DNA from: Carnobacterium jeotgali MS3
Lineage (GTDB): Bacteria; Bacillota; Bacilli; Lactobacillales; Carnobacteriaceae
Reading direction: 5' to 3'
NCBI RefSeq assembly: GCF_000745125.1
Contig: NZ_JQNF01000003.1
Span: forward strand, 248,001-312,000
DNA length: 64,000 nucleotides
A program made the translations under genes and the position numbers. The notes under the pieces were generated by a model, which searched no databases, had not been told where the DNA came from, and saw only the letters and a program-made list of their open reading frames with translations. Below, one piece after another: positions 1 to 64,000 of the stretch; position 1 is the stretch's first letter; each line of letters begins with the position of its first letter.

Positions 1-324
1 TGACTTAAAAGCATTCGTCAGTAATTTGTTTTTAATTGTGCCAATCGTTTCTTCAGCTTCTATTTCTGCATAGCCAGATTCATCCACCGAAACAATTTCT
101 GCAGATAAATTTACTTTTAATTTTGTAAAACCATTAACACCAATCCGATTGCACAACCGAATAACCGCCGTCGAATTCGACTCTGCAGCTATTCCTAACT
201 GTGAAGTTGTCATTTTTATCGTTTCTTCTGGATAAGTTAATATGTACTCGCCGATTTTCCGTTCAGAATTAGGAAGATCATCAAGAACGCTTTTTATCCG
301 GCCTAGAATATTATTTCCTACCAT
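1..324 (-). CDS. RpiR/MurR-family transcriptional regulator (N-terminal part, cut by window edge)
   Basis: The visible 108 codons read as an RpiR-type winged helix-turn-helix domain. It opens MVGNNILGRIKSVLDDL and has the characteristic segment LTYPEETIKMTTSQLGIAAE followed by STAVIRLCNRIGVNGF, the recognition-helix region of this family. The ATG at 324 follows a GAGGTGAAAGAG ribosome site. The sugar-phosphate-binding SIS domain expected at the C terminus lies outside the window. The gene sits 53 bp downstream of anmK in the same orientation, so it probably closes or continues the amino-sugar operon. In this family the ligand is usually a sugar phosphate, and MurNAc-6-phosphate is the natural guess from context. 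Which ligand it binds is inference. Confidence 0.85.
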   Translation of the reverse strand, partial: MVGNNILGRIKSVLDDLPNSERKIGEYILTYPEETIKMTTSQLGIAAESNSTAVIRLCNRIGVNGFTKLKVNLSAEIVSVDESGYAEIEAEETIGTIKNKLLTNAFKS

Positions 325-377
325 GCTCTTTCACCTCGTATAATCAAAAGATACAGGAAAATTCCAAAGAAATCAAT

Positions 378-1514
378 CTAATGATAATACGTTATCTTTC
401 CTAATATAACGGGTTTTCTTGCACCTGTCGCGCTCGGCACATTGCTTGGCAAATGATGAATGGTCTGGTGCGCTAAAATGGTCATCGCAATGGCTTCTTT
501 TGCTTCAGAAGAAAAACCGACTTCTTCTTGAATAAGCACGTTAACATGAGGCAATTGCTCTTTGATCATTTGAACCAAAACAGCGTTATAACTTCCGCCA
601 CCCCCAATAATCAAATCTGATTGGTCATCGACAAAGTCACAGATGTTTACCGCAATGGACTGCGCAGTAAATTGAGTAGCCGTTGCAATAAAATCATTTG
701 GCGTTACCCTAGTCCCCCACTTTTTAATCAAAGCAGCCGTATACTCCACACCAAAATCTTCTCGTCCAGTTGTTTTAGGATACGGTCTTTCAATATATGG
801 ATGAGCCATCATTTCACTTAACAAGCCTTGATTGACTTTGCCTTTAGCAGCGTATGCCCCACTTTCATCATACGCTTCTTGGTAAAAGTGTTGGCACAAT
901 TCATCAATGATCATATTTCCAGGTCCTGTATCAAACGCTAGAACATCTTCCATCTGTGCTCCAGCAGGTATCACCGTCACATTTCCGATTCCACCGATAT
1001 TTTGCAATAAGCGCGTGCGCTTTGTATCGCGGTATAAGACAAATTCAGAATACGGTACGATTGGCGCACCTTGTCCTTTTACTGCCATATCACGGGTCCT
1101 GAAATCAGAAACGACCATGGACTTGGTTTCTTCTGCAATAACCGCTGATTCTCCAATTTGCAACGTTGAAGCTACTTGATGAGCCCCAGGTACCGGCAAA
1201 TGGTAGATTGTTTGACCATGTGAGGCTACAAAATCAACTTGTTCAAGTGGAAAAGCCGCTTTTTCACAAACGGCTTTAACGGCTTCACTAAAAACATACC
1301 CTAATTCTACATTCAAACTGCAGATTTTGTCGACTGAAGATGTTTCAACCGACAAGACCTCTTTAATTTTTTTAATGATGTCTTTTCCTAATGGATAAGT
1401 CGTAAATTCGACTAGCTTAACGGTTGTATCCGTATTGGTTCCATGAATCTCTACAAGCGCTGCATCGACGCCATCTAATGATGTACCCGACATAATTCCA
1501 ACTGCAAAGGTCAT
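378..1514 (-). CDS. anmK: Anhydro-N-acetylmuramic acid kinase AnmK
   Basis: AnmK phosphorylates and hydrolytically opens 1,6-anhydro-MurNAc to MurNAc-6-phosphate in the cytoplasm, feeding cell-wall recycling. The 378-aa length is normal for the family. The N terminus carries the family signature GIMSGTSLDGVDAAL. Also visible are the ASHGQTIYHLP segment, the nucleotide-binding FDTGPGNMIID, and the C-terminal LIIGGGGSYN loop of the sugar-kinase/HSP70 fold. ATG 1514 has a GAGGTGAG ribosome site. It lies 13 bp after a PTS IIA gene and before the MurR-like regulator, so it belongs to the operon starting near 6284. Gram-positive bacteria make little anhydro-MurNAc themselves, so the substrate may come from phage or lytic transglycosylase products; that is inference. 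Confidence 0.95.
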   Translation of the reverse strand: MTFAVGIMSGTSLDGVDAALVEIHGTNTDTTVKLVEFTTYPLGKDIIKKIKEVLSVETSSVDKICSLNVELGYVFSEAVKAVCEKAAFPLEQVDFVASHGQTIYHLPVPGAHQVASTLQIGESAVIAEETKSMVVSDFRTRDMAVKGQGAPIVPYSEFVLYRDTKRTRLLQNIGGIGNVTVIPAGAQMEDVLAFDTGPGNMIIDELCQHFYQEAYDESGAYAAKGKVNQGLLSEMMAHPYIERPYPKTTGREDFGVEYTAALIKKWGTRVTPNDFIATATQFTAQSIAVNICDFVDDQSDLIIGGGGSYNAVLVQMIKEQLPHVNVLIQEEVGFSSEAKEAIAMTILAHQTIHHLPSNVPSATGARKPVILGKITYYH

Positions 1515-1527
1515 TCTCTCACCTCAT

Positions 1528-1848
1528 TTATTTTTTTAAAGCGTTCAATTCTTTTTGCATTTCAATCATTTGCATAATCAAGGTTTGTTCCGCCATTGAC
1601 GTCATCAATTGGTCTTGCGCATGGATCAACAATAAGCTGATTTTGATGTCTTCTCCACGAATTTCATCTTGCACCAATTTCGTTTGAGTATTGTGAGCCA
1701 AGTTCATTTCTTTTTTGCACTCTTCCATCAATTGGTCACACTCTTCGTATAAACCAGCACGTGCTTTTTCTAGGGCTTCATACGCTAACGCACGCGCGTT
1801 TCCGCCATGCCCGATAATATCAAAAATAATCATTTCTAACTCTTCCAT
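1528..1848 (-). CDS. PTS lactose/cellobiose-family EIIA component
   Basis: This 106-aa protein accepts phosphate from HPr and passes it to EIIB of a lactose/cellobiose-class PTS. It has the all-helical IIA-Lac pattern, with AHNTQTKLVQDE in helix 2 and LLLIHAQDQLM around the phosphorylated histidine. By alignment with lactococcal LacF (His78) the active residue is His76. The second histidine usual in this motif (HxQDHLM) is Gln here, while the metal-contacting Asp79 is kept. ATG 1848 follows GGGAGACG. It lies 14 bp after the mupG-like gene and 13 bp before anmK. It is separated from its IIB and IIC partners by three genes, so all are presumed co-transcribed. Confidence 0.93.
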   Translation of the reverse strand: MEELEMIIFDIIGHGGNARALAYEALEKARAGLYEECDQLMEECKKEMNLAHNTQTKLVQDEIRGEDIKISLLLIHAQDQLMTSMAEQTLIMQMIEMQKELNALKK

Positions 1849-1862
1849 TTACTTCGTCTCCC

Positions 1863-2957
1863 TTAATTGCTTGTTTTTAGTTTGAATTGAAATTTTTGCC
1901 ATGGTTTCAAATAATCCAATAAGAATTGCTCTTCTTCCACTACATGTCCCACAATATTCGATTTGCCAGAGTTTTTCATTGGCTGCAAGGCGACTTGCAA
2001 TTCACCAGCATAATGCGCATATAAAGACGTTTCGATAATAATATCGCCTTTTTTCATGTCTGGTGTGTGGAATGGCACGAATTCATGGCCTTTATATTTC
2101 ACACGGCTTTGCGTTGAACGAATCACGTAATCTGATACGTCTCCACGGTTAAAGTGAAATTCTTCTGTAACGATTTTTGCTTCCAATTCAGGAACGTCTG
2201 CTTCTAATTCGCATGTTAAGGTTAATTGGTAAGGATTCAATTCGCTCAAGGCTTTCAATTCGGCTTCACTGGCAAAAGCATTAGCAATGATCACATCATC
2301 GATTACTTCGGTAGCCCATAGATGCTTCGCTTGTACCTCAATTGGCCATTCACGGTGCATTTCTAACGTACACAACCCTTCATCAACCGGCCATGGACCA
2401 ATATGAGCAGATGGCGAATTCACAAAAGCAGCCGTTACCAAGCCATGTGCTTTGTATTGCTTGCTTGTCTCGATGAAATGATCGTAACTCAACCCAGTGT
2501 AGCGGTGGGGATAAAAGTTGTGGCATCCCATTAAATTAGCTGCATTCGCTTGGTAGCTCATGATATTATCTAAGTATTTGGTCCCACTGCTGATATTCAA
2601 CTCAATTTTCAAGTCTTGCGGATTAAACGTCATAATCGATTCTTCATTCCCAGTAAAGCCCATGTCTAAACGGATGCCGTCTGCGCCGATTTCTTTAAAG
2701 AATGTCAAATCGTTGTAACTGATGCCGAGTTCGCCAAATACTTTTGGACTAACATCTGCGATAACTTCCATTCCTTTTTCTTTTGCATACGTGATCACAT
2801 CGGTAAATTCTTGGACGATTGTTTCTTTATCTCCTTCGACCGATAATAAACAAGTGAACACTCGTTTGAAATTGTACCCTGCTGCCAAATCGATGTAGTC
2901 TCTGATTTCTGAAACGGAACTATGATTTGGATAAACTGAAATGCCTAATCTTCTCAT
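1863..2957 (-). CDS. mupG: DUF871/MupG-family 6-phospho-N-acetylmuramidase-like glycosidase
   Basis: The 364-aa protein matches the DUF871 family, a TIM barrel (roughly residues 1-235) followed by a cyclophilin-like C-terminal domain (about 245-360). Recognisable segments are MRRLGISVYPNHS at the N terminus, DGIRLDMGFTGNEE, and FYPHRYTGLSYDHF. The Staphylococcus aureus member MupG cleaves MurNAc-6P-GlcNAc inside the cell after PTS import. Neighbours fit that role exactly: a PTS, anmK and an RpiR regulator. ATG 2957 is preceded by GAGGAAATAAGA. No murQ etherase is seen in the window, so it would have to lie beyond the left edge or elsewhere. The exact disaccharide substrate cannot be read from sequence. 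Confidence 0.82.
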   Translation of the reverse strand: MRRLGISVYPNHSSVSEIRDYIDLAAGYNFKRVFTCLLSVEGDKETIVQEFTDVITYAKEKGMEVIADVSPKVFGELGISYNDLTFFKEIGADGIRLDMGFTGNEESIMTFNPQDLKIELNISSGTKYLDNIMSYQANAANLMGCHNFYPHRYTGLSYDHFIETSKQYKAHGLVTAAFVNSPSAHIGPWPVDEGLCTLEMHREWPIEVQAKHLWATEVIDDVIIANAFASEAELKALSELNPYQLTLTCELEADVPELEAKIVTEEFHFNRGDVSDYVIRSTQSRVKYKGHEFVPFHTPDMKKGDIIIETSLYAHYAGELQVALQPMKNSGKSNIVGHVVEEEQFLLDYLKPWQKFQFKLKTSN

Positions 2958-2981
2958 TCTTATTTCCTCTTTTCTTTAAAC

Positions 2982-4157
2982 TTAAAAATGCCCATAAAAT
3001 TGTGGCTGTTCTTTGGGAATGGCTTGATCCCATTCATTTAACACAGTTTCTGAAACGATTGCTTTTTCGTGGTAGTGGTACCACTTAAGATCATGGTACC
3101 CCACTAAATACGATGACAGACTAGCAATATCCATCTCTAAATACTCTTCTTGTGCCACTTCATGTTCTACTATCTTCACCACACCTTGAGAATCAATGGC
3201 ATAAACCCCTTGGTTCCATGGAGCAAACGCATCTATTACTTTCAGATATAGCCGCTTGGTTAACGTTTGAAAAGGATAAGCCGCTAAAAAATGCTCAACG
3301 TCAACGATTCGAATCATTCTGTCCTGCACGATCTCTTTTTTGAATTGGGGTTCATCCCATTGACTACCAAATGATTGCTGAACAGCTGCTGTACCGCTGA
3401 CTTCTGTAAAATTAGAGCGGTGCACGCGAATAAATTCCCATAAAGCTTTTTCAGCTGACACATTAAGGGCTATTTGATCCAACACTTCAAACCTTAAATC
3501 GTTCATCACGTAACGAATAAATCCCTGAGGTTGTCCATTGTGGTCAATACTTAAGGCAAACGAAGCCTCCGATTGTCTCATTTCAAGACGTTTCCACCAC
3601 TCTTCACTGCGTATCATCATTCCATTCGTTTTAAGCGCATACGCTTGGTACACTTCTTTTACGTGAGCCAATTGTTCTCGGTTTTCCTGATAATTAAAGC
3701 GTTCGATTCTCCCCATGTCCCCTTTTTTCATAGAAAACAACTGGGTCGGAAACGTATACTGCACTTTATCAAAAAAAAGATCCCAGCCAAAGTGACGGTA
3801 GAAGGAAACCGAAAAAGGACCTAATACGGATACCCATTGACCTTGTTCACGCATCTCTACTAATACACGCCTCATGAGTTGCTTCATCACGCCTTCATTG
3901 CGGTATTCAGGATACGTAGCGACAAAAGAAATGCCGCCCATAGAAAATGTTTGCCCATGAATAGCCATCTTTAGTGGAAATACCATCACTTGACCCGCTA
4001 AACTGTTGCCATTAAACGCTCCAATAGAGTTGCTGACTTTAGCCCACTGACAAAAATCCTCCAACCTTTTTCCAGTGTAGCGATTGCGAAAACAATAATC
4101 CCTAATAGCGACCATTTGATCGATTTCATCTTCTCGTATCTTACGGTACTCTAACAT
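2982..4157 (-). CDS. Eis-like GNAT N-acetyltransferase
   Basis: At 391 aa this has the size and layout of the Eis family: a GNAT domain at about residues 1-130, a second degenerate GNAT-like segment, and a C-terminal SCP2-like domain from about 290. The acetyl-CoA-binding motif A lies near residues 77-98 (GGISFVATYPEYRNEGVMKQ). The C-terminal carboxylate region ends with QPQFYGHF. Eis proteins acetylate amines, including aminoglycosides in mycobacteria, but most firmicute members have no known substrate. Placement 24 bp before the mupG-like gene suggests action on an amino sugar or muropeptide amine; this is inference. ATG 4157 has a GAAGGTGAG ribosome site. Confidence 0.8.
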   Translation of the reverse strand: MLEYRKIREDEIDQMVAIRDYCFRNRYTGKRLEDFCQWAKVSNSIGAFNGNSLAGQVMVFPLKMAIHGQTFSMGGISFVATYPEYRNEGVMKQLMRRVLVEMREQGQWVSVLGPFSVSFYRHFGWDLFFDKVQYTFPTQLFSMKKGDMGRIERFNYQENREQLAHVKEVYQAYALKTNGMMIRSEEWWKRLEMRQSEASFALSIDHNGQPQGFIRYVMNDLRFEVLDQIALNVSAEKALWEFIRVHRSNFTEVSGTAAVQQSFGSQWDEPQFKKEIVQDRMIRIVDVEHFLAAYPFQTLTKRLYLKVIDAFAPWNQGVYAIDSQGVVKIVEHEVAQEEYLEMDIASLSSYLVGYHDLKWYHYHEKAIVSETVLNEWDQAIPKEQPQFYGHF

Positions 4158-4204
4158 TTCTGCTCACCTTCTTTAACTCATGATAAACGAAAAATTCCAG
4201 TAGC

Positions 4205-4507
4205 TTATTTCGTTTTCTTATTTGGAAATTGACTTGCACGAATGACGCCTCTTACTTGGTTCTTTTCAATCATAATACGCCCTGTTTCAAAAAACATGAT
4301 GGCGCACATTCCGGATAGCAAATACAAGCCGTAATTTACTGCTGTTGGCAAATTTTGAAAAAGAATCGTTGGAATCAAAACGACCAAGAAGGCTGAAAAG
4401 CCAAAAATCCATCGATTAATATAAATGTTTTTTTTCTGCAAGAAACCAACTAACTTAACCCCTGCTAATACAAAGACGATTAAAAAAATAATAAGTGCAA
4501 TTCTCAT
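4205..4507 (-). CDS. Small three-helix membrane protein, function unknown
   Basis: I do not recognise a named family. The 100-aa protein starts with a membrane segment (IALIIFLIVFVLAGVKLVGF). Two more hydrophobic stretches follow at about 33-50 and 57-72, and the tail is basic (KNQVRGVIRASQFPNKKTK). ATG 4507 has a strong AAAGGAGG ribosome site. It lies between the PTS IIC gene and the Eis-like gene, after a weak hairpin at 4540-4561 that could lower expression of everything downstream. Co-location implies a part in uptake or recycling of wall sugars, with no direct evidence. Confidence 0.6.
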   Translation of the reverse strand: MRIALIIFLIVFVLAGVKLVGFLQKKNIYINRWIFGFSAFLVVLIPTILFQNLPTAVNYGLYLLSGMCAIMFFETGRIMIEKNQVRGVIRASQFPNKKTK

Positions 4508-4539
4508 GAGTAGTTCCTCCTTTTAGTAAAATAAGAAAG

Positions 4540-4561
4540 GGCTGAGACAACTGCCTCAACC
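4540..4561 (-). terminator. Weak intrinsic terminator inside the PTS/recycling operon
   Basis: On the minus strand GGTTGAGGCA pairs with TGTCTCAGCC around a tiny loop, followed by the moderately T-rich CTTTCTTATTTT. It sits 38 bp after the PTS IIC stop. It would partly separate highly expressed IIB-IIC from the downstream enzymes. Confidence 0.5.
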
Positions 4562-4598
4562 ACATTTCTATTTGTTCAGACTTATTTTTCAGAGCAGA

Positions 4599-5921
4599 TT
4601 AACCCGCAACCGTATCTGTTTGAAGTTTATTTTTTTCGGCCATTTCTGTGTGTTCTTCTTCGACCATTTTTTTATCGTAAACTTTAACAAATGGGTAGTA
4701 GATCAACCCAGCTATAACCATATTAATCAAAACTAATGCGGCAGCTTTCCAGTCATTTCCTGCTGATAAGAAAGCACCAATTGGAGCTGGTAATGTCCAC
4801 GGAGCGTTCACGGAAAAGCCATTAATGATACTAAATTTCACTGCAAAATAACTGATGACTGTCGTCACAGATGGAGCCACAACAAAAGGAATCGCTAAAA
4901 TTGGATTCATTACGATCGGTGTTCCGAATATCAATGGTTCATTGATATTAAAGATTGACGGAATGATTGAGAAACGTCCAACTTGTTTTAGATAAGCTGA
5001 TTTGGTAAACAACAATAAAATACATAAGGATAGTGTTGCACCAGATCCACCAATCCAGACTAACCATTGGTAAAACTGTTCAGGCGCAATATACGGCAAT
5101 TCATTAGCAGGTGTTCCACTAACCATCGCTTGTCCATTTGCTTCAAGCATCACTAGCCACATCGGGCGAACAATTGAACCGATAACACTCACACCATGCA
5201 CACCAGCTGCCCATAACATTGTGATCAAGACTACTGGAAGCAATACACCCAATAAATTATTGCCTAAAAGATTGTTTAACGGTGTAAAGATGCTGATCAA
5301 CATTTTATTAATATCAAATCCAAGCATAACCCGGATGATCCAGACAAAGACGATCACAAATGTACCAGGGATCAACGCTTCAAAGCTTCTAGCAACCGAA
5401 TCCGGTACTTGTTCTGGCATTTTGATCATTAAGTTCTTTTGTTTAAATAAACGCAAAACTTCAACTGCAAAAATCATAGCTAAAATAGCTGAAAACATAC
5501 CTGAACCGCCTAAATTTCCCATTGGTAAAACCCAACCAATTGCTTCTCCTTCAGGCAATAATGCATCAACGTTTACTGGAACCGTTAACATTAAGAAAGT
5601 TGCTAACGACAGAACTCCACCGGTAACCCCATCTAATTTATACGATTTGGATAAACTATAACCCATCCCATAAGCGGCATATAACGACATCAAACCCGTT
5701 GTGATACGGAAGGGAATAGCAATTTGTGCTGCATATGGTGCAATGGCTTCCGCCCAAGACGCGATTGGTGGATTTCCAATAACTAAGAAGAAACACCCAA
5801 TAATAATTAAAGATAATGTCGAGATAACTCCATCGCGGATGGCTTTTAAATGCTTTTGTTCCGATAGCTTAGCTAATGGCGGCATGAATTTCGTTTCAAG
5901 CCAATTTAAAAAATTCGTCAT
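4599..5921 (-). CDS. PTS lactose/cellobiose-family EIIC permease
   Basis: This is the membrane transport subunit of a cellobiose-class PTS, with about ten hydrophobic segments. The hallmark region is NEPLIFGTPIVMNPILAIPF, the conserved NEP loop of IIC-Cel/Lac proteins, followed by NAPWTLPAPIGAFLS. I chose the ATG at 5921 (MTNFLNWLETKF, 440 aa) because AAAGGAGAG lies seven bases upstream; a longer frame to 5957 has no ribosome site. It follows the IIB gene by 57 bp. Family members import beta-linked disaccharides. With mupG and anmK downstream, the likely cargo is a MurNAc-containing disaccharide or other wall fragment, which is inference. Confidence 0.93.
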   Translation of the reverse strand: MTNFLNWLETKFMPPLAKLSEQKHLKAIRDGVISTLSLIIIGCFFLVIGNPPIASWAEAIAPYAAQIAIPFRITTGLMSLYAAYGMGYSLSKSYKLDGVTGGVLSLATFLMLTVPVNVDALLPEGEAIGWVLPMGNLGGSGMFSAILAMIFAVEVLRLFKQKNLMIKMPEQVPDSVARSFEALIPGTFVIVFVWIIRVMLGFDINKMLISIFTPLNNLLGNNLLGVLLPVVLITMLWAAGVHGVSVIGSIVRPMWLVMLEANGQAMVSGTPANELPYIAPEQFYQWLVWIGGSGATLSLCILLLFTKSAYLKQVGRFSIIPSIFNINEPLIFGTPIVMNPILAIPFVVAPSVTTVISYFAVKFSIINGFSVNAPWTLPAPIGAFLSAGNDWKAAALVLINMVIAGLIYYPFVKVYDKKMVEEEHTEMAEKNKLQTDTVAG

Positions 5922-5978
5922 ATTTACTCTCCTTTGATGATTCATAATAATAAACAAGTACGTGACTCAAATGAAAAA

Positions 5979-6284
5979 TTAACGGTATTTCTTGATTAAC
6001 TCTAGCGTTTTAGGTGCTCCTATTGGTGTATAACCCATTGGTTCAATTTTTTCGATTGGGACACCGTTTTCATTTGCATATTTTTCAAATGTAGCAAATT
6101 GGTGTTTTACTTGTGGCGCAACCAATAATAACTTGTAATCTTCCTCTTTCAAGGCATCTTCTACTGCACCAGACCCTACTGCAATCATATCCAAATCAAA
6201 ATCTTGTTTTGCCGCTTCTGCTTTGATTGCTTTAACTACTATTGCACTTGACATTCCACCTGAACAAACCATAATAACTTTCAT
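5979..6284 (-). CDS. PTS lactose/cellobiose-family EIIB component
   Basis: This 101-aa cytoplasmic subunit carries the P-loop CSGGMSSA, with the phosphorylated cysteine at residue 8, which defines the IIB-Lac/Cel class. The rest is a short Rossmann-like fold (LLLVAPQVKHQFATFEKYA). ATG 6284 has a strong AGGAGGAAT ribosome site. It is the first gene of the recycling operon. The leader contains a promoter (6419-6447), palindromic operator candidates and a near-consensus cre site. Confidence 0.94.
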   Translation of the reverse strand: MKVIMVCSGGMSSAIVVKAIKAEAAKQDFDLDMIAVGSGAVEDALKEEDYKLLLVAPQVKHQFATFEKYANENGVPIEKIEPMGYTPIGAPKTLELIKKYR

Positions 6285-6325
6285 CTTTATTCCTCCTACT
6301 ATCGAGTTAAATTGATTTTTTATTA

Positions 6326-6340
6326 AGGATACGTTACCAT
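6326..6340 (-). promoter_or_regulatory. Candidate cre site in the PTS operon leader
   Basis: On the minus strand ATGGTAACGTATCCT matches the CcpA consensus WTGNAANCGNWNNCW with one mismatch. It lies between the predicted promoter and the IIB start, a position where CcpA binding would block elongation. Catabolite control of a PTS operon is expected, but the site itself is a prediction. Confidence 0.45.
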
Positions 6341-6418
6341 TTAAACTTATTCCCTTTTTCCAACCACTTTCCTCCTTATTAAAAGTCTTCCTACCAAATA
6401 TGTATCCCCTTTCAATAG

Positions 6419-6470
6419 AGTATAGCTTAACTGGAATTTTATTTCAATATATTTATTTGAAAAATGAAAT
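6419..6470 (-). promoter_or_regulatory. Promoter of the PTS/recycling operon with RpiR-type operator candidates
   Basis: On the minus strand TTGAAA (6442-6447) and TATACT (6419-6424) are separated by 17 bp, a near-ideal sigma-A promoter. A palindrome TGGAATTTTATTTCA (6432-6446, one mismatch between arms) fills the -35 edge and spacer. A second partial copy with ATTTGA and TGAAAT arms lies at 6455-6470. AT-rich palindromes with TGAAAT arms are typical RpiR-type operators, so the MurR-like protein at 1-324 is the natural binder. Confidence 0.6.
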
Positions 6471-6510
6471 AAAAAGTCACAATGAGTAAATATCCTCATT
6501 GTGACTTTTT
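6471..6510. terminator. Bidirectional intrinsic terminator
   Basis: A perfect 16-bp inverted repeat (AAAAAGTCACAATGAG with its complement) with an 8-nt loop and A/T tracts on both sides. It ends the SGNH hydrolase transcript arriving from 6841 and insulates the PTS promoter. Confidence 0.85.
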
Positions 6511-6840
6511 ATATTACTCTTTCCCAAAAGAAAAACCTTTCTAAGTTGGTCGAACTAACGCATATTGCACCAACTCAAAATTAAAAACTATATTGAGTTG
6601 ATTTAACTAATGCTTCTCTTTCCTACTTAAAAATGAAATAATCCTTTAAGAAATGCTTTTAAATCCTTAATATGACTCAAACCTATTTTTTAGCGTGTCC
6701 ACGCTTTCTTATAAGTCATCTTACTACAGAACATGTGAAATCGCTAATATTCAAAGAATTTCAAACGGCATTTACGAAAAAAAAAGCCGCGAGAAAATAG
6801 CTGCTCAAGACTTTTATACTCTAAATCATGATGAATTTTG
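6511..6840. other. Intergenic stretch without a supported gene
   Basis: This AT-rich gap separates the SGNH hydrolase stop from its terminator. A plus-strand reading from about 6678 to 6842 stays open for some 50 codons without a start codon or ribosome site. It could be a decayed coding fragment, but it matches no family I recognise. Confidence 0.4.
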
Positions 6841-7656
6841 TTAGTGCAATGTTTTTACTGGCACTTCTAACCGTTCTTTTAATAGTTCAAACCACATGTG
6901 ATAGCCATCTCCATTTGGATGGACATCATCAGCCAAAAAATAGTCCAGTGGCAATTGCTGCTCTTTCATCTTAGACAGCATTATGTGATACGTATCTATA
7001 AATGGCCATTGTTGTGTTGTCACAAAATCAACAATTTCATTGTTGTATTGATTATAAGTTACTTTGCCTTCTTTTAGAAACACGTCATTGTACAACGTCG
7101 GATTAGCTGTTTGTAAGATGACTAAGGTATCTGGCAACTCCTCACTGAAACGAGCCATGATCCATTGAATATCCGCTTTTGTTTGCTCCATATCATTTTG
7201 CGGGTAACGATTATTATTAATTAGACACAATTCAAAAATAATGATGTCGGGATTATCTTTTATAACTGCTTCAATTTTATGCTTTGAAATCAAATCAGCT
7301 GTACTATAACCGCTGTAGCCATGATTGATTACCTCAACTTTGATACCGTCGATTCCGTTTAAATCAGCTTCCAACAAGTTGCCCCATACCGGTTGTGCTT
7401 CAGTAGCCCCTTTTCCAAACGTCACACTGCTGCCTAAAACGACAATCGTCACTTCTCCGTCTCTTTTCGTCACAAATCTTGTTCTCTCTATCAAACTTTC
7501 TTGTTGGTACGTATCTGATAATTTATAGTCTTCATTCATTTTGGCTAAGGTTCTGTTTTTATGAATCCCGTTAAAGAAGCTGACAAAAAGACTTATTAAG
7601 AGAATAATAAGTACAAACTTAAATTTATTTTGATTTAACTTATTTTTTAGTCTCAT
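6841..7656 (-). CDS. Membrane-anchored SGNH/GDSL hydrolase
   Basis: The 271-aa protein has one N-terminal membrane anchor (about residues 14-32) and an extracytoplasmic SGNH esterase domain. Block I is VVLGSSVTFGKG with the nucleophile serine, block II is the glycine in NHGYSGYS, block III the asparagine in LINNNRY, and block V is DDVHPNGDGYH with the catalytic Asp and His. ATG 7656 follows GGGAGGAG; a TTG five codons upstream is unlikely. Such proteins often remove O-acetyl groups from wall or capsule glycans. It stands as a single transcription unit between two terminators. Confidence 0.85.
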   Translation of the reverse strand: MRLKNKLNQNKFKFVLIILLISLFVSFFNGIHKNRTLAKMNEDYKLSDTYQQESLIERTRFVTKRDGEVTIVVLGSSVTFGKGATEAQPVWGNLLEADLNGIDGIKVEVINHGYSGYSTADLISKHKIEAVIKDNPDIIIFELCLINNNRYPQNDMEQTKADIQWIMARFSEELPDTLVILQTANPTLYNDVFLKEGKVTYNQYNNEIVDFVTTQQWPFIDTYHIMLSKMKEQQLPLDYFLADDVHPNGDGYHMWFELLKERLEVPVKTLH

Positions 7657-7811
7657 AATAACTCCTCCCAACCAATTAGTCCATGCAGTATACCATGATT
7701 TACTCTCCTAAAATAAGGCAACTTTTCGACTATTTTGACGATTGGTTTTTCAGAAAAAGAACTCCATTTTATGTATTGCTCATACAAGTGTTGCCTTTAT
7801 CTAGAAACATC

Positions 7812-7850
7812 AAAAAGCGGTCATTGCATCAGATGCAATGACCGCTTTTT
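7812..7850. terminator. Strong bidirectional terminator
   Basis: AAAAAGCGGTCATTGCATC pairs perfectly with GATGCAATGACCGCTTTTT around a single base. It lies between the CpsB-type gene and the SGNH gene and would stop transcription from 8659. Confidence 0.9.
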
Positions 7851-7891
7851 GAATTGCTGAAATGTTTATCCCAAGTTTATAGATTCTCTAA

Positions 7892-8659
7892 TTAAAACAA
7901 CCCTAAAAATTTAGCTTTTTTCACTTTTTGAGGTGTCTTAGTAAAAATAGGTTCACCATTGACCAAGTCTTTAGTGACTTGATGGTATTCTGCTACTTTT
8001 TCTGGACCAAATTCCTTTTCCAATTTTTGATAAGCTTCTTTCATATGAAACGAACGCGAACCAGTATTATGGGCATCAGAAGCAATAAAATGCACTAAGT
8101 TAGATTCAATCAATTGCTTACTCACTTTTTGAATTTCTTTACCAAACCCACCAGTATAACTAGCAGCCGTTAATTGCGCCAATGCCCCTTTTTCAACAAA
8201 AGGCATCAATATTTCTGGATTTCTCAATACCACATGATTCCGTTCTGGATGAACGATGATCGGTGTAATGCCATCTCTTTGCATCTCAAAAAATAACGTT
8301 TCAGCATATTGAGGAATCGTCGTAGTTGGAAACTCGATTAGAACATACTGGTTTCCTTCATCAATAAATTGAATTTTATTTTCTTTGATATCCTCAAAAA
8401 TATCGCCATTAATACGCACTTCTTGTCCAGGAAAAATAGTTAACGGAATCGCTCTAGCATCCAGTTCTTCTTGAACTTCATTAACTAAACGTAAAATAGT
8501 TTGTTTTTCAATATCCCAATGCCCATTTTTATAATGAGGCGATGCTAAAATATGAGTGATTCCCTCGGCTACGGCTTTACGTGCCATATCCATCGAATCT
8601 TCTAAATTTTTTGCCCCATCATCGACACCTGGCAAAATATGACAATGTAAATCAATCAT
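7892..8659 (-). CDS. CpsB/YwqE-type PHP-domain tyrosine-protein phosphatase
   Basis: The 255-aa protein is a metal-dependent PHP-fold phosphatase that in other firmicutes dephosphorylates the capsule tyrosine kinase CpsD/YwqD. It begins MIDLHCHILPGVDDGAKN, the canonical metal-binding start. It keeps ILASPHYKNG, the HPERN motif in IIVHPERNHVV, and ASDAHNTGSR near the C terminus. ATG 8659 follows GAAGGAGC. No kinase or CpsC-type partner lies beside it; the capsule genes are more than 30 kb away, so it is an orphan here. It may act on a kinase encoded elsewhere. Confidence 0.9.
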   Translation of the reverse strand: MIDLHCHILPGVDDGAKNLEDSMDMARKAVAEGITHILASPHYKNGHWDIEKQTILRLVNEVQEELDARAIPLTIFPGQEVRINGDIFEDIKENKIQFIDEGNQYVLIEFPTTTIPQYAETLFFEMQRDGITPIIVHPERNHVVLRNPEILMPFVEKGALAQLTAASYTGGFGKEIQKVSKQLIESNLVHFIASDAHNTGSRSFHMKEAYQKLEKEFGPEKVAEYHQVTKDLVNGEPIFTKTPQKVKKAKFLGLF

Positions 8660-9174
8660 GTCGTTAGCTCCTTCTCTTGCTCACTTAAATTATAGTTTAT
8701 TATAGAACAAAGTTTTATAAAAAGCTAGATGGTTCAAATTCAAATCCACTCAACCGTATGTTACCTCATTTTTTTCAATTGCACGATTAAATGAACTTCT
8801 TTTTTATCTCACTCATTCGTGCAACCCTATTCCATGAACAAGTGCACAACTTTTTGACTCTCACTTGATTATGGAAGCTTGTTTCTCGAACAAGTAAAGG
8901 CTTTTTACCACTTCACTCATACGTGCAACTAATCCATCCATTAGCTCGCCTATATTTCTGGAGGAATAGGATTGCTTGTAGCCGTGTCAAGGATGCAATG
9001 CGAATTACCAAACGTTAACGCTTCAGCGCTTACGTTTGGTTTGAGGCTTGCAAGTTTTAAGACTATCTTTCCAGGCTTAAAACGTTCCCATGGCTTCACA
9101 AGCAAATCCGTCATTCCAGAAGAAATTTCTTTTGACGCATATGTACCGATTATTGAACAGTCTTTATCATTTCA
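8660..9174. other. Long intergenic region with hairpins and diverged short repeats
   Basis: No credible gene is seen. Between about 8778 and 8930 three diverged units share GAACAAGT- and CTCATTCGTGCAAC-like words. A hairpin with ACCAAACGT arms spans 9007-9040. A nested pair of stems (GCTTG/CAAGC enclosing AGTTTTAAG/CTTAAAAC) spans 9046-9113. An open plus-strand frame through this part has no ribosome site. The structure could be a repeat element or a leader or noncoding RNA upstream of the CpsB-type gene. Confidence 0.45.
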
Positions 9175-9222
9175 AAAAAATAGCCTCACGTTTATACGAT
9201 CAATCCGTATAAACGTGAGACT
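9175..9222 (-). terminator. Terminator of the glp operon
   Basis: CTCACGTTTATACG pairs with its complement around a 7-nt loop, and the minus strand continues into seven Ts. It lies 17 bp after the glpF stop. Confidence 0.9.
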
Positions 9223-9238
9223 ATCTAGTTATTAATTA

Positions 9239-9955
9239 TCAAGTAATTGCAATGTAAAGGAATGCAGCGATAGCTCCACCAATCATTGGTGCTACTACTG
9301 GAATCCAAGAATAACCCCAGTCAGAGTTTCCTTTGTTTGCGATAGGTAACAATTGATGCGCAATACGCGGACCTAAGTCACGTGCAGGGTTGATTGCATA
9401 CCCTGTTGATCCTCCAAGAGAAAGACCAATTGACAGAATTAATACCCCAACTACTAATGGGTTTAATCCATCAGTAAATGTGTTTTTACCAAACATCATA
9501 AGTGCAAATACTAGTACGAAAGTACCAATTGTTTCTGACATTACGTTACCAACAGTGTTACGAATAGCTGGACCTGTTGCAAAAGTTCCTAAAATATTGC
9601 CTTGGTCTTTTGTTTCTTTAAAGTGTGGCATGTAAGTTAACCATACTAGAACAGCTCCCAAGATACCTCCAAGTACTTGTGCAATAATAAACGGCAATAC
9701 TAATGCCCAATCAAAATTACCAATAATAGCCATACCAAGTGTTACAGCTGGGTTTAAATGTGCTGGTCCCATTGATCCTGCAACATATACTGCGATTGTT
9801 ACGGCTGCTCCCCATCCAAGTGCAATGACAACCCATCCTGATGCTTCAGCTTTACTTTTTTTCAAGTTAACGGCCGCACATACTCCGTCACCAAGCAAAA
9901 CTAACATCATTGTTCCTAAGAACTCACTGAAAATTTGTAACATATCTCCACTCAT
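9239..9955 (-). CDS. glpF: Glycerol facilitator GlpF (aquaglyceroporin)
   Basis: This 238-aa MIP-family channel passes glycerol across the membrane. Six membrane segments are visible, together with both pore motifs, HLNPAVTLG and AINPARDLGPR. The Asp after the second NPAR is the mark of glycerol-conducting members. The start ATG overlaps the glpO stop by four bases (ATGA), with AAAGGAGAT upstream, so translation is coupled. Third gene of glpK-glpO-glpF. The intracellular glycerol it delivers is trapped by GlpK. Confidence 0.96.
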   Translation of the reverse strand: MSGDMLQIFSEFLGTMMLVLLGDGVCAAVNLKKSKAEASGWVVIALGWGAAVTIAVYVAGSMGPAHLNPAVTLGMAIIGNFDWALVLPFIIAQVLGGILGAVLVWLTYMPHFKETKDQGNILGTFATGPAIRNTVGNVMSETIGTFVLVFALMMFGKNTFTDGLNPLVVGVLILSIGLSLGGSTGYAINPARDLGPRIAHQLLPIANKGNSDWGYSWIPVVAPMIGGAIAAFLYIAIT

Positions 9956-11790
9956 CTATTTCCATCTCCTTTTAATTTTTTTAAATCAGACTCTGCAATT
10001 GCAGTGTTTAATTTTACAGTGTGAGCAGCTTTTGCTTCATCTGTCCAGCCATAGTAGCGGGCCATTTCAGCAATCACTGGTTTTATTATACCATCTAGAG
10101 TGTCGCGCATAAACAACATATGATTTGTGCGACGGATTAAAAAGTCCGCTGGTGTTAACGCCATCTCTTCATCCATAGCATACCGCAAACTTAGGCTATC
10201 TGCCAATGTTAATCCTTCGATTTGCTCAATTTTATCAATTAGAGCAAATACTTTCGGCGCGTTTGAACCATACAAGTGAGCAAGGTAAGTTGCTTCTGAT
10301 TCAGTCAAGCCTTTTTCAACACCTAATTTAGCTAATTTATCAGTTACTTCATCCACTTCTTGTGGGTTGATTTCTCCACCAGATACGGGATATTTAGCAG
10401 AATCAATTAATTCATAAGATGCATTGAAATCATTTTTCAACACTTCAATAACAGCTTTCATAGCCCCAATCGCCATTTTACGGTAGTCGGTCAATTTCCC
10501 ACCTGCTACTGTAATCAAACCATCTTCGTCAATGTCCAATGCGCTTCCACGAGAAACGGCTGAAGGGTTATCTTCTGATTCAGAATTACCGGTTTCAATG
10601 TTTTTCAACACGTCTTCTACAGTGTAACGATCCACTTCACCTTTTTGGAATTGCTCGATCGTAGAAATCACTTTGTCAAAACTTTCGTCTTTGATTGGTT
10701 TGCTGTTCCCACCGTTGTAGTCCGAACCGCCATTTGCTGAAATCAATGGACGCAAGCCTGCCCAACTTGATTCGATATCGTCAATCGTGATATCAGCTGA
10801 TGGGTAACGGTTGTTAACGATTTCTAATAGATAATCAACATCTTCTTGTTCAACCGTTGGATGTGCAAAGTCGCCTTTATAATCTGTATCCGTTGTACCA
10901 AAGTATGTTTTTTCTTCACGAGGAATCACGAATACCATGCGGCCATCGTTTTTACCTGTATCGAAGTAAGTCGGTTGTGGAACGTGTAATTTTTTACGGT
11001 CCACTACCAAATGAACCCCTTTAGTTGGGCGCATTTGTGGAACGGCATCCAACTTAGTATTCATTTGACGAATCGTGTCAGACCAAGGACCTGTTGAGTT
11101 CAAGACAACACGAGCTTTAATATCAAATGTTTCACCCGTCAATAAGTCTTCTACTGTTGCTCCACTAACTTTATTATCTTCGTCGTACACGATTCCGACG
11201 ACTTTCATGTGGCTGACCATGTGTCCGCCATCCGCAGCAGCACGCTTGATGTTTTCAATCACTAAACGAGCATCGTTGTTGCGGTAGTCCAGATATACTC
11301 CAGCACCCAATAAACCGTCACTTTTCAGCTGAGGTTCACGTTCAAGAACTTCTTCTTTGGTTAATGTGTAGTTCGCGTATTTTGTACCTGTAACGCTAGC
11401 TAATTGATCGTATAGATCCATCGCCACTTTTAGAGAAAACATTGAAAATGTTGAACCGGGTTCGTCATAGATTGGCAAAATCATTGGGTCCGCTTTTGGA
11501 ATGTGTGGGGCAATTCCTTGCACAACCGCGCGTTCTTGAACCGTATCCGCTACAACTTCAACATCAAAGTTTTTCAAATAACGTAATCCTCCGTGAACTA
11601 ATTTTGTCGAGCGTGAAGAGGTTCCTTCAGCAAAGTCTTGCATTTCAACAAGCCCTGTTTTAAGACCAGAGGCGCTGGCTTGTAAAGCCGTACCAGCACC
11701 TGTAATCCCTCCACCGATAATTAAAACGTCTAATGTTTCTTCTTTTAATGCGTTGATATCTTGTTTTCTTCGTTCGATTGAGAAAACCAT
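9952..11790 (-). CDS. glpO: Alpha-glycerophosphate oxidase GlpO
   Basis: GlpO is an FAD enzyme that oxidises sn-glycerol-3-phosphate to dihydroxyacetone phosphate with O2, releasing H2O2, as in lactic acid bacteria. The 612-aa length is typical. The N-terminal dinucleotide fold is VLIIGGGITGAGTALQA. SSRSTKLVHGGLRYL is the glycerol-3-phosphate dehydrogenase family signature, and GLITVAGGKLTDYRKMA is the second. The insert near residues 360-400 (NGGSDYNGGNS, ENIETGNSESEDN) fits the roughly 50-residue loop that distinguishes the oxidase from GlpD dehydrogenases. ATG 11790 follows AAAGGAGG. It sits 16 bp after glpK. Confidence 0.94.
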   Translation of the reverse strand: MVFSIERRKQDINALKEETLDVLIIGGGITGAGTALQASASGLKTGLVEMQDFAEGTSSRSTKLVHGGLRYLKNFDVEVVADTVQERAVVQGIAPHIPKADPMILPIYDEPGSTFSMFSLKVAMDLYDQLASVTGTKYANYTLTKEEVLEREPQLKSDGLLGAGVYLDYRNNDARLVIENIKRAAADGGHMVSHMKVVGIVYDEDNKVSGATVEDLLTGETFDIKARVVLNSTGPWSDTIRQMNTKLDAVPQMRPTKGVHLVVDRKKLHVPQPTYFDTGKNDGRMVFVIPREEKTYFGTTDTDYKGDFAHPTVEQEDVDYLLEIVNNRYPSADITIDDIESSWAGLRPLISANGGSDYNGGNSKPIKDESFDKVISTIEQFQKGEVDRYTVEDVLKNIETGNSESEDNPSAVSRGSALDIDEDGLITVAGGKLTDYRKMAIGAMKAVIEVLKNDFNASYELIDSAKYPVSGGEINPQEVDEVTDKLAKLGVEKGLTESEATYLAHLYGSNAPKVFALIDKIEQIEGLTLADSLSLRYAMDEEMALTPADFLIRRTNHMLFMRDTLDGIIKPVIAEMARYYGWTDEAKAAHTVKLNTAIAESDLKKLKGDGNR

Positions 11791-11806
11791 AATTCTTTTC
11801 CTCCTT

Positions 11807-13426
<1,620 letters not shown>

Positions 13427-13499
13427 TCAATTTTTTGCTTTTAGGCTGCGCCCGAAAAGGTCCAAAAGATTGGATTAAAACCGGTTAAAGACCGTATAA

Positions 13500-13750
13500 A
13501 ATATGGATTAACAACTATATGGTAGGCAATATCTTAATGCGTACTGTATGTCTAAATTAAATAAATCGATATGGTATGTAAATTACTTTTAAGTACTTTA
13601 AGCATTAAAGATTTCTACCCATACGGTATTCTAACCCAATTTAAGGTCCATATGCATATTACTTTCTCTACATATGGTAGGTAAAACCAAATTTGATAAA
13701 AAACACCTAATTATAGCAATCATAAGATACTTCTTTTGCGTACAGTATCA
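13500..13750. repeat. Cluster of 13-bp ATATGGTA-type motifs upstream of the NERD gene
   Basis: Copies of ATATGGTANGYAA occur at 13517-13529, 13569-13581 and 13672-13684. Inverted, slightly diverged forms (TGCGTACNGTAT) lie at 13538-13550 and 13737-13749, the latter ending three bases before the NERD ribosome site. More copies lie downstream of the gene. The pattern suggests operators or iterons; no protein in the window is an obvious binder. The remainder of 13365-13500 shows nothing I can name. Confidence 0.6.
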
Positions 13751-13767
13751 TTAAAGGAGTGGTGGAA

Positions 13768-14685
13768 ATGATTTATAAAAAGCGTGAAAAATGTTTTAAG
13801 TTGCTTGTCTTAGAGTCTTTGAATGTTCGGACAAATTTATCTGAAGAAATTTACAATCAATATTTGAAGCAGATAAAAGGTTATGAAGGTGAGTGTTACT
13901 TCGATGCACTAACCGAGGCGTTAACTTGTGACTGCCTCATTTTGAATGACTTACCTTTGGAGATAAGTGGTACTGATTTTCAAATTGACACATTAATCAT
14001 CACCGCACGAGAGATTTTACTTTATGAAGTGAAGAATTATGGCGGAGAGTATTTATATAAAGAAGGATTTCTGGTATCTATTCCTTCTGGCAATTCATTC
14101 CACAGCCCTACAGAAAGAATCAATCGCCATACTTCCTTGTTGCAAAGCTTATTAGAATCACTTCAAATGAAAATGCCTATCAAATCTTTTGTGGCGTTTG
14201 TGCACCCTGAATTCATGTTGTACGACGTGTTAAATATATAAAAAACATTGGTACAAGCAACTTTTCCAAAGCATTTCAGGAAATTAAATGCGCAGTTAGA
14301 AACACTTTCTACCAAACACCTCCTACTTGCAAAAAAATTATGCGACCTCTCTTCACGTACAAAAACCTATTTAAATGGGTTACCTGAATATACTTATGAC
14401 GAGTGTACAAAAGGAATCATTTGTCCAAATTGCAGGCAATTCATGCCAGTGATTCAATATAAAAACAAAAAATGCAAATGTAAAATATGCGGATACAACG
14501 AAAAAGTTTCAACAACCATTTCAATACATGCATTAGAATACAAACGTTTGTTTCCAGAGAGAAAGTTAACAGTGTCTTCCTTATATGATTGGTGCGGAGG
14601 TGTTTGTCCAGTTCGGAGAATCCGCTCTGTCCTACAAAACGAATATAAATCTGCAGATGTAGGACGAGCAATATATTACGTCTAA
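13768..14685 (+). pseudogene. NERD-domain protein gene, interrupted by one in-frame stop
   Basis: This is the first plus-strand gene. The ATG at 13768 has AAAGGAG eight bases upstream. The N-terminal part is a NERD (nuclease-related) domain with GYEGECYFDALTE, DFQIDTLIITAREILLYEVKNYGG (shown here in two words: DFQIDTLII and YEVKNYGG), the Asp...ExK pattern of PD-(D/E)XK nucleases. A TAA at 14239-14241 ends the frame. The same frame continues at once for 146 codons, with two CxxC pairs (CPNC and CKIC, a zinc-ribbon-like segment) near the end. One point change explains the break, so it is recently inactivated or read through. The function of NERD proteins is largely unknown; many lie on mobile DNA. 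Confidence 0.8.
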
Positions 14686-14925
14686 CCAAAAACCATCTAA
14701 AAGAGTGACCTTTTAGATGGTTTTTGGTTAATTAGGGTCGTTACGTACCATATTGCTTCGTAAAAGATGACGTTACCGTACGCAAAACAAATTTTACTAC
14801 CATAAGTTTATTGTGGCAGTTAGGTATATGGTAGGCACTCCTATCTTAAGCACCGTATACTTCTTTATAAAACACCTATATGGTAGATAAACACTTCTTA
14901 ACTACCTTATTTATAAGAAATTCCC
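14675..14925. repeat. Direct repeat DR1 (left boundary of the island)
   Basis: About 250 bp starting with ATTACGTCTAACC is repeated at 26111-26361 at a constant offset of 11436 bp. I count roughly a dozen mismatches and no indels. It includes the last three codons of the NERD gene, its terminator, and three copies of the ATATGGTA motif (14741-14753 inverted, 14826-14838, 14878-14890). Confidence 0.9.
14684..14729. terminator. Bidirectional terminator after the NERD gene
   Basis: A perfect 19-bp inverted repeat (AACCAAAAACCATCTAAAA and complement) with an 8-nt loop starts on the NERD stop codon. The same hairpin recurs at 26120-26165. Confidence 0.9.
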
Positions 14926-14956
14926 TAATTTTAGTAAATCAGCGAACATAATCAAG

Positions 14957-14983
14957 CAAATGAAAATTTCTATTTTTCATTTG
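14957..14983 (-). terminator. Probable terminator of the island operon
   Basis: CAAATGAAAA pairs with TTTTCATTTG across the 3' end of the last island gene. The T-tract downstream on the minus strand is short, so it may be leaky. Confidence 0.45.
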
Positions 14984-15177
14984 AATAAATCAAAAATAGA
15001 AAATGTGGTTTTTTTATAAACTTTATTGTAAAGTGCTTTTTTGGGATTTTTTATCCATCCCATACCTTTTCTTCCATAGCCAGGTAAAAGTTTTCTTTTA
15101 ATCGCACGTTTAACTCTACCTGTAGTTCTTGCACTTATTGACTTTTTTATACTAGGTTTTCTTATTCCAATTTTCAT
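14977..15177 (-). CDS. Small, very basic protein, function unknown
   Basis: The 66-aa protein is rich in Lys and Arg, with the core KKSISARTTGRVKRAIKR followed by YGRKGMGWIKNPKKALYNKV. I have the impression of a recurring small-protein family in firmicute mobile DNA but cannot name it. ATG 15177 has AGGAGGAG seven bases upstream, which strongly supports translation. It is the last gene of the island operon, 58 bp after the glycine-rich protein. The charge suggests nucleic-acid or membrane-surface binding; that is inference. Confidence 0.7.
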   Translation of the reverse strand: MKIGIRKPSIKKSISARTTGRVKRAIKRKLLPGYGRKGMGWIKNPKKALYNKVYKKTTFSIFDLFK

Positions 15178-15235
15178 TCATTTACTCCTCCTACTGTTAC
15201 ACCTATTCTATCAAATTAATGCCATTAGTAATAAC

Positions 15236-15892
15236 TCATGACTCGTTTCTTGAAAATCCTCCACCATCTGTTGAAGTTAAGTCAACACTGGTGTTACCAT
15301 CTCCATCTCTCCAGTATTCATTAACAAATGCTCCATCTGCTCTTGTATAACTGTCTACATGATGCGGATCTACGAAACTTTCTGCTGTGGTTCCCTCACT
15401 GATATCGTCATGACCAAAGATACTTTCTCCGCTAACTTCAATAGTATCATCACCTATTATGTCCAGCCCATCTAGTATTCCAATACCAATAGCTCCAATA
15501 GCTGCGCCTTTTAATAATTTAGCTAAACCTTTTTTTATTTCTTGATTATCTCCAGCTGCTGCTGAACTAACAATATGATGACTGGTAGCTGCTACACTTT
15601 CAATACCTCTCCCAATCCCAGTTACCGTCTCTCCTGCTACACCACCAATATCTTTTAATCCCTTTTTTGCTTCTTGTTTATCTTGCATTACCGCTCCTTT
15701 AATTGTTTTATAAGTTCCCTCTGCTGCTTGCCCTACTAATCTTCCTGTGTTCTTTGTCGTTTGTTCTACGCCATCTCCAATTTCTCTAATAAAATCACTA
15801 TCGACTGCACCGCCAACAAACTTTACTGCCCCACCTAATAGAGCACCTGTAGCATGACCAGCTACTTCACCTAAACTTTTAATAAATCTCAT
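15236..15892 (-). CDS. Glycine-rich, glycine-zipper-like protein
   Basis: The 218-aa protein has repeated Gly/Ala-rich helices with small residues at every fourth position (HATGALLGGAVKFVGGAVDS; GLAKLLKGAAIGAIGIGILD). Two amphipathic repeats carry EIKKGL/EAKKGL words. The tail, from about residue 175, has HVDSYTRADGAFVNEYWR then DGDGNTSVDLT and ends GGGFSRNES. Similar tails occur in uncharacterised firmicute proteins of this type. No signal peptide is evident. The zipper helices could insert into membrane or pack with the dynamin-like proteins. ATG 15892 has AAGGAGAT. It lies 51 bp after the PLD gene. Confidence 0.7.
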   Translation of the reverse strand: MRFIKSLGEVAGHATGALLGGAVKFVGGAVDSDFIREIGDGVEQTTKNTGRLVGQAAEGTYKTIKGAVMQDKQEAKKGLKDIGGVAGETVTGIGRGIESVAATSHHIVSSAAAGDNQEIKKGLAKLLKGAAIGAIGIGILDGLDIIGDDTIEVSGESIFGHDDISEGTTAESFVDPHHVDSYTRADGAFVNEYWRDGDGNTSVDLTSTDGGGFSRNES

Positions 15893-15943
15893 TTCATATC
15901 TCCTTCATCTTTTCACTTTTTACTTGCTAGCTCATAGGTTTAA

Positions 15944-17323
15944 TTAAAAAGTAAACCGTGCTTTAATTACTTCAGTGGCCCATTCTTCACTTTCTATAAA
16001 AGTGCTTCCTTCTTTACGTAGATCTCCTTTATATTCTGCATCATAAGACAAAAAATTATAGCTTCCATTAATAACATATTTGTCGTCGCAGATTAATAAT
16101 TTTTCATGGGTTTGTTCATTCTCTATTTTTAGTAATCCATTGTACTTTTTACCTAGATTTCTTAATTCATCTGCAATTTCTTTTGATTTTTTGTCTCTTC
16201 CAGAAAAATTGACTTCATTTCCATCAGTAATACCATAAAGGATTCGGATTTCTACTCCGCACTTGAGTAGTTTCTCTATACTTTTCTTAAATGCATCATT
16301 AACAATAGTCCGGTTCAACCAAGGACTGATGATATATAAACTTTTTTGAGCCGTTTCTAGGTAATGCAGGAACAACCTTCTAATTTCCGTGTTCATAAGA
16401 TACTTAAGTATGATTACATTATTCACAGTGGTTATTTGAACTTTTTCATCATCTAATTTTTCAATTTTATCTGCTATTTCCGAAAGTTCATTTAGTACAT
16501 TATCACGCTCTTCAAGTGCGGTCGCTATGTCAAAATAATCACTGAAGTAACCTTCAACTAGTCTTTTCTTCAAAACTGCACTAAATTCTGGCTGAATTAT
16601 CTTTGTTACTGAATCGATAACAAGCACTTCTAATTCTTTCTCTGTGTCTGCATAAATTAACATTGCGTATTTGCGAAACAGCAGTTCTTTGCGAGGCATA
16701 TACTCAAAATCTTTCACATTAACTATCTTACTTATATTTAACCCTTTTTCTACATTCTTATTATGCATTTCGATATTTGTTAAAAAGTACTTTGATAACC
16801 GTTCGTAATCTTTCATATGTTCATAAACCGGAAATTTTCTCCCATCAATTAAAATCCCATCTTTTGCCTCTCTCACACGAGAAAACCCTTTTCTTTCGTA
16901 GGCAAGATACTCAACTTTATTAGTCTCGTTAATAACATCAAATAATATTGAAAGGTTTCCTTTTTTATTTAAACACTTAATTTTTCTAGCAAATAATTTT
17001 TCACCTTCATCTGATAAGTAAATTGATTCATTCTTATCATCTGTTACAAGAAAATTTTGTTCCAGTAATGGTTCAATAACTACATTTAAAAAATTAGCTT
17101 TCAGTGTTAAAACTTTTGCAATATCTGCTTTTCTATTGATACCACGTTGAATACATTTCCCAACAAATTCTTCTGCAACAGTCAAGTTTTCTTCGGATAT
17201 ATACGTTACCTCAATATCCTTTTTAAAAAAAGGAATCCAGATATCACTTGATCCCACCAAATGATATTCATTAAAAAAAGAAGAATACTTCTCATGTAAA
17301 AGATCGATATCACTATTATACAT
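15944..17323 (-). CDS. Phospholipase D-like protein with a single C-terminal HKD motif
   Basis: This 459-aa protein ends in a PLDc_2-like domain. SLYIISPWLNRTIVNDAF begins it near residue 335. The catalytic motif is at about 406-424: HEKLLICDD, then INGSYNFLS (HxKxxxxDx6GSxN). One HKD implies dimerisation to form an active site, as in PLD-type nucleases. The first 300 residues are unassigned, with a possible winged-helix portion (DIAKVLTLKANFLNVVIEPL). The ATG at 17323 overlaps the helicase stop by eight bases, so the two are translationally coupled. PLD proteins beside helicases occur in defence systems such as DISARM (DrmC). Nuclease rather than lipase activity is my inference. Confidence 0.85.
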   Translation of the reverse strand: MYNSDIDLLHEKYSSFFNEYHLVGSSDIWIPFFKKDIEVTYISEENLTVAEEFVGKCIQRGINRKADIAKVLTLKANFLNVVIEPLLEQNFLVTDDKNESIYLSDEGEKLFARKIKCLNKKGNLSILFDVINETNKVEYLAYERKGFSRVREAKDGILIDGRKFPVYEHMKDYERLSKYFLTNIEMHNKNVEKGLNISKIVNVKDFEYMPRKELLFRKYAMLIYADTEKELEVLVIDSVTKIIQPEFSAVLKKRLVEGYFSDYFDIATALEERDNVLNELSEIADKIEKLDDEKVQITTVNNVIILKYLMNTEIRRLFLHYLETAQKSLYIISPWLNRTIVNDAFKKSIEKLLKCGVEIRILYGITDGNEVNFSGRDKKSKEIADELRNLGKKYNGLLKIENEQTHEKLLICDDKYVINGSYNFLSYDAEYKGDLRKEGSTFIESEEWATEVIKARFTF

Positions 17324-20300
17324 CTTGTCTCACCCTCGAAAACTCTTCAATCCTTTTAACTGCAGCGTTTCCTCTCAAATGAACAATAGTATCATACAAC
17401 TTAGACAAATTACCTTTGTTTTGGTAAATGAAATTCGTATTTCCTATCACAAACATCAATTCTTGTGCACGTGAAAAAGCAACATTAAGTCTCGAATCGT
17501 GAACAATAAATCCAAGCTCTTTTCTTTGATTGTTTCGAACTAAGTTCATAATAATAATCTGTTTTTCTCTACCTTGGAATGCATCAATCGTGTTGACTTC
17601 AATTTCAAGATGCTTAAATTCCACAGTATTAATTTCTTTTTCCAAACGTTTTGTCTGTGCTTTATAAGGAGCAATAACTCCTACTGTTTTCTCTTCATTA
17701 AGGTTTTCATCTAGCCACATTAACAAATTAATCGTTCCTTCTACTTCTCCTATATTGTAAGGTGAACTGACTTCCTTGTCTTCTTGGTATATTTCCATGT
17801 CATCAAGAGTATCTATCCAGTAGAATGATTGTTCAAGTTCACTTTCTAATCCATGTGAGCGCTCTCTGATGTTATCTGCATCAAGCAATTCTCCATTGTA
17901 ATAGAAGTCCGATACAATTTTTGAAATATCACTACTCATTCGGAATTGAGTATTTAAAAACATTTTATTTGAAGGTTGAGCGTTCTCATACATCAAGCCA
18001 AAAAGCGAGGCTTTATATGTTACAATTTCCTCTCTGTCTATTTCTTCAGACTCCATTAACTTTTTCATTAGTTCTTTTTCAACATCTTGACTGATTTGTT
18101 TATGATCTCCCACAAGAATAATTTTTTTACCACGAATCATCGGAATTAATAATTCCAGACTGGATGCTCTCCCAGCTTCATCGATAATTAAATAGTCAAA
18201 TTCACTTTCTAAAAAATAATTATTATCCTTAGTATTAATACCAACACAAGTAGCACTAATCAAATTAGCTGTATCAATAAAAGCTTTTTCAAAAGAAGTT
18301 TGATAAACATTCATTCGTGAAGACCACTCTTCTTGAATATCACTTGATAGGTTATAAAATTCTATAAATTGCTTATCTTTATTTAATGATTCTATATACG
18401 CGTTGCATATATTAATATCTTTAGTAGAAATCTGATTAAAATCTTTGCACTCACTAATCAAATAACTACGAACGTGGTCATTATTGATGTGCTCTTGAAC
18501 TAGTTGATTTATTTGAGTATGTATCTCAGTGGCATTTATCTTTTGTTTAAGAAGTTCATCACAATGCCTCTTTATTTGTTCAAGATTCTTTTTTAAATCC
18601 GTTATTTCATCAAAAAGAACAATATCTTTCAATAAGTCAAACGTATTTTCAGGCAGCTTTCCATAGTTCCATTCAAATATTTGAGCTTGAGTATAAAAAT
18701 TTAAAAATTCTTTAAAATTGAATTCTGAACCTATAATAACGTTCAAGGGCTCTTTATTCAGTTCTAAAGCCATAAGAATAACATTTTTGGCTTTAGTTGC
18801 TTTTTTTGTTAATTCATTAAGCTTTCCGTTTTGTTGTTTACTTTTACTGGAAAAATGTTCTATCTGTGATTTTTTTTCTTGGTATTCATTCAGATAAGTA
18901 GTACAAATTTTTTCATATATAGTTACTTGACTTTCATAAGAAACACTATTTTTTTGTTGTTCCGCTTTGTAAAAAGATAGCTTTTGATTATAAAATTCCA
19001 ACGATTTATGAATGTTATCTTTCTCTTGTTTTAAACTTTCCATTTCATTTATTTCTTCTGTTTTAATATTCTTCAATTGAAAAATACAACTTTTAAATTC
19101 TTTAATAGCTTCTTTTTCGATTCTAGATACAAAGACTTTCGTTTGAAATCTAAATTGATTAATCAATTCATCGTGGGAATAACCTTCTGCTAGAATTTTT
19201 TTTATTTGAATTAACTCATTATCGTTGTTAGTTAAGCGTTGCTTCTTGCAGTCAATCTCATCAGCTACTATTACTTTCATTTCTTCAGAATCTTTTGTTT
19301 CATCACTAATTTTTTTTAATTCTTTAGTTGCTTTTTCAAGTTTTCGATTCACTAACATGAATGTATCGACTCTTTTGTAAACGAATTCATAATAAGGTAA
19401 TTTTTGTATGCGGGTCTCATAACTTTTTTTTATGCCTTGATACTGTTTTTTATTTTCTACTGTTTTTGTGACAATCATACTTTGTAGATTATCAACACGT
19501 TGTTTCAATAGGTATTTTTCATTTCCAAGCTCTACTTTTTCATCATTGCCTATTCGAATCGCATCAATTTCTTCATTTTCTCCAATTCTTTGCAATACAT
19601 TATCAACTGCCAAATGAGTTTGTGCAGATAATAGAATTTTATTTCCTTGCTTAGCTAAATACTGAATCATTTCGCAAATAACAGTTGTCTTTCCCGTTCC
19701 TGGAGGTCCTTGAATCAAAAATATATCCTCTGTATTTAGTGCTCCGAGGACACTCAAACGTTGATTATCATTTAATGATTCAAAGTTTGATGAAAAACTT
19801 CCCCTATCCAACTGCTTCATCTCAAATGAAGACGATTGAGCATTCACTACTTCCGGAATAAAAGTTTTTAAACTCATATTTGCAGTTTGATTATTGAACA
19901 GTTGTTTCAAAGCATTTTCTTCATTCCTCTTCTTTGCAAGACTGCCAATGTCATTGACCCACAAATAACCCTCTTCTATTCCAGAAAGTTGTTTAAGAAG
20001 TTTATACATATGCTTTATGTTATGAGTAATTGTTATTCTTTGCTTATTTCTATCAATCAATTGGATTTTCCCTATTTCGATTCCTTTAATATCTTCCATA
20101 TGAGAATAATTTGATTGAAATTTAGCGTTCCATTCTTCACTTGAACTAATGACTATGTTATCTCCAATTCGATATGTAAAGTCTCCTAGACTTACGTATA
20201 ACGTTATTTCTGTCATATCTGGCTTAAACTGGATTGATGAAAAAGAAGTGGTACTCTCAATCTTTTTTGTTTTGATTAATTCTTTTTCAAGTTTGGAAGC

Positions 20301-20747
20301 AATATCTTGAGTTTTCCAGTACTCTTTAAACTTTTTAAATTCTTTTTTATTAAAGGTATTTTTCTCAGACTCTTTAATAACCTGCTGAACAAAAGTGTCA
20401 TTCGGCTTTTTTTCAATATAATTTGCATCATTTAAAGTAATGATCGTACAACCTGACGAAAGTGACTCAGCATTTGAAAGATAAGATAAGTACTCACGAG
20501 TGGTACTTTCTTTTATTCGCACGGCTTTTATAGTATTCTTTTCCTCAGCCACTCTACATATTAAAGTATATTTTCCAGATATAATCCAGATATTTTCTCT
20601 AACTACAGTATATAGCATGCCTGATCCATCTGGATTAAATAAATCATTTAGGTATTGGATAGAAGATACATTTTTAATGCCCTTATTAAGCATATCTTCT
20701 CGTACGGTCTCCAAGACGGAAGAGAGTACAATCACATAATTAATCAT
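17316..20747 (-). CDS. Large SF1 helicase of the Upf1/DNA2 (AAA_11/AAA_12) type
   Basis: The 1143-aa protein has an unassigned N-terminal ~320 residues. Then come a Q-like motif (LNDNQRLSV, ~325) and Walker A (IQGPPGTGKTTV, 345-356). A ~450-residue insert rich in coiled coil follows. Walker B is YLIIDEAGRASS (~851), then motif III VGDHKQIS, motif IV NTQFRMSSDIS, VGVIAPYKAQT, motif V NTIDAFQGREKQIII, and motif VI LNVAFSRAQELMFVIGN. All helicase motifs look intact. The coiled-coil insert between RecA domains is unusual and suggests a partner, perhaps the GTPases. ATG 20747 has AAGGAGT; 14 bp after the second GTPase gene and overlapping the PLD gene. It acts on DNA or RNA; the substrate is unknown. 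Confidence 0.92.
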   Translation of the reverse strand: MINYVIVLSSVLETVREDMLNKGIKNVSSIQYLNDLFNPDGSGMLYTVVRENIWIISGKYTLICRVAEEKNTIKAVRIKESTTREYLSYLSNAESLSSGCTIITLNDANYIEKKPNDTFVQQVIKESEKNTFNKKEFKKFKEYWKTQDIASKLEKELIKTKKIESTTSFSSIQFKPDMTEITLYVSLGDFTYRIGDNIVISSSEEWNAKFQSNYSHMEDIKGIEIGKIQLIDRNKQRITITHNIKHMYKLLKQLSGIEEGYLWVNDIGSLAKKRNEENALKQLFNNQTANMSLKTFIPEVVNAQSSSFEMKQLDRGSFSSNFESLNDNQRLSVLGALNTEDIFLIQGPPGTGKTTVICEMIQYLAKQGNKILLSAQTHLAVDNVLQRIGENEEIDAIRIGNDEKVELGNEKYLLKQRVDNLQSMIVTKTVENKKQYQGIKKSYETRIQKLPYYEFVYKRVDTFMLVNRKLEKATKELKKISDETKDSEEMKVIVADEIDCKKQRLTNNDNELIQIKKILAEGYSHDELINQFRFQTKVFVSRIEKEAIKEFKSCIFQLKNIKTEEINEMESLKQEKDNIHKSLEFYNQKLSFYKAEQQKNSVSYESQVTIYEKICTTYLNEYQEKKSQIEHFSSKSKQQNGKLNELTKKATKAKNVILMALELNKEPLNVIIGSEFNFKEFLNFYTQAQIFEWNYGKLPENTFDLLKDIVLFDEITDLKKNLEQIKRHCDELLKQKINATEIHTQINQLVQEHINNDHVRSYLISECKDFNQISTKDINICNAYIESLNKDKQFIEFYNLSSDIQEEWSSRMNVYQTSFEKAFIDTANLISATCVGINTKDNNYFLESEFDYLIIDEAGRASSLELLIPMIRGKKIILVGDHKQISQDVEKELMKKLMESEEIDREEIVTYKASLFGLMYENAQPSNKMFLNTQFRMSSDISKIVSDFYYNGELLDADNIRERSHGLESELEQSFYWIDTLDDMEIYQEDKEVSSPYNIGEVEGTINLLMWLDENLNEEKTVGVIAPYKAQTKRLEKEINTVEFKHLEIEVNTIDAFQGREKQIIIMNLVRNNQRKELGFIVHDSRLNVAFSRAQELMFVIGNTNFIYQNKGNLSKLYDTIVHLRGNAAVKRIEEFSRVRQDV

Positions 20748-20761
20748 TATCCCACTCCTTC

Positions 20762-22759
20762 CTAACGTAATAAGTCATCGATTGTGTCGTCTACTGTTTT
20801 TACTTCTTCATATTTATTTTCCTCAGGCAATTTTATCTCTTCAAGTATTTTTTCTTTTTCAATTAAGTTATGAGAATTAGAATCTGATTTAAGAATTGAC
20901 AATTGGCTAACTTTATTTTCACCGGTAAAATTTCCTTGAATAATTTTTGCAGTTCTTTCCTGTTTTTGAGTTAAATTCGTTTCAAGTATATTTGAGTTGC
21001 TATCAAGATTTGCAATATACGTATCCATGTCTTTTTGCAGATTTATTAGTTCTTCCAACGTAGAACCTTTAAGTATAATATCTCCAAGTTGGCTGTATAA
21101 TGCTTCAAAGTACTCTTCGTTAGCAGCAGTCAACTGATTGACCATATCATTTAAGATATCTCGTACGTTGTTTTTTATTTCTTCAAATAATTTATATGTG
21201 GTCTCTTGAAGTTCTTTTATTTTTTTATCTTTATTTACAAATTTAATTGCTGCTCCAGTAACAGCACCCGCTATTAGAACTGGCGGAAGAACAGATCCTA
21301 AGGCTGTCCCTATGGTAACGGCAGCTGCATACGGACCAAGCACAGACGCATACGCTGAAACAGCTAATCCATAGGCTCCTCCAATAAATACACCCTTTTT
21401 CGCCCCTTCTACCAAATCTGAAAGAGCATCATCAGTTTGAATCAAAGAGAAATCTCCAATTGGATTAAACATTTCAAAAGAGAGTGTTTCCATATGTTGT
21501 TCTGCTTCTTTTTTGAACTTTTCTCCCATAACCTTTAGCGCATGTGCTCGCTCTTTTTCAGAGAAGTCTATCAGCTCGAGCCAAAAATCTTTTATAGATG
21601 TTGTAACATACTTCTCAGAAAAATATTCAGTCAGCATATTTTTGATTTCGCCAGTATTATCTTTTAAAATAGACTTGCTATTATCAGAAATAGCCTTTAG
21701 TACTACTGTTTTCTCTTTTTGGAGGAACTCATTGGCCAACCAGCTTTCTGCATCCTGCTTAATGGCTGAATTTATTTTATCTTGAAAATAGTCTGTATCT
21801 TCTTTCCGTCGGTTTAAGGATTCTTTGACAAAAGAGATTTCTTCAATCACTGCTTTACATGTCATTATTTCTTTTTGAACAAGTTGAAAAACTGAAGCCG
21901 AAACCGATTCTTCTTTCACTTCTATTGCTGCAATATCAATATTTTTTTCTAAGTAATTCAGTATTTCTACTAAACCAGATTCATTATATAATGTATCATT
22001 TCCAGATTTTTTACCTTCAAATGCCTTGAATCCAGATACAGGAAAAGCGGCCTCGACATAGAACCCGTACATATCATCAATAAAATCCATAATATCTTCA
22101 GTATTTTCATTAGCTTGGTCGATTCGATTGACAAGCATAATGATAGGTTTACCGCATTCTGCTACTTCCATGAGTTCTTCATCAATACCAACTTGTCCTA
22201 AATGGTGAACACTTAATACCCAAAGAACGACATCAGCTTTCTTAATAAATTCTTTTGTTGTTTCTTGGTTAGCAGCAGTAATTGTTTCAATTCCAGGGGT
22301 ATCAACTATCCTAATTTCTTTAAGCGTTTTTAGTGGATAAAGGAGTTGGATTTTTTCTATTTCTGCATAAAAACTTGAATTATCCCGATTTCTTTCTAAC
22401 GCTTGGTATAGCTCTTCAATATCCATTTTTTCGCTGGTTCCATCTTTTTTTAGAATCATTCCCTCTTTTTCTGATCCATAAGCAATTTCCATAATTACTG
22501 CCGTCGTTTCAGTTACACCAACTGGTGACAATTCTTCTCCCACTATTGCATTCAACAATGTAGACTTACCCGCTTTTACTTCACCCATAAGCACCACTTT
22601 AAGTGGATTTTTCCACGTTTCATTATAGTATTCCATATCACTATTATTTTTCAATAATACCGTTTTCACTTCTGGGCTGATAAAAGAGTGTTCTTGATTC
22701 AAGTCAATCGGGCGCTTTTGCAGTAATGTCAAAATGTTTTCTGTCAATTTCTCATTCAT
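20762..22759 (-). CDS. Dynamin-like GTPase B of the island
   Basis: This 665-aa protein is a bacterial dynamin-family GTPase. G1 is GEVKAGKST (59-67), G3 IVDTPGIE (151-158) and G4 NRID (211-214). G2 is probably the threonines in GVTETTAV. After a helical stalk-like region comes a long hydrophobic Gly/Ala hairpin (about 455-505: GGAYGLAVSAYASVLGPY and continuing through PPVLIAGAVTGAA), the membrane-inserting paddle found in such proteins. More coiled coil follows. ATG 22759 has GAGGAGGAAG. It is 37 bp downstream of GTPase A. Paired dynamins that work as heteromers are known (LeoA/LeoC, DynA-type), so a two-component membrane-remodelling machine is likely. Confidence 0.93.
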   Translation of the reverse strand: MNEKLTENILTLLQKRPIDLNQEHSFISPEVKTVLLKNNSDMEYYNETWKNPLKVVLMGEVKAGKSTLLNAIVGEELSPVGVTETTAVIMEIAYGSEKEGMILKKDGTSEKMDIEELYQALERNRDNSSFYAEIEKIQLLYPLKTLKEIRIVDTPGIETITAANQETTKEFIKKADVVLWVLSVHHLGQVGIDEELMEVAECGKPIIMLVNRIDQANENTEDIMDFIDDMYGFYVEAAFPVSGFKAFEGKKSGNDTLYNESGLVEILNYLEKNIDIAAIEVKEESVSASVFQLVQKEIMTCKAVIEEISFVKESLNRRKEDTDYFQDKINSAIKQDAESWLANEFLQKEKTVVLKAISDNSKSILKDNTGEIKNMLTEYFSEKYVTTSIKDFWLELIDFSEKERAHALKVMGEKFKKEAEQHMETLSFEMFNPIGDFSLIQTDDALSDLVEGAKKGVFIGGAYGLAVSAYASVLGPYAAAVTIGTALGSVLPPVLIAGAVTGAAIKFVNKDKKIKELQETTYKLFEEIKNNVRDILNDMVNQLTAANEEYFEALYSQLGDIILKGSTLEELINLQKDMDTYIANLDSNSNILETNLTQKQERTAKIIQGNFTGENKVSQLSILKSDSNSHNLIEKEKILEEIKLPEENKYEEVKTVDDTIDDLLR

Positions 22760-22796
22760 TTTACTTCCTCCTCATGTGTTTTATCCTACCCGTTAA

Positions 22797-24833
22797 TTAA
22801 GAAAGAATCAGAGACGTAATAGGATCGTCAAATATAAGATTTTTTTGCTCGAATTTTTGTAAAGCCTCAGTTCCACATTCTTGTATACGTTTGGAGGAAT
22901 CCATTACTCTAGCTAAGTCCTCACTATCAATGGTATAAAGTTCACAAAACGATTTTTTCAAATGTTCCGTAACTTCATTTTCAGCTGTCTTTTGCAATCT
23001 TTGCAAGAACATTTTGTATTCAACCCATAGGCTGTGCTTAATTCTATCTGATTCATTTAAAAATGAATTCATTGTATTTTTCCGAGCTTTATTACTAAAG
23101 TAAGCACCAGCTCCTGCGCCAATCAATCCTCCAACTGGTCCAAATATCAATCCAACACCAGCCGAATAAGCCGTGAATTTACCAATACTAGGCATAGTCA
23201 CATTGAGATTTGTCTTGACTTTAGTACTAGACAAAGATGGTAGATTAATTGTGACGCCATAGGACTTATCCAGATACTTATATTGTGTAAAATGGTTTTC
23301 TCGGATAATTTCTTGCGTACGTCTTGAAATATCTAAATGTGCTTTTTCCATAAAAGCTCCCAATTCATTTAAAAGAGTGGGGTGTTTAAAAATAACTTCT
23401 CTTACATATTGTTTTTTGTGAGTTTCATTCGTTAAAGTAGTTAAATGCTCTAAATTATATACAAGGTCCTTAGCAAATGACTCAATATAACTGTTCATGT
23501 AACTTTTATATTCCTTTGTTAGTCGCTTAGTTTCTTCAACTAATGAATCATTTGCAAGAATTAAAGCCTCAGAAAGTTTCTCGGTATCTTTTTTTAGATG
23601 CACCTGATACATTTCTATAGTAGTTTTCATATCACGATTATAGATACTGCAAGCTTCATTCTTTTTTTCACACTGAATCGTCTTAGCGTCTTGAAAAAAG
23701 GTATATTTTATTTCATCCAAAAGATTGTTACGTCCACTCTCAACCATAAGCTTTATGTCGTTCTTTACAACTCCTTCATAAGCCCTTAAAGCTGAATAAG
23801 GCATTATTTTGTTGAAACGATCTCCATATATACGCTCAGCATCTAGTAGGACTTGTTCCCTTTGTCCTTCTATTTTGTCAACTAAGTCAATTCTGTTCAG
23901 TACGGCAATCATATTTTCTGTTGCCCTCTTCCCTCCCATTTCTTGGAGAGATTCATCGAGATCCTTTAGTAGTCTGTCCGAATTTTTTGCAGATATAGCG
24001 GTTGCATCTAAGAGCCAAATAACACCATCAGATTTATGGTAGTATTCCTGGACATTATTTCTTACTTCTCCTGAAAAATTTTCTTGATTTAGTCCTGGAG
24101 TGTCAACAATACTAAACTGATTTAAAAATGGTGCATTCGGGATTCCCCAACGAACTTCAACGATATCAGAATAGTAGACTTCATCGCGTTCCAGCTTTAA
24201 TTTAAGTTCCTTTTTTTCTTTAGGCCCTAACTTATTATTAAGTATGTACTCGTTCATTTTTTTCTTAACCACTTGCTTAGATTCTTTTGTTTTATTCTCT
24301 TCCTGACTTATTAAAATTTGTGCATCAGCTTTTGAGTACTGTTTTACAGCACCATTTTTATAGACAATGCTCACTTGGTCAACGTTTAAATTCCTTTCAA
24401 AGATATCTATTTTCCAAGTCATTGGCCGTATATTTTCAATAGCATGTTTTTCTTTTGTTCCTAACAAACTATTAATCAACGTAGACTTTCCGTAATTCCC
24501 AGGACCCATCACAAATAATTTAAACGGTTTTTCTAAGTCCTTCTCTAAATTTTGGTACAGAGGAATGATAGAAGATACTTTATCATAAAGACGAGAAGTG
24601 TAATTGCTTTTACTTTCACCAAAGACTATTTTAGTCAAAGATGGTATATTATGTTCTATCTTGTCAGAGATAGAACACAATTGAGTGAATTCTCTAAAAT
24701 ATTTTTCAGAAGAGTTTCGGTAGAAACTGATTCTTTTTCTTGTAGCATGCTCAATTGATTCTTTGTTCTTTTGAGAAAGTAACTCTAGTAGATGAACATA
24801 TTGTTCGGTCATCTTTTTTTCAGTTTGTGTCAT
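22797..24833 (-). CDS. Dynamin-like GTPase A of the island
   Basis: I use the ATG at 24833 (678 aa, MTQTEKKMTEQ) because TAGGAGGA lies just upstream; a longer frame to 24851 overlaps it. G1 is GPGNYGKST (110-118), G3 IVDTPGLNQ (242-250), G4 NRID (313-316). A ~70-residue charged insert sits between G1 and G3 (KTKESKQVVKKKMNEY). The C-terminal half is helical, with a short glycine-rich membrane hairpin (GLIFGPVGGLIGAGAGAYF). The sequence differs clearly from GTPase B, so this is an old pair and not a fresh duplication. The pairing resembles the Eleos (LeoA/LeoBC) defence family in concept; homology to those proteins must be tested by profile search. Confidence 0.92.
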   Translation of the reverse strand: MTQTEKKMTEQYVHLLELLSQKNKESIEHATRKRISFYRNSSEKYFREFTQLCSISDKIEHNIPSLTKIVFGESKSNYTSRLYDKVSSIIPLYQNLEKDLEKPFKLFVMGPGNYGKSTLINSLLGTKEKHAIENIRPMTWKIDIFERNLNVDQVSIVYKNGAVKQYSKADAQILISQEENKTKESKQVVKKKMNEYILNNKLGPKEKKELKLKLERDEVYYSDIVEVRWGIPNAPFLNQFSIVDTPGLNQENFSGEVRNNVQEYYHKSDGVIWLLDATAISAKNSDRLLKDLDESLQEMGGKRATENMIAVLNRIDLVDKIEGQREQVLLDAERIYGDRFNKIMPYSALRAYEGVVKNDIKLMVESGRNNLLDEIKYTFFQDAKTIQCEKKNEACSIYNRDMKTTIEMYQVHLKKDTEKLSEALILANDSLVEETKRLTKEYKSYMNSYIESFAKDLVYNLEHLTTLTNETHKKQYVREVIFKHPTLLNELGAFMEKAHLDISRRTQEIIRENHFTQYKYLDKSYGVTINLPSLSSTKVKTNLNVTMPSIGKFTAYSAGVGLIFGPVGGLIGAGAGAYFSNKARKNTMNSFLNESDRIKHSLWVEYKMFLQRLQKTAENEVTEHLKKSFCELYTIDSEDLARVMDSSKRIQECGTEALQKFEQKNLIFDDPITSLILS

Positions 24834-24942
24834 GAGAGTCCTCCTATTCATATAAAAATCATTCTATATGATTGTATCTCTTATTAATGCTTTATATATA
24901 TTTAATAATTTCCTATACTGTACAATTTTAATAGCCAGATTC

Positions 24943-25539
24943 TCAGAAAATAGCTATTATAATAAACACACCAATCAATGTAAAAATAGACCATTTCTTT
25001 ACAGTACTCTCTATTTTAAGTTGGACTGTTTCTTCTTGTTGTATCATTTTCAGCAAGATGATGTGCTCTAACTTATCGATTCTTTCATTATTTTTTACAA
25101 CTAATGATGATAATTGTTTGATTGAATTTTTATTTTCTGTTTCTAAGTATGAAATTGCATTATCTAATCTATTTTCCACTATCTTTGTTTGTTCATCTAT
25201 CTTTGATTGGTCATTATTCACTTCAAATCCATTCAGCACACGTTTTAACTCAAGTTTCAAATTTTGCAGTTCATTTTTAACTTTTTGAATCCCATCAGAT
25301 TCTGTTCGTAATTTTGACACTACTCTCTCAATTTCAGGAACCTGTTTTTTTATAGTGACAGAAGCCTCTCTTATGGATTGATTGACTGTAGAATCCATTA
25401 CTTCTGTACTAATATCTTTCAGTAATTCTTTGAATTCTTGTTGTAGATTTTCTTCTGTTTTAATTTCATTTTGCAAATTTCCTGAAGAGTTTTGTGATTT
25501 AAATCCTGTATGTGTATTTTGTTTTATTGGCATTCCCAT
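24943..25539 (-). CDS. Coiled-coil protein with a C-terminal membrane anchor
   Basis: The 198-aa protein begins MGMPIKQNTHTGF at ATG 25539, which has AAGGAGAAA upstream; longer in-frame starts lack a ribosome site. Most of residues 30-175 is predicted coiled coil by heptad pattern (EIERVVSKLRTESDGIQK, ELQNLKLELKRVL). The last 20 residues are a single hydrophobic anchor (IFTLIGVFIIIAIF) with almost nothing after it, a tail-anchored layout with the bulk in the cytoplasm. It is the first gene of the island operon, 109 bp before GTPase A. It could recruit or sense for the dynamin-like pair. No family name is recognised. Confidence 0.75.
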   Translation of the reverse strand: MGMPIKQNTHTGFKSQNSSGNLQNEIKTEENLQQEFKELLKDISTEVMDSTVNQSIREASVTIKKQVPEIERVVSKLRTESDGIQKVKNELQNLKLELKRVLNGFEVNNDQSKIDEQTKIVENRLDNAISYLETENKNSIKQLSSLVVKNNERIDKLEHIILLKMIQQEETVQLKIESTVKKWSIFTLIGVFIIIAIF

Positions 25540-25551
25540 AATGTTTCTCCT

Positions 25552-25710
25552 TAATGATATAATTTGTATTATCTTTAATAATAAGCGAAGCACAAATTCT
25601 GTTACTTTCTTATTTCATTATGCATAATAGTCACACAAACTTTATTGTTTGCATATTTCTTAAATAAAAAAAACCAACGACTGTAAGAACAAGTCCTTTA
25701 AGCCGTTGGT
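25552..25710 (-). promoter_or_regulatory. Insulating terminator (25669-25710) and upstream region of the island operon
   Basis: On the minus strand ACCAACGG and TCGTTGGT form a hairpin with a long loop followed by eight Ts, so the island operon is shielded from upstream transcription. Between it and the first gene, TTGTGC and GATAAT spaced by 16 bp are the best promoter candidate; the match is modest. Confidence 0.45.
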
Positions 25711-26110
25711 ATAATTTTAAAAGTTGAAAAATTCATTTAATATTCCTACAACTTTTTAGCAGTTGTTTTATAGCTATACTAGATAAACTAATGAGTTAAA
25801 TAATAACTGCCAGAATTCTTCACAATTCAGTATGAAATTTTAATTTTTGTTAATCATTTAGAACTGATTTTAATGAATAAAAATAAATAACAAAAGAAAT
25901 TGAATACAACTTTATTATAAGGTTCCATTCATTGAATGTAAACAAAATCCGAGTGTATTTACTAGTCTATGCGAGACATTTTTTTGATTAGAGTTAGTCT
26001 TTTTATCTGTAGAAAAATGGACCATTTTATAATTAAATGATCCATTAAACAACATTGAAATGTAGCTCCTGAATTTTTCGGTATCGAATGATAAATAAGA
26101 AAATAAATAC
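25711..26110. other. Intergenic stretch inside the island's right end
   Basis: AT-rich and without a gene I can support. A 65-codon minus-strand frame (25915-26112) has no ribosome site, and its start abuts the direct repeat, so I do not call it. Confidence 0.4.
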
Positions 26111-26361
26111 ATTACGTCTAACCAAAAACCATCTAAAAGAGTAACCTTTTAGATGGTTTTTGGTTGATTGAAATCGTTACGTACCATATTGCTTCGTAAA
26201 AGATGACGTTACCGTACGCAAAACAACTTTTACTGCCATAAGTTTATTGTGGCAGTTAGGTATATGGTAGGCACTCCTATCTTAAGCACCGTATACTTCT
26301 TTATAAAACACCTATATGGTAGGTAAACAATTCTTAACTACCTTATCTATACAAAAATTCT
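26111..26361. repeat. Direct repeat DR2 (right boundary of the island)
   Basis: Second copy of the ~250-bp repeat at 14675-14925. It carries the 19-bp terminator stem (26120-26165) and the three ATATGGTA-type motifs at 26177-26189 (inverted), 26262-26274 and 26314-26326. No NERD coding sequence precedes it, so similarity begins abruptly at ATTACGTCTAACC. Confidence 0.9.
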
Positions 26362-26374
26362 TGCTTCATAGCAT

Positions 26375-27844
26375 TTAACTGTTTAACTCTTGCACAATCC
26401 TTTGAATATTTTTCATATCGAAGGATGATAAGATTTCAGACAACACATACACTTTGGTTTTACCATAGTGTTCTTTTTGAGCTGGTTGTTCATTAGTGAG
26501 AATGAGGTCATACACTTTACCTGACTGATAAGCTTCGACGTGTATGCCATTAATATGGCGCATATTCAGGATCAATAGTTGATTCAGCGTCTCAGTATAA
26601 ATAGCTTCCATTTTCAAATCAATGCCAACTTGCAAAATAGTCGTCATTTTAAAGGTAATGTTCGCCAGTAGACTGATGTATTTCAGCAACCCTACTTTCA
26701 GTAAACTGTTGCTTTCTACATTATTAATGCCAAATTTACTTGTGCTGACGTCCAACAATGTATTGGAGAATGAAACAAGGTTTCTGCCGGTAAACTGTTG
26801 CTCCTTGACTAGCATTTCTTCATAATCATAAATTTCAATGTCGCCTTGAAAAAAATAAAGTTTTGTATGGATATGAGAAAGGTGATAAAACATTTCACGT
26901 TCCAGCATATAAGGTAGTCTGCGGAACTTATAGTGAATGATAATCGTTTCCACAATATACGTATCAATCGTCGCAATCGGTGCACGGCGGTCCCGTTCCA
27001 ATGTATAGTCGTGAAAATCGTGTTCGTTCAAAATAGGAAAAGCCAGCAAAAAAACAAAGTGTACCATCGCTTCTTCTTCATCCACTTCAATGGAATACCG
27101 ACTGAAATAACGCAAGACGATAATACGGATTTTTTGGTATAACGTATCTGCTAAGTAAGGCTGCATTTGCTTACGCAAATAAGTATATTTCTTATCTTTG
27201 CAATTGATGCGATTTTTACTAATCAGCATCCATGTATCTAGGCGTTGCCTATTTTCTGGTTCAATAGTGACTTTCAGGTAGCTTTCAACCGCTTGGACCA
27301 TTTGCATAATTTGCTTGTCAGAATGAGAAACACTACTGCCTAGATTGTCTTCGATATAGCTGTAAAATTGAAAATAAAAGTACCGAATCTGCAATTCTTC
27401 CCCATGCATCTGTCCATTACGGATTTTGATGCCAAACTCTTTTAAATAGCTGTTCAATTCTTTGATTTTCCGAAATAAAGAAGAATCGCTAATCATTAAT
27501 TCTTGCGTCAATTGAACAATTGAAAATTCTTGGTGTTTAAATAAAAAGCGGATTATGTTAACTTTGACCGACTGATTCAAATACAGTTGATAAATCTGTT
27601 GCAACGAAAATTCATCGCTCATGGTTAAGGAAATGGACTGTCCGTCATAGTTGATGTGCACTTGACCAGCAAGCGACTGAATCCGAAAAGAGATGGATTC
27701 CAAATCTTTATCAAGTGAGGCTTTAGCGACAGTTAAATAGTCCAACATATCTGTATAAGAAATTTTGCCGCCGTTTAACACAAGTTGTTTAAAAATCGTA
27801 ACTTCTCTGATGTCATTTTTCTCAAGGAAGTGTTCAATTTTCAT
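26375..27844 (-). CDS. Mga/AtxA-like transcriptional regulator
   Basis: The 489-aa protein has two N-terminal helix-turn-helix regions (about 20-60 and 85-130, the second FSIVQLTQELMISDSSLFRK). A central PRD-like helical region (about 170-390) follows, with a C-terminal part that may resemble EIIB (VYDLILTNEQ). This layout is the Mga family of streptococcal virulence regulators and Bacillus AtxA. The start overlaps the stop of the oxidoreductase gene by 11 bp, implying one transcript. PRD-type histidines (for example in LSHIHTKLYF) could link activity to PTS state, but I cannot confirm phosphorylation sites. Confidence 0.82.
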   Translation of the reverse strand: MKIEHFLEKNDIREVTIFKQLVLNGGKISYTDMLDYLTVAKASLDKDLESISFRIQSLAGQVHINYDGQSISLTMSDEFSLQQIYQLYLNQSVKVNIIRFLFKHQEFSIVQLTQELMISDSSLFRKIKELNSYLKEFGIKIRNGQMHGEELQIRYFYFQFYSYIEDNLGSSVSHSDKQIMQMVQAVESYLKVTIEPENRQRLDTWMLISKNRINCKDKKYTYLRKQMQPYLADTLYQKIRIIVLRYFSRYSIEVDEEEAMVHFVFLLAFPILNEHDFHDYTLERDRRAPIATIDTYIVETIIIHYKFRRLPYMLEREMFYHLSHIHTKLYFFQGDIEIYDYEEMLVKEQQFTGRNLVSFSNTLLDVSTSKFGINNVESNSLLKVGLLKYISLLANITFKMTTILQVGIDLKMEAIYTETLNQLLILNMRHINGIHVEAYQSGKVYDLILTNEQPAQKEHYGKTKVYVLSEILSSFDMKNIQRIVQELNS

Positions 27845-29171
27845 TTTCGTCAGCCCTCTCTTCCAACCAAGAAACTAAATTGGTTGTTGCAATCATTTGA
27901 GTGAACGAGGGATGAAAGAAATAGTCTTTTTGTTGCAACTCTTCTAATGTTTGTTTCGTTTGAATAGCCAACGCCAATGTATTGATTTTTTCTAAGATGT
28001 TGGACTTAGAAATCATTTGTGCGCCTACTAAGACATGGCTTATTGCATCGTAGACCCATTTAATGGTTACGGTATCAGAATCAGGTAAGCTAGTTAAACA
28101 CACCTCTTGGCGGTAAGCTTTGACCGTTTGATCGGTAAACATACTTTCAGCTTCCGTTATACCCGTGCTGGCAATGTAGTATCCAAACAAAAACGTTCCA
28201 ATCGTGCGTAAAGAACCTTTAAAAGCCATTTTTGGTTCACTAAGATTAGCAGCCGCCACAATCCCTGTTCGTACAGCATTGTTCACCAGTGGGATATAAA
28301 CCGTCTCGTCGCCATCTCCATAAGCTAGTTGGATACAATCCCCCACAGCAAAAACATCTTTTACAGAAGTACGCATATAGCGATCAACGGCAATTGTTTG
28401 GTCCATGTGGAGCTTAATATGTTCATCCAAAAAATGTAAATCTGGTCTCACATTTACCCCTAAGATAACAGTATCACTTGTGACTGAATCATTTCCAAAA
28501 CGAACGGTTACAGGTTGCTCCCCTTCTGCTTCAATCGCAGAAACCGTTTGGTTCAAGCGCAAATCAATTCCCTGTTCAAGCATTTTTTGTTGCAAAGGTT
28601 GGATCATTTCTTTGTCAAAATACTTGAATAATACATAATCCATGTTTTCAATCAGTGTGACGCGCTTTTGCTGCTTGCTTAACAAATCAGCTGCTTCAAT
28701 TCCGACTTGACCGCCTCCAATAATAGCCACACTTTGACTATCATTAATTTTAGCTAAAGCCGTTTGGGCTTCATGGTGACGTTTATACTTCAAGACATTT
28801 TCGCTAGCACTGCCACTGATTTTTTGCGACAACTGGCTCGAACCTGTTGCAATAATCAATTTATCATAAGTAATTATTTCTTCTTGTTCCTGATAAATAT
28901 ACTCTACTACTTTGCGATCAGTGTGAACTTTTTCAACTGATGCTTCTAAGTAACAGTGAATATTTTGCTTTTCTAACTGCTTTTTCGTGATAAAGTAGGC
29001 TGAATCTAAGTCAGAAATTTTATTTTCCCAATATAAATGCAGACCATTTGGAATGTACCCTAAAGTAAGTTGTTTTTCCAATAAGATGATTTCTGCATCA
29101 CTATTATTTTTACGCACTTCTAAAGCTGCCGCTACCCCCGCAAAAGAAGCGCCTATAATAACTACTTTCAT
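27834..29171 (-). CDS. NAD(P)/FAD-dependent oxidoreductase, NADH-oxidase-like but without the redox cysteine
   Basis: The 445-aa protein belongs to the pyridine nucleotide-disulfide reductase family close to NADH oxidase, NADH peroxidase and CoA-disulfide reductase. It has the FAD fold VVIIGASFAGVAAALEV, the NAD fold VAIIGGGQVGIEAADLL, and the FAD motif DVFAVGDCIQLAYG. A C-terminal dimerisation domain follows. Where family members have the single redox cysteine (SxxSCG), this one reads GYIPNGLHLY, with Asn in place of Cys. It therefore cannot use the usual sulfenic-acid chemistry. ATG 29171 has AAGGAGT; the GTAATGGT context excludes the upstream frame. It is co-transcribed with the Mga-like gene and may supply a redox signal. 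Confidence 0.85.
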   Translation of the reverse strand: MKVVIIGASFAGVAAALEVRKNNSDAEIILLEKQLTLGYIPNGLHLYWENKISDLDSAYFITKKQLEKQNIHCYLEASVEKVHTDRKVVEYIYQEQEEIITYDKLIIATGSSQLSQKISGSASENVLKYKRHHEAQTALAKINDSQSVAIIGGGQVGIEAADLLSKQQKRVTLIENMDYVLFKYFDKEMIQPLQQKMLEQGIDLRLNQTVSAIEAEGEQPVTVRFGNDSVTSDTVILGVNVRPDLHFLDEHIKLHMDQTIAVDRYMRTSVKDVFAVGDCIQLAYGDGDETVYIPLVNNAVRTGIVAAANLSEPKMAFKGSLRTIGTFLFGYYIASTGITEAESMFTDQTVKAYRQEVCLTSLPDSDTVTIKWVYDAISHVLVGAQMISKSNILEKINTLALAIQTKQTLEELQQKDYFFHPSFTQMIATTNLVSWLEERADENEN

Positions 29172-29277
29172 ACCATTACTCCTTGTCAACGTCTCTTTTT
29201 ACTCAGTATAACATAGTAAGTAAAACATTCGAATGGCCAAACTGTACCAACTAAAAGAAATAATATTTGTTTATAAA

Positions 29278-29318
29278 AACAACTATGCTAAAAAGACCTT
29301 GGAACTTTTAGCATAGTT
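29278..29318 (-). terminator. Terminator after the lipoprotein gene
   Basis: AACTATGCTAAAA pairs with TTTTAGCATAGTT across a 12-nt loop. The minus strand continues GTTTTTATAA. It lies 53 bp after the lipoprotein stop. Confidence 0.75.
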
Positions 29319-29370
29319 TCAAGCCCTTTTTCACATTCATCAGTATTGTATCTGCTAAGTATAGATTTAA

Positions 29371-29973
29371 TTATCCCGCGTACTTATCATAAGCTTTCTT
29401 GTCATAGAATAACGTCAAACTATATGGCTTTTCTTCTTCATCGCCCCATATGGTTCCTTTTATGGTTATATTTGCACCTAATCCTAGGTCGTTATAATAT
29501 TCCGTAGAGTAAAAATCTCCAGAAGTTGGATCTTTCAATTCACCTTCGAAAGACAAAACTTCTTCGATGACGGGGTTCTCTGGAAAATCAGCTATTTTTA
29601 ATATATCTCGAACCTCTTCTTTATCTACTCCAAAGAAGGTAATCTGCTCGACTGCATCACTCGCACTATCAGCTGATAGTGTGAAAATCTCGGAATACAT
29701 GTAATTTGTTTCTTGCTCTTCCTCAAAATCATAAATTGATACTTCCATTTGTGTACCAAAATAATCACTAAAAAATTCTGTCGTTTCTTCTCCACTTTCA
29801 AGATTAAACGTGGCTTTTTTCTCATTAATCGATTTGCTTTCCATGGTCTCTTCTGCTAATTCAGAAGAGATAGACATATTGCTGTCTTGCTTAATAGAGA
29901 TTCCTTCATTATTTTCTGCTGAACAACCAGCTAAAGCTAACGCCACTATGATGACCCCAAAACACCTTTTAAT
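29371..29973 (-). CDS. Lipoprotein of unknown function, apparent ATT start
   Basis: The mature part is a ~190-residue acidic lipoprotein. The lipobox is LALAGC, followed by SAENNEGISIK. The reading frame continues upstream of the first in-frame GTG (29946) to ATT at 29973, giving a complete signal peptide (basic KR, then CFGVIIVALALAGC). AGGAGGG is placed six bases before that ATT, ideal for initiation, whereas GTG 29946 lies ~33 bases away. So either ATT is the real start, as in infC, or the start codon has mutated from ATG. No domain is recognised in the exported part. It is monocistronic. Confidence 0.65.
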   Translation of the reverse strand: MKRCFGVIIVALALAGCSAENNEGISIKQDSNMSISSELAEETMESKSINEKKATFNLESGEETTEFFSDYFGTQMEVSIYDFEEEQETNYMYSEIFTLSADSASDAVEQITFFGVDKEEVRDILKIADFPENPVIEEVLSFEGELKDPTSGDFYSTEYYNDLGLGANITIKGTIWGDEEEKPYSLTLFYDKKAYDKYAG

Positions 29974-30099
29974 AAAAATCCCTCCTAATTCTATGACATC
30001 TCATTCAATCTCATAAATTCAAGCTTTTCATTTTTTTAAAATGGAAGCCATCAACCAACTAATCTTCTAGTAATTTTATCTTCGCAGAATACACTTCAA

Positions 30100-32532
30100 C
30101 TATTTCTTCAACACGCCAATCACTTTTCCGTTAATCATGACATCCTCAGCATTCATCTGGATGGGTTCATAATTCGGGTTTTCTGAGATAAGCAGTATGG
30201 AGCTGCCCATCAACATGAACTTCTTCATGGTCGCTTCTTGGTCAATCAGCGCGATGACAATATCGCCATTGCTGACGGATTCCTGCTTATGGACAATAAC
30301 TAGGTCACCTTTGTCGATGCCCGCGCCAATCATACTATCTCCGGTCACTTTCAGGGCAAATGTGTGCTGAGGTTGGATGACCCATTTTTCCATCAGCAAA
30401 ACAGAATCTTCATACTGCTCGATGGCCGTTGTCGGAATGCCTGCCGCCACATCTCCAATAATGGGAATTCGGAGATCCACCGCACCTTCCAGTGTTAGAT
30501 TCGTAGTAGGGTCGACAACTTCAACTATTGTTTCATCTTCTTTATCTTTGAGATAGTTGTACGAAACTTGATGACGCAAATCCATATACGTATGCTGCTT
30601 TTTGGTAGCTGGCAGGAATTGCGGCTGACAAGGCGGAACATCACTAACTCTTTCTCCATTGCGGTCAACAATTTTGACTTCGATGCCGTTGGTCACTATG
30701 CCGTATCGTACATGTGGATTAGCCATTATGTACGATTTCAGTTGTTCCATAGCCACATCAATTGGACTCGCAAATGATTTAACTTCCGCAAAGATGTAAG
30801 GAATCTTCTCCCCTTTATGCTCGATTGTGACCGCAATATCTACATAACCTCTCTTGGAAAACAGTTGGACAGGATATTCCAATTGTAGAAGTTCAAGCGG
30901 ATAACCAAATGTCTCATTCAATTCTTTCATCATCCACTGCCGGACGACTTCTTCTTTGGCATTGACATCTACAACCTTATCAGTCAATTTGTAATCCTGA
31001 ATCGCTATCGATTGGAACGGGTGAAATGAAGCATCTTTTATCATTCTGAGTGCCTGGTTATCGATTTCTTTGATAAACTTGGAAGGTCGTTTCACAGAAG
31101 TCATATACAATAGTTCATTAGCTCGAGTCATTCCAACATATAAGAGTTTCCGTTCTTCTGAATCGAGAGAGTCATCATCATCCAACCGGTGACGGGTGTT
31201 TGGAATGACATCTTCATCCAAATGAATAAGGAAAACTACTTTGAATTCCAGTCCTTTTATCGAATGCATAGTGGTCAGTTTTACAGTATCTTGTTCGAAA
31301 TGCGGTTCATTTTGCGCTAACAGTTCGCAAGGAATACCTGCTTTATCCAAGGCCACAGCAGCACTTTCAATCAACCTCTTTTCTTTAGCGACAATACAGA
31401 TTTCCCTTAAGGCATAGTCATTGGTCAGCTCCTTGATTTCATTCACATAGTATTCAGCATGTTGTTGGGAATTAGCGAAAAATCGGTAGATGGGCGCGTG
31501 TCCATGCCGGTCAATTAGGGAAGGCTTAACAAAATCTACATTTCCTTTAATTTGCTCGTCATTCTCAATCAGTCCATAGGCGGCTTTAGAAATTTCGGTT
31601 GTCGTCCGGTAGTTTTTGGACAGTGTCCGGGACTTCCCACTCATGTCATACCCTAGCGTAGTATAAGGACGTCCCTTACCAAGCCAAGAATGAGAATAAA
31701 TACTCTGGGTATTATCCGCCACAAACATGATAGACGCATAACTCTTTTCGGCATGTAACTGTTTAATGAATTTCAATTGCACTTTTGACAAATCTTGACT
31801 TTCATCAATAATGACATGAGTATACCGTGGTTGGTCGTGCTCAGCCGCTTCTTGAAGAGACAGGTTGTTCATTGTCTTGAAGTCTACCATTTTTTTATCC
31901 AACAATATCTGGCTGTACAATTCCATCAAATCATAAATGGCAGCTCGTGTCTGGGATTTCTTATTTAACTTCTGCGGACTGTTTGCTTGCGACCCACTAG
32001 CTCTACCGATCCGATCTATTTCTTGATACGTTTCCAAGTCTGGGATATCACATGACTGAATCCAGTCAATCTCATCTAACAGAAAACTACTGTACTTAGG
32101 TGAGAGCAACTTAATATCGGGATATGTCTCTTTCAATTTCAGAATAGCGCGCTGCAATGCATTTATTTGATCAGAAAACGCAGCTATCTGGTAATGTACT
32201 TTGTGCCTCTTTTGGTAATTCTTAAAAAAGGCAAACATCAATTTGTCAATATTTTGCATATGTACTTTTCCGCTAGTACTGAATAACCCTAGCAATTCTT
32301 CACTTTCCGTCGATTCCAAATGATCATATTGGTACTTGATGAAGTTCAGCAAGGTTTTGTTAAAAGTCACCAGTAGAATGCTATCCTCTTCTTCAGGGCA
32401 ATAGTACTCCTGAAGAAACGACAGACGGTGAATAGCAACAGTCGTTTTCCCTGAACCGGCAACACCTTTGATGAGGGAATGGCCGCTTGGTTCAAGTTCG
32501 ATAATTTTGCGCTGTTCAATGTTTAATTTCAC
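30100..32532 (-). CDS. UvrD-type helicase / PD-(D/E)XK nuclease / LexA-like autopeptidase fusion
   Basis: Three modules are visible in 810 aa. First, an SF1A helicase: Walker A GVAGSGKTT (23-31), Walker B IIDESQDLS (241-249), TTMHSIKGLEFKVVFLI (motif V) and LLYVGMTRANELLYM (motif VI). Second, about residues 520-640, an HsdR-N-like nuclease core: RGYVDIAV with Asp565, then FAEVKS with Glu583 and Lys585. Third, from ~689, a LexA/S24 peptidase: cleavage-site GDVAAGIP (Ala697-Gly698), nucleophile Ser733 in VTGDSM, general-base Lys770 in EATMKKF. All LexA catalytic residues are kept, but there is no HTH. GTG 32532 with GAAGGAGC is the start. RecA-stimulated cleavage would release the C-terminal tail; this is inference. 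Confidence 0.88.
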   Translation of the reverse strand: MKLNIEQRKIIELEPSGHSLIKGVAGSGKTTVAIHRLSFLQEYYCPEEEDSILLVTFNKTLLNFIKYQYDHLESTESEELLGLFSTSGKVHMQNIDKLMFAFFKNYQKRHKVHYQIAAFSDQINALQRAILKLKETYPDIKLLSPKYSSFLLDEIDWIQSCDIPDLETYQEIDRIGRASGSQANSPQKLNKKSQTRAAIYDLMELYSQILLDKKMVDFKTMNNLSLQEAAEHDQPRYTHVIIDESQDLSKVQLKFIKQLHAEKSYASIMFVADNTQSIYSHSWLGKGRPYTTLGYDMSGKSRTLSKNYRTTTEISKAAYGLIENDEQIKGNVDFVKPSLIDRHGHAPIYRFFANSQQHAEYYVNEIKELTNDYALREICIVAKEKRLIESAAVALDKAGIPCELLAQNEPHFEQDTVKLTTMHSIKGLEFKVVFLIHLDEDVIPNTRHRLDDDDSLDSEERKLLYVGMTRANELLYMTSVKRPSKFIKEIDNQALRMIKDASFHPFQSIAIQDYKLTDKVVDVNAKEEVVRQWMMKELNETFGYPLELLQLEYPVQLFSKRGYVDIAVTIEHKGEKIPYIFAEVKSFASPIDVAMEQLKSYIMANPHVRYGIVTNGIEVKIVDRNGERVSDVPPCQPQFLPATKKQHTYMDLRHQVSYNYLKDKEDETIVEVVDPTTNLTLEGAVDLRIPIIGDVAAGIPTTAIEQYEDSVLLMEKWVIQPQHTFALKVTGDSMIGAGIDKGDLVIVHKQESVSNGDIVIALIDQEATMKKFMLMGSSILLISENPNYEPIQMNAEDVMINGKVIGVLKK

Positions 32533-32945
32533 TATATTGCTCCTTCTTTGTCTATTATGAGTAGCTACAGACTATTTATTCAAATGAGAATGTACTAATA
32601 AGTTCATTATACTCATAAGAACCTTAAAAATCAGCAAAAGCTGCTCATAATTAGATAGACAACTGCATTTATACTATCATACTGCTAAGAAAATATCCGC
32701 ATCTCCTAACGGTAAGTCTCAGTGGCAGATATCAATAATCACTACTTTCATGTTATTACTCCCCACAAATGTGTTTTCAATTAGTATGATATAGAATGGA
32801 AAAGCTTTCGTATAAGTACAAGTTTTTCTTGTAATTAATTCAAAAATAGAGCCTACCAACACTAGTTGGAAGAACTCATTGTGTTATTATTTCATCTATT
32901 GAATTTTATAATCATAACTTACGAAATTCTTTGGATTTAGTTCGG
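32533..32945 (-). pseudogene. Intergenic stretch holding a remnant of an oxidoreductase promoter and start
   Basis: The minus strand at about 32700-32830 reads GGAGTAATAACATGAAAGTAG with ATG at 32751, giving MKVVIID before a stop a few codons later. This matches the start of the oxidoreductase at 29171 (MKVVIIG, same ribosome site spacing). The sequence just upstream is also similar (AGTATGATATAG versus AGTATAACATAG). It looks like the 5' stub of a duplicated copy, the rest lost next to the IS element. The remainder of the stretch shows nothing else. Confidence 0.5.
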
Positions 32946-34282
32946 GAGCGTCAATAATTTTGTGTAAATAAATCGTCCTTCTGCAAAATAATTAGTTACT
33001 CAGTAAACATTGAAACTAATGTATCGGTTACTTGTTGGAAACCTTTATGGCTTCTGTTTAGAAATTTTTGATTGTATGTATCAAAAATGCTGATTAGAAA
33101 GCGTTCTAGTGATTCTTCATTTTGAAACTGCTCTTTTCTGCGGCTGTACTTTTTAATTTGCTTATTGAAAGACTCGATTAGATTGGTTGAGTAAATGGTT
33201 CTACGAATACTGGGTGGAAACTCATAAAAAGTCAATAAATCTTGGTTTTCTATGAGTGACTGCGTCACTTTAGGATAGTTTTTCTTCCATTTCTCAATCA
33301 TACAGGATAAGAATGTATTCGCTTCTTCCTTTGAGTTAGCTTGATAAACAGCCTTAAAGTCATCACAGATTTCTTTTCGGTCTTTGACACGTACTTTATG
33401 AGCAATATTACGAGATACATGGATACAACAATGCTGATATTTTGCTTTAGGATAAATTTGTTGGATGGTATCTTTCATGCCTTTTAAGCCATCCGTAATA
33501 AAAAGCAAGACTTCTTAAACTCCTCTGGAGTTAATATCCTGTAGCAGCTCATTCCAAACGTATGTTGATTCAGTCGGAGCAATCGCATAACTCAGTACTT
33601 CTTTAATGCCGTCTTCTCGTATACCAATGGCAATATAAATCGCTTCTTTGGATACGGTTTGGCGTTTTAATGGAATATAAGTAGCGTCCATAAAAATAGC
33701 GACATACTTATCATTTAAGGCTCTGGATTTAAAGGCGTTTACTTCTTCAGTCAGAACTTTAGTCATGTTGGACATGGTTTGTGGAGTATAGTGATGCCCA
33801 TACATTTTTTCGATTAAATCAGCAATTTCAGACATCGTAACACCTTTTTCGAATAAATGGATAATAGTGGTTTCCAATGTATCGTTTGTTCTTTTGTAGG
33901 TTGGTAAAGTTTGTTGTTTAAACTCACCATTACGATCTCTAGGTATTTCCAATGTTAATTCACCATATTCGGTTTTGATTGATCGAAAGTAAGAACCGTT
34001 TCTCGAATTACCTGAATTAAAACCAGTGCGATCATATTTTTCGTAATCTAAAAAAGCCGTTAATTCAGTCCGTAGGAGTGTGTTTATCGCTTTTTCTAAG
34101 TGCGAACGGAATAATTCATTTAAATCGCCTTTAGTGACTAGAGTTTGCACAATTTCTGTAGTAAAATCATTCATAGGGAAGTCCTCTTTTCTGTGAATTG
34201 GTTGTCGTTAACTTTATTCTACAGAAGGGACTTCCTTTTTTGTATGGATTTTTTCATTTACACAAAATATTTTACACTCTCA
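32946..34282 (-). mobile_element. IS256-family insertion sequence (defective)
   Basis: About 1.34 kb bounded by imperfect inverted repeats. The left end (32946-32972) and the complement of the right end (34253-34282) share ATTTTGTGTAAAT, preceded by GAGCGT and GAGAGT respectively. It encloses one transposase frame broken by a stop. I see no convincing 8-bp target duplication. Confidence 0.8.
32996..34174 (-). pseudogene. IS256-family (mutator) transposase, one in-frame stop
   Basis: The frame would encode about 392 aa. The N-terminal part (from ATG 34174) includes the first catalytic Asp in IFMDATYIPLKR. After NSRGV a TAA at 33515-33517 interrupts. The same frame goes on with EVLLFITDGLKGM (second Asp), the CCIHV region and the Glu in STNLIESFNKQIKKY. 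One nonsense change (for example from CAA or GAA) explains the break, so the element is recently dead or depends on a helper in trans. Confidence 0.9.
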
Positions 34283-34346
34283 ATGTTAATTTAACTATGA
34301 ATAGTATGTTTTTTTATATACTTACTTATTCTTTCTTTATTTATTT

Positions 34347-34781
34347 GAAGGTCAAAATTTTTTTGGTGGTAAAAACAATACTGCTATTGGCCTATAGTTA
34401 GCAGCAATCCATAAAGGAAAATAAATTTCTCTTGTATCTATGGCTGAATTAGTTTCGTTATTAAAAACTGAAAGTTATGTAAGAAAATCTGAACTGCGAT
34501 TAATGCGTATCAGATTTTCAGAGGTAGTGATTATCGATGACATGGTGTTTATGGCCATGAAAAAAAATGAGGCGAATTTATTTTTTCAACTTGTCAGTGA
34601 TTTGTACGAAAAAAGTGCCATTATCCTAACCTCCAATAAAGGTCCGTATAATTGGAGTAAGATGCTTGGAGCTCATAGTATCGCAACAGCAATTCTTAAT
34701 CGTCTTCTCCATCGCTGTGAAGTTATCCATATGGATGGAGAAATACATCCATTGAAAAATAGAGAAACCATATTTGATTAA
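34347..34781 (+). pseudogene. Decayed IS21-family istB fragment
   Basis: The frame reads like an IstB ATPase from just before Walker A: NFFGGKNNTAIGL, stop, LAAIHKGK, stop, ISLVSMAELVSLLK. It continues with VVIIDDMVFMAM (Walker B), ILTSNKGPYNWSKM and LNRLLHRCEVIHMDGE. Two internal stops, a damaged Walker A and no 5' part show it is dead. It differs from the intact istB at 36951, so it comes from another IS21-type element. The IS256-type element lies immediately upstream and may have cut it. Confidence 0.8.
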
Positions 34782-34811
34782 TGAAAGTGCACAATCTTAG
34801 TTGACAGTTAA

Positions 34812-34928
34812 CTAAGGGCAAGTTGCTTTAAGACGGGAAGAAGAAACATGGATGTCTAATCTGTTGTCTATTAGCACATGAGATTCATACACTAAATGTG
34901 GATCAAGTAACTCTACCAAATCTTCCAT
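34812..34928 (-). pseudogene. Transposase N-terminal fragment
   Basis: A 38-aa frame opens MEDLVELLDPHLVYESHV and ends SSRLKATCP before a stop. The pattern LLDP.L.YE..., then a Cys-Pro, resembles the N-terminal zinc-finger region of ISL3-type transposases. A GAGGAAG site lies upstream. The rest is missing. Confidence 0.4.
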
Positions 34929-35151
34929 GGAAACCCACTTCTTCCTCTTTTTCTTTATTATGCTCCCACTAGTTGCCTATAATAAACCATTATCAACTAA
35001 CATTGGAAAGAACCCTACTTAGTTTAGTAGTAATACGGTTATGGGCACGAATTAAATAGAGAAGTATTTATTATCTAAAAACGTTTTCTTACAATGATAT
35101 AGTATGTTATTATAAGGAGATGTTTTAAATAAATATAAAGGTGTGTATAAA
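34929..35151. other. Intergenic remainder between IS debris and the next gene
   Basis: Together with the fragment before it, this closes a gap of about 370 bp. I see no gene; the last bases carry the AAAGGTG ribosome site of the gene at 35152. Confidence 0.4.
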
Positions 35152-35571
35152 ATGATAGATAGAGAAAAAACTTTTAAAGCAATACAGTTTGGAATTAATC
35201 CTCTTGGAGCTTTACTTTATAAAGGCTCTGAAGCACTAATAGATAAAGCAACAACAGTAGCGGAAAAAGGTTCAATTGAAGATTTAAAGAAAGAAGCTAA
35301 GAAACAAAATTATCTACATCAAATAAGGAGTAATGAAGCAAAATTAGCACAAGAATTAGCTATATCGCAAAGAATTTCTACTGCTGAAATAGTAGAGATT
35401 GAAGAATATTACGAAGGAGAAGGATCTGGTTCTCTAGGTGTGAAATTTGGTGGAGGAATTCCTGCAGCGGATACATCTGGGTCTGGTAGAAAAGTAACTA
35501 AGCGAATTTATAAATTTACTGGATTTAATGGAGAAGTTATAGAAAATCAAGAAAACTTTTTTGAAGATTAG
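35152..35571 (+). CDS. Unrecognised 139-aa protein
   Basis: ATG 35152 (MIDREKTFKAIQFGINP) has AAAGGTG upstream; an in-frame GTG three codons earlier overlaps it. The first 35 residues are helical with a mildly hydrophobic stretch (GINPLGALLYKGSEALID). A charged helical middle follows, then a Gly-rich part GEGSGSLGVKFGGGIPAADT. The C terminus has KVTKRIYKFTGFNGEVIE. I recognise no family. Its orientation is opposite to most genes here and the same as the next gene, 278 bp away. It is wedged between insertion elements, so it is accessory DNA. Confidence 0.6.
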   Translation: MIDREKTFKAIQFGINPLGALLYKGSEALIDKATTVAEKGSIEDLKKEAKKQNYLHQIRSNEAKLAQELAISQRISTAEIVEIEEYYEGEGSGSLGVKFGGGIPAADTSGSGRKVTKRIYKFTGFNGEVIENQENFFED

Positions 35572-35849
35572 AAGTCATAATTTAATACTCAAAAATTACA
35601 TAATTTCATGTATTACTTTTTAATTTAGTTTCAATAATTGAGTAATGACTTCTGAGCTCTCTGTTAATAAAATAATTAGTACCATGAATATAGATAGGAT
35701 ACTTAGAACAAAAAACATACTTTATAGGGATAGAATTCGTTAAAACAATTTCGAATTAAGGAGATATACTAAATAAAAAAAATCTATGAAAAGAACTGAA
35801 AATTAGCTAACAATATCTTAAGGTTAATAGAATTAGGAGGATACTTATA
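35572..35849. other. Gap between two accessory genes
   Basis: About 280 bp of AT-rich DNA. I see no coding sequence or clear terminator. The AGGAGGATA ribosome site of the next gene ends it. Confidence 0.35.
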
Positions 35850-36923
35850 ATGGAAAGTACTACAGAAGGTACAGAACAAATTAATGTCATAAAAATGGAT
35901 AGAGAAGAGTTACTAACTTTTTTTTATAATTATATAAAAACAGGTACATATATAGAAAGGCATAACACTTCTATCTCGCAAAAATTAGAAACAAATAGAC
36001 AAGAACGTGCCTATAATTTAACAAGACTAAATAGAAATTATGATTCGTTTTATTCAGAAAATTTATTGTTTTACGAAACAAAGGCTAAAGAAAAATTATC
36101 AGACAAAAATTCCTTCAGAAATAAACCATTAACATTAAAAAATATTCCTATTTATATTAAAACCTTATTTTTTTTATTCATATTTCTACTATTGGGACTA
36201 AATAGTTCATCGATAGTAAATAGTGTATCAGCGGAGCTTGTTGCTATGATAATTGGTGGAATAATACTTGCCTTAATTTTTTCTTTTATTTTTCCTGCGT
36301 TATTTTTAATCTGGTTACCGCTATTGGGTTTATTTTCACTTCTATATCGAATACTTATTGCAGTGGTTAAAAACGTTATGACATTTACAATTAGAGTATA
36401 TAATAAATATACACTTGTTAATGCACGTAAAAAAGATATTTTATCAGCTGAAAAGAAGGGAATCACAAAAGCGAATATCATGGAAGTATTTAAATACGAA
36501 CAAATTAAAGATGAAATTAATTATAAATATGATGAATTAGAAAAAAAAATTAAAACATGGAACTTTGATGAAAAAAATAACACTAAAACTCAACACCAAC
36601 AGTTAAGTATTAAAATACCTACAAATGCACTTCCTTCAAATATGGATGATCAAAAGCTGGATTATGTTATTTACATGTACAATCAATTATTGATAGGTGC
36701 TAATGATAACTGGAAAGAATCAATAAATGATTTAAAATTACAAATAAGACATGATCAAACTATTCATAATCAAAAACAACTTATCAATAGTATTAGCGAA
36801 TCAAATAATAACTTAGTCAAAATGAATCAAGATATTTGTAATAAGATTAGTGGTTTAAGTTCAATGATAACTGCCGAAAACATTTGTTTTTGGCAAGTAG
36901 GAAATGTAAGAAACGGCAGTTAA
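35850..36923 (+). CDS. Membrane protein of unknown family, 3' end replaced by IS21 sequence
   Basis: ATG 35850 has AGGAGG nine bases upstream. The protein has a soluble helical N terminus (1-95). A hydrophobic block at about 100-175 holds three membrane segments (IKTLFFLFIFLLLGL; MIIGGIILALIFSFIFPALF; LLGLFSLLYRILIAVV). A long helical C-terminal region follows. The last five codons (VRNGS and stop) lie inside the left inverted repeat of the IS21-type element at 36905, so the original C terminus was removed by the insertion. How much is lost is unknown; no continuation is seen after 39307. Not a family I recognise. Confidence 0.65.
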   Translation: MESTTEGTEQINVIKMDREELLTFFYNYIKTGTYIERHNTSISQKLETNRQERAYNLTRLNRNYDSFYSENLLFYETKAKEKLSDKNSFRNKPLTLKNIPIYIKTLFFLFIFLLLGLNSSSIVNSVSAELVAMIIGGIILALIFSFIFPALFLIWLPLLGLFSLLYRILIAVVKNVMTFTIRVYNKYTLVNARKKDILSAEKKGITKANIMEVFKYEQIKDEINYKYDELEKKIKTWNFDEKNNTKTQHQQLSIKIPTNALPSNMDDQKLDYVIYMYNQLLIGANDNWKESINDLKLQIRHDQTIHNQKQLINSISESNNNLVKMNQDICNKISGLSSMITAENICFWQVGNVRNGS

Positions 36924-36950
36924 AAATGTATGCCGACATTCTTTCTCTTT

Positions 36951-37673
36951 TTACTTGCTATTTAATATGGATTGCTTGTATCTGTGGCTTTCGCCGTTAA
37001 AAATGAGTAAATGAGAATGATGAATTAATCGATCGACAACTGCTTCAGTTAGAATCTGGTCGCCAAAAACATGATTCCATTGTCCAAATTGAAGATTTGT
37101 GGTGATAATAATGCTTCTTGTTTCATAACACATTGAAATAACCTGGAAAAGTAATTCTCCACCTTGCTTATGCAAAGGGATGTAACCCAATTCATCCAAA
37201 ATAAGTAAATCCAATTTACTAAGTTGTTTCATTAATTTCCCTAAATTACCATTAGTATTTGCTTCTAAAAGTGCATTAACTAAAGAAGCTACTGTATAGA
37301 ATTTTACCTTCTTTGCTTGTGTTCGGATAATAGTTAATCCAATCAAAGTAGATAAGAAGGTTTTTCCTGTTCCAACACCTCCATAAAAGATTAAGTTCGT
37401 TTTATGTTTTAAAAAATCTCCTTGGAGAAGAAAATCCTTCGTAATTCCAGATGGAAGTTGGATATCGTCCCATAGGAACGATTCTCCGCTCACCGTAGGT
37501 AAGGTAGATTGTTTTAATAATTGATTTAGTTTCTTTTCTTCTCGTTGAGTGACTTCTGCTTCAACTAACTTTAAAAGAAATTCTTGTTGTGATTGTGCCT
37601 CTATTTCCTGATAGTGCTGCGGAATCCAACTCAATTTCAATCGCTTCGCATAGTTTAGAATATCATCATGCAT
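36951..37673 (-). CDS. istB: IS21-family helper ATPase IstB
   Basis: The 240-aa AAA+ protein assists the transposase. It has Walker A (FYGGVGTGKTFLS), Walker B (LLILDELGYIPL), the sensor region IITTNLQFGQWN, and DRLIHHSHLLIFNGES near the C terminus. I start it at ATG 37673 (MHDDILNYAKRL), which has AATGGAGGAT nine bases upstream and overlaps the istA stop by eight bases, the usual coupled arrangement. Confidence 0.93.
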   Translation of the reverse strand: MHDDILNYAKRLKLSWIPQHYQEIEAQSQQEFLLKLVEAEVTQREEKKLNQLLKQSTLPTVSGESFLWDDIQLPSGITKDFLLQGDFLKHKTNLIFYGGVGTGKTFLSTLIGLTIIRTQAKKVKFYTVASLVNALLEANTNGNLGKLMKQLSKLDLLILDELGYIPLHKQGGELLFQVISMCYETRSIIITTNLQFGQWNHVFGDQILTEAVVDRLIHHSHLLIFNGESHRYKQSILNSK

Positions 37674-39171
37674 GGTCTTCATCCTCCATTGGCTTAAAGA
37701 GTTTATCGTATTGACCAAGTCCTCTAGTTATAGTAGGCATGGACGGAGTGTGTTGAGGTAAGTGGGCAATCACACGAACGCCACATCCGTTTACCAATTG
37801 ATAAAAAATTTGTTTAATGGATTCTGCACTTGGATGACTATTTTCAGAAGCTTGCAGAAGAGCTTGAACGGCGATTTCCATATGATTATCCTTTAAGATA
37901 GTAGAAAGCAATTGTAGGCTGTCTTTCTTTTCTTCCACCGTACATTGAGAAAAATAAGACTGCCATGCATCTGGGAGTTGATCATAAAAGCTTGTGTACT
38001 TAAGAGCCGTAGGCCGTTTCGAAACGAGTGAGAGATAAGGTTGCCAATCCATAGATTTCTCTTTGTATCCATATAAGCGATGATGTTGAACAATTTCTTT
38101 ATAGTCTAAGCTAAAAACAGTAATGTATTCATAAGAAATTTTCAACAGAACTTTCTCCAGAGCGAACCGTGGTGAACTAGAGTATAAATTTGTATCAAAA
38201 TGAACATAGCCATATTTATCTGCTTTTACTTCTTCGTAACGAATGCAGTCAAACTCTTTTTCTGGCAATAAGAGAAAGGCTTCTTTATCTGCCGAATACA
38301 ATTCGGAAATGGGTAGTTGTTTTTGATAGTGGATTCGTCCCCGGTCATTTTCAGCTAATAGCCAACAGTCTTGGTTCAAACTTTTTAAATTATGAGTATG
38401 CACTTCTGGAAGTAGAAAATTGTTCCGTACATACTTTACCATAGCTTCGACATGTCCTTTTTCGTTCCCTCTTGCAGGATTACAGAACTCTAGCTGAAAT
38501 CCATAGTGCGCAGTGAAACGTTCGAATTCCTCCGTTAAATCTCGTTTACCATGAGGTCTGATTTTCTTTACAGCTGGCGAAAGGTTATCAAAGCGAATAG
38601 CTTTTGGAACACCACCCATATGGTGGAAAATACGCTTCATTCCTTCTAAAAAAGCTTCTTTGTTCTGAGCTTCCAAAACCTGAAACCAAAAGGCGTTACT
38701 ATAAGGAAAAGAAAGAACTAAATAGGAAAGAGTTGTGTAGGTATTTTGATAATAAAAAGGAGCTTCGCCAAAATCGATTTGTGCCATACCAGGTTTGGCA
38801 GTTAAAGGAATGGCAGAAGACTGTACTGTATTCAGTAATTCCTTTTTCCTTTTAGATACATAATCACGAATGGTTCGATCTGATCCTGTAAATTCATGTT
38901 GCTCCAGGAGGAGCTGGTGGATTCGTTTAGCTGTTCTGCGGTACTTTTTCTTCTTTTTGAAGTCTTCTATTAGCCATTTATCAATCACTGGCTTCACTGA
39001 ATCCATTACTCGAGCTGTGCGGGTTTGTTTATGTGGTTTATGTAGATTGAAATCTTCCATATCTGCATACTTTTTGATTGTTCTAGCGTCAATGCCCAAC
39101 TTTCGTCCTACAGTTGCGTAAGTTTCATCTTTTAGGTTTACTTGTTCTCTGATATAATTAATTTCGGTCAC
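37666..39171 (-). CDS. istA: IS21-family transposase IstA
   Basis: The ~500-aa transposase begins with a helix-turn-helix (YATVGRKLGIDARTIKKYAD). A DDE catalytic core follows: first Asp in MAQIDFGEAPFYY, second in AIRFDNLSPAV, and Glu in NEKGHVEAMVKYVRNNF. The GTG at 39171 (MTEINYIREQ) is spaced correctly from GGAG; an ATG nine bases upstream directly abuts that site and is less likely. No break is seen, so the element may still move. Confidence 0.92.
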   Translation of the reverse strand: MTEINYIREQVNLKDETYATVGRKLGIDARTIKKYADMEDFNLHKPHKQTRTARVMDSVKPVIDKWLIEDFKKKKKYRRTAKRIHQLLLEQHEFTGSDRTIRDYVSKRKKELLNTVQSSAIPLTAKPGMAQIDFGEAPFYYQNTYTTLSYLVLSFPYSNAFWFQVLEAQNKEAFLEGMKRIFHHMGGVPKAIRFDNLSPAVKKIRPHGKRDLTEEFERFTAHYGFQLEFCNPARGNEKGHVEAMVKYVRNNFLLPEVHTHNLKSLNQDCWLLAENDRGRIHYQKQLPISELYSADKEAFLLLPEKEFDCIRYEEVKADKYGYVHFDTNLYSSSPRFALEKVLLKISYEYITVFSLDYKEIVQHHRLYGYKEKSMDWQPYLSLVSKRPTALKYTSFYDQLPDAWQSYFSQCTVEEKKDSLQLLSTILKDNHMEIAVQALLQASENSHPSAESIKQIFYQLVNGCGVRVIAHLPQHTPSMPTITRGLGQYDKLFKPMEDEDHA

Positions 39172-39495
39172 TGTTAACATCTCCTATAAGTACCTCCCGT
39201 TGATTAGTCTATCCAACTAAGATGGTACGGTATTTATGAGAATGTTGGCAAGTGGCCTCTTTTTTTAATCTCAAGAGACCTACATAAATTAACTGCCGAA
39301 ACTTACAATACTATAATGCCATAAACACGACATTAAACAGTATACCATACCAATTTTGTCCGTGAACTATAATTCCAAAAAAATTTTTTTAAAAAAAGAA
39401 GTTTTTATTTTAACACTCCTATTTAAGCATATCTACTACACTTTATAAAAAAACAAAAAAATGAAGAGCTTATTAAAGCTCTTCATTTATTATGT
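39172..39495. other. IS21 right end, AT-rich gap and galU terminator
   Basis: 39281-39307 is the IS21 right inverted repeat. At 39459-39487 ATGAAGAGCTT pairs with AAGCTCTTCAT, a terminator for galU with a T-run on the minus strand. Between them, near 39380, is a run of A/T with no gene. Confidence 0.7.
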
Positions 39496-40380
39496 CTATT
39501 CTCTACCGTCTAATTCTCTACTCAATTGGATAATATACTCTTTTAAGTTATCTTTAATTTCTTTGTGTTCAAGACCATACTCAATGTTTGTCATCATATA
39601 ACCAAACTTATCTCCAACATCATAACGTTTCCCTTTAAATTCAAGAGCTAATACCTGTTGCTTTTTATTTAAGGTTTCAATCGCATCAGTTAATTGAATT
39701 TCATTGCCCGCTCCCGGTTCCTGTTTTTCAAGAATATCAAAAATTTCAGGAGTTAGCAGATAGCGACCTATAATTGCAAGATCACTTGGAGCTTCTTCAG
39801 GTTTTGGTTTTTCAACAAAGTGATTAACTTTGTAAAGGTCCTTAGAGACTTCTCCATCAATGTCAACAATTCCATACTTAGATGTATCTTTATGAGGAAC
39901 ACGCATGGTAGCTAAGACTGAAGATCCCGTTTCATCGTAGTGATTCATCAATTGTTTGGTTAAAGGGACATCATCAACCATCAAGTCATCACCAAGCAAT
40001 ACGATAAAAGGTTCATTGCCTACAAAACTCTTACCGTGTAAAACAGCATCTCCCAAACCTTTAGGATATGACTGACGTACAAAATGTAATTTGATTTTAG
40101 TAGTACTTTCCACTAATTTTAACAACTCATATTTTTCTTTCATTTGAAGATTTTGTTCTAACTCAAAATTAGAATCAAAATGATCTTCAATTGAACGTTT
40201 GCTTCTTCCAGTTACAATTAAAATTTCTTCAATACCTGATTCAATTGCTTCTTCAATTATAAATTGAATTGTTGGTTTATCAACGATTGGCAACATTTCT
40301 TTAGCTGTCGCTTTCGTTGCTGGCAAGAAACGTGTTCCTAATCCAGCAGCTGGAATGACTGCTTTTCTTACTTTTGACAT
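39496..40380 (-). CDS. galU: UTP-glucose-1-phosphate uridylyltransferase GalU
   Basis: GalU makes UDP-glucose from UTP and glucose-1-phosphate. The 294-aa protein starts [20 protein letters not shown] at ATG 40380 with GGAGGTAAAGG upstream. It carries the nucleotidyltransferase signature [19 protein letters not shown], the sugar-binding [11 protein letters not shown], and the NEIQLTDAI motif. It lies 36 bp after ugd, so the two form a UDP-glucose to UDP-glucuronate pair. They supply precursors for capsule, and UDP-glucose also for teichoic acid or glycolipid synthesis. Confidence 0.96.
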
Positions 40381-40416
40381 ATCCTTTACCTCCAATAGAG
40401 TGATTTTAATTCGTTA

Positions 40417-41583
40417 TTAATCTGTATGGAACAAATCTCTTGTATACACTTTTTCTTGAACGTCTTTTAATTCTTCTCCTAAACGATTTGAAACGATCAC
40501 ATCAGAGATTTGTTTAAATTCTTCAAAATCACGAAGCACTTTTGAATTATAAAAAGTATCCTCTTTTAATACTGGTTCATAAACCACTACTTCAATTCCT
40601 TTTGCTTTGATGCGTTTCATTATTCCCTGGATAGATGATGCTCTAAAATTATCCGAATCCGTTTTCATCGTCAACCGATAAATTCCAACTACTTTTGGAT
40701 CACGTTTCATGATCATATTTGCAACATGATCTTTGCGCGTACGGTTTGCGTCCACAATCGCGCCAATAATATTATTCGGGACATCTTCATAGTTAGCAAG
40801 CAGCTGTTTGGTGTCCTTTGGCAAGCAATAGCCACCATAACCAAATGAAGGATTGTTATAATGATTTCCAATTCTTGGATCCAATCCTACACCTTCAACG
40901 ATTGATTTTGTATCCAACCCTCTGACTTCTGCATAGGTATCTAATTCGTTAAAATAAGACACACGCAATGCTAAGTAAGTATTTGAAAATAATTTAACTG
41001 CTTCTGCTTCAGTTGAATTCATAAACAAAACAGCAATATCTTCTTTAATGGCGGCTTCTACTAATAAACCTGCAAAAATCTCAGCTGTTGCTGATTTTTC
41101 TCCAACAATGATGCGCGATGGATATAAATTATCGTAAAGTGCTTTTCCTTCACGTAAGAATTCTGGAGCAAAGATAATATTATCCACACCATACTTTTCA
41201 TTTGTTTCTTTCGTATAACCAACTGGTACAGTTGACTTAATAATCATTGTAGCTTTTGGATTGTATTTCAACACATCTTCAATAACGCCTTCTACTGTCG
41301 ATGTATCAAAATAGTTTCTTTTGTCATCATAGCTTGTCGGTGTTGCAATAATAACGTACTGAGCATCTTGATACGCAGTCGTTTTATCTGTTGTAGCTGT
41401 TAAATCTAACTCTTTTATTGCTAAGTATTCTTCAATCTCTTTATCTACAATAGGAGACTTTTTATTATTAATTAATTCTACCTTTTCTTCGATAATTTCT
41501 AATGCAGTGACTTCATTGTGTTGAGCTAAAAGAACGGCGTTGGATAATCCAACATAACCGGTTCCGACTACAGTAATTTTCAA
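40417..41583 (-). CDS. ugd: UDP-glucose 6-dehydrogenase
   Basis: The 388-aa enzyme oxidises UDP-glucose twice to UDP-glucuronate with NAD. The N-terminal Rossmann motif is [17 protein letters not shown]. The catalytic cysteine lies in [15 protein letters not shown], and [15 protein letters not shown] is the conserved substrate-binding segment. Length is typical of the short class found in firmicute capsule loci. It implies a uronic-acid-containing polymer, so the surface glycan may include both glucuronate and a nonulosonate. Organised with galU. Confidence 0.95.
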
Positions 41584-41726
41584 AATGGATTTGCTCCTTT
41601 ATTTTTTTATATTAAACAAAAACGTAAAATCAAACTAACAAATTAATAATAGCAGATTAATGATACAAAAACAATCAGTCCGCTATACTGATACTTCAGT
41701 GTATTAAATGACTTAGGTTAAAAGAA

Positions 41727-41758
41727 AAAAGACACTATGAAAAATTCACAATGTCTTT
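41727..41758 (-). terminator. Terminator after the LCP gene
   Basis: AAAGACACTATG and CACAATGTCTTT form a stem with two mismatches. The minus strand ends in TTTTTTCTTTT. Confidence 0.7.
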
Positions 41759-41762
41759 CTAA

Positions 41763-42728
41763 TTAATTTAATTCCAATTGTTCTTTCAGTAACCCAGATA
41801 CTCTACTCATTTCTTGATCTGATACAATACCATAATAAATTCCATCAATCGTTGTTCCTTCAGCTTCTAATTGAACTTGCTCAATGTTTCCTGCTGCTGA
41901 ACGATAATTATTAAAGATTTTTACCATATCATTAAATTCAAGGTTTGTTTGCATGTTATTTTCTAATGATCCTAAGATGTCTTGATAATTTGAAATCGTT
42001 GATAGTGAAGCTACTTTTTCTAATGTTGCTTGGATCACTTGTCGTTGTCGTTCTTGACGACCATAATCTCCATTTGGATCATCATAGCGCATTCTAGAAT
42101 AAGCAAGTGCAGTTTTACCGTCTAGTGAAGTAGATTCACCTTCTGTAAAGTTATATCCTTCATAAGTAAACGTTAAAGGGCTGGTAACTTGAACTCCACC
42201 AACAGCATCAACAATATCTTGTAATCCTTTCATGTTCACTTCAACATAATAATCAATTGGAATATCCAACATACTTTGTACCGTATTTACTGACATAGCT
42301 GTTCCACCAAATGCATAAGCATGATTAATTTTATCAGTTGTTCCGTGACCTATGATTTCAGTACGAGTATCACGAGGAATACTAACCATTGTTGCTTTGT
42401 TTGTAGTTGGATTTACTGTCATGACAATCATTGTATCTGAACGACCTTGTTCCTTTCTACCTAAATCTCCTGTATCCACACCTAATAATAAAATGGAGAA
42501 TGGATCTTTCTTACTAATATCAACCGAACTTTCACGAACTTCTTCTGTTTCAACATCTTTATGAATTTTTTCAGTTGTTCCAGCTACGTCGCTGTAGATT
42601 TTCCAAACAAATAAACCTAGTGCAATAAATAGTATTAATATAATAATCAGAAAAATTTTTAAACCTTTTCCTTTTTTCTTCTTTTTCTTTCTTGGATTTT
42701 CTCGCATTTCAGATCTTGATTGTGACAT
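41763..42728 (-). CDS. LytR-CpsA-Psr (LCP) family glycopolymer transferase
   Basis: The 321-aa protein attaches undecaprenyl-linked glycopolymers (capsule, teichoic acids) to peptidoglycan outside the membrane. A very basic cytoplasmic head (PRKKKKKKGKG) is followed by one membrane segment (about 25-45). The LCP domain (about 80-235) has SILLLGVDTGDLGRKEQGRS, then MIVMTVNPTTNKATMVSIPR with the conserved SIPRDTR, and RMRYDDPNGDYGRQERQRQ. These arginines and aspartates bind the lipid pyrophosphate. Beside capsule genes it is the probable ligase for the polymer made here. Confidence 0.93.
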   Translation of the reverse strand: MSQSRSEMRENPRKKKKKKGKGLKIFLIIILILFIALGLFVWKIYSDVAGTTEKIHKDVETEEVRESSVDISKKDPFSILLLGVDTGDLGRKEQGRSDTMIVMTVNPTTNKATMVSIPRDTRTEIIGHGTTDKINHAYAFGGTAMSVNTVQSMLDIPIDYYVEVNMKGLQDIVDAVGGVQVTSPLTFTYEGYNFTEGESTSLDGKTALAYSRMRYDDPNGDYGRQERQRQVIQATLEKVASLSTISNYQDILGSLENNMQTNLEFNDMVKIFNNYRSAAGNIEQVQLEAEGTTIDGIYYGIVSDQEMSRVSGLLKEQLELN

Positions 42729-43095
42729 TCTTTCACCCTTTTCTTACTAATTTAGTTTACTTGAATTAATTTAAAAGCCTAATTCAAAAGCTTTTTTTTA
42801 TGTACTCAAACTGAATCTATTCTACCATAATTATATAACACTAGAAACGAAAAAAATTTAAATAATGCAATCATACTAAAATTATTAGAAGTAGTTTGAT
42901 GTTGAGTAACTACTAAGAACCATTTTAACTCCCTTATATTCTAGTAAATAAAAAGCGAGAATATTCCTATTCTCACTTTACAAACGTATTTCTATTTTAT
43001 ATTTTTATTAAAATTAACTTTTTTTATAATGACCATTCTTTAAATTTTTCTACTATGATAAGCATAAATTCACCAGTTTATTAAGGTTTCTAAAA
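42729..43095. other. Gap with neuC terminator and LCP promoter region
   Basis: At 42951-42979 AAAGCGAGAATA pairs with TATTCTCACTTT (one wobble), followed on the minus strand by TTTTTATTT, a terminator for the neu operon. The part nearer 42729 should hold the LCP promoter; I see no confident hexamers. Confidence 0.6.
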
Positions 43096-44217
43096 TTAAT
43101 TAAGATCATAAAAATCTTTTTGTTCAGAAATTTTTTCCCTTAATAATTTTTTTGTCAAACATACATAATTATTTAACGTGTCTTCTTTATAATAAGGATT
43201 TTCAATCTTAATATTAAGGTTTAGAGCTTTTTGTATACCTTTTATGATTTCAATGCGATCACACTTAACATCAATTGTAGAAGTTGCTTTTACCCTACCT
43301 TTCTGCCTGTCACCAATATTAACAGAATTTGTCCCTATTGTTGGAGATTCTATTATTCCAGAAGATGAGTTTCCTATATAAACACTAGCCTTAGCGACTA
43401 TATTTTGATATTCTTTATTTTCAACATTAACAAGATAAGTACAATTATTACTCTTACAATATTCATATACTCTATCTGTGATCTGATCTGATTTTGTGTC
43501 AGCATTACTACCAATAAATACTATATGATAATCATTTTTAAAGTAATCTACCGCTGATATAACCTCTTCTATTTGCTCTGCAGGTTCAGCACTTGTCAAT
43601 GTTTCAGGATGATACAGTACTAATAAATACGGTTTCGGAAAATCCAACTTATAATTTTCTTCAACATTAATTAAAGCATTCTCAGCTCCTAGAGCTCCAA
43701 CATAAAATACTCGATCAGGACATTCACCTAGTTGAATAACTCGATTGCGATATTCTTCAGTTGCTGTAAAATGATATAAACTCATTTTTGTTATTGAATG
43801 CCTAATGAACTCATCATAATTGCCTAAGGTCTTTTCTCCACCATGAATATGCAAAATGGGTTGATTATTCATGGCAGCAGCAATTGCGACCGAAAGCATT
43901 TCATATCTATCTCCTAGAATTATTAATAAATCGTATTTATTATTTTCAAAAAAAGATCCAAATTCATATAAACACTTTGCCATACTTTTAGTTATGTTCG
44001 AATTGCTTTCAACATTAATTGACAGGGGTACTTCTTTAGCAATATTAAATCCATCTGCTTTGATTTCATCAACTGTGTATCCATATTTTTTATCAAGATG
44101 CGCACCTGTTACTAGTATCTCTACTTGAATATCCTCTTCATTATTCAAAGAATGCAAGTATCGTTTAACAATTCCATACTCAGCTCTTGAGCCTGTTGCA
44201 TAAGCTACTTTGTACAT
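43096..44217 (-). CDS. neuC: UDP-N-acetylglucosamine 2-epimerase, hydrolysing (NeuC)
   Basis: NeuC converts a UDP-HexNAc to free ManNAc (or a related N-acyl sugar) plus UDP, the entry step of sialic-acid synthesis. The 373-aa protein begins YKVAYATGSRAEYGIVK and has LLIILGDRYEMLSVAIAA, HIHGGEKTLGNYDE and IGNSSSGIIESPTIGT, all hallmarks of the hydrolysing class. Conserved Asp and Glu in those words are catalytic in the family. ATG 44217 follows GAGGAGT that overlaps the neuA stop. It is the last gene of neuDBAC. The exact sugar (Neu5Ac or legionaminic type) cannot be told. Confidence 0.93.
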   Translation of the reverse strand: MYKVAYATGSRAEYGIVKRYLHSLNNEEDIQVEILVTGAHLDKKYGYTVDEIKADGFNIAKEVPLSINVESNSNITKSMAKCLYEFGSFFENNKYDLLIILGDRYEMLSVAIAAAMNNQPILHIHGGEKTLGNYDEFIRHSITKMSLYHFTATEEYRNRVIQLGECPDRVFYVGALGAENALINVEENYKLDFPKPYLLVLYHPETLTSAEPAEQIEEVISAVDYFKNDYHIVFIGSNADTKSDQITDRVYEYCKSNNCTYLVNVENKEYQNIVAKASVYIGNSSSGIIESPTIGTNSVNIGDRQKGRVKATSTIDVKCDRIEIIKGIQKALNLNIKIENPYYKEDTLNNYVCLTKKLLREKISEQKDFYDLN

Positions 44218-44222
44218 ACTTT

Positions 44223-45494
44223 CTACTCCTCTTTTTGAAATAATTCAAAAAATTCTTTTTCCATTAACTTATACCCTAGGTCTGTAAGATGGGTTCCATC
44301 ATTAGAATATTCATAATGTACTTTTCCAAAATGATTTTCAAAAGCTTTCCATGAAAAAGTTTTTATATTATATTTTTCAGCTAATAAATCTATCATCTTA
44401 TTAAATTCGTCAATTTTATCGTTACTAACATAAATATTTCCATTATTATGCATTACTTTAGCTAAAACAATATTTGATTTCTGACTAGAATTTATAAAAT
44501 ATGAAACGATTTTATTCAAATAATACTTTGAATCGTCTATAGTCATCCCTTTTTTTATGTCATTCACACCTAGCATCACAAATATTTTTGTGTGTGTAAA
44601 AGAAATAAGCTCTTTTTTAATTACTTCAAAATACATATCCTTACTTGTGGATCCATTTATACCCCAATTTGAAACAGAGAGTTCCCTAAAAGTAATATCA
44701 CGATAATCATTAAGCACAGAATGTCCAAAAAATAAAACATCAGAATCTCTATCATTATTTTTAGCTTTTTCACTAATCTGATATAGTATTTTTTTAGGTT
44801 CTTCTCTTTTTATATTATCTTCATCAAGGATACCAATTACATGTTTAAAATCTAAGACTGTATCTACGTCAATAGACTCTTTTGCAGCCATTACATAAGG
44901 TATAGATTTAGGTCCGAAAAAATCTCCTTTTTCAATATAAGACAATGTCTTGCCAAAAAATATTGCGCCATTTGGATAATATTCTTGATATTCTTGTCTT
45001 TTATAATTTTTATAGTTTGAATCGAAGTGAGCTAATGTACCATCTTCAATAGTATGAATTAAATTACGACTTTTTGAACTTTCGGTCACTGAGACAACGA
45101 AATCTATAGACGTCTGACTCTCAACAAATAACTTATAAGCTTCCTGTATATGTTGTGAATTCCTTAATGGAGAAGTTGGCTGTAACAAAGCAAATGTATT
45201 AACCTGAATATCGTTTGAATTCAAAAAATTTAAAGCATGTTCTATTACCATATATGTTGTTGCGTTATCATCTGAAAGAGCATAATCCCTTATTATAGTT
45301 TTAGCTCCATACTTCTGTGAAAGCTCAGCATACTCCAAAGAATCTGTGCTTACATAAACAGAATCAAAACATCCAGAGTCAATAGCAGCCTGAATTGTAT
45401 AAGCAATCATAGGTTTTCCCATTAAGTTTATAATATTCTTATCTTTTAACCCTTTAGAACCAGATCTAGCAGGTATTATCGCGATGTTTTTCAC
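44223..45494 (-). CDS. neuA: CMP-nonulosonate synthetase fused to an SGNH esterase domain (NeuA)
   Basis: Residues 1-225 are a CMP-sialic acid synthetase: NIAIIPARSGSKGLKDKN (the CTP-binding motif), YVSTDSLEY, and LLQPTSPLRNS. Residues ~245-423 are an SGNH hydrolase: block I DVLFFGHSVLND, a glycine block WGINGSTSKD, block III MLGVNDIKKG and block V DGTHLTDLGY with Asp and His. Group B streptococcal NeuA has the same two-domain plan, with an O-acetylesterase tail that removes sialic-acid O-acetyls. GTG at 45494 shares one base with the neuB stop codon, so expression is coupled. Confidence 0.92.
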   Translation of the reverse strand: MKNIAIIPARSGSKGLKDKNIINLMGKPMIAYTIQAAIDSGCFDSVYVSTDSLEYAELSQKYGAKTIIRDYALSDDNATTYMVIEHALNFLNSNDIQVNTFALLQPTSPLRNSQHIQEAYKLFVESQTSIDFVVSVTESSKSRNLIHTIEDGTLAHFDSNYKNYKRQEYQEYYPNGAIFFGKTLSYIEKGDFFGPKSIPYVMAAKESIDVDTVLDFKHVIGILDEDNIKREEPKKILYQISEKAKNNDRDSDVLFFGHSVLNDYRDITFRELSVSNWGINGSTSKDMYFEVIKKELISFTHTKIFVMLGVNDIKKGMTIDDSKYYLNKIVSYFINSSQKSNIVLAKVMHNNGNIYVSNDKIDEFNKMIDLLAEKYNIKTFSWKAFENHFGKVHYEYSNDGTHLTDLGYKLMEKEFFELFQKEE

Positions 45495-46528
45495 TATTGT
45501 TCCTCCCAGTCAAATCCTTCTGCTTCAATTAACTGATCTTTTTCAAAATTTTTATTAGCAACTTTCCCTAAGATATTAAACCAGTTCATTGGACTAATAC
45601 CATTACCTGGACGTTTACATGTTAGGTTTTCTTCTGTAAAAATTTCTCCCTTTTTTATATCTTCTGCAGCCAATATTGATTTTCTAGCAACAATAATATT
45701 CTTTCTTTCAGAATCTGTGACAACTTTTCTTTCAGTCCCATACATTACTTCTGAGCGACGTATATTATCAACTAATTCTTTTAATTCATCTGGAGTAGCA
45801 GATGCTTTGTGATCTGGTCCAGGTAGAGTTTTATCTAGTGTAAAGTGTTTCTCAACTAATTTTCCACCAAATGCTACAGACATTACTGCGGCTGTAGAAC
45901 CCACTGAATGATCCGAGTACCCAATCTTATAAGCTGGAAATTCTTTTGCTAACTCTATCATAGCACTAACATTTACATCTGTATCTTGAGTTGGGTATTC
46001 CGTATTGCAGTGCAATATAGTAATATCATTTTCTTCTGGTTTTAAAATTTTAACAGTCTCATGAATTTCAGCGATAGTTGCCATTCCTGTAGATAAAATT
46101 ATTTTTTTTCCATCAATTTTGATGTCAGCAATGTATTGAAGATAAGGTAAATTAGTTAATTCTCCTGATGGAATTTTCCAAATAACTTGATTTTGTTTTT
46201 CTAAAGATAAGACTGAGTCCATATCAAATGCAGTTGAAAAAACAATTAATCCTAACGATTCAGCATATTTTTTAAGCTTAATGTATTCTTCAATCGGCAA
46301 CTCTAATTTTTTGGTCATTTCCAATTGAGAGGTTTCCGATCCTGTCGTAATTTTTTGGTATTCTGCTTTAGGAGCAAATTTTGAAATCAATTTACTTGCA
46401 TTAAACGTTTGGAACTTTACAGCATCAACCCCAGCTTCCTTAGCCTTTTCTATTAATGTTTTTGCTAATTGAAAATCTCCATTATGATTACATCCAATTT
46501 CAGCAATTATAAAAATTTTATAGTCCAC
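45494..46528 (-). CDS. neuB: N-acetylneuraminate (nonulosonate) synthase NeuB
   Basis: NeuB condenses ManNAc with phosphoenolpyruvate. The 344-aa protein has a TIM barrel beginning IFIIAEIGCNHNGDFQLAKT, with VDAVKFQTFNASKL and KIGYSDHSVGSTAAVMSVAF. A C-terminal antifreeze-like SAF domain follows (about 285-344, RKSILAAEDIKKGEIF). The start is GTG 46528 preceded by AAAGGAGAG, inside the end of neuD (11-bp overlap). Confidence 0.94.
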   Translation of the reverse strand: MDYKIFIIAEIGCNHNGDFQLAKTLIEKAKEAGVDAVKFQTFNASKLISKFAPKAEYQKITTGSETSQLEMTKKLELPIEEYIKLKKYAESLGLIVFSTAFDMDSVLSLEKQNQVIWKIPSGELTNLPYLQYIADIKIDGKKIILSTGMATIAEIHETVKILKPEENDITILHCNTEYPTQDTDVNVSAMIELAKEFPAYKIGYSDHSVGSTAAVMSVAFGGKLVEKHFTLDKTLPGPDHKASATPDELKELVDNIRRSEVMYGTERKVVTDSERKNIIVARKSILAAEDIKKGEIFTEENLTCKRPGNGISPMNWFNILGKVANKNFEKDQLIEAEGFDWEEQ

Positions 46529-47150
46529 TAATATCTCTCCTTTTTAATAATTTTGCCGGTACTCCGACTACTACTACGTTATCTTCAACGGATTTTACTA
46601 CTACTGAACCAGAACCTATCAGCGAATTAAACCCAATACTTATTTGCCCATTTACTACAGAACTACTTCCAATAAAAGCCATATCCTTTACTTGAACATC
46701 CCCGTTAAGAACAGTATTAGTAGAAATATTTACGTGGTCCCCAATTCTTGACCCGTGTTCTATTAGTGATTTAGTATTAATAATACAATTATTCCCTGTA
46801 GTTACCATGCTATTTACAATAGCCATCTTACCTATAAAACAGCCTTCTCCTATTTGAGCTTGATTAGAAACAATAGCAGTTTTATCTACGATATTAATTA
46901 GCACACACTCTCTTTTTTTTAATTCTATATACCATTTCATTCTATGATAATTATCACCAATAGCAATAAAAAAAACATTGTCTTTATAATCATCAATTGC
47001 TTCAATTGTATCAGAAACTATAGGATAACCTATATGGGTTCCTGTTTTAAATTCATCAATAAACCCTTTTATATGATATTGATACAAATTTAATGAATCT
47101 ATCACTGATTTAGCATAACCGCCCGCACCAATAATATATAAATTTTTCAA
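46518..47150 (-). CDS. neuD: NeuD-like sugar O-acetyltransferase (left-handed beta-helix)
   Basis: The 210-aa protein has an N-terminal PglD-type nucleotide-sugar-binding fold (LYIIGAGGYAKSVIDSLN). Hexapeptide repeats then form the acetyltransferase helix (IGEGCFIGKMAIVNSMV through VVGVPAKLLKRR). In NeuD of streptococci and E. coli such proteins O-acetylate sialic acid. I choose TTG 47150 because AGAGGTGAG is six bases upstream; an ATG ten codons earlier has no site. First gene of neuDBAC. With an esterase on NeuA, an acetylation and deacetylation cycle is possible. Confidence 0.87.
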   Translation of the reverse strand: MKNLYIIGAGGYAKSVIDSLNLYQYHIKGFIDEFKTGTHIGYPIVSDTIEAIDDYKDNVFFIAIGDNYHRMKWYIELKKRECVLINIVDKTAIVSNQAQIGEGCFIGKMAIVNSMVTTGNNCIINTKSLIEHGSRIGDHVNISTNTVLNGDVQVKDMAFIGSSSVVNGQISIGFNSLIGSGSVVVKSVEDNVVVVGVPAKLLKRRDISGL

Positions 47151-47751
47151 AATTCTCACCTCTACTATAATTAACAACATTAAAAATCATCTCAAATTAC
47201 TTTAGTTATAAAAATCTACCTTATTATTTAGAAATAATGTAATAGACTATGGAAAATAAGAAAAGTTACTCACTAAAACATTTTTTGAATACAAAAAATA
47301 ATCAAAAAAACAATATATCTATTCATTATATCCTAAAGAATAAAAAAAATAAAGTCTTGGTGTGCCTGCTTAATCTAGACGCTATATTAAGCAGATTAAA
47401 TGCACACATCTTTATTACTACTATTTTGATATTATAAGATTTTTTATTCTACTTTAGTAAAACATTTTAATAATCTCATTCTAACAACTTTATAGTAACA
47501 GATTACTGAAACAAAAACAATTTGCCTCCTAACTATTAAAAAAAAACAAAGAATATTTTATAACAAAAAGACACTATGAAAAGCACATAGTGTCCACTTG
47601 ATCGATTTGATTCTAATTTTTTTAGTTCTAAAAGCAATTTATAAAACCATTAGAACTATAACAAATATATTTCGCTTTGTATTATCTCACAAATAATTTT
47701 TTTATGTGTAAATTTAAGGAGTAAACGTTTCATCACTAAACTTCCAATAAA
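47151..47751. other. Intergenic region with two tandem minus-strand terminators
   Basis: At 47570-47594 GACACTATG pairs with CATAGTGTC, followed on the minus strand by TTTTTG, ending the autolysin transcript. At about 47345-47420 a larger interrupted stem (TGCTTAAT/ATTAAGCA plus flanking TGTGC/GCACA) runs into TTTATTTTTTTT, a second terminator. The neuD promoter must lie between 47151 and about 47340; no clear hexamers are seen. An open plus-strand frame here has no ribosome site. Confidence 0.6.
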
Positions 47752-50700
47752 TCAGTGTATTCCGGCTGCCGACACCCAACCAATCACTTTTTTATTGACT
47801 GAGAATTGGACCCATTTTGTGCCATTCTTTAATTTTGCTTCGTTTATTATATTTAATAGTTGTCCTGCATAATCATTTAAACCTGCTACTCGCTTATTAT
47901 CACCTTTATAATGGCTCCATACCCCGTAATTGTGCGCATCTGCCGTTGGCATTCCTGTATAACTTACGGGTATTATATTTTTATCAATTCCGGCTGTAGA
48001 CACCCAGCCAATTACTATGTCATTTGCTGAAAATTTAACCCATTTTTTCCCATCTGTTGTTTTCGCTTCATTAACTATTTTTAGCTGTTGTCCTGCATAA
48101 TCATTTAAACCTGCTACTCGCTTGTTATCACCTTTATAATGGCTCCATACCCCATAATTGTACGCATCTGCCATTGGCATTCCTGTATAACTTACGGGTA
48201 TTACATTTGTATCAATTCCTGATGCAGATACCCAACCAATTACTATGTCATTTGCTGAAAATTGAATCCATTTTGTACCGTTTGTTGCTTTTGTTTCTTT
48301 TATTACTTTTAATTGTTGATCAGTATAACTACTTAGTCCTGCTACTCGTTTATTGTCGCCTTTATAATGGCTCCATACTCCATAATTATAGGCATCCGGC
48401 ACTGACATTCCTGTGTAACTTACAGGTACCACGTTTGAATCAATCCCAGCTGCAGATACCCAGCCGATTACTTTGTTATTAGCTGAAAACTGAATCCATT
48501 TAATTCCTGACACTGTAGCCTCTCTAACAACTTTTAGTTGACTATCAGAATAATCGTTCAAGCCAACTACTCTTTTATTATTTCCTTTGTAATCGCTCCA
48601 TACTCCATAATTATAGGCATCTAGTACAGTCATAGCTGTATAATTAACGGGTTTAACCCCAAATTCAATCGCTTGTTTCGCTACCCATCCTATTACTTTT
48701 CCATTAATAGATAGCTGTACTTTTTCAATTCCATCTAAATCAACTACAGATTTTGTAATTTGAGTTTCTTTATTAGAGTAAGTAGCTAATCCCGTAACCT
48801 TCGAACCACCATTGTATCGACTCCAAATTCCATAATCATAGGCATTAGAGACCGGCATACCATATAAATTAGTAGCTTTGGGAACTTGATTAGGATTAAG
48901 ACCGATAGCTATTCCGGCTTTTGAAACCCACCCTACTACCTTATCGTTATAAGTAAATTGGACCCATATTGTGCCATTAACATTTTTTTCACCAATCACT
49001 TCTATTGACTTACCGAAATAAGCAGATAAGCCCGTTACTCTTTTTCCGTTAGTAGGACTACTCCAAACTCCATAATTATATGCTTCTTCATTAGGTGTCG
49101 CTTTAGTAGAGGTCACTCTGATACTTTTTGTGCTTATCCAGCCTATTTCTTTTCCATTATAGGTAATAAGAGCATATAAACCATCACTAGTTTCTTTAAA
49201 TACTTGAATTTCTTTTCCATAATAAGATTTAGTATTGCCAATTGTTTTAAAACCTGGTTTTCCTAAAGGCTCTGAATAAATAGATTCATCTTTATTTAAT
49301 AATTTGCCTTTGTAAGCTACATTTTTTGTAACCAATGGTGAATAAGGTTTTGTTTTATCGTATTGTGTTAAATTAAAGTTTTCTATAATTGAATTCAACT
49401 TTTTATTATAGGATGAATCTGTTGCATAACGACCCGTTAACCAACTTGTTGCGTCTGTATGGTTTTTTGTCTTTTCAACCCACGCACCATTGTAACGATT
49501 AGAATCCCAGAATACACCGTTTCTCAATTTATTTGCATTGTCTAACAATGACTCAAGGAAAGTAGGGTATAATCTGAAATAATCATCGATTACAACTTTT
49601 TTTCCATTTATTTCTTCCCACGTTTCCATAATAACGGAGTATCCATTGTAACTGCCTTTAACTCCAAACAGGTTATTTCCAGAAAGAGCTAAATGACTTT
49701 TCCCATATCCACTTTCCAGAACGCTTTGAGCAATCATTACGGATGCGTATAAATCTTTTCCGTTTCCATTATAAGCAGCTTTTTTAGCATATCCAGCAAT
49801 ATAGGCTACGAATTCTGCTGAAGTAGAAAACTGTTTATTTTCTTTATTATATGAACCTAAAATGTTTTTCCCATTAATACTTATGATCGTACCTTGTTTA
49901 ATTACATTAGGATTTGCTATAGCATTCCATTCTATCAGTTGTTGAACTGAGACATTGTATTTTCTTGCTACAGAACTCAATGTATCGTTACCTTTTATAT
50001 AGTAATAGGTAGTACCATTTTGGACTGTTGCTTTAAATGACATAATTGCTTGACCTGGTGCTTGACTAACCGTTTCTTTAGTTACTTCTTCTTTTTTTGG
50101 AACAATAAGTTCGGGTAATTGTTCTTTTTTGCTTTCCTCAACTACGGGATTTTCTCTTGCCTTTATTGCTACAGTAAAAAGTTCGCTTTCATGACCCGCT
50201 TCATTTTTTATTTTCACTGAAATGGCCTTGTTTTTTGATAAATCAGAAATTTTAAACTCAAACATTCCACTGTTATTTACTTTCTCAATAATTTCACTGC
50301 CATTTTCTAATTGGACAGTTAAATCAACATTAGGTATTGTTTTACCTTTGATAACTGTGCTATCTATGTATAACGGTTCTATTTGAGGTTGTTCTAAAAT
50401 AACTTCTTCTATGATAGCGGGTATTTCTTCTGTTTCTTCAGTTAAATCTTTTGAAATATCCGCTTCTACAAATACTTCTAAAGATTGATTTTCTATAGCA
50501 TTAATGATTAATTTAGATCCAATTTGTTGGGTTGGAATAGAGATATTAAATTTCCCATCTGTAGTGGCTAATCCTTGAATCACGTCTCCGCTTTCTAGGA
50601 CTACACTAACTTCTGTATTTGGATCTGTTTTTCCTGTGATATTAGTTGTTGTCACTTCACCTATTGTAAAACGATTTAAAAGACCTTTTTCTTGGTATTC

Positions 50701-51090
50701 TACTTCTGTTGGAATATCTGAAGTTACAACGATATCTTTTTTGCTTACTATTTCATTTGCATCATCTAGAAGGGTTACTATTAATTTTGCTCCTTCTTCT
50801 TGTAACGGAATATTTAAAGAGAATTCACCCATATCATTAGTAATGGCACTGATTTCATCTTCAGTTTCACTCTTCACTACTATTTTTTGATTTGGAGCCG
50901 TAATTCCAGTCAAAGTTTGGGCATCCTTATAAACAGGATTTATGTCAAATAATTTTTCACTACTATAAACAGTCACATTGTTATTTGAATCCTCATTATT
51001 TTCTAAAGCATATGTATTAGATGGATCAATGGATAAAGTTGTGAATAAAGCTAATGCACTAAACAAGGTTACAAATTCAAATTTTTTCAT
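47752..51090 (-). CDS. Secreted autolysin: Ig-like domains, LysM, GH73 glucosaminidase and seven GW/SH3-like modules
   Basis: The 1112-aa protein has a signal peptide (1-29). Four or so Ig-like repeats follow (about 50-310, each with GK/GSKLIV-type strands). A LysM domain (~362-405) has YYYIKGNDTLSSVARKYNVS. A GH73 beta-N-acetylglucosaminidase (~420-575) has ASVMIAQSVLESGYGKSHLA with the catalytic Glu, and NNLFGVKGSYNG. From ~590 come seven ~80-residue GW modules, each with YNYGVWS- and VIGWVS-type words, which bind lipoteichoic acid in listerial and staphylococcal relatives. It cleaves glycan strands at the wall. It is monocistronic, between the neu and wzx-wzy clusters. Confidence 0.93.
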   Translation of the reverse strand: MKKFEFVTLFSALALFTTLSIDPSNTYALENNEDSNNNVTVYSSEKLFDINPVYKDAQTLTGITAPNQKIVVKSETEDEISAITNDMGEFSLNIPLQEEGAKLIVTLLDDANEIVSKKDIVVTSDIPTEVEYQEKGLLNRFTIGEVTTTNITGKTDPNTEVSVVLESGDVIQGLATTDGKFNISIPTQQIGSKLIINAIENQSLEVFVEADISKDLTEETEEIPAIIEEVILEQPQIEPLYIDSTVIKGKTIPNVDLTVQLENGSEIIEKVNNSGMFEFKISDLSKNKAISVKIKNEAGHESELFTVAIKARENPVVEESKKEQLPELIVPKKEEVTKETVSQAPGQAIMSFKATVQNGTTYYYIKGNDTLSSVARKYNVSVQQLIEWNAIANPNVIKQGTIISINGKNILGSYNKENKQFSTSAEFVAYIAGYAKKAAYNGNGKDLYASVMIAQSVLESGYGKSHLALSGNNLFGVKGSYNGYSVIMETWEEINGKKVVIDDYFRLYPTFLESLLDNANKLRNGVFWDSNRYNGAWVEKTKNHTDATSWLTGRYATDSSYNKKLNSIIENFNLTQYDKTKPYSPLVTKNVAYKGKLLNKDESIYSEPLGKPGFKTIGNTKSYYGKEIQVFKETSDGLYALITYNGKEIGWISTKSIRVTSTKATPNEEAYNYGVWSSPTNGKRVTGLSAYFGKSIEVIGEKNVNGTIWVQFTYNDKVVGWVSKAGIAIGLNPNQVPKATNLYGMPVSNAYDYGIWSRYNGGSKVTGLATYSNKETQITKSVVDLDGIEKVQLSINGKVIGWVAKQAIEFGVKPVNYTAMTVLDAYNYGVWSDYKGNNKRVVGLNDYSDSQLKVVREATVSGIKWIQFSANNKVIGWVSAAGIDSNVVPVSYTGMSVPDAYNYGVWSHYKGDNKRVAGLSSYTDQQLKVIKETKATNGTKWIQFSANDIVIGWVSASGIDTNVIPVSYTGMPMADAYNYGVWSHYKGDNKRVAGLNDYAGQQLKIVNEAKTTDGKKWVKFSANDIVIGWVSTAGIDKNIIPVSYTGMPTADAHNYGVWSHYKGDNKRVAGLNDYAGQLLNIINEAKLKNGTKWVQFSVNKKVIGWVSAAGIH

Positions 51091-51124
51091 TCTTTTTTTA
51101 CTCCCCTTTTCTTTTCTACATTCA

Positions 51125-51180
51125 ACTATACCAAAAAAAAAGAGAGAAAACTAAAAACAAATTTTAGTTTTCTCTTTTTT
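51125..51180 (-). promoter_or_regulatory. Terminator hairpin overlapping the autolysin promoter
   Basis: AGAGAAAACTAAAA pairs perfectly with TTTTAGTTTTCTCT (51143-51175), with long A/T tails either side. On the minus strand its nine-T tail runs straight into TGGTATAGT, an extended -10 element (51125-51133), 35 bases before the autolysin ATG. So transcription from wzx ends here and the autolysin starts at once, or the hairpin attenuates a longer transcript. Confidence 0.55.
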
Positions 51181-51610
51181 AAAGGAATATCTTTTTTCTG
51201 TTAACTAATTGTTCACAAATAGAAGCTATTCTGCAGAAAATATCCTTGTTTTAGGTATATGGTTATAATTATATTTTACATCTATCTCTTCTTTATGACA
51301 GTTTCAACTAAAAATATTCCATATATTTAAAGTCTTTTTTAGAACCAATATATAAAACCATTTAATCTCTCATTTGTATAACTCCATATGATGTAATACT
51401 TCACTTTTTAATTTTGCTTTACTATTTCTTGTAACTTTCATACGTTTGTATATTGAAAGAATCTTCAATTCTTTATGACAATTTTCAAGAAAATCTCCTA
51501 TCACTAAGATTATTTCTGGAAAGAATCACATCAATAATCGAAGTTTTCTTTCCTATCATGAACCAAATCGGACTACAATAATGTCCATATGTTTTTTTCA
51601 GTTCTTTATG
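51181..51610. other. Intergenic stretch after wzx
   Basis: About 430 bp with no gene, tRNA or clear hairpin that I can support. It separates the flippase stop from the terminator at 51143-51175. Confidence 0.4.
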
Positions 51611-53014
51611 TTACTTTTTAAAGTTGATTTTTCTTAAACTAAAGTATAAAACAATACTTAATATAGCAACAATTGCGTAACGAATAAGTAAATAATCAGC
51701 TAAAAAAAATAAAACAAATGACATTGCTACTACGATCGTTGAAACTAATGTAATCACTTTTGTATCAAAGAGTTGTTTTCCAATAAACCTTTTTGCTAGG
51801 TTATAGTGGAAAATAAACAATAAGAAATAAGTGAAAACAGTAGTGTATGCTGCTGCAATATAACCATATTTAGGTATAAATATAATATTAAGGACAACAT
51901 TCACCAAAGCACTCATAACTGTCCCAATTGCAATGTAACTTGTTTTCTTTTCATAAAATTCTGCATTAACTGGAAAACTATATAAGAATTGGAAATAATA
52001 AGCTAATAGGATAGGAATAATCAAAGGAATTCCTTCTATATATTCGCTAGGAGCCATTATTTTTGCAATATCAATCAAGACTAACATACTGATTAATGTT
52101 AATGCTCCAAATAAAATAGTATAGTAATTTGCAGTTTTTTTAATAACTTTTTCCTCACCGATAGCCATTTTGCCATAAAACCATGGTACCCATGCATTAT
52201 TTGTTGATAACCACACCACATTTAAGACTACTCCTAAGTTATAAATATAAGAATAGATACCAGCATCGAATGGTCCTGAATACGTATTGATCATAACACG
52301 ATCAAACTGACTCAGGAGCACGTTTGCTAATGCGTGGGGGATTAATGGTATACAGATTTTTAAAGCAAATGCCCAATATTCCTTTTTAAATAATTTTTTC
52401 CCTCTAATCATAATTGCAATATAAATAATTGCACTTATAAACGCTAATGCTACTGTTCCACCGACAATTCTCCCTAGATATTGATTATTTTTATAGAGAG
52501 TAAACATAAAAATAAGTGATACTACTATATTTAAGAGTGTACTACTTATTGAAAGTGCTAAAAACTTAAAGTAAGAAACATTAATTGTAAAATAGGCAGA
52601 TAAGTAGGAAATCAAAAAATTTCCATAACTATACAAAACCATTATATTGAATATCATTTGTGAAAGGTCAAAATAACTATCGTTAAAATAATAAAAGCTA
52701 TTTCCTAATAGTAAAAAAATTACTAGGCTGATTGTTGAAAGAAATAAAACGGATGACATAAACCCTTTTATATCATCTTTAAATTCAAAATTCGCATTAT
52801 TTATAGCTCCATTCAAACTTAGTCCAATAAATAATGTAACTATTGATGCAATAGCCGTAAAATTATTTACCAAACCATACTCTTCAACTGTCATAATGTT
52901 AGTAAAAATAGGAATTGTTAGAAATGAAATACCCTTCACAAAAAAATTCCCAATTGTATACCAAAAACTAGATTTCAATAATGAACTAGTCTTTAATTTG
53001 TCTATATATTTCAA
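51611..53014 (-). CDS. wzx: Polysaccharide flippase (Wzx-like, MOP superfamily)
   Basis: The 467-aa protein has about 12-14 membrane segments. Its N terminus is typical for Wzx flippases ([21 protein letters not shown], then [14 protein letters not shown]). It would move lipid-linked repeat units across the membrane. It lies 35 bp after the sialyltransferase-like gene and is the last of the GT14-wzy-sialyltransferase-wzx run. Confidence 0.92.
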
Positions 53015-53049
53015 AATTATTTACTCCTAACTTTTTGGTTCCTAAAGAA

Positions 53050-54120
53050 TTAATCATTTCTGATTAACTCTTTCAGCTCATCTATTGACTCTGGTAAGTA
53101 GCTCTCACCTATGTCTAATTGACTAAATTTTCCAGAGAAAAAGATAATATTATTAAGCATAGTTACTGTTCTAACATCCTCAAAAACACTTGGTTGCTGA
53201 TTTTGAATTACTTTTGGCAATAACACTACAGGAGCGTGTGTTCCCATCATTAATTTAGGACTAAACGCAGCTGTTGAAACTGATGAAATAATTGTAGTTT
53301 TACTAAAATCAAAATTTAAAAAGTAAAGTTCCCACGGCAATGACGTTTCAATAATTTGAAAATCTTTATACTTATTTTTGCTAGATCTTGGATGTAACTT
53401 AATCCAAAGATCCTTCTTGGGAACTAATTTGCATATCTCATTAAAAATCATTTTCTCATTAATTTTAAATTGATCAGACTCTAAAGGTTGATCTAAATAC
53501 AATACTTTCCCTGGAAAAATATCTTTATTAGTCTGTAACTGAAATACCTTTTTTATAATTGATGTGGCTTGATTATCATCTGTTAATTTTTTTAAAGAAT
53601 GATAATGTGCATTTTCCTTAACTTCGACTAAACCAGGTTCATAAACAAAACAATTTGATAGCTTACTTTTAAAAATTGAATAAGGATTAAAAAAATTAAT
53701 TACTTTATTTTTTTTATTTGTGATATCTAATATTTTCGAACCTACGTAGGCTCCTAAACCATCTTCGATATAATTCACTATTAAATTAGAATTTTTTTTC
53801 TTTGATTGTCCATAAATGATCTTTGAAAAGTAATTTTCACCTTGTATAAATAATTGTTCATATTGTCCTTTATAATCAATAAATTGATTTTTATTGATTA
53901 TAAGATTCATTATTTTTGTATATTTATTTCCAATTTTTTCTGGTTCAATAAAAAATACATTCGTAAATGTTTTTTGTTCTTTTATCGATTCACACAGCTG
54001 TCTAGCATTAGAAAATTCTCCATAAATGTACAAATCACTTTCTTCTTCAGAAAAATAGTTGGTCTTTGTATTGATAATATTTATTATATGCAGTGGAGTC
54101 CATGCTATAAAAGCAATCAT
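53050..54120 (-). CDS. Sialyltransferase-like glycosyltransferase (HP and SS motifs)
   Basis: The 356-aa protein starts MIAFIAWTPLHIINIIN at ATG 54120, with GAAGGTGA overlapping the wzy stop; the longer frame is unlikely. It carries the two motifs shared by bacterial CMP-sialic-acid-using enzymes of GT38, GT52 and related families: DLWIKLHPRSSKNKY (HP motif, near 250) and TTIISSVSTAAFSP (S motif, near 295). NYIEDGLGAYVG is the conserved ED-G region. Presence of neuDBAC nearby makes transfer of a nonulosonate to the capsule unit the best reading. Whether it adds single residues or polysialic acid is open. Confidence 0.75.
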   Translation of the reverse strand: MIAFIAWTPLHIINIINTKTNYFSEEESDLYIYGEFSNARQLCESIKEQKTFTNVFFIEPEKIGNKYTKIMNLIINKNQFIDYKGQYEQLFIQGENYFSKIIYGQSKKKNSNLIVNYIEDGLGAYVGSKILDITNKKNKVINFFNPYSIFKSKLSNCFVYEPGLVEVKENAHYHSLKKLTDDNQATSIIKKVFQLQTNKDIFPGKVLYLDQPLESDQFKINEKMIFNEICKLVPKKDLWIKLHPRSSKNKYKDFQIIETSLPWELYFLNFDFSKTTIISSVSTAAFSPKLMMGTHAPVVLLPKVIQNQQPSVFEDVRTVTMLNNIIFFSGKFSQLDIGESYLPESIDELKELIRND

Positions 54121-54122
54121 AT

Positions 54123-55607
54123 TTATTTCACCTTCGCAATTTCTTTTTGCTGATGTAATCGTAAAAATGGCATAAAGCCAAGTGTATACCAAAAAATCAA
54201 ACTAGTAACATCTCGATTATTAAAGATTAAATGGTTTTCTACTAAGTCTTCAAATAATAGTGCCAAAATCAAACTCAATAATATTAAAAACACTTGATTC
54301 AATGGTTCGTTCATTTCTTCTTTTATCTTAACTACATAGATAACATTATCTTTCAATATAAGAACCATAAACGTGCCTAAAATAATGAATCCTACAATTC
54401 CTGATTTTACTAAAACAGCTACGTACGTATTATGCATGTTACCATGGGCTCTCTTTAATTCCATTTTATCTAACTCTGATAAGAGATTCTCATCAATTTG
54501 TTTTGTAGTATTTCCATTTCGATATAAATCAGCATCTGCTAAACCAAATAAAGGACTTTGTTTCATAGCTGTTAATCCTGCTGTCCAAATTGATAATCTA
54601 CCTGATGACACTTCTGCTCCTTCTTCAGAATGCTGAATATCTACCTTTTCAACTTTAAATCCATTCTTTTTACTATCTTTTTTTGCCGTTTCACCCGAAG
54701 AATTATCCTTCGTAAATGCTTCTTCTATATCTACAATACTGGTTATCGTTCCTGGGACGTAACTCAACCCAGATTCAATAACCACCGTCACCACATTTAA
54801 AGCAAGAAAACTTAATATAAAATACACACAAATATTTTTAAGTCTTTTTCCAACTTCTTTTTTTGTTAAAATCACTTGTAAAGATAATAATACCAATAAG
54901 ATGATAAAAAACATATTTGCTGTTAATTGTGTTCCGCGTGAAGATGCTAAAATATAAAATAGATACTGGACAACTAAGTTAACAATATATAACCATGAAA
55001 AACTTTTCCATTTTCCTCTTTTCAGGATATTATTAACTACTGACAGAACAATTGAAAGAAAGCCAAATAATGCTCCTACGTTTGGACTAGTGTACAACCC
55101 AAATAGACGACTCTCAGTGAAACCTTGTCTTGCTATTATACCTATAGTTCCAGTTGGAACTGTATAGGCTATATCAAATATAAAAAGAAAAACTGAAATA
55201 AATGACAGAACACATACAATACTAACAAAAACATCTATAAAAAATGAATAGTTCCGTTTGATAATTTCATCTTTCTGTTTGTAGTCAATAGGATAAAATA
55301 AAAACAAGGTAGTTACAAGATAGATCCAATTATAAATTGAATCTATAAAGTTATAAGGGTAGTTCAATATAACTGAAACCAAATAAGAAACCCCTAATGT
55401 TAACAAAATATACCAATAAGGCATTTTAAACATTGTTCTTTCAGTAAAGAAATCTTTCATTAAAATAAGTATTCCCCATGCAAATGTTATTTTCATGGGT
55501 ATATTTTCTATATTGAAATCACTTGGAACAAAGTAAAAAATAAAAACAACCAAATTTACTATTCTAAAAAAATCTCTATTAAAAATTATTTTATTTAACT
55601 TATTCAT
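54123..55607 (-). CDS. wzy: O-antigen-ligase/polymerase-like membrane protein (Wzy)
   Basis: The 494-aa protein has about ten membrane segments. A large extracellular loop (about residues 275-385) contains DIEEAFTKDNSSGETAKK and GRLSIWTAGLTAMKQSPLFG. The word FG.AD and the RAHGNMHNTYV segment after it are typical of Wzy_C/O-antigen ligase proteins. It would link capsule repeat units outside the membrane. Its start overlaps the GT14 stop by eight bases. Confidence 0.88.
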   Translation of the reverse strand: MNKLNKIIFNRDFFRIVNLVVFIFYFVPSDFNIENIPMKITFAWGILILMKDFFTERTMFKMPYWYILLTLGVSYLVSVILNYPYNFIDSIYNWIYLVTTLFLFYPIDYKQKDEIIKRNYSFFIDVFVSIVCVLSFISVFLFIFDIAYTVPTGTIGIIARQGFTESRLFGLYTSPNVGALFGFLSIVLSVVNNILKRGKWKSFSWLYIVNLVVQYLFYILASSRGTQLTANMFFIILLVLLSLQVILTKKEVGKRLKNICVYFILSFLALNVVTVVIESGLSYVPGTITSIVDIEEAFTKDNSSGETAKKDSKKNGFKVEKVDIQHSEEGAEVSSGRLSIWTAGLTAMKQSPLFGLADADLYRNGNTTKQIDENLLSELDKMELKRAHGNMHNTYVAVLVKSGIVGFIILGTFMVLILKDNVIYVVKIKEEMNEPLNQVFLILLSLILALLFEDLVENHLIFNNRDVTSLIFWYTLGFMPFLRLHQQKEIAKVK

Positions 55608-56568
55608 TCATATTTACCTCATTTTCTAAAATATGCTGATCAATAGCTTCTAATAATTTTTTTGATTTATCCGTGCTGACTTTCCGAACAAATAATTTAT
55701 CACTTTTCATGATTTCATCAAAGTCTTCATAACTGAACCATTTTGTCATTGACTTATCTATTATATGAATATTCGCTAGTAAAGAAGTTTGAAAGGTAGT
55801 TTCAGCTCTATCTTTTATATCAATTGCTTGATCAGGGCCATTAACTTGATTTTTATTAGCAAATGATGAATTGAAAAAAAGTGTATGGAAAAACTTTTCG
55901 TCAGAAGCGAAACCAATTTTAAAAATTAAATAGTCCCGTTCTTTAGAATGATAAATATTAATTAGTTCCCTTAAACAACTATCTGTTAACGCCCACCACT
56001 GAGAACCATGGTATAAATCAAATTTGTGATGTCGAATAGCTTTAGGAAGATGGAATTTACGTAATACTTTATTGATAACAGCTCTAAATATTTTAAAAAA
56101 TGTAGTATTTGTTTTTTTAATCCACGGATAATCATGTTTTTGCCATAAGTCTATATGCAAACCAAATAATTCTTTATTCTTTATTTTATCTAAATTAATT
56201 CCTCTAATAAATTCCGTATTTGTATTTTTCTCAAAAAAGCGGTAAATATCATTTGAGTTTTTAATAGGATAATCTGATCCAGATAATAAAACATATCGCA
56301 TATAAGAATCGTGTTTATTTAAAGCAGTTTCAATTAAATTTAATTCAGCCTGTACAATTGAAAATCCGCCCCAATAAATTTTTACACGATTTTGTATAAG
56401 AGTAACATTTGGATAGCTATCAAACAGTGTAGCAAACGGTGTAATATCATTTTTTTTATCAATATGAATATAAAAATCCGCACGATCGTTTAAACGATTA
56501 ACTAAACGATGTAAATTTTCAGGATCATTATACGCAAGAATTAGGTAACATATTTTATCTAAATTCAT
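55600..56568 (-). CDS. GT14 (core-2/I-branching enzyme-like) glycosyltransferase
   Basis: The 322-aa protein matches the family of beta-1,6-N-acetylglucosaminyl- or xylosyltransferase-like enzymes common in bacterial capsule loci. It begins KICYLILAYNDPENLHRLVN, has YVLLSGSDYPIKN and YHGSQWWALTDSC, and the FASDEKFFHTLFF segment, all family marks. It adds a sugar to the lipid-linked unit in the cytoplasm. First gene of the GT14-wzy-sialyltransferase-wzx cluster. Confidence 0.88.
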   Translation of the reverse strand: MNLDKICYLILAYNDPENLHRLVNRLNDRADFYIHIDKKNDITPFATLFDSYPNVTLIQNRVKIYWGGFSIVQAELNLIETALNKHDSYMRYVLLSGSDYPIKNSNDIYRFFEKNTNTEFIRGINLDKIKNKELFGLHIDLWQKHDYPWIKKTNTTFFKIFRAVINKVLRKFHLPKAIRHHKFDLYHGSQWWALTDSCLRELINIYHSKERDYLIFKIGFASDEKFFHTLFFNSSFANKNQVNGPDQAIDIKDRAETTFQTSLLANIHIIDKSMTKWFSYEDFDEIMKSDKLFVRKVSTDKSKKLLEAIDQHILENEVNMNE

Positions 56569-57614
56569 TTTGTTTTACTCCTAAATATATCATTTTTTTA
56601 TTATTTCATCAGAATATTAAATTTTTATACTATCTAATATTTATTCTTCCTTGTTTTCGAATACGGTACACATTATAAGCATAAAAATTATACTTTATTC
56701 TAGTTTTTTTCATAATAATTTTGTAAATAACAACATATAAATAGTCTCACTATTATTAAAAGTTACAAATCTAACTTTTGTCTTTACAACATCTTCATTA
56801 TTTTCTGAAGCTATAATTCCATTTTTTACTGATAATATTAATACGTTCATCTTTCAGAAAATATTTCCACCAAATTTCTTTACTACCATTTGCTGAATTA
56901 ATTCTAATCTTCAAATGATTGGTTTAGAATACTTTCATCAAATATATATAACGTCTTTTCAACATCATATATAAGTAAAATTAACCTGGACAATATAGGT
57001 CTACTATCCTCATTCTCTCTCCCAAAAACTATAGCTGCATTAATAAACATTTAATTATTTCATGTTTATCAATTGGTTAAATCAATACTACATATATAGA
57101 TACATAGTGCATCAAAAATATTATACCATAAATTATTACTCTTATTCCCGAAAATAGTAATTGTAATATTCTTTTATTAATCATATATTACCTCCTTATT
57201 ATTGATTTATAGCTATCAATATTTCTAATCACCATCCTTAAGTTAATTTATCTACCGTAATAAAAGTAGCGTATTTGACAAAAGCAATTAGATCCAAATC
57301 TTTTAACGTATACTTTATATATAATATAATAGGGATAAAGATATAAGAACTAGAGTATGTGGGGTAAATAAGTGCATTAAAGGTCTTTGGCTATCAGAAA
57401 AAAGCTCAGTAGAGTAAAATCTTTGTTTATCATGCCTGTACATAACTGGAGACTGCAATCAATACACAAAGAACATTTTCTTTTCTATTCTATTCTTGAA
57501 GCAAGTTCTATAATAATCATTCTAATATAACAAAGAGGCTAAGACATGTGTCCCAGCCTCTTCGTTTATAAAGTTTGATTTATAAAACAACAATTATTGT
57601 TAAGTATATGAATT
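56569..57614 (-). pseudogene. Long gap with a decayed coding remnant and the amidase terminator
   Basis: On the minus strand from ATG 57050 down to about 56730, short open pieces follow each other in shifted frames: MFINAAIVFGRENEDSRPIL, then a shifted RINSANGSKEIWWKYFL, then VRFVTFNNSETIYMLLF. This is a gene broken by frameshifts, not one I recognise. At 57533-57562 AAGAGGCT pairs with AGCCTCTT, the terminator of the amidase gene. Elsewhere the gap holds the promoter region of the GT14 cluster and nothing else I can name. Confidence 0.45.
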
Positions 57615-60600
57615 TTACTTTAACTCTACTGAATCGCTTTTTATCCAACCAATAACTTCATTATTAAATGCAATTTCAAACCAGTCATTCTGATTTTCTG
57701 TTGTAACTTTCTGAGTAACAACTAATTCTAAATTACTGTAATCTGCTAATTCTCCAACAACCTTACTGTCTATAGTATAACCATCTTTGATTACAACATG
57801 AGCTGAGTCTTTTGCGACAACAGCAGTAGTTACAGAACTACCCTCTAATTCACTCATTGATTCAGAGTCAGAGCGAGGCTCTTCACGGAGTTCGTTAATT
57901 TCAATTCCCGTTTCGGATATCCATCCAATAGTGTTTCCTTCTAATGAAACTTCAAACCACTCAGCACCATCATTAAAAGTAGCCTTTTGAGTCACAGTAA
58001 TCATATCACCACTATATTCAGATAAATTACCAATATTATTACTTTCGCGTTGGTAAGAACTCCAGATATCGTAATTTTCAGAAGTAACAATAAAGGTTCC
58101 ATTAATGTTTTCTAAAGTAGCTACTTCTATAGGTTCTTTCTTTTCTTGTATGGAAGCACTAGTTAGGTTAACTTTATTTACATTAATGGCATTTTGTCCT
58201 ATCCAACCGATTATTTTTCCATCTGCTGAGAATTCTACCCATTTCGTTCCATCTGGCAATGTTGCTTCTTTTGTTATTGTTAATTGTTTATTTGTGTAAT
58301 TATTTAAGCTGCCTAAACGTTTACTACTTCCTGCATAGTTACTCCATATACCGTAATTATAAGCATCTGCTGCCGGCATTGCTGCATAATTTACTGGAAC
58401 AACATTTGTATTAATTGCTTTTATGTTGACCCAGCCGATTATTTTTCCATCTGCTGAGAATTCTACCCATTTCGTTCCATCTGGCAATGCTGCTTCTTTT
58501 GTTATTGTTAATTGTTTATTTACGTAAGCATCTAAGCTGCCTAAACGTTTATTATTTCCTGTATAATTGATCCATATGCCATAATTATAAGCATCTGCTA
58601 CTGGCATTGCTGCATAGTTTACTGGAACAACATTTTGATCAATTCCTTTTTCGCCTACCCAACCAATTACTTTTCCATCTGCTGAGAATTGCAACCATTT
58701 CGTTCCATCTGGCAATGTTGCTTCTTTTGTTATTGTTAACTGTTTATTTGCATAAGCATTTAAGCTGCCTAAACGATTATTATTTCCTGTGTAATTGCTC
58801 CATATGCCATAATTATAAGCATCGGTTACTGGCATTGCTGCATAATTTACTGGAACAACATTTGTATTAATTGCTTTTATGTTGACCCAGCCGATTACTT
58901 TTTTATCTACTGAGAATTCTACCCATTTTGTTCCATCTGGCAATGTTGCTTCTTTTGTTATTGTTAATTGTTTGTTTGCGTAATTATTTAAGCTGCCCAA
59001 ACGTTTATTATTTCCTGTATAGTTACTCCATATACCGTAATTATAAGCATCTGTTGCCGGCATTGCTGCATAATTTACAGGGATAACGCTTTGATTAATT
59101 CCTTTTTCACCAACCCAGCCGATTACTTTTCCGTCTGCTGAGAATTGCAACCATTTTGTTCCATCGGGTAGTATTGCTTCATTTGTAACAGTTAATACTT
59201 TATTTGCAAAAAAACTTAGACTGCTTATTCGTTTATTATTTCCAGTATAGTAATTCCACACCCCATAATTATAAGAATCTGTGGTTGGCATTCCTTTATA
59301 GTTAACTGGTCTAACATTCATGTCGATTGCTTTTTTAGCAACCCAGCCAATTACTTTTCCATCAACAGAAATCTGTACTTTTTCAACGCCTTTTGAATCT
59401 TTAACAGTTTTTAGAACCTTAGTTGTTTGGTTAGAATACATATTTAATCCCTTAACAAATGAACCACCATTATAATCAGTCCAAATACCATAATCATATG
59501 CGTTTGCTACTGGCATACCAGTCAAGTCGACAACTACGGGTACTTCCTCAGGTTTAGAACCTATAGCTACTCCATCTTTAGCTACCCATCCAATTACATT
59601 ACCATTAACTGAAAACTGTACCCAAGATGAGCCGTTAACATATTTTTCATTTGTTACTTCAATTGATTTACCAGAATAACTTGAAAGACCTGCTACACGT
59701 TTACCTCCAACATAGTTACTCCATACACCATAGTTATAAGCATCTTGATCTGGTGTACTTGAAATTGAAGTTAGTTGCAAACTACTTGCATTGACCCAAC
59801 CGACATCTTTGCCCTCTTTACCAATCAGATACCAATCGCCAGTGTTCGTTCTAACTCTCTTTTGAACATAAATATGTTGATTTGCATAATTAGATAAATT
59901 AGCAACTTTTTTCCCATTTATTGCTGAACTCCAAACTCCATAATTATGTGGGTCAACAGGTAACACATATGCACCAACCATATCTTGTTCTTGATAGACT
60001 TGATTTGGCATCGCATTATATTTTTCAACTATGAGACTATAAAATTCATTTACTGTATATCCCCATTGTGCAAAATAGCCTACTGGATCTGTATGGTTAG
60101 TTCCACCTAAATAGCGCGAAACTTCATCATGAGTCCATACCGTTCCTGAGCCTTCTTTAGTAGCTCTTGAAGGTGCTAAATCAAAATAATGCAACATGTT
60201 AGCAATCAAAAAAGCGTCATTATTTACTGATTGAGCAAACTGATGGAATGTATTGTGTTCGACTAATTCAATCTGATAAAAACGTGGATTAGCTTGTTTC
60301 CCCGCACCCCAAACAGCATAATCTGCAGGATGAATTTGAATAATATTATCTTTATCAACAAATGCATGAACGAAAGCATTTTCATAGTTCTGTCTCATGT
60401 AGGCAATTTCACCATGAATAGTCGAATTTTTATTTGCTGTTTCATGAATGACAATTCCTTCTGCTTGACCATTACCATTGCGGTAATCAAATTTCGGAAA
60501 CTGAGTAAATTGTTTTGTTATTTTAGGTATCCACAAATTTTGTTGTTTAATATATGTATTGACTTTAGGATATGTACTTCTTTGTAATATGCTATAATTT

Positions 60601-60695
60601 ATTGCGGCCTCTACTGTATCTGTTGGTTCGTAAAAACCAAAGACACCAATCCCTATTAACCCCAAAACTACCGTTGCTTTATATCTTTTCCTCAT
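57615..60695 (-). CDS. Secreted N-acetylmuramoyl-L-alanine amidase with about ten GW/SH3-like modules
   Basis: The 1026-aa protein has a signal peptide (1-31). An Amidase_2 domain (about 68-220) shows zinc ligands in GIVIHETANKN and WTHDEVSRYLGG...NHTDP, plus AFVHAFVDKDNI and the catalytic region YQIELVEH. Then about ten GW modules of ~81 residues follow (YNYGIWS- and VIGWV-type words). The middle four are almost identical at DNA level (58190-59110, ~243-bp period). The last two modules are more diverged, with an acidic linker (REEPRSDSESMSELEGS). It cuts the stem peptide from MurNAc. ATG 60695 has GAAGGAGA. Likely autolysin or separation enzyme. Confidence 0.94.
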   Translation of the reverse strand: MRKRYKATVVLGLIGIGVFGFYEPTDTVEAAINYSILQRSTYPKVNTYIKQQNLWIPKITKQFTQFPKFDYRNGNGQAEGIVIHETANKNSTIHGEIAYMRQNYENAFVHAFVDKDNIIQIHPADYAVWGAGKQANPRFYQIELVEHNTFHQFAQSVNNDAFLIANMLHYFDLAPSRATKEGSGTVWTHDEVSRYLGGTNHTDPVGYFAQWGYTVNEFYSLIVEKYNAMPNQVYQEQDMVGAYVLPVDPHNYGVWSSAINGKKVANLSNYANQHIYVQKRVRTNTGDWYLIGKEGKDVGWVNASSLQLTSISSTPDQDAYNYGVWSNYVGGKRVAGLSSYSGKSIEVTNEKYVNGSSWVQFSVNGNVIGWVAKDGVAIGSKPEEVPVVVDLTGMPVANAYDYGIWTDYNGGSFVKGLNMYSNQTTKVLKTVKDSKGVEKVQISVDGKVIGWVAKKAIDMNVRPVNYKGMPTTDSYNYGVWNYYTGNNKRISSLSFFANKVLTVTNEAILPDGTKWLQFSADGKVIGWVGEKGINQSVIPVNYAAMPATDAYNYGIWSNYTGNNKRLGSLNNYANKQLTITKEATLPDGTKWVEFSVDKKVIGWVNIKAINTNVVPVNYAAMPVTDAYNYGIWSNYTGNNNRLGSLNAYANKQLTITKEATLPDGTKWLQFSADGKVIGWVGEKGIDQNVVPVNYAAMPVADAYNYGIWINYTGNNKRLGSLDAYVNKQLTITKEAALPDGTKWVEFSADGKIIGWVNIKAINTNVVPVNYAAMPAADAYNYGIWSNYAGSSKRLGSLNNYTNKQLTITKEATLPDGTKWVEFSADGKIIGWIGQNAINVNKVNLTSASIQEKKEPIEVATLENINGTFIVTSENYDIWSSYQRESNNIGNLSEYSGDMITVTQKATFNDGAEWFEVSLEGNTIGWISETGIEINELREEPRSDSESMSELEGSSVTTAVVAKDSAHVVIKDGYTIDSKVVGELADYSNLELVVTQKVTTENQNDWFEIAFNNEVIGWIKSDSVELK
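58190..59110 (-). repeat. Near-identical ~243-bp tandem repeats in the amidase gene
   Basis: Four successive copies encode the same wall-binding module, each with CCATCTGGCAATG-type and TTATAAGCATC words in the same place. Differences are few. Such arrays gain or lose units by recombination, changing module number without a frameshift. Confidence 0.8.
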
Positions 60696-61400
60696 TATTT
60701 AATTCTCCTTCAACATTTTTATAAATAAAGTAATCATAAAGAAACTTATATAATTACAATAACTTTAATTATAATATAATTCTATAATTAAATATACCCC
60801 AAAAATTATAACTGGTTCTATAGTTTTATCTAGCCTTAATTATATTAGAAATATAAACATTCCAATGATAAATAATCAAATAAGAAATGAATGTAACTCT
60901 TGATCAAAGTATGTTTCCATTAAAAAAACGAAAAAGATTATGAATTAGTATATAATTTGAATAACTCACATATATAAGTTAAATATTCTAGAAGTAGGTT
61001 TCCTTATACTAAATTCAACTTCCACCTTACTAGAGAACCAGATTGTAGTATTATTAACCGAGGAAGGAACTCAATAATATAAAAACAGATACACAAGAGC
61101 ATCTATTTTTATATTAATTACAGGTGAATATTTGTAATATTGGATTTGTCATCACGTTTATTTCAATCTTTTTTAGAAAGACGATTTTTTCCTCGTTAAA
61201 ACTCTAGCAGAATTAATAGTTGTTAAGAGTATCCTCTTTAAAGTAACAATCAGAATTAGTGATTAATATATTTCAGTTGGTTCTTTCACAATAATAATGA
61301 TAGTGCCTAGAAATAAAAATAATCATTAAAAAAAATTTAAGTTGTACTTCAACTGTCAAAATAATTAATAGTTCATAAACTTAGATTATTAGGAAGGTAT
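60696..61400. other. Intergenic region with one hairpin
   Basis: About 700 bp without a gene. At 61076-61115 AATATAAAAACAGAT pairs with ATCTATTTTTATATT (one mismatch), a probable terminator for the membrane-protein gene ending at 61401. The rest should hold the amidase promoter; no confident hexamers are seen. Confidence 0.45.
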
Positions 61401-63011
61401 TCACTGTTTTTGAAAACTACCTTTTTTTAATAAATAAAAAATAAAGAGGATAAGAGAGAGTAACGATATGATTTGAGCAAATCTAGCTAATTTAGTATAT
61501 TTGTAAAAAATTTTAATAGTAGACTTTCCTGCGTCTAAGCTAAATTGGGTAGTACCATATTTGGATAAACTTGAACTTATTTCTTCACCATTTTGTTGTA
61601 CAACTTGACCTTTATAAAAATATAAAGGTGTAACAACATTAATCGGTTTATTACTAGTGTTATCGTAACTAAAAGAAAAAGTAGAATCAGTTACTGAAAA
61701 ATCAACATTTTGAGTAACATTATCTATTATAAATTCTTTGTTTCTTAACATTTCAGAATAGTTTAAAGATGCTTTATTAGCATAATCTGTGTGTACATAA
61801 TTTTGAGATATTAAATTCGCTTCATTACTATTATATATATCTTTTCCATCTTGCGATATTAAATGCTGAACGGAAACAACATGTAAAATAATTATAAATA
61901 CAGATAAAGACAAAAATTTGTTTATTTTTTTACTTCTTGTTTCTGTAGAGGATGTCAAAGAGACTGAACCGGCGTAAGATAAAAAAAGTGTAGCATAAGC
62001 AGTTAATCGCCAAGTAAATTGAATTACTGTTAAAGGTGTCTTTTGAATAATAAACCAAGGAAATAGACTTGTAGAAATATATAAAGTAAATAATCCCATA
62101 AAAAAGATAAACAGATTAAATTTTGTTAATTTTTCACGCCTTTTGTAAGTATGTAGAGCCACAAAGAAAATTAGTAACCCTACTCCAAAATAAGATAAAT
62201 TATTATTTAATGTAGCAGAAAAATATTCACTTACATTTAAACCTCTTAAAGTGCCTCCTCTAGGTACTTTAAGCTTGACAAAACTTGATTGTTGAAACAT
62301 TGGTACAAAGGCAGCAGCTGACAGACTAAGAGTGCATATAGTAGCCTTTATTAGTGCAAATATTCTTTCTTTTTTATTATTTTTCAAATAAATAGAAAAT
62401 AAAAATACTATAAAGATAATCAGAACATTTAATAGTACTGATAACAAATGAGTATAAACCGTTAGTGTCATACCTATTGTTAACCAATACCATTTTTTGT
62501 AATCAGAAAAAAATATATAATAGCAACCCAAAAATATTAAAGGCAAAAAGGTTAATGCAATTGCTTCTCCAAGAGATCCTCTAAAATAAATATCGGTACT
62601 TCTATATGAAGCAAAACCATAAATCAGTGAGAAAACTATTGCTGAAAAGTGACTTTTTTGCATTTTATACATACACAAATATGAAAAAGACATCGTAATA
62701 AATGTAAAGAAAAGATAGTATAAATTATACGTTACTATTAAATTACCAGTGATTTGTAAAAGCATATACGCGGGATAGAGTGTTAACCATGGGTAAAATA
62801 TGTTCATAGCAGTACCATTTCCCCCGAAGTTATTAAAATTTACAGGTGAAGATAATACATTACTTAAACCACGAATCCTAGATAAGTGAAAAGCAGTATC
62901 TTGATTTGTAAAATGATAAATATTTTTTGTTATTATAGAAGGTAACATATATATTACACTAAAAAACAAAATTAGCATAAAACTGATTATATATTTTTTT
63001 TTGTCTGACAT
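61401..63011 (-). CDS. Multi-pass membrane protein (YfhO-like / GT-C type)
   Basis: The 536-aa protein has about 11-12 membrane segments. A first periplasmic loop reads FTNQDTAFHLSRIRGLSNVL, and acidic residues in that loop match the catalytic position of GT-C glycosyltransferases. A C-terminal extracellular beta-rich part (about 400-510) follows, then a last membrane helix. YfhO-type proteins add sugars from lipid carriers to lipoteichoic acid or other polymers. It is 92 bp after the GT2 gene, which resembles enzymes that make such lipid-linked sugars, so the two probably work together. Confidence 0.78.
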   Translation of the reverse strand: MSDKKKYIISFMLILFFSVIYMLPSIITKNIYHFTNQDTAFHLSRIRGLSNVLSSPVNFNNFGGNGTAMNIFYPWLTLYPAYMLLQITGNLIVTYNLYYLFFTFITMSFSYLCMYKMQKSHFSAIVFSLIYGFASYRSTDIYFRGSLGEAIALTFLPLIFLGCYYIFFSDYKKWYWLTIGMTLTVYTHLLSVLLNVLIIFIVFLFSIYLKNNKKERIFALIKATICTLSLSAAAFVPMFQQSSFVKLKVPRGGTLRGLNVSEYFSATLNNNLSYFGVGLLIFFVALHTYKRREKLTKFNLFIFFMGLFTLYISTSLFPWFIIQKTPLTVIQFTWRLTAYATLFLSYAGSVSLTSSTETRSKKINKFLSLSVFIIILHVVSVQHLISQDGKDIYNSNEANLISQNYVHTDYANKASLNYSEMLRNKEFIIDNVTQNVDFSVTDSTFSFSYDNTSNKPINVVTPLYFYKGQVVQQNGEEISSSLSKYGTTQFSLDAGKSTIKIFYKYTKLARFAQIISLLSLILFIFYLLKKGSFQKQ

Positions 63012-63103
63012 AAGAAACTCCTTTTTAATATAATATATAATTTAAAGAACTAATAAATTCTGTTCATAAAAATTATACATATTAACTTTTCAATCTTTAT
63101 TAT

Positions 63104-64000
63104 TTATTTTTTCATAGAATCATCTTCTTTAATAATGTATAATGGTCTTTTTTTTGTCTCTAAAAACATTTTACCAAGATACTTGCCTAGGATTCCTAAA
63201 CAAAACAATTGTATTCCTCCAATTGCTAATATAATACAAACTAAAGATGGCCAGCCAGAAGTCGGATCATTAAAAACAATAGTTCGAATAATAATTAAGA
63301 CGGATAAAACTATAGATAAGACAAAAGAACTCAACCCAACATAACTGGCAATGGATAAAGGAACATCTGAATAAGCAATAATTCCATCAACTGAATATTT
63401 AAATAACTGCCAAAAAGACCAAGATGTTTCACCAGCAACACGTTCTTTATTCGTGTACTCTAAATAATGTGTTTTGAACCCAACCCAGCTAAAAATTCCT
63501 TTTGAAAAACGATTGTACTCTGTAACAGAAAGAATAGCATCCACCATCTGCCTAGTCATCATTCTAAAATCTCTTGCACCATCCACAATTTCTGTATCAG
63601 AAATTCGATTTATTAATTTATAAAAATGTCTCGCAAAGAAAGAACGAATAAGAGGTTCCCCCTTACGAGTAACTCTGCGTGTACCCACGCAATCAATTTC
63701 ATTTTCGGTATCTCTCAACAAATGTATCATTTGAGGTAAAAGTTCAGGTGGATCCTGAAGGTCAGCATCCATTACAACAGTATAATCACCTTGAGCTTTC
63801 TTTAGGCCTGCATAAAGTGCAGCTTCTTTTCCAAAGTTACGAGAAAACGAAATATATTGAACAATATTTGGATGTTGTTCAGCTAAATTTCTAAGAATCG
63901 TCAACGTTTTATCTTTAGAACCATCATTAACAAATATAAATTCAAAATTGATATTTGTTATCTTTATACATTCCTTTTGTACAGTTTGAAAAAATATAGG
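63104..64000 (-). CDS. GT2 glycosyltransferase (DPM1/GtrB-like), 5' end beyond the window
   Basis: The frame stays open to the window edge: upstream codons read FEFIFVNDGSKDKTLTILRN, so the true start lies past 64000 and no internal ATG should be used. Visible marks are the metal-binding VVMDADLQDPPELLPQM, YISFSRNFGKEAALYAGLKK, and RDFRMMTRQMVDAIL. Two C-terminal membrane segments (about 55 and 20 residues before the middle of the tail: SYVGLSSFVLSIVLSVLII and WPSLVCIILAIGGIQLFCLG) complete it. Such enzymes load a sugar onto undecaprenyl phosphate. Paired with the GT-C-like protein downstream. Confidence 0.92.
   Translation of the reverse strand, partial: PIFFQTVQKECIKITNINFEFIFVNDGSKDKTLTILRNLAEQHPNIVQYISFSRNFGKEAALYAGLKKAQGDYTVVMDADLQDPPELLPQMIHLLRDTENEIDCVGTRRVTRKGEPLIRSFFARHFYKLINRISDTEIVDGARDFRMMTRQMVDAILSVTEYNRFSKGIFSWVGFKTHYLEYTNKERVAGETSWSFWQLFKYSVDGIIAYSDVPLSIASYVGLSSFVLSIVLSVLIIIRTIVFNDPTSGWPSLVCIILAIGGIQLFCLGILGKYLGKMFLETKKRPLYIIKEDDSMKK

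Follow-up and report, generated by a model that had tools for sequence, protein, structure and literature searches.

A candidate antiphage cassette of Carnobacterium jeotgali in which a dynamin pair adjoins a kinase-less Mokosh-like helicase and PLD protein

Mokosh type I is a two-gene system that stands alone and is defined by an N-terminal Ser/Thr kinase on its helicase MkoA, and DISARM combines Drm helicase/ATPase proteins with a methylase. Eleos (LeoA/LeoBC) and LeoABC each set two different bacterial dynamins side by side, and the Campylobacter pair (5OWV/5OXF) likewise consists of two unlike dynamins. A survey of B. cereus keeps Dynamins/Eleos and Mokosh apart as distinct systems (PMC11811056), LeoABC has been proposed to act in vesicle-associated secretion (PMC4159319), and B. 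subtilis DynA works in membrane surveillance and also limits phage spread (PMC8844932). In the open-access literature we found nothing that joins dynamin, type III CRISPR and CARF, nothing that joins Eleos, GIMAP and phage and, judging by title among the matches listed, nothing on the gene combination described here.

The window, a 64,000-nucleotide stretch of the C. jeotgali MS3 genome, carries between 14.98 and 25.54 kb a run of seven minus-strand genes with intact active-site motifs (Table 1). All seven ORFs listed in a preliminary description of this DNA were recovered, on that strand and in that order. Its statement that the genes lie 14-37 bp apart agrees with the measured spacing at two of the six junctions (DYN1-DYN2, 37 bp; DYN2-helicase, 14 bp), to which an 8-bp helicase-PLD overlap can be added; the others are wider, at 51 bp (PLD-GZ), 58 bp (GZ-basic peptide) and 91 bp (CC-DYN1), the last growing to 109 bp if DYN1 begins at its seventh codon, an ATG at 24833 that by eye has the better ribosome site and gives a protein of 678 aa. 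Promoter-like sites (53 against 54.4 expected) and terminator-like sites (5 against 4.0) occur at chance level, and no Rfam family reached its gathering score between 11 and 30 kb of the window. The cassette genes are presumably co-transcribed. Since homologues elsewhere keep the DYN1-DYN2 order, the run is more than a chance arrangement. It is an inserted cassette of 11.4 kb, because it is flanked by 251-bp direct repeats, of which the genome yielded no further full-length copy, and is absent from all five same-genus genomes compared. The DNA region of the neighboring NERD gene occurs without the cassette in two genomes (G049 and G065). The repeats fit recombination at a common 250-bp sequence as a putative route of insertion, and no integrase is found among the seven genes. 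An additional 65-aa ORF (25915-26112) lies outside the seven.

Table 1. Cassette genes and flanking features, by position in the window.
Feature	Position	Strand	Remarks
NERD-domain gene, insertion site	13759..14241	+	PF08378 2.1e-15
Left direct repeat, 251 bp	14670..14920	.	94% identity to 26106-26356; contains hairpin after NERD gene
Basic peptide, 66 aa, phage/plasmid family	14977..15177	-	90 phage records, 17 plasmid records
GZ, glycine-zipper protein, 218 aa	15236..15892	-	N-terminal domain common to GZ::DNase proteins
PLD, MkoB-like single-HKD protein, 459 aa	15944..17323	-	PADLOC MkoB PDLC03922 1.7e-40; PF13091
HEL, MkoA-like SF1 helicase, 1143 aa, long charged insert	17316..20747	-	PADLOC MkoA PDLC03920 1.3e-111
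DYN2, dynamin-like GTPase, 665 aa	20762..22759	-	PF00350 3.5e-25; hydrophobic stretch about 456-509
DYN1, dynamin-like GTPase, 684 aa	22797..24851	-	PF00350 2.8e-10; hydrophobic stretch about 559-586
CC-TM, tail-anchored coiled-coil-type protein, 198 aa from ATG	24943..25539	-	ORF extends to GTG at 25593
Right direct repeat, 251 bp	26106..26356	.	partner of 14670..14920

Both GTPases are dynamin-like, as first described: each matches Pfam Dynamin_N, and their G1, G3 and G4 motifs are intact. DYN2 matches the PADLOC model LeoBC at 8.6e-21 and LeoA as well; the window DYN1 matches neither Leo HMM. In the set holding DYN2-type proteins (A2) all eight match both LeoBC and LeoA, and in that holding DYN1-type proteins (A1) seven of eight match LeoBC. 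The predicted DYN2 fold is close to Fzo1 (Z 28.2) and BDLP (Z 24.1) and the predicted DYN1 fold to BDLP (Foldseek E 1.8e-14), in models with a mean pLDDT of about 74 and values below 50 in the membrane-facing segments. Compared with the Campylobacter pair, DYN1 aligns with 5owv_C (Z 18.2, 494 aligned, rmsd 8.9) and DYN2 with 5owv_A (Z 22.3, 409 aligned, rmsd 26.2). The window groups with loci L033 and L034 in both GTPase trees (100/99 and 99/97), and the deeper forks disagree between them. The cassette thus shares with Eleos and LeoABC the two adjacent, different dynamins, but adds coiled-coil, GZ, helicase and PLD genes and has a DYN1 without Leo match; the triad of coiled-coil protein, DYN1 and DYN2 would best be called distantly Eleos-like.

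The coiled-coil and glycine-zipper proteins that had been noted from the ORFs proved to be real components. CC-TM has a single C-terminal hydrophobic segment (residues 178-198 of 198) and an N-terminal motif that the alignment, read by eye, places in 14 other loci, seven of them also matched by BLAST at E < 0.01. The window GZ protein has no nuclease domain in Pfam and carries the C-terminal motif YTRxDG...YWRDGDG. DYN1, CC and GZ are without a credible match in the 2023 copy of PADLOC, so that models for them are lacking there. The basic peptide was considered as a part of the system and rejected on account of its phage and plasmid records and the lack of a relative in the other dynamin loci compared; it is a probable phage-type hitchhiker inside the cassette.

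The remaining pair was less unfamiliar than the preliminary description held, for helicase and PLD protein match the MkoA and MkoB models, as DYN2 matches those of Leo. The helicase covers positions 350-1103 of the 1112 in the MkoA profile, contains AAA_11 (5e-41) and AAA_12 (2.4e-47) with motifs I, II, III, V and VI intact, and has SMUBP-2, DNA2 and UPF1 as kin in the PDB. The PLD protein contains PLDc_2 (4.7e-12) with one intact HKD, from residue 406, and had no match among solved structures at E 0.1. An SF1 AAA_11/AAA_12 helicase gene followed by an overlapping gene for an HKD-bearing MkoB is the Mokosh arrangement; however, the cassette pair sits embedded in a dynamin operon instead of standing alone, and its helicase (P0004) has no Pkinase match at E 0.1 in Pfam, unlike four of the nine MkoA-type proteins scanned (L051, L099, L100 and L101; Pkinase was likewise not found in L036, L103, L052 and L053). 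Judged by these profiles, the two proteins are kinase-less relatives of MkoA and MkoB. Their identity to the rows compared is at most 28% over 403 columns (helicase) and 23% over 388 columns (PLD), and the window branches are long in both trees, which have few starred forks and of which only two 100/99 groupings are used here. The MkoB model was matched at 1e-8 in at least 11 of 393 genomes of a phylum sample, falling below 1e-20 in G423, G541 and the genome itself, and the helicase at 1e-40 in at least 4 of 398 genomes. Membership in these families supports the defence character proposed earlier. The likeness to DISARM, also proposed for a PLD protein adjoining a helicase, did not survive: the DrmC match (5.6e-8) is far weaker than that to MkoB, no methylase or further Drm match occurs among the seven proteins, and identity with DISARM was rejected. 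Matches to cas-type models in the seven proteins are at chance level (WH_III-A 0.014 for PLD, Cas10 0.059 for the coiled coil).

Searches seeded with this family, which were not exhaustive, yielded 17 non-redundant DYN1-DYN2 loci. Not counted were a short fragment (L030), a plasmid three-dynamin cluster (L102), other dynamin clusters (L031, L032, L047, L060), a second, interrupted pair in G395 (L024) and loci on contigs already represented (L038, L039, L041-L044). DYN1 precedes DYN2 on the same strand in all 17, the two are adjacent in 16, and a coiled-coil-type gene lies directly upstream in 15. What accompanies them varies. In four loci, one of them from Bacillus enclensis, DYN2 is followed by a GZ::DNase gene, in which the window-type glycine-zipper domain is fused to a colicin/WHH-type DNase (PF12639 1.5e-24 to 1.1e-26, plus PF14414); the window GZ N-terminus matches all four (L040 3.7e-25, L034 2.1e-11, L033 3.7e-10, L037 9e-7). 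The helicase-PLD pair occurs at two loci, the window and Natroniella, a type III CRISPR unit at one, and GZ alone at one (the window). A Mokosh or CRISPR link was thus seen at 3/17 loci, and none was found at the others, whose neighbors are annotated in part. The proposed joining of dynamins to nucleic-acid enzymes in a tight gene run is supported by these data, but not the idea that the full set travels together: the parts lie mostly apart, the outcome named beforehand as speaking against it, the helicase-PLD pair and the basic peptide being the clearest cases. In place of a fixed seven-gene unit, comparison of the loci reveals a conserved triad of coiled-coil-TM protein, DYN1 and DYN2 with varying partners.

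In Natroniella, helicase, PLD, CC, DYN1 and DYN2 form one tight run. The Natroniella PLD protein clusters with a pair from a cyanobacterial plasmid (100/99), and the helicase of that locus falls in a four-row clade that excludes the window helicase (100/99); because both group apart from those of the window, the Natroniella pair and triad are most simply read as an independent union. In G482 the triad ends a type III-B operon (Csx1-Cmr1-Cas10-Cmr3-Cmr4-Cmr5-Cmr6-CARF-CC-DYN1-DYN2), one base after the CARF gene, with a CRISPR array, Cas4-Cas1 and Cas2 nearby. The window operon, by contrast, has no cas gene, and the CARF link is that of one locus; the CARF gene had no match in G395, where the dynamin contig starts inside the CC gene and is little informative. 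Alternatively, Eleos-like dynamins and a kinase-less Mokosh-like pair could be two independent systems, brought together in a composite cassette but each acting on its own, in line with the separation made in the B. cereus survey. The pair was not seen at 15/17 triad loci, and in the stretches seen Mokosh-like pairs occur without a matched (L051) or annotated (L099, L100, L101, L103) dynamin. We nevertheless regard separate action as unlikely in view of the second union and its tight spacing, the position of the pair inside the operon, between DYN2 and GZ, and not alongside it, the GZ without DNase in the lineage that has the PLD protein, and the one-base spacing in G482. Adjacency may also reflect the stacking of systems in defence islands, which would speak against coupling, as does the small share of loci (3/17) with a Mokosh or CRISPR link.

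We think it probable, if not strongly so, that the locus is a horizontally acquired antiphage operon in which a dynamin membrane module is coupled to an exchangeable nucleic-acid unit. The former would comprise the tail-anchored coiled-coil protein, as membrane anchor or adaptor, the two unlike GTPases, which by analogy with the Campylobacter pair probably form a hetero-oligomer, and the glycine-zipper protein; the latter would be the kinase-less SF1 helicase with the overlapping single-HKD PLD nuclease. Upon infection the GTPases would assemble on the inner membrane, and the helicase-PLD unit would act on phage RNA or DNA, cleaving it. An exchangeable membrane arm is suggested because the same dynamin module stands beside a tethered DNase or CRISPR elsewhere: the platform's partner may be a GZ-fused DNase in the nearest relatives, helicase-PLD in the window and Natroniella, and type III-B CRISPR/CARF in G482. 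Placement of helicase-PLD between DYN2 and a DNase-less GZ gene in the window lineage would fit a nuclease swap. In the polarity we favor, dynamins would occupy the disturbed membrane and the partner would destroy nucleic acid there; the reverse, with sensing by the nucleic-acid unit and a breach of the membrane by the dynamins, has almost the same likelihood and agrees better with the CARF case. More tentatively, and short of what we would call probable, the triad may serve prokaryotic immunity generally as a plug-in membrane arm, recruited separately by type III-B CRISPR/CARF, kinase-less Mokosh-like pairs and GZ-tethered DNases, that would couple nucleic-acid recognition to membrane remodelling and include a dynamin effector of CRISPR signalling. 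With dynamins and adaptor constant and the partner changing, the partners would indicate the signal or target of the dynamins, and the CARF-linked copy predicts a cyclic-oligonucleotide trigger. If true, one machine would link membrane remodelling both to nucleic-acid immunity and to CRISPR signalling, and a dynamin would be added to the CRISPR-linked effectors.

Two further explanations concern the dynamins themselves. They could form a membrane-stress or housekeeping module, akin to DynA in its surveillance role, with neighbors acquired by chance, and ordinary-looking genes do adjoin the triad at L022 (M48 peptidase) and L046 (sigma-factor-like, by eye). The triad family was found in at least 1/395 genomes of an order sample and at least 3/398 of a class sample, one of the latter being a different dynamin cluster; these rates are lower bounds because two or three candidates were scored per genome. 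This patchy distribution, the insertion between repeats, the defence-type partners at several loci and the limiting of phage spread by DynA itself make housekeeping very unlikely. Viral contigs yielded no relative in four scans (P0006, P0003, A1, A4), and plasmids no match to DYN1; distant DYN2 matches came from 75 plasmid records, and in each of them less than 80% of the query was covered.

The GZ proteins bear on the other explanation, in which the dynamins form a device for secretion or vesicle release that would export GZ-tethered nucleases or bring them to competitors, much as has been proposed for LeoABC and toxin release. Nuclease domains of polymorphic-toxin type on GZ proteins and a Tox-GHH protein gene downstream in Natroniella would suit it, but by inspection of the locus maps the four GZ::DNase genes have no apparent recurrent small immunity-like neighbor, the window GZ lacks a nuclease domain, and Mokosh-like and type III-B neighbors are hard to account for; we hold such a device to be highly improbable. 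GZ sequences also occur apart from this dynamin pair. The N-terminus matches L061 (1.1e-14), a locus without dynamins, and the C-terminal motif recurs in L060 (2.8e-14) and, by eye, in L102. Counting against the coupled operon favored above, a Pontibacillus plasmid has the C-terminal motif with no dynamin annotated nearby, and a 6-kb Psychrobacter plasmid carries the GZ domain without dynamins.

The seven-gene set described for this locus is real, in that all seven minus-strand genes are present with no damage in the motifs checked, and it is more structured than was noticed. Pfam places dynamin GTPase domains in both dynamin-like proteins, DYN1 and DYN2, and a motif check found G1, G3 and G4 intact in each, together with helicase motifs I, II, III, V and VI and one intact HKD in the PLD protein. 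The preliminary description proposed one tight operon; its spacings of 37 bp (DYN1-DYN2) and 14 bp (DYN2-helicase) and its 8-bp helicase-PLD overlap stand, but the other three junctions measure 51, 58 and 91 (or 109) bp, outside the claimed 14-37 bp.

Cassette genes and neighboring features of the window
Feature	Coordinates	Strand	Remark
CC-TM	25539-24943	-	tail-anchored, coiled-coil type
DYN1	24851-22797	-	
DYN2	22759-20762	-	
Helicase	20747-17316	-	SF1 by Pfam
PLD	17323-15944	-	PLD domain by Pfam
GZ (glycine-zipper)	15892-15236	-	
Basic peptide	15177-14977	-	66 aa
Direct repeat	14670-14920 and 26106-26356		251 bp, 94%
UvrD/HSDR_N_2/S24 fusion	30100-32532	-	810 aa
Transposase (two adjoining ORFs) and IS21-type pair	32996-39180		by eye
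Sialic-acid/exopolysaccharide-type cluster	39-64 kb		by eye

The set is an inserted cassette. Direct repeats flank it, no other full-length copies of which were found in the genome, and both align to one overlapping stretch (67-73% identity) in genomes G049 and G065, where glycerol kinase, the NERD-gene region and the regulator are present. A search of five further genomes of the genus turned up neither the helicase nor DYN1. The chromosomal gap occupied by the cassette is a variable site: in G057 and G081 the NERD region is absent as well, and in the sister genome G119 the gap holds some 12.8 kb of other DNA (L073, 1695-14341), in which a sortase, an LPXTG-type surface protein of 3309 aa and a regulator were recognised by eye. 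About 4 kb from the cassette, a striking fusion protein combines UvrD helicase and HSDR_N_2 nuclease-type domains with an S24 (LexA-like) peptidase domain at its C terminus. The transposase/IS21-type stretch separates the cassette region from the sialic-acid/exopolysaccharide-type cluster, both assigned by eye.

DYN1 is rare among the sampled genomes, being found in at least 1 of 395 genomes of the order, at least 3 of 398 sampled from the class (profile search) and at least 11 of 398 sampled from the phylum, where seven of the ten besides the window's form a DYN1-DYN2 pair. A pattern scan over a species-genome collection gave 15 loci. From all these searches together, 17 DYN1-DYN2 loci were left once duplicates and other dynamin clusters were removed (the window, L022, L023, L025-L029, L033-L037, L040, L045, L046 and L059). 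In all 17 the two genes share a strand with DYN1 first, and in 16 they adjoin, L029 having a 368-aa gene between them; directly upstream of DYN1, 15 carry a coiled-coil-type gene (CC), completing a triad. The CC genes have a common N-terminal motif and hydrophobic tail, judged by eye in alignment, and 7 of 14 relatives match the window's CC by BLAST (E < 0.01). The window, L033 and L034 group together in both GTPase trees (100/99, 99/97), which agree on close pairs and disagree at deeper forks. Genome G395 has a second, interrupted copy of the pair, L024 (contig C33).

The cassette's parts are relatives of known systems, and it therefore counts as a variation on known kinds. In PADLOC the window's DYN2 matches the Eleos dynamins LeoBC (8.6e-21) and LeoA (2.9e-18), and none of its DYN1, CC and GZ is credibly matched; LeoBC matches all eight aligned DYN2 proteins and seven of eight aligned DYN1 proteins, the window's being the exception. 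The window helicase, which resembles SMUBP-2, DNA2 and UPF1, matches Mokosh MkoA (1.3e-111), and the PLD protein matches MkoB (1.7e-40). Two stacked systems could account for such a composition, which we consider unlikely, if worth keeping in mind. Among nine MkoA-type proteins scanned with Pfam, an N-terminal kinase occurs in L051, L099, L100 and L101; those of the window, L036, L103, L052 and L053 have none. Behind each of the kinase-less helicases of L052 (8295-12840) and L053 (6277-10792) comes not a PLD gene but a small one (about 250 aa) that no Pfam family matches.

Partners of the triad vary. At four loci (L033, L034, L037 and L040) DYN2 is followed by a gene that fuses the GZ domain of the window's protein (P0002) to a Colicin-DNase/WHH nuclease. 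Since a Pfam scan found no nuclease domain in the window's GZ, and the helicase-PLD pair sits between it and DYN2, a simple reading would be a nuclease swap in the window's lineage. Natroniella (L036) has helicase, PLD, CC, DYN1 and DYN2 in one tight series, with a Tox-GHH protein further downstream. The Natroniella PLD clusters with one from a cyanobacterial plasmid (100/99) and its helicase belongs to a four-member clade (100/99) that excludes the window's, so that separate unions of helicase-PLD with the triad would be the simplest account, in trees where the window branches are long.

In G482 (L027/L105, contig C2) a type III-B CRISPR operon reads Csx1, Cmr1, Cas10, Cmr3, Cmr4, Cmr5, Cmr6 and a CARF gene, then CC-DYN1-DYN2. 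One base separates the CARF stop from the first ATG of the CC ORF, whose true start may be further in, and close to these genes are Cas4-Cas1, Cas2 and a CRISPR array with some 15 repeats. This operon is worth separate study, and the modular pattern, above all the CRISPR-linked and DNase-linked triads, merits specialist attention. A Pseudolactococcus defence island with both type III-A CRISPR and LeoABC has been published (PMC13335696). At the remaining loci, with neighbors annotated only in part, we claim as partners neither an RNase H-type gene 238 bp upstream of CC (L025), SbcD-type and LmuB/Mad3-matching genes second and third after DYN2 (L026), nor an M48 peptidase gene after DYN2 (L022); the same holds for two candidate defence-type genes, matching PDC-S41 (L028, 10623-12482, 2.4e-105, about 1 kb upstream) and PDC-M72B (L059, 7253-8251, 6.1e-14, 100 bp upstream) in PADLOC.

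The best-supported reading, and in our judgment a fairly probable one, is an antiphage defence in which a membrane dynamin platform works with a nucleic-acid unit that can be exchanged. Computation establishes which genes are there, that their motifs are whole, that the pattern is conserved, that partners vary and that the cassette was inserted. Beyond this, the cassette genes would be co-transcribed, DYN1 and DYN2 would form a hetero-oligomer, recruitment to the membrane would occur, phage RNA or DNA may be cut, and signalling would have a polarity. The predicted folds of the two GTPases (mean pLDDT 74.1 and 73.6) match BDLP, IniA, mitofusin/Fzo1 and the dynamin pair of Campylobacter, and DYN1 matches LeoA as well. 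The bacterial dynamin DynA of B. subtilis forms membrane clusters and postpones lysis after infection (PMC8844932). A membrane-stress module is quite unlikely, and so is a secretion device.

The C-terminal motif of GZ also occurs in the last small gene of three-dynamin clusters L060 (6444-13791; 2.8e-14) and L102 (3960-10908; by eye), where it is of YTRxDGTYV type, and on a plasmid of Pontibacillus (3e-3), where no dynamin is annotated close by; the GZ domain is found on a 6-kb Psychrobacter plasmid without dynamins. A third three-dynamin cluster, L031 (9929-17523), ends in a small gene for a repetitive GG-rich protein (by eye). Relatives of the basic peptide were not found in the other loci compared; its family is represented in 17 records of plasmids and 90 of phages, including phages of Streptococcus, Paenibacillus, Enterococcus, Lactococcus and others (e.g. 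SM1 gp2, phiEf11).
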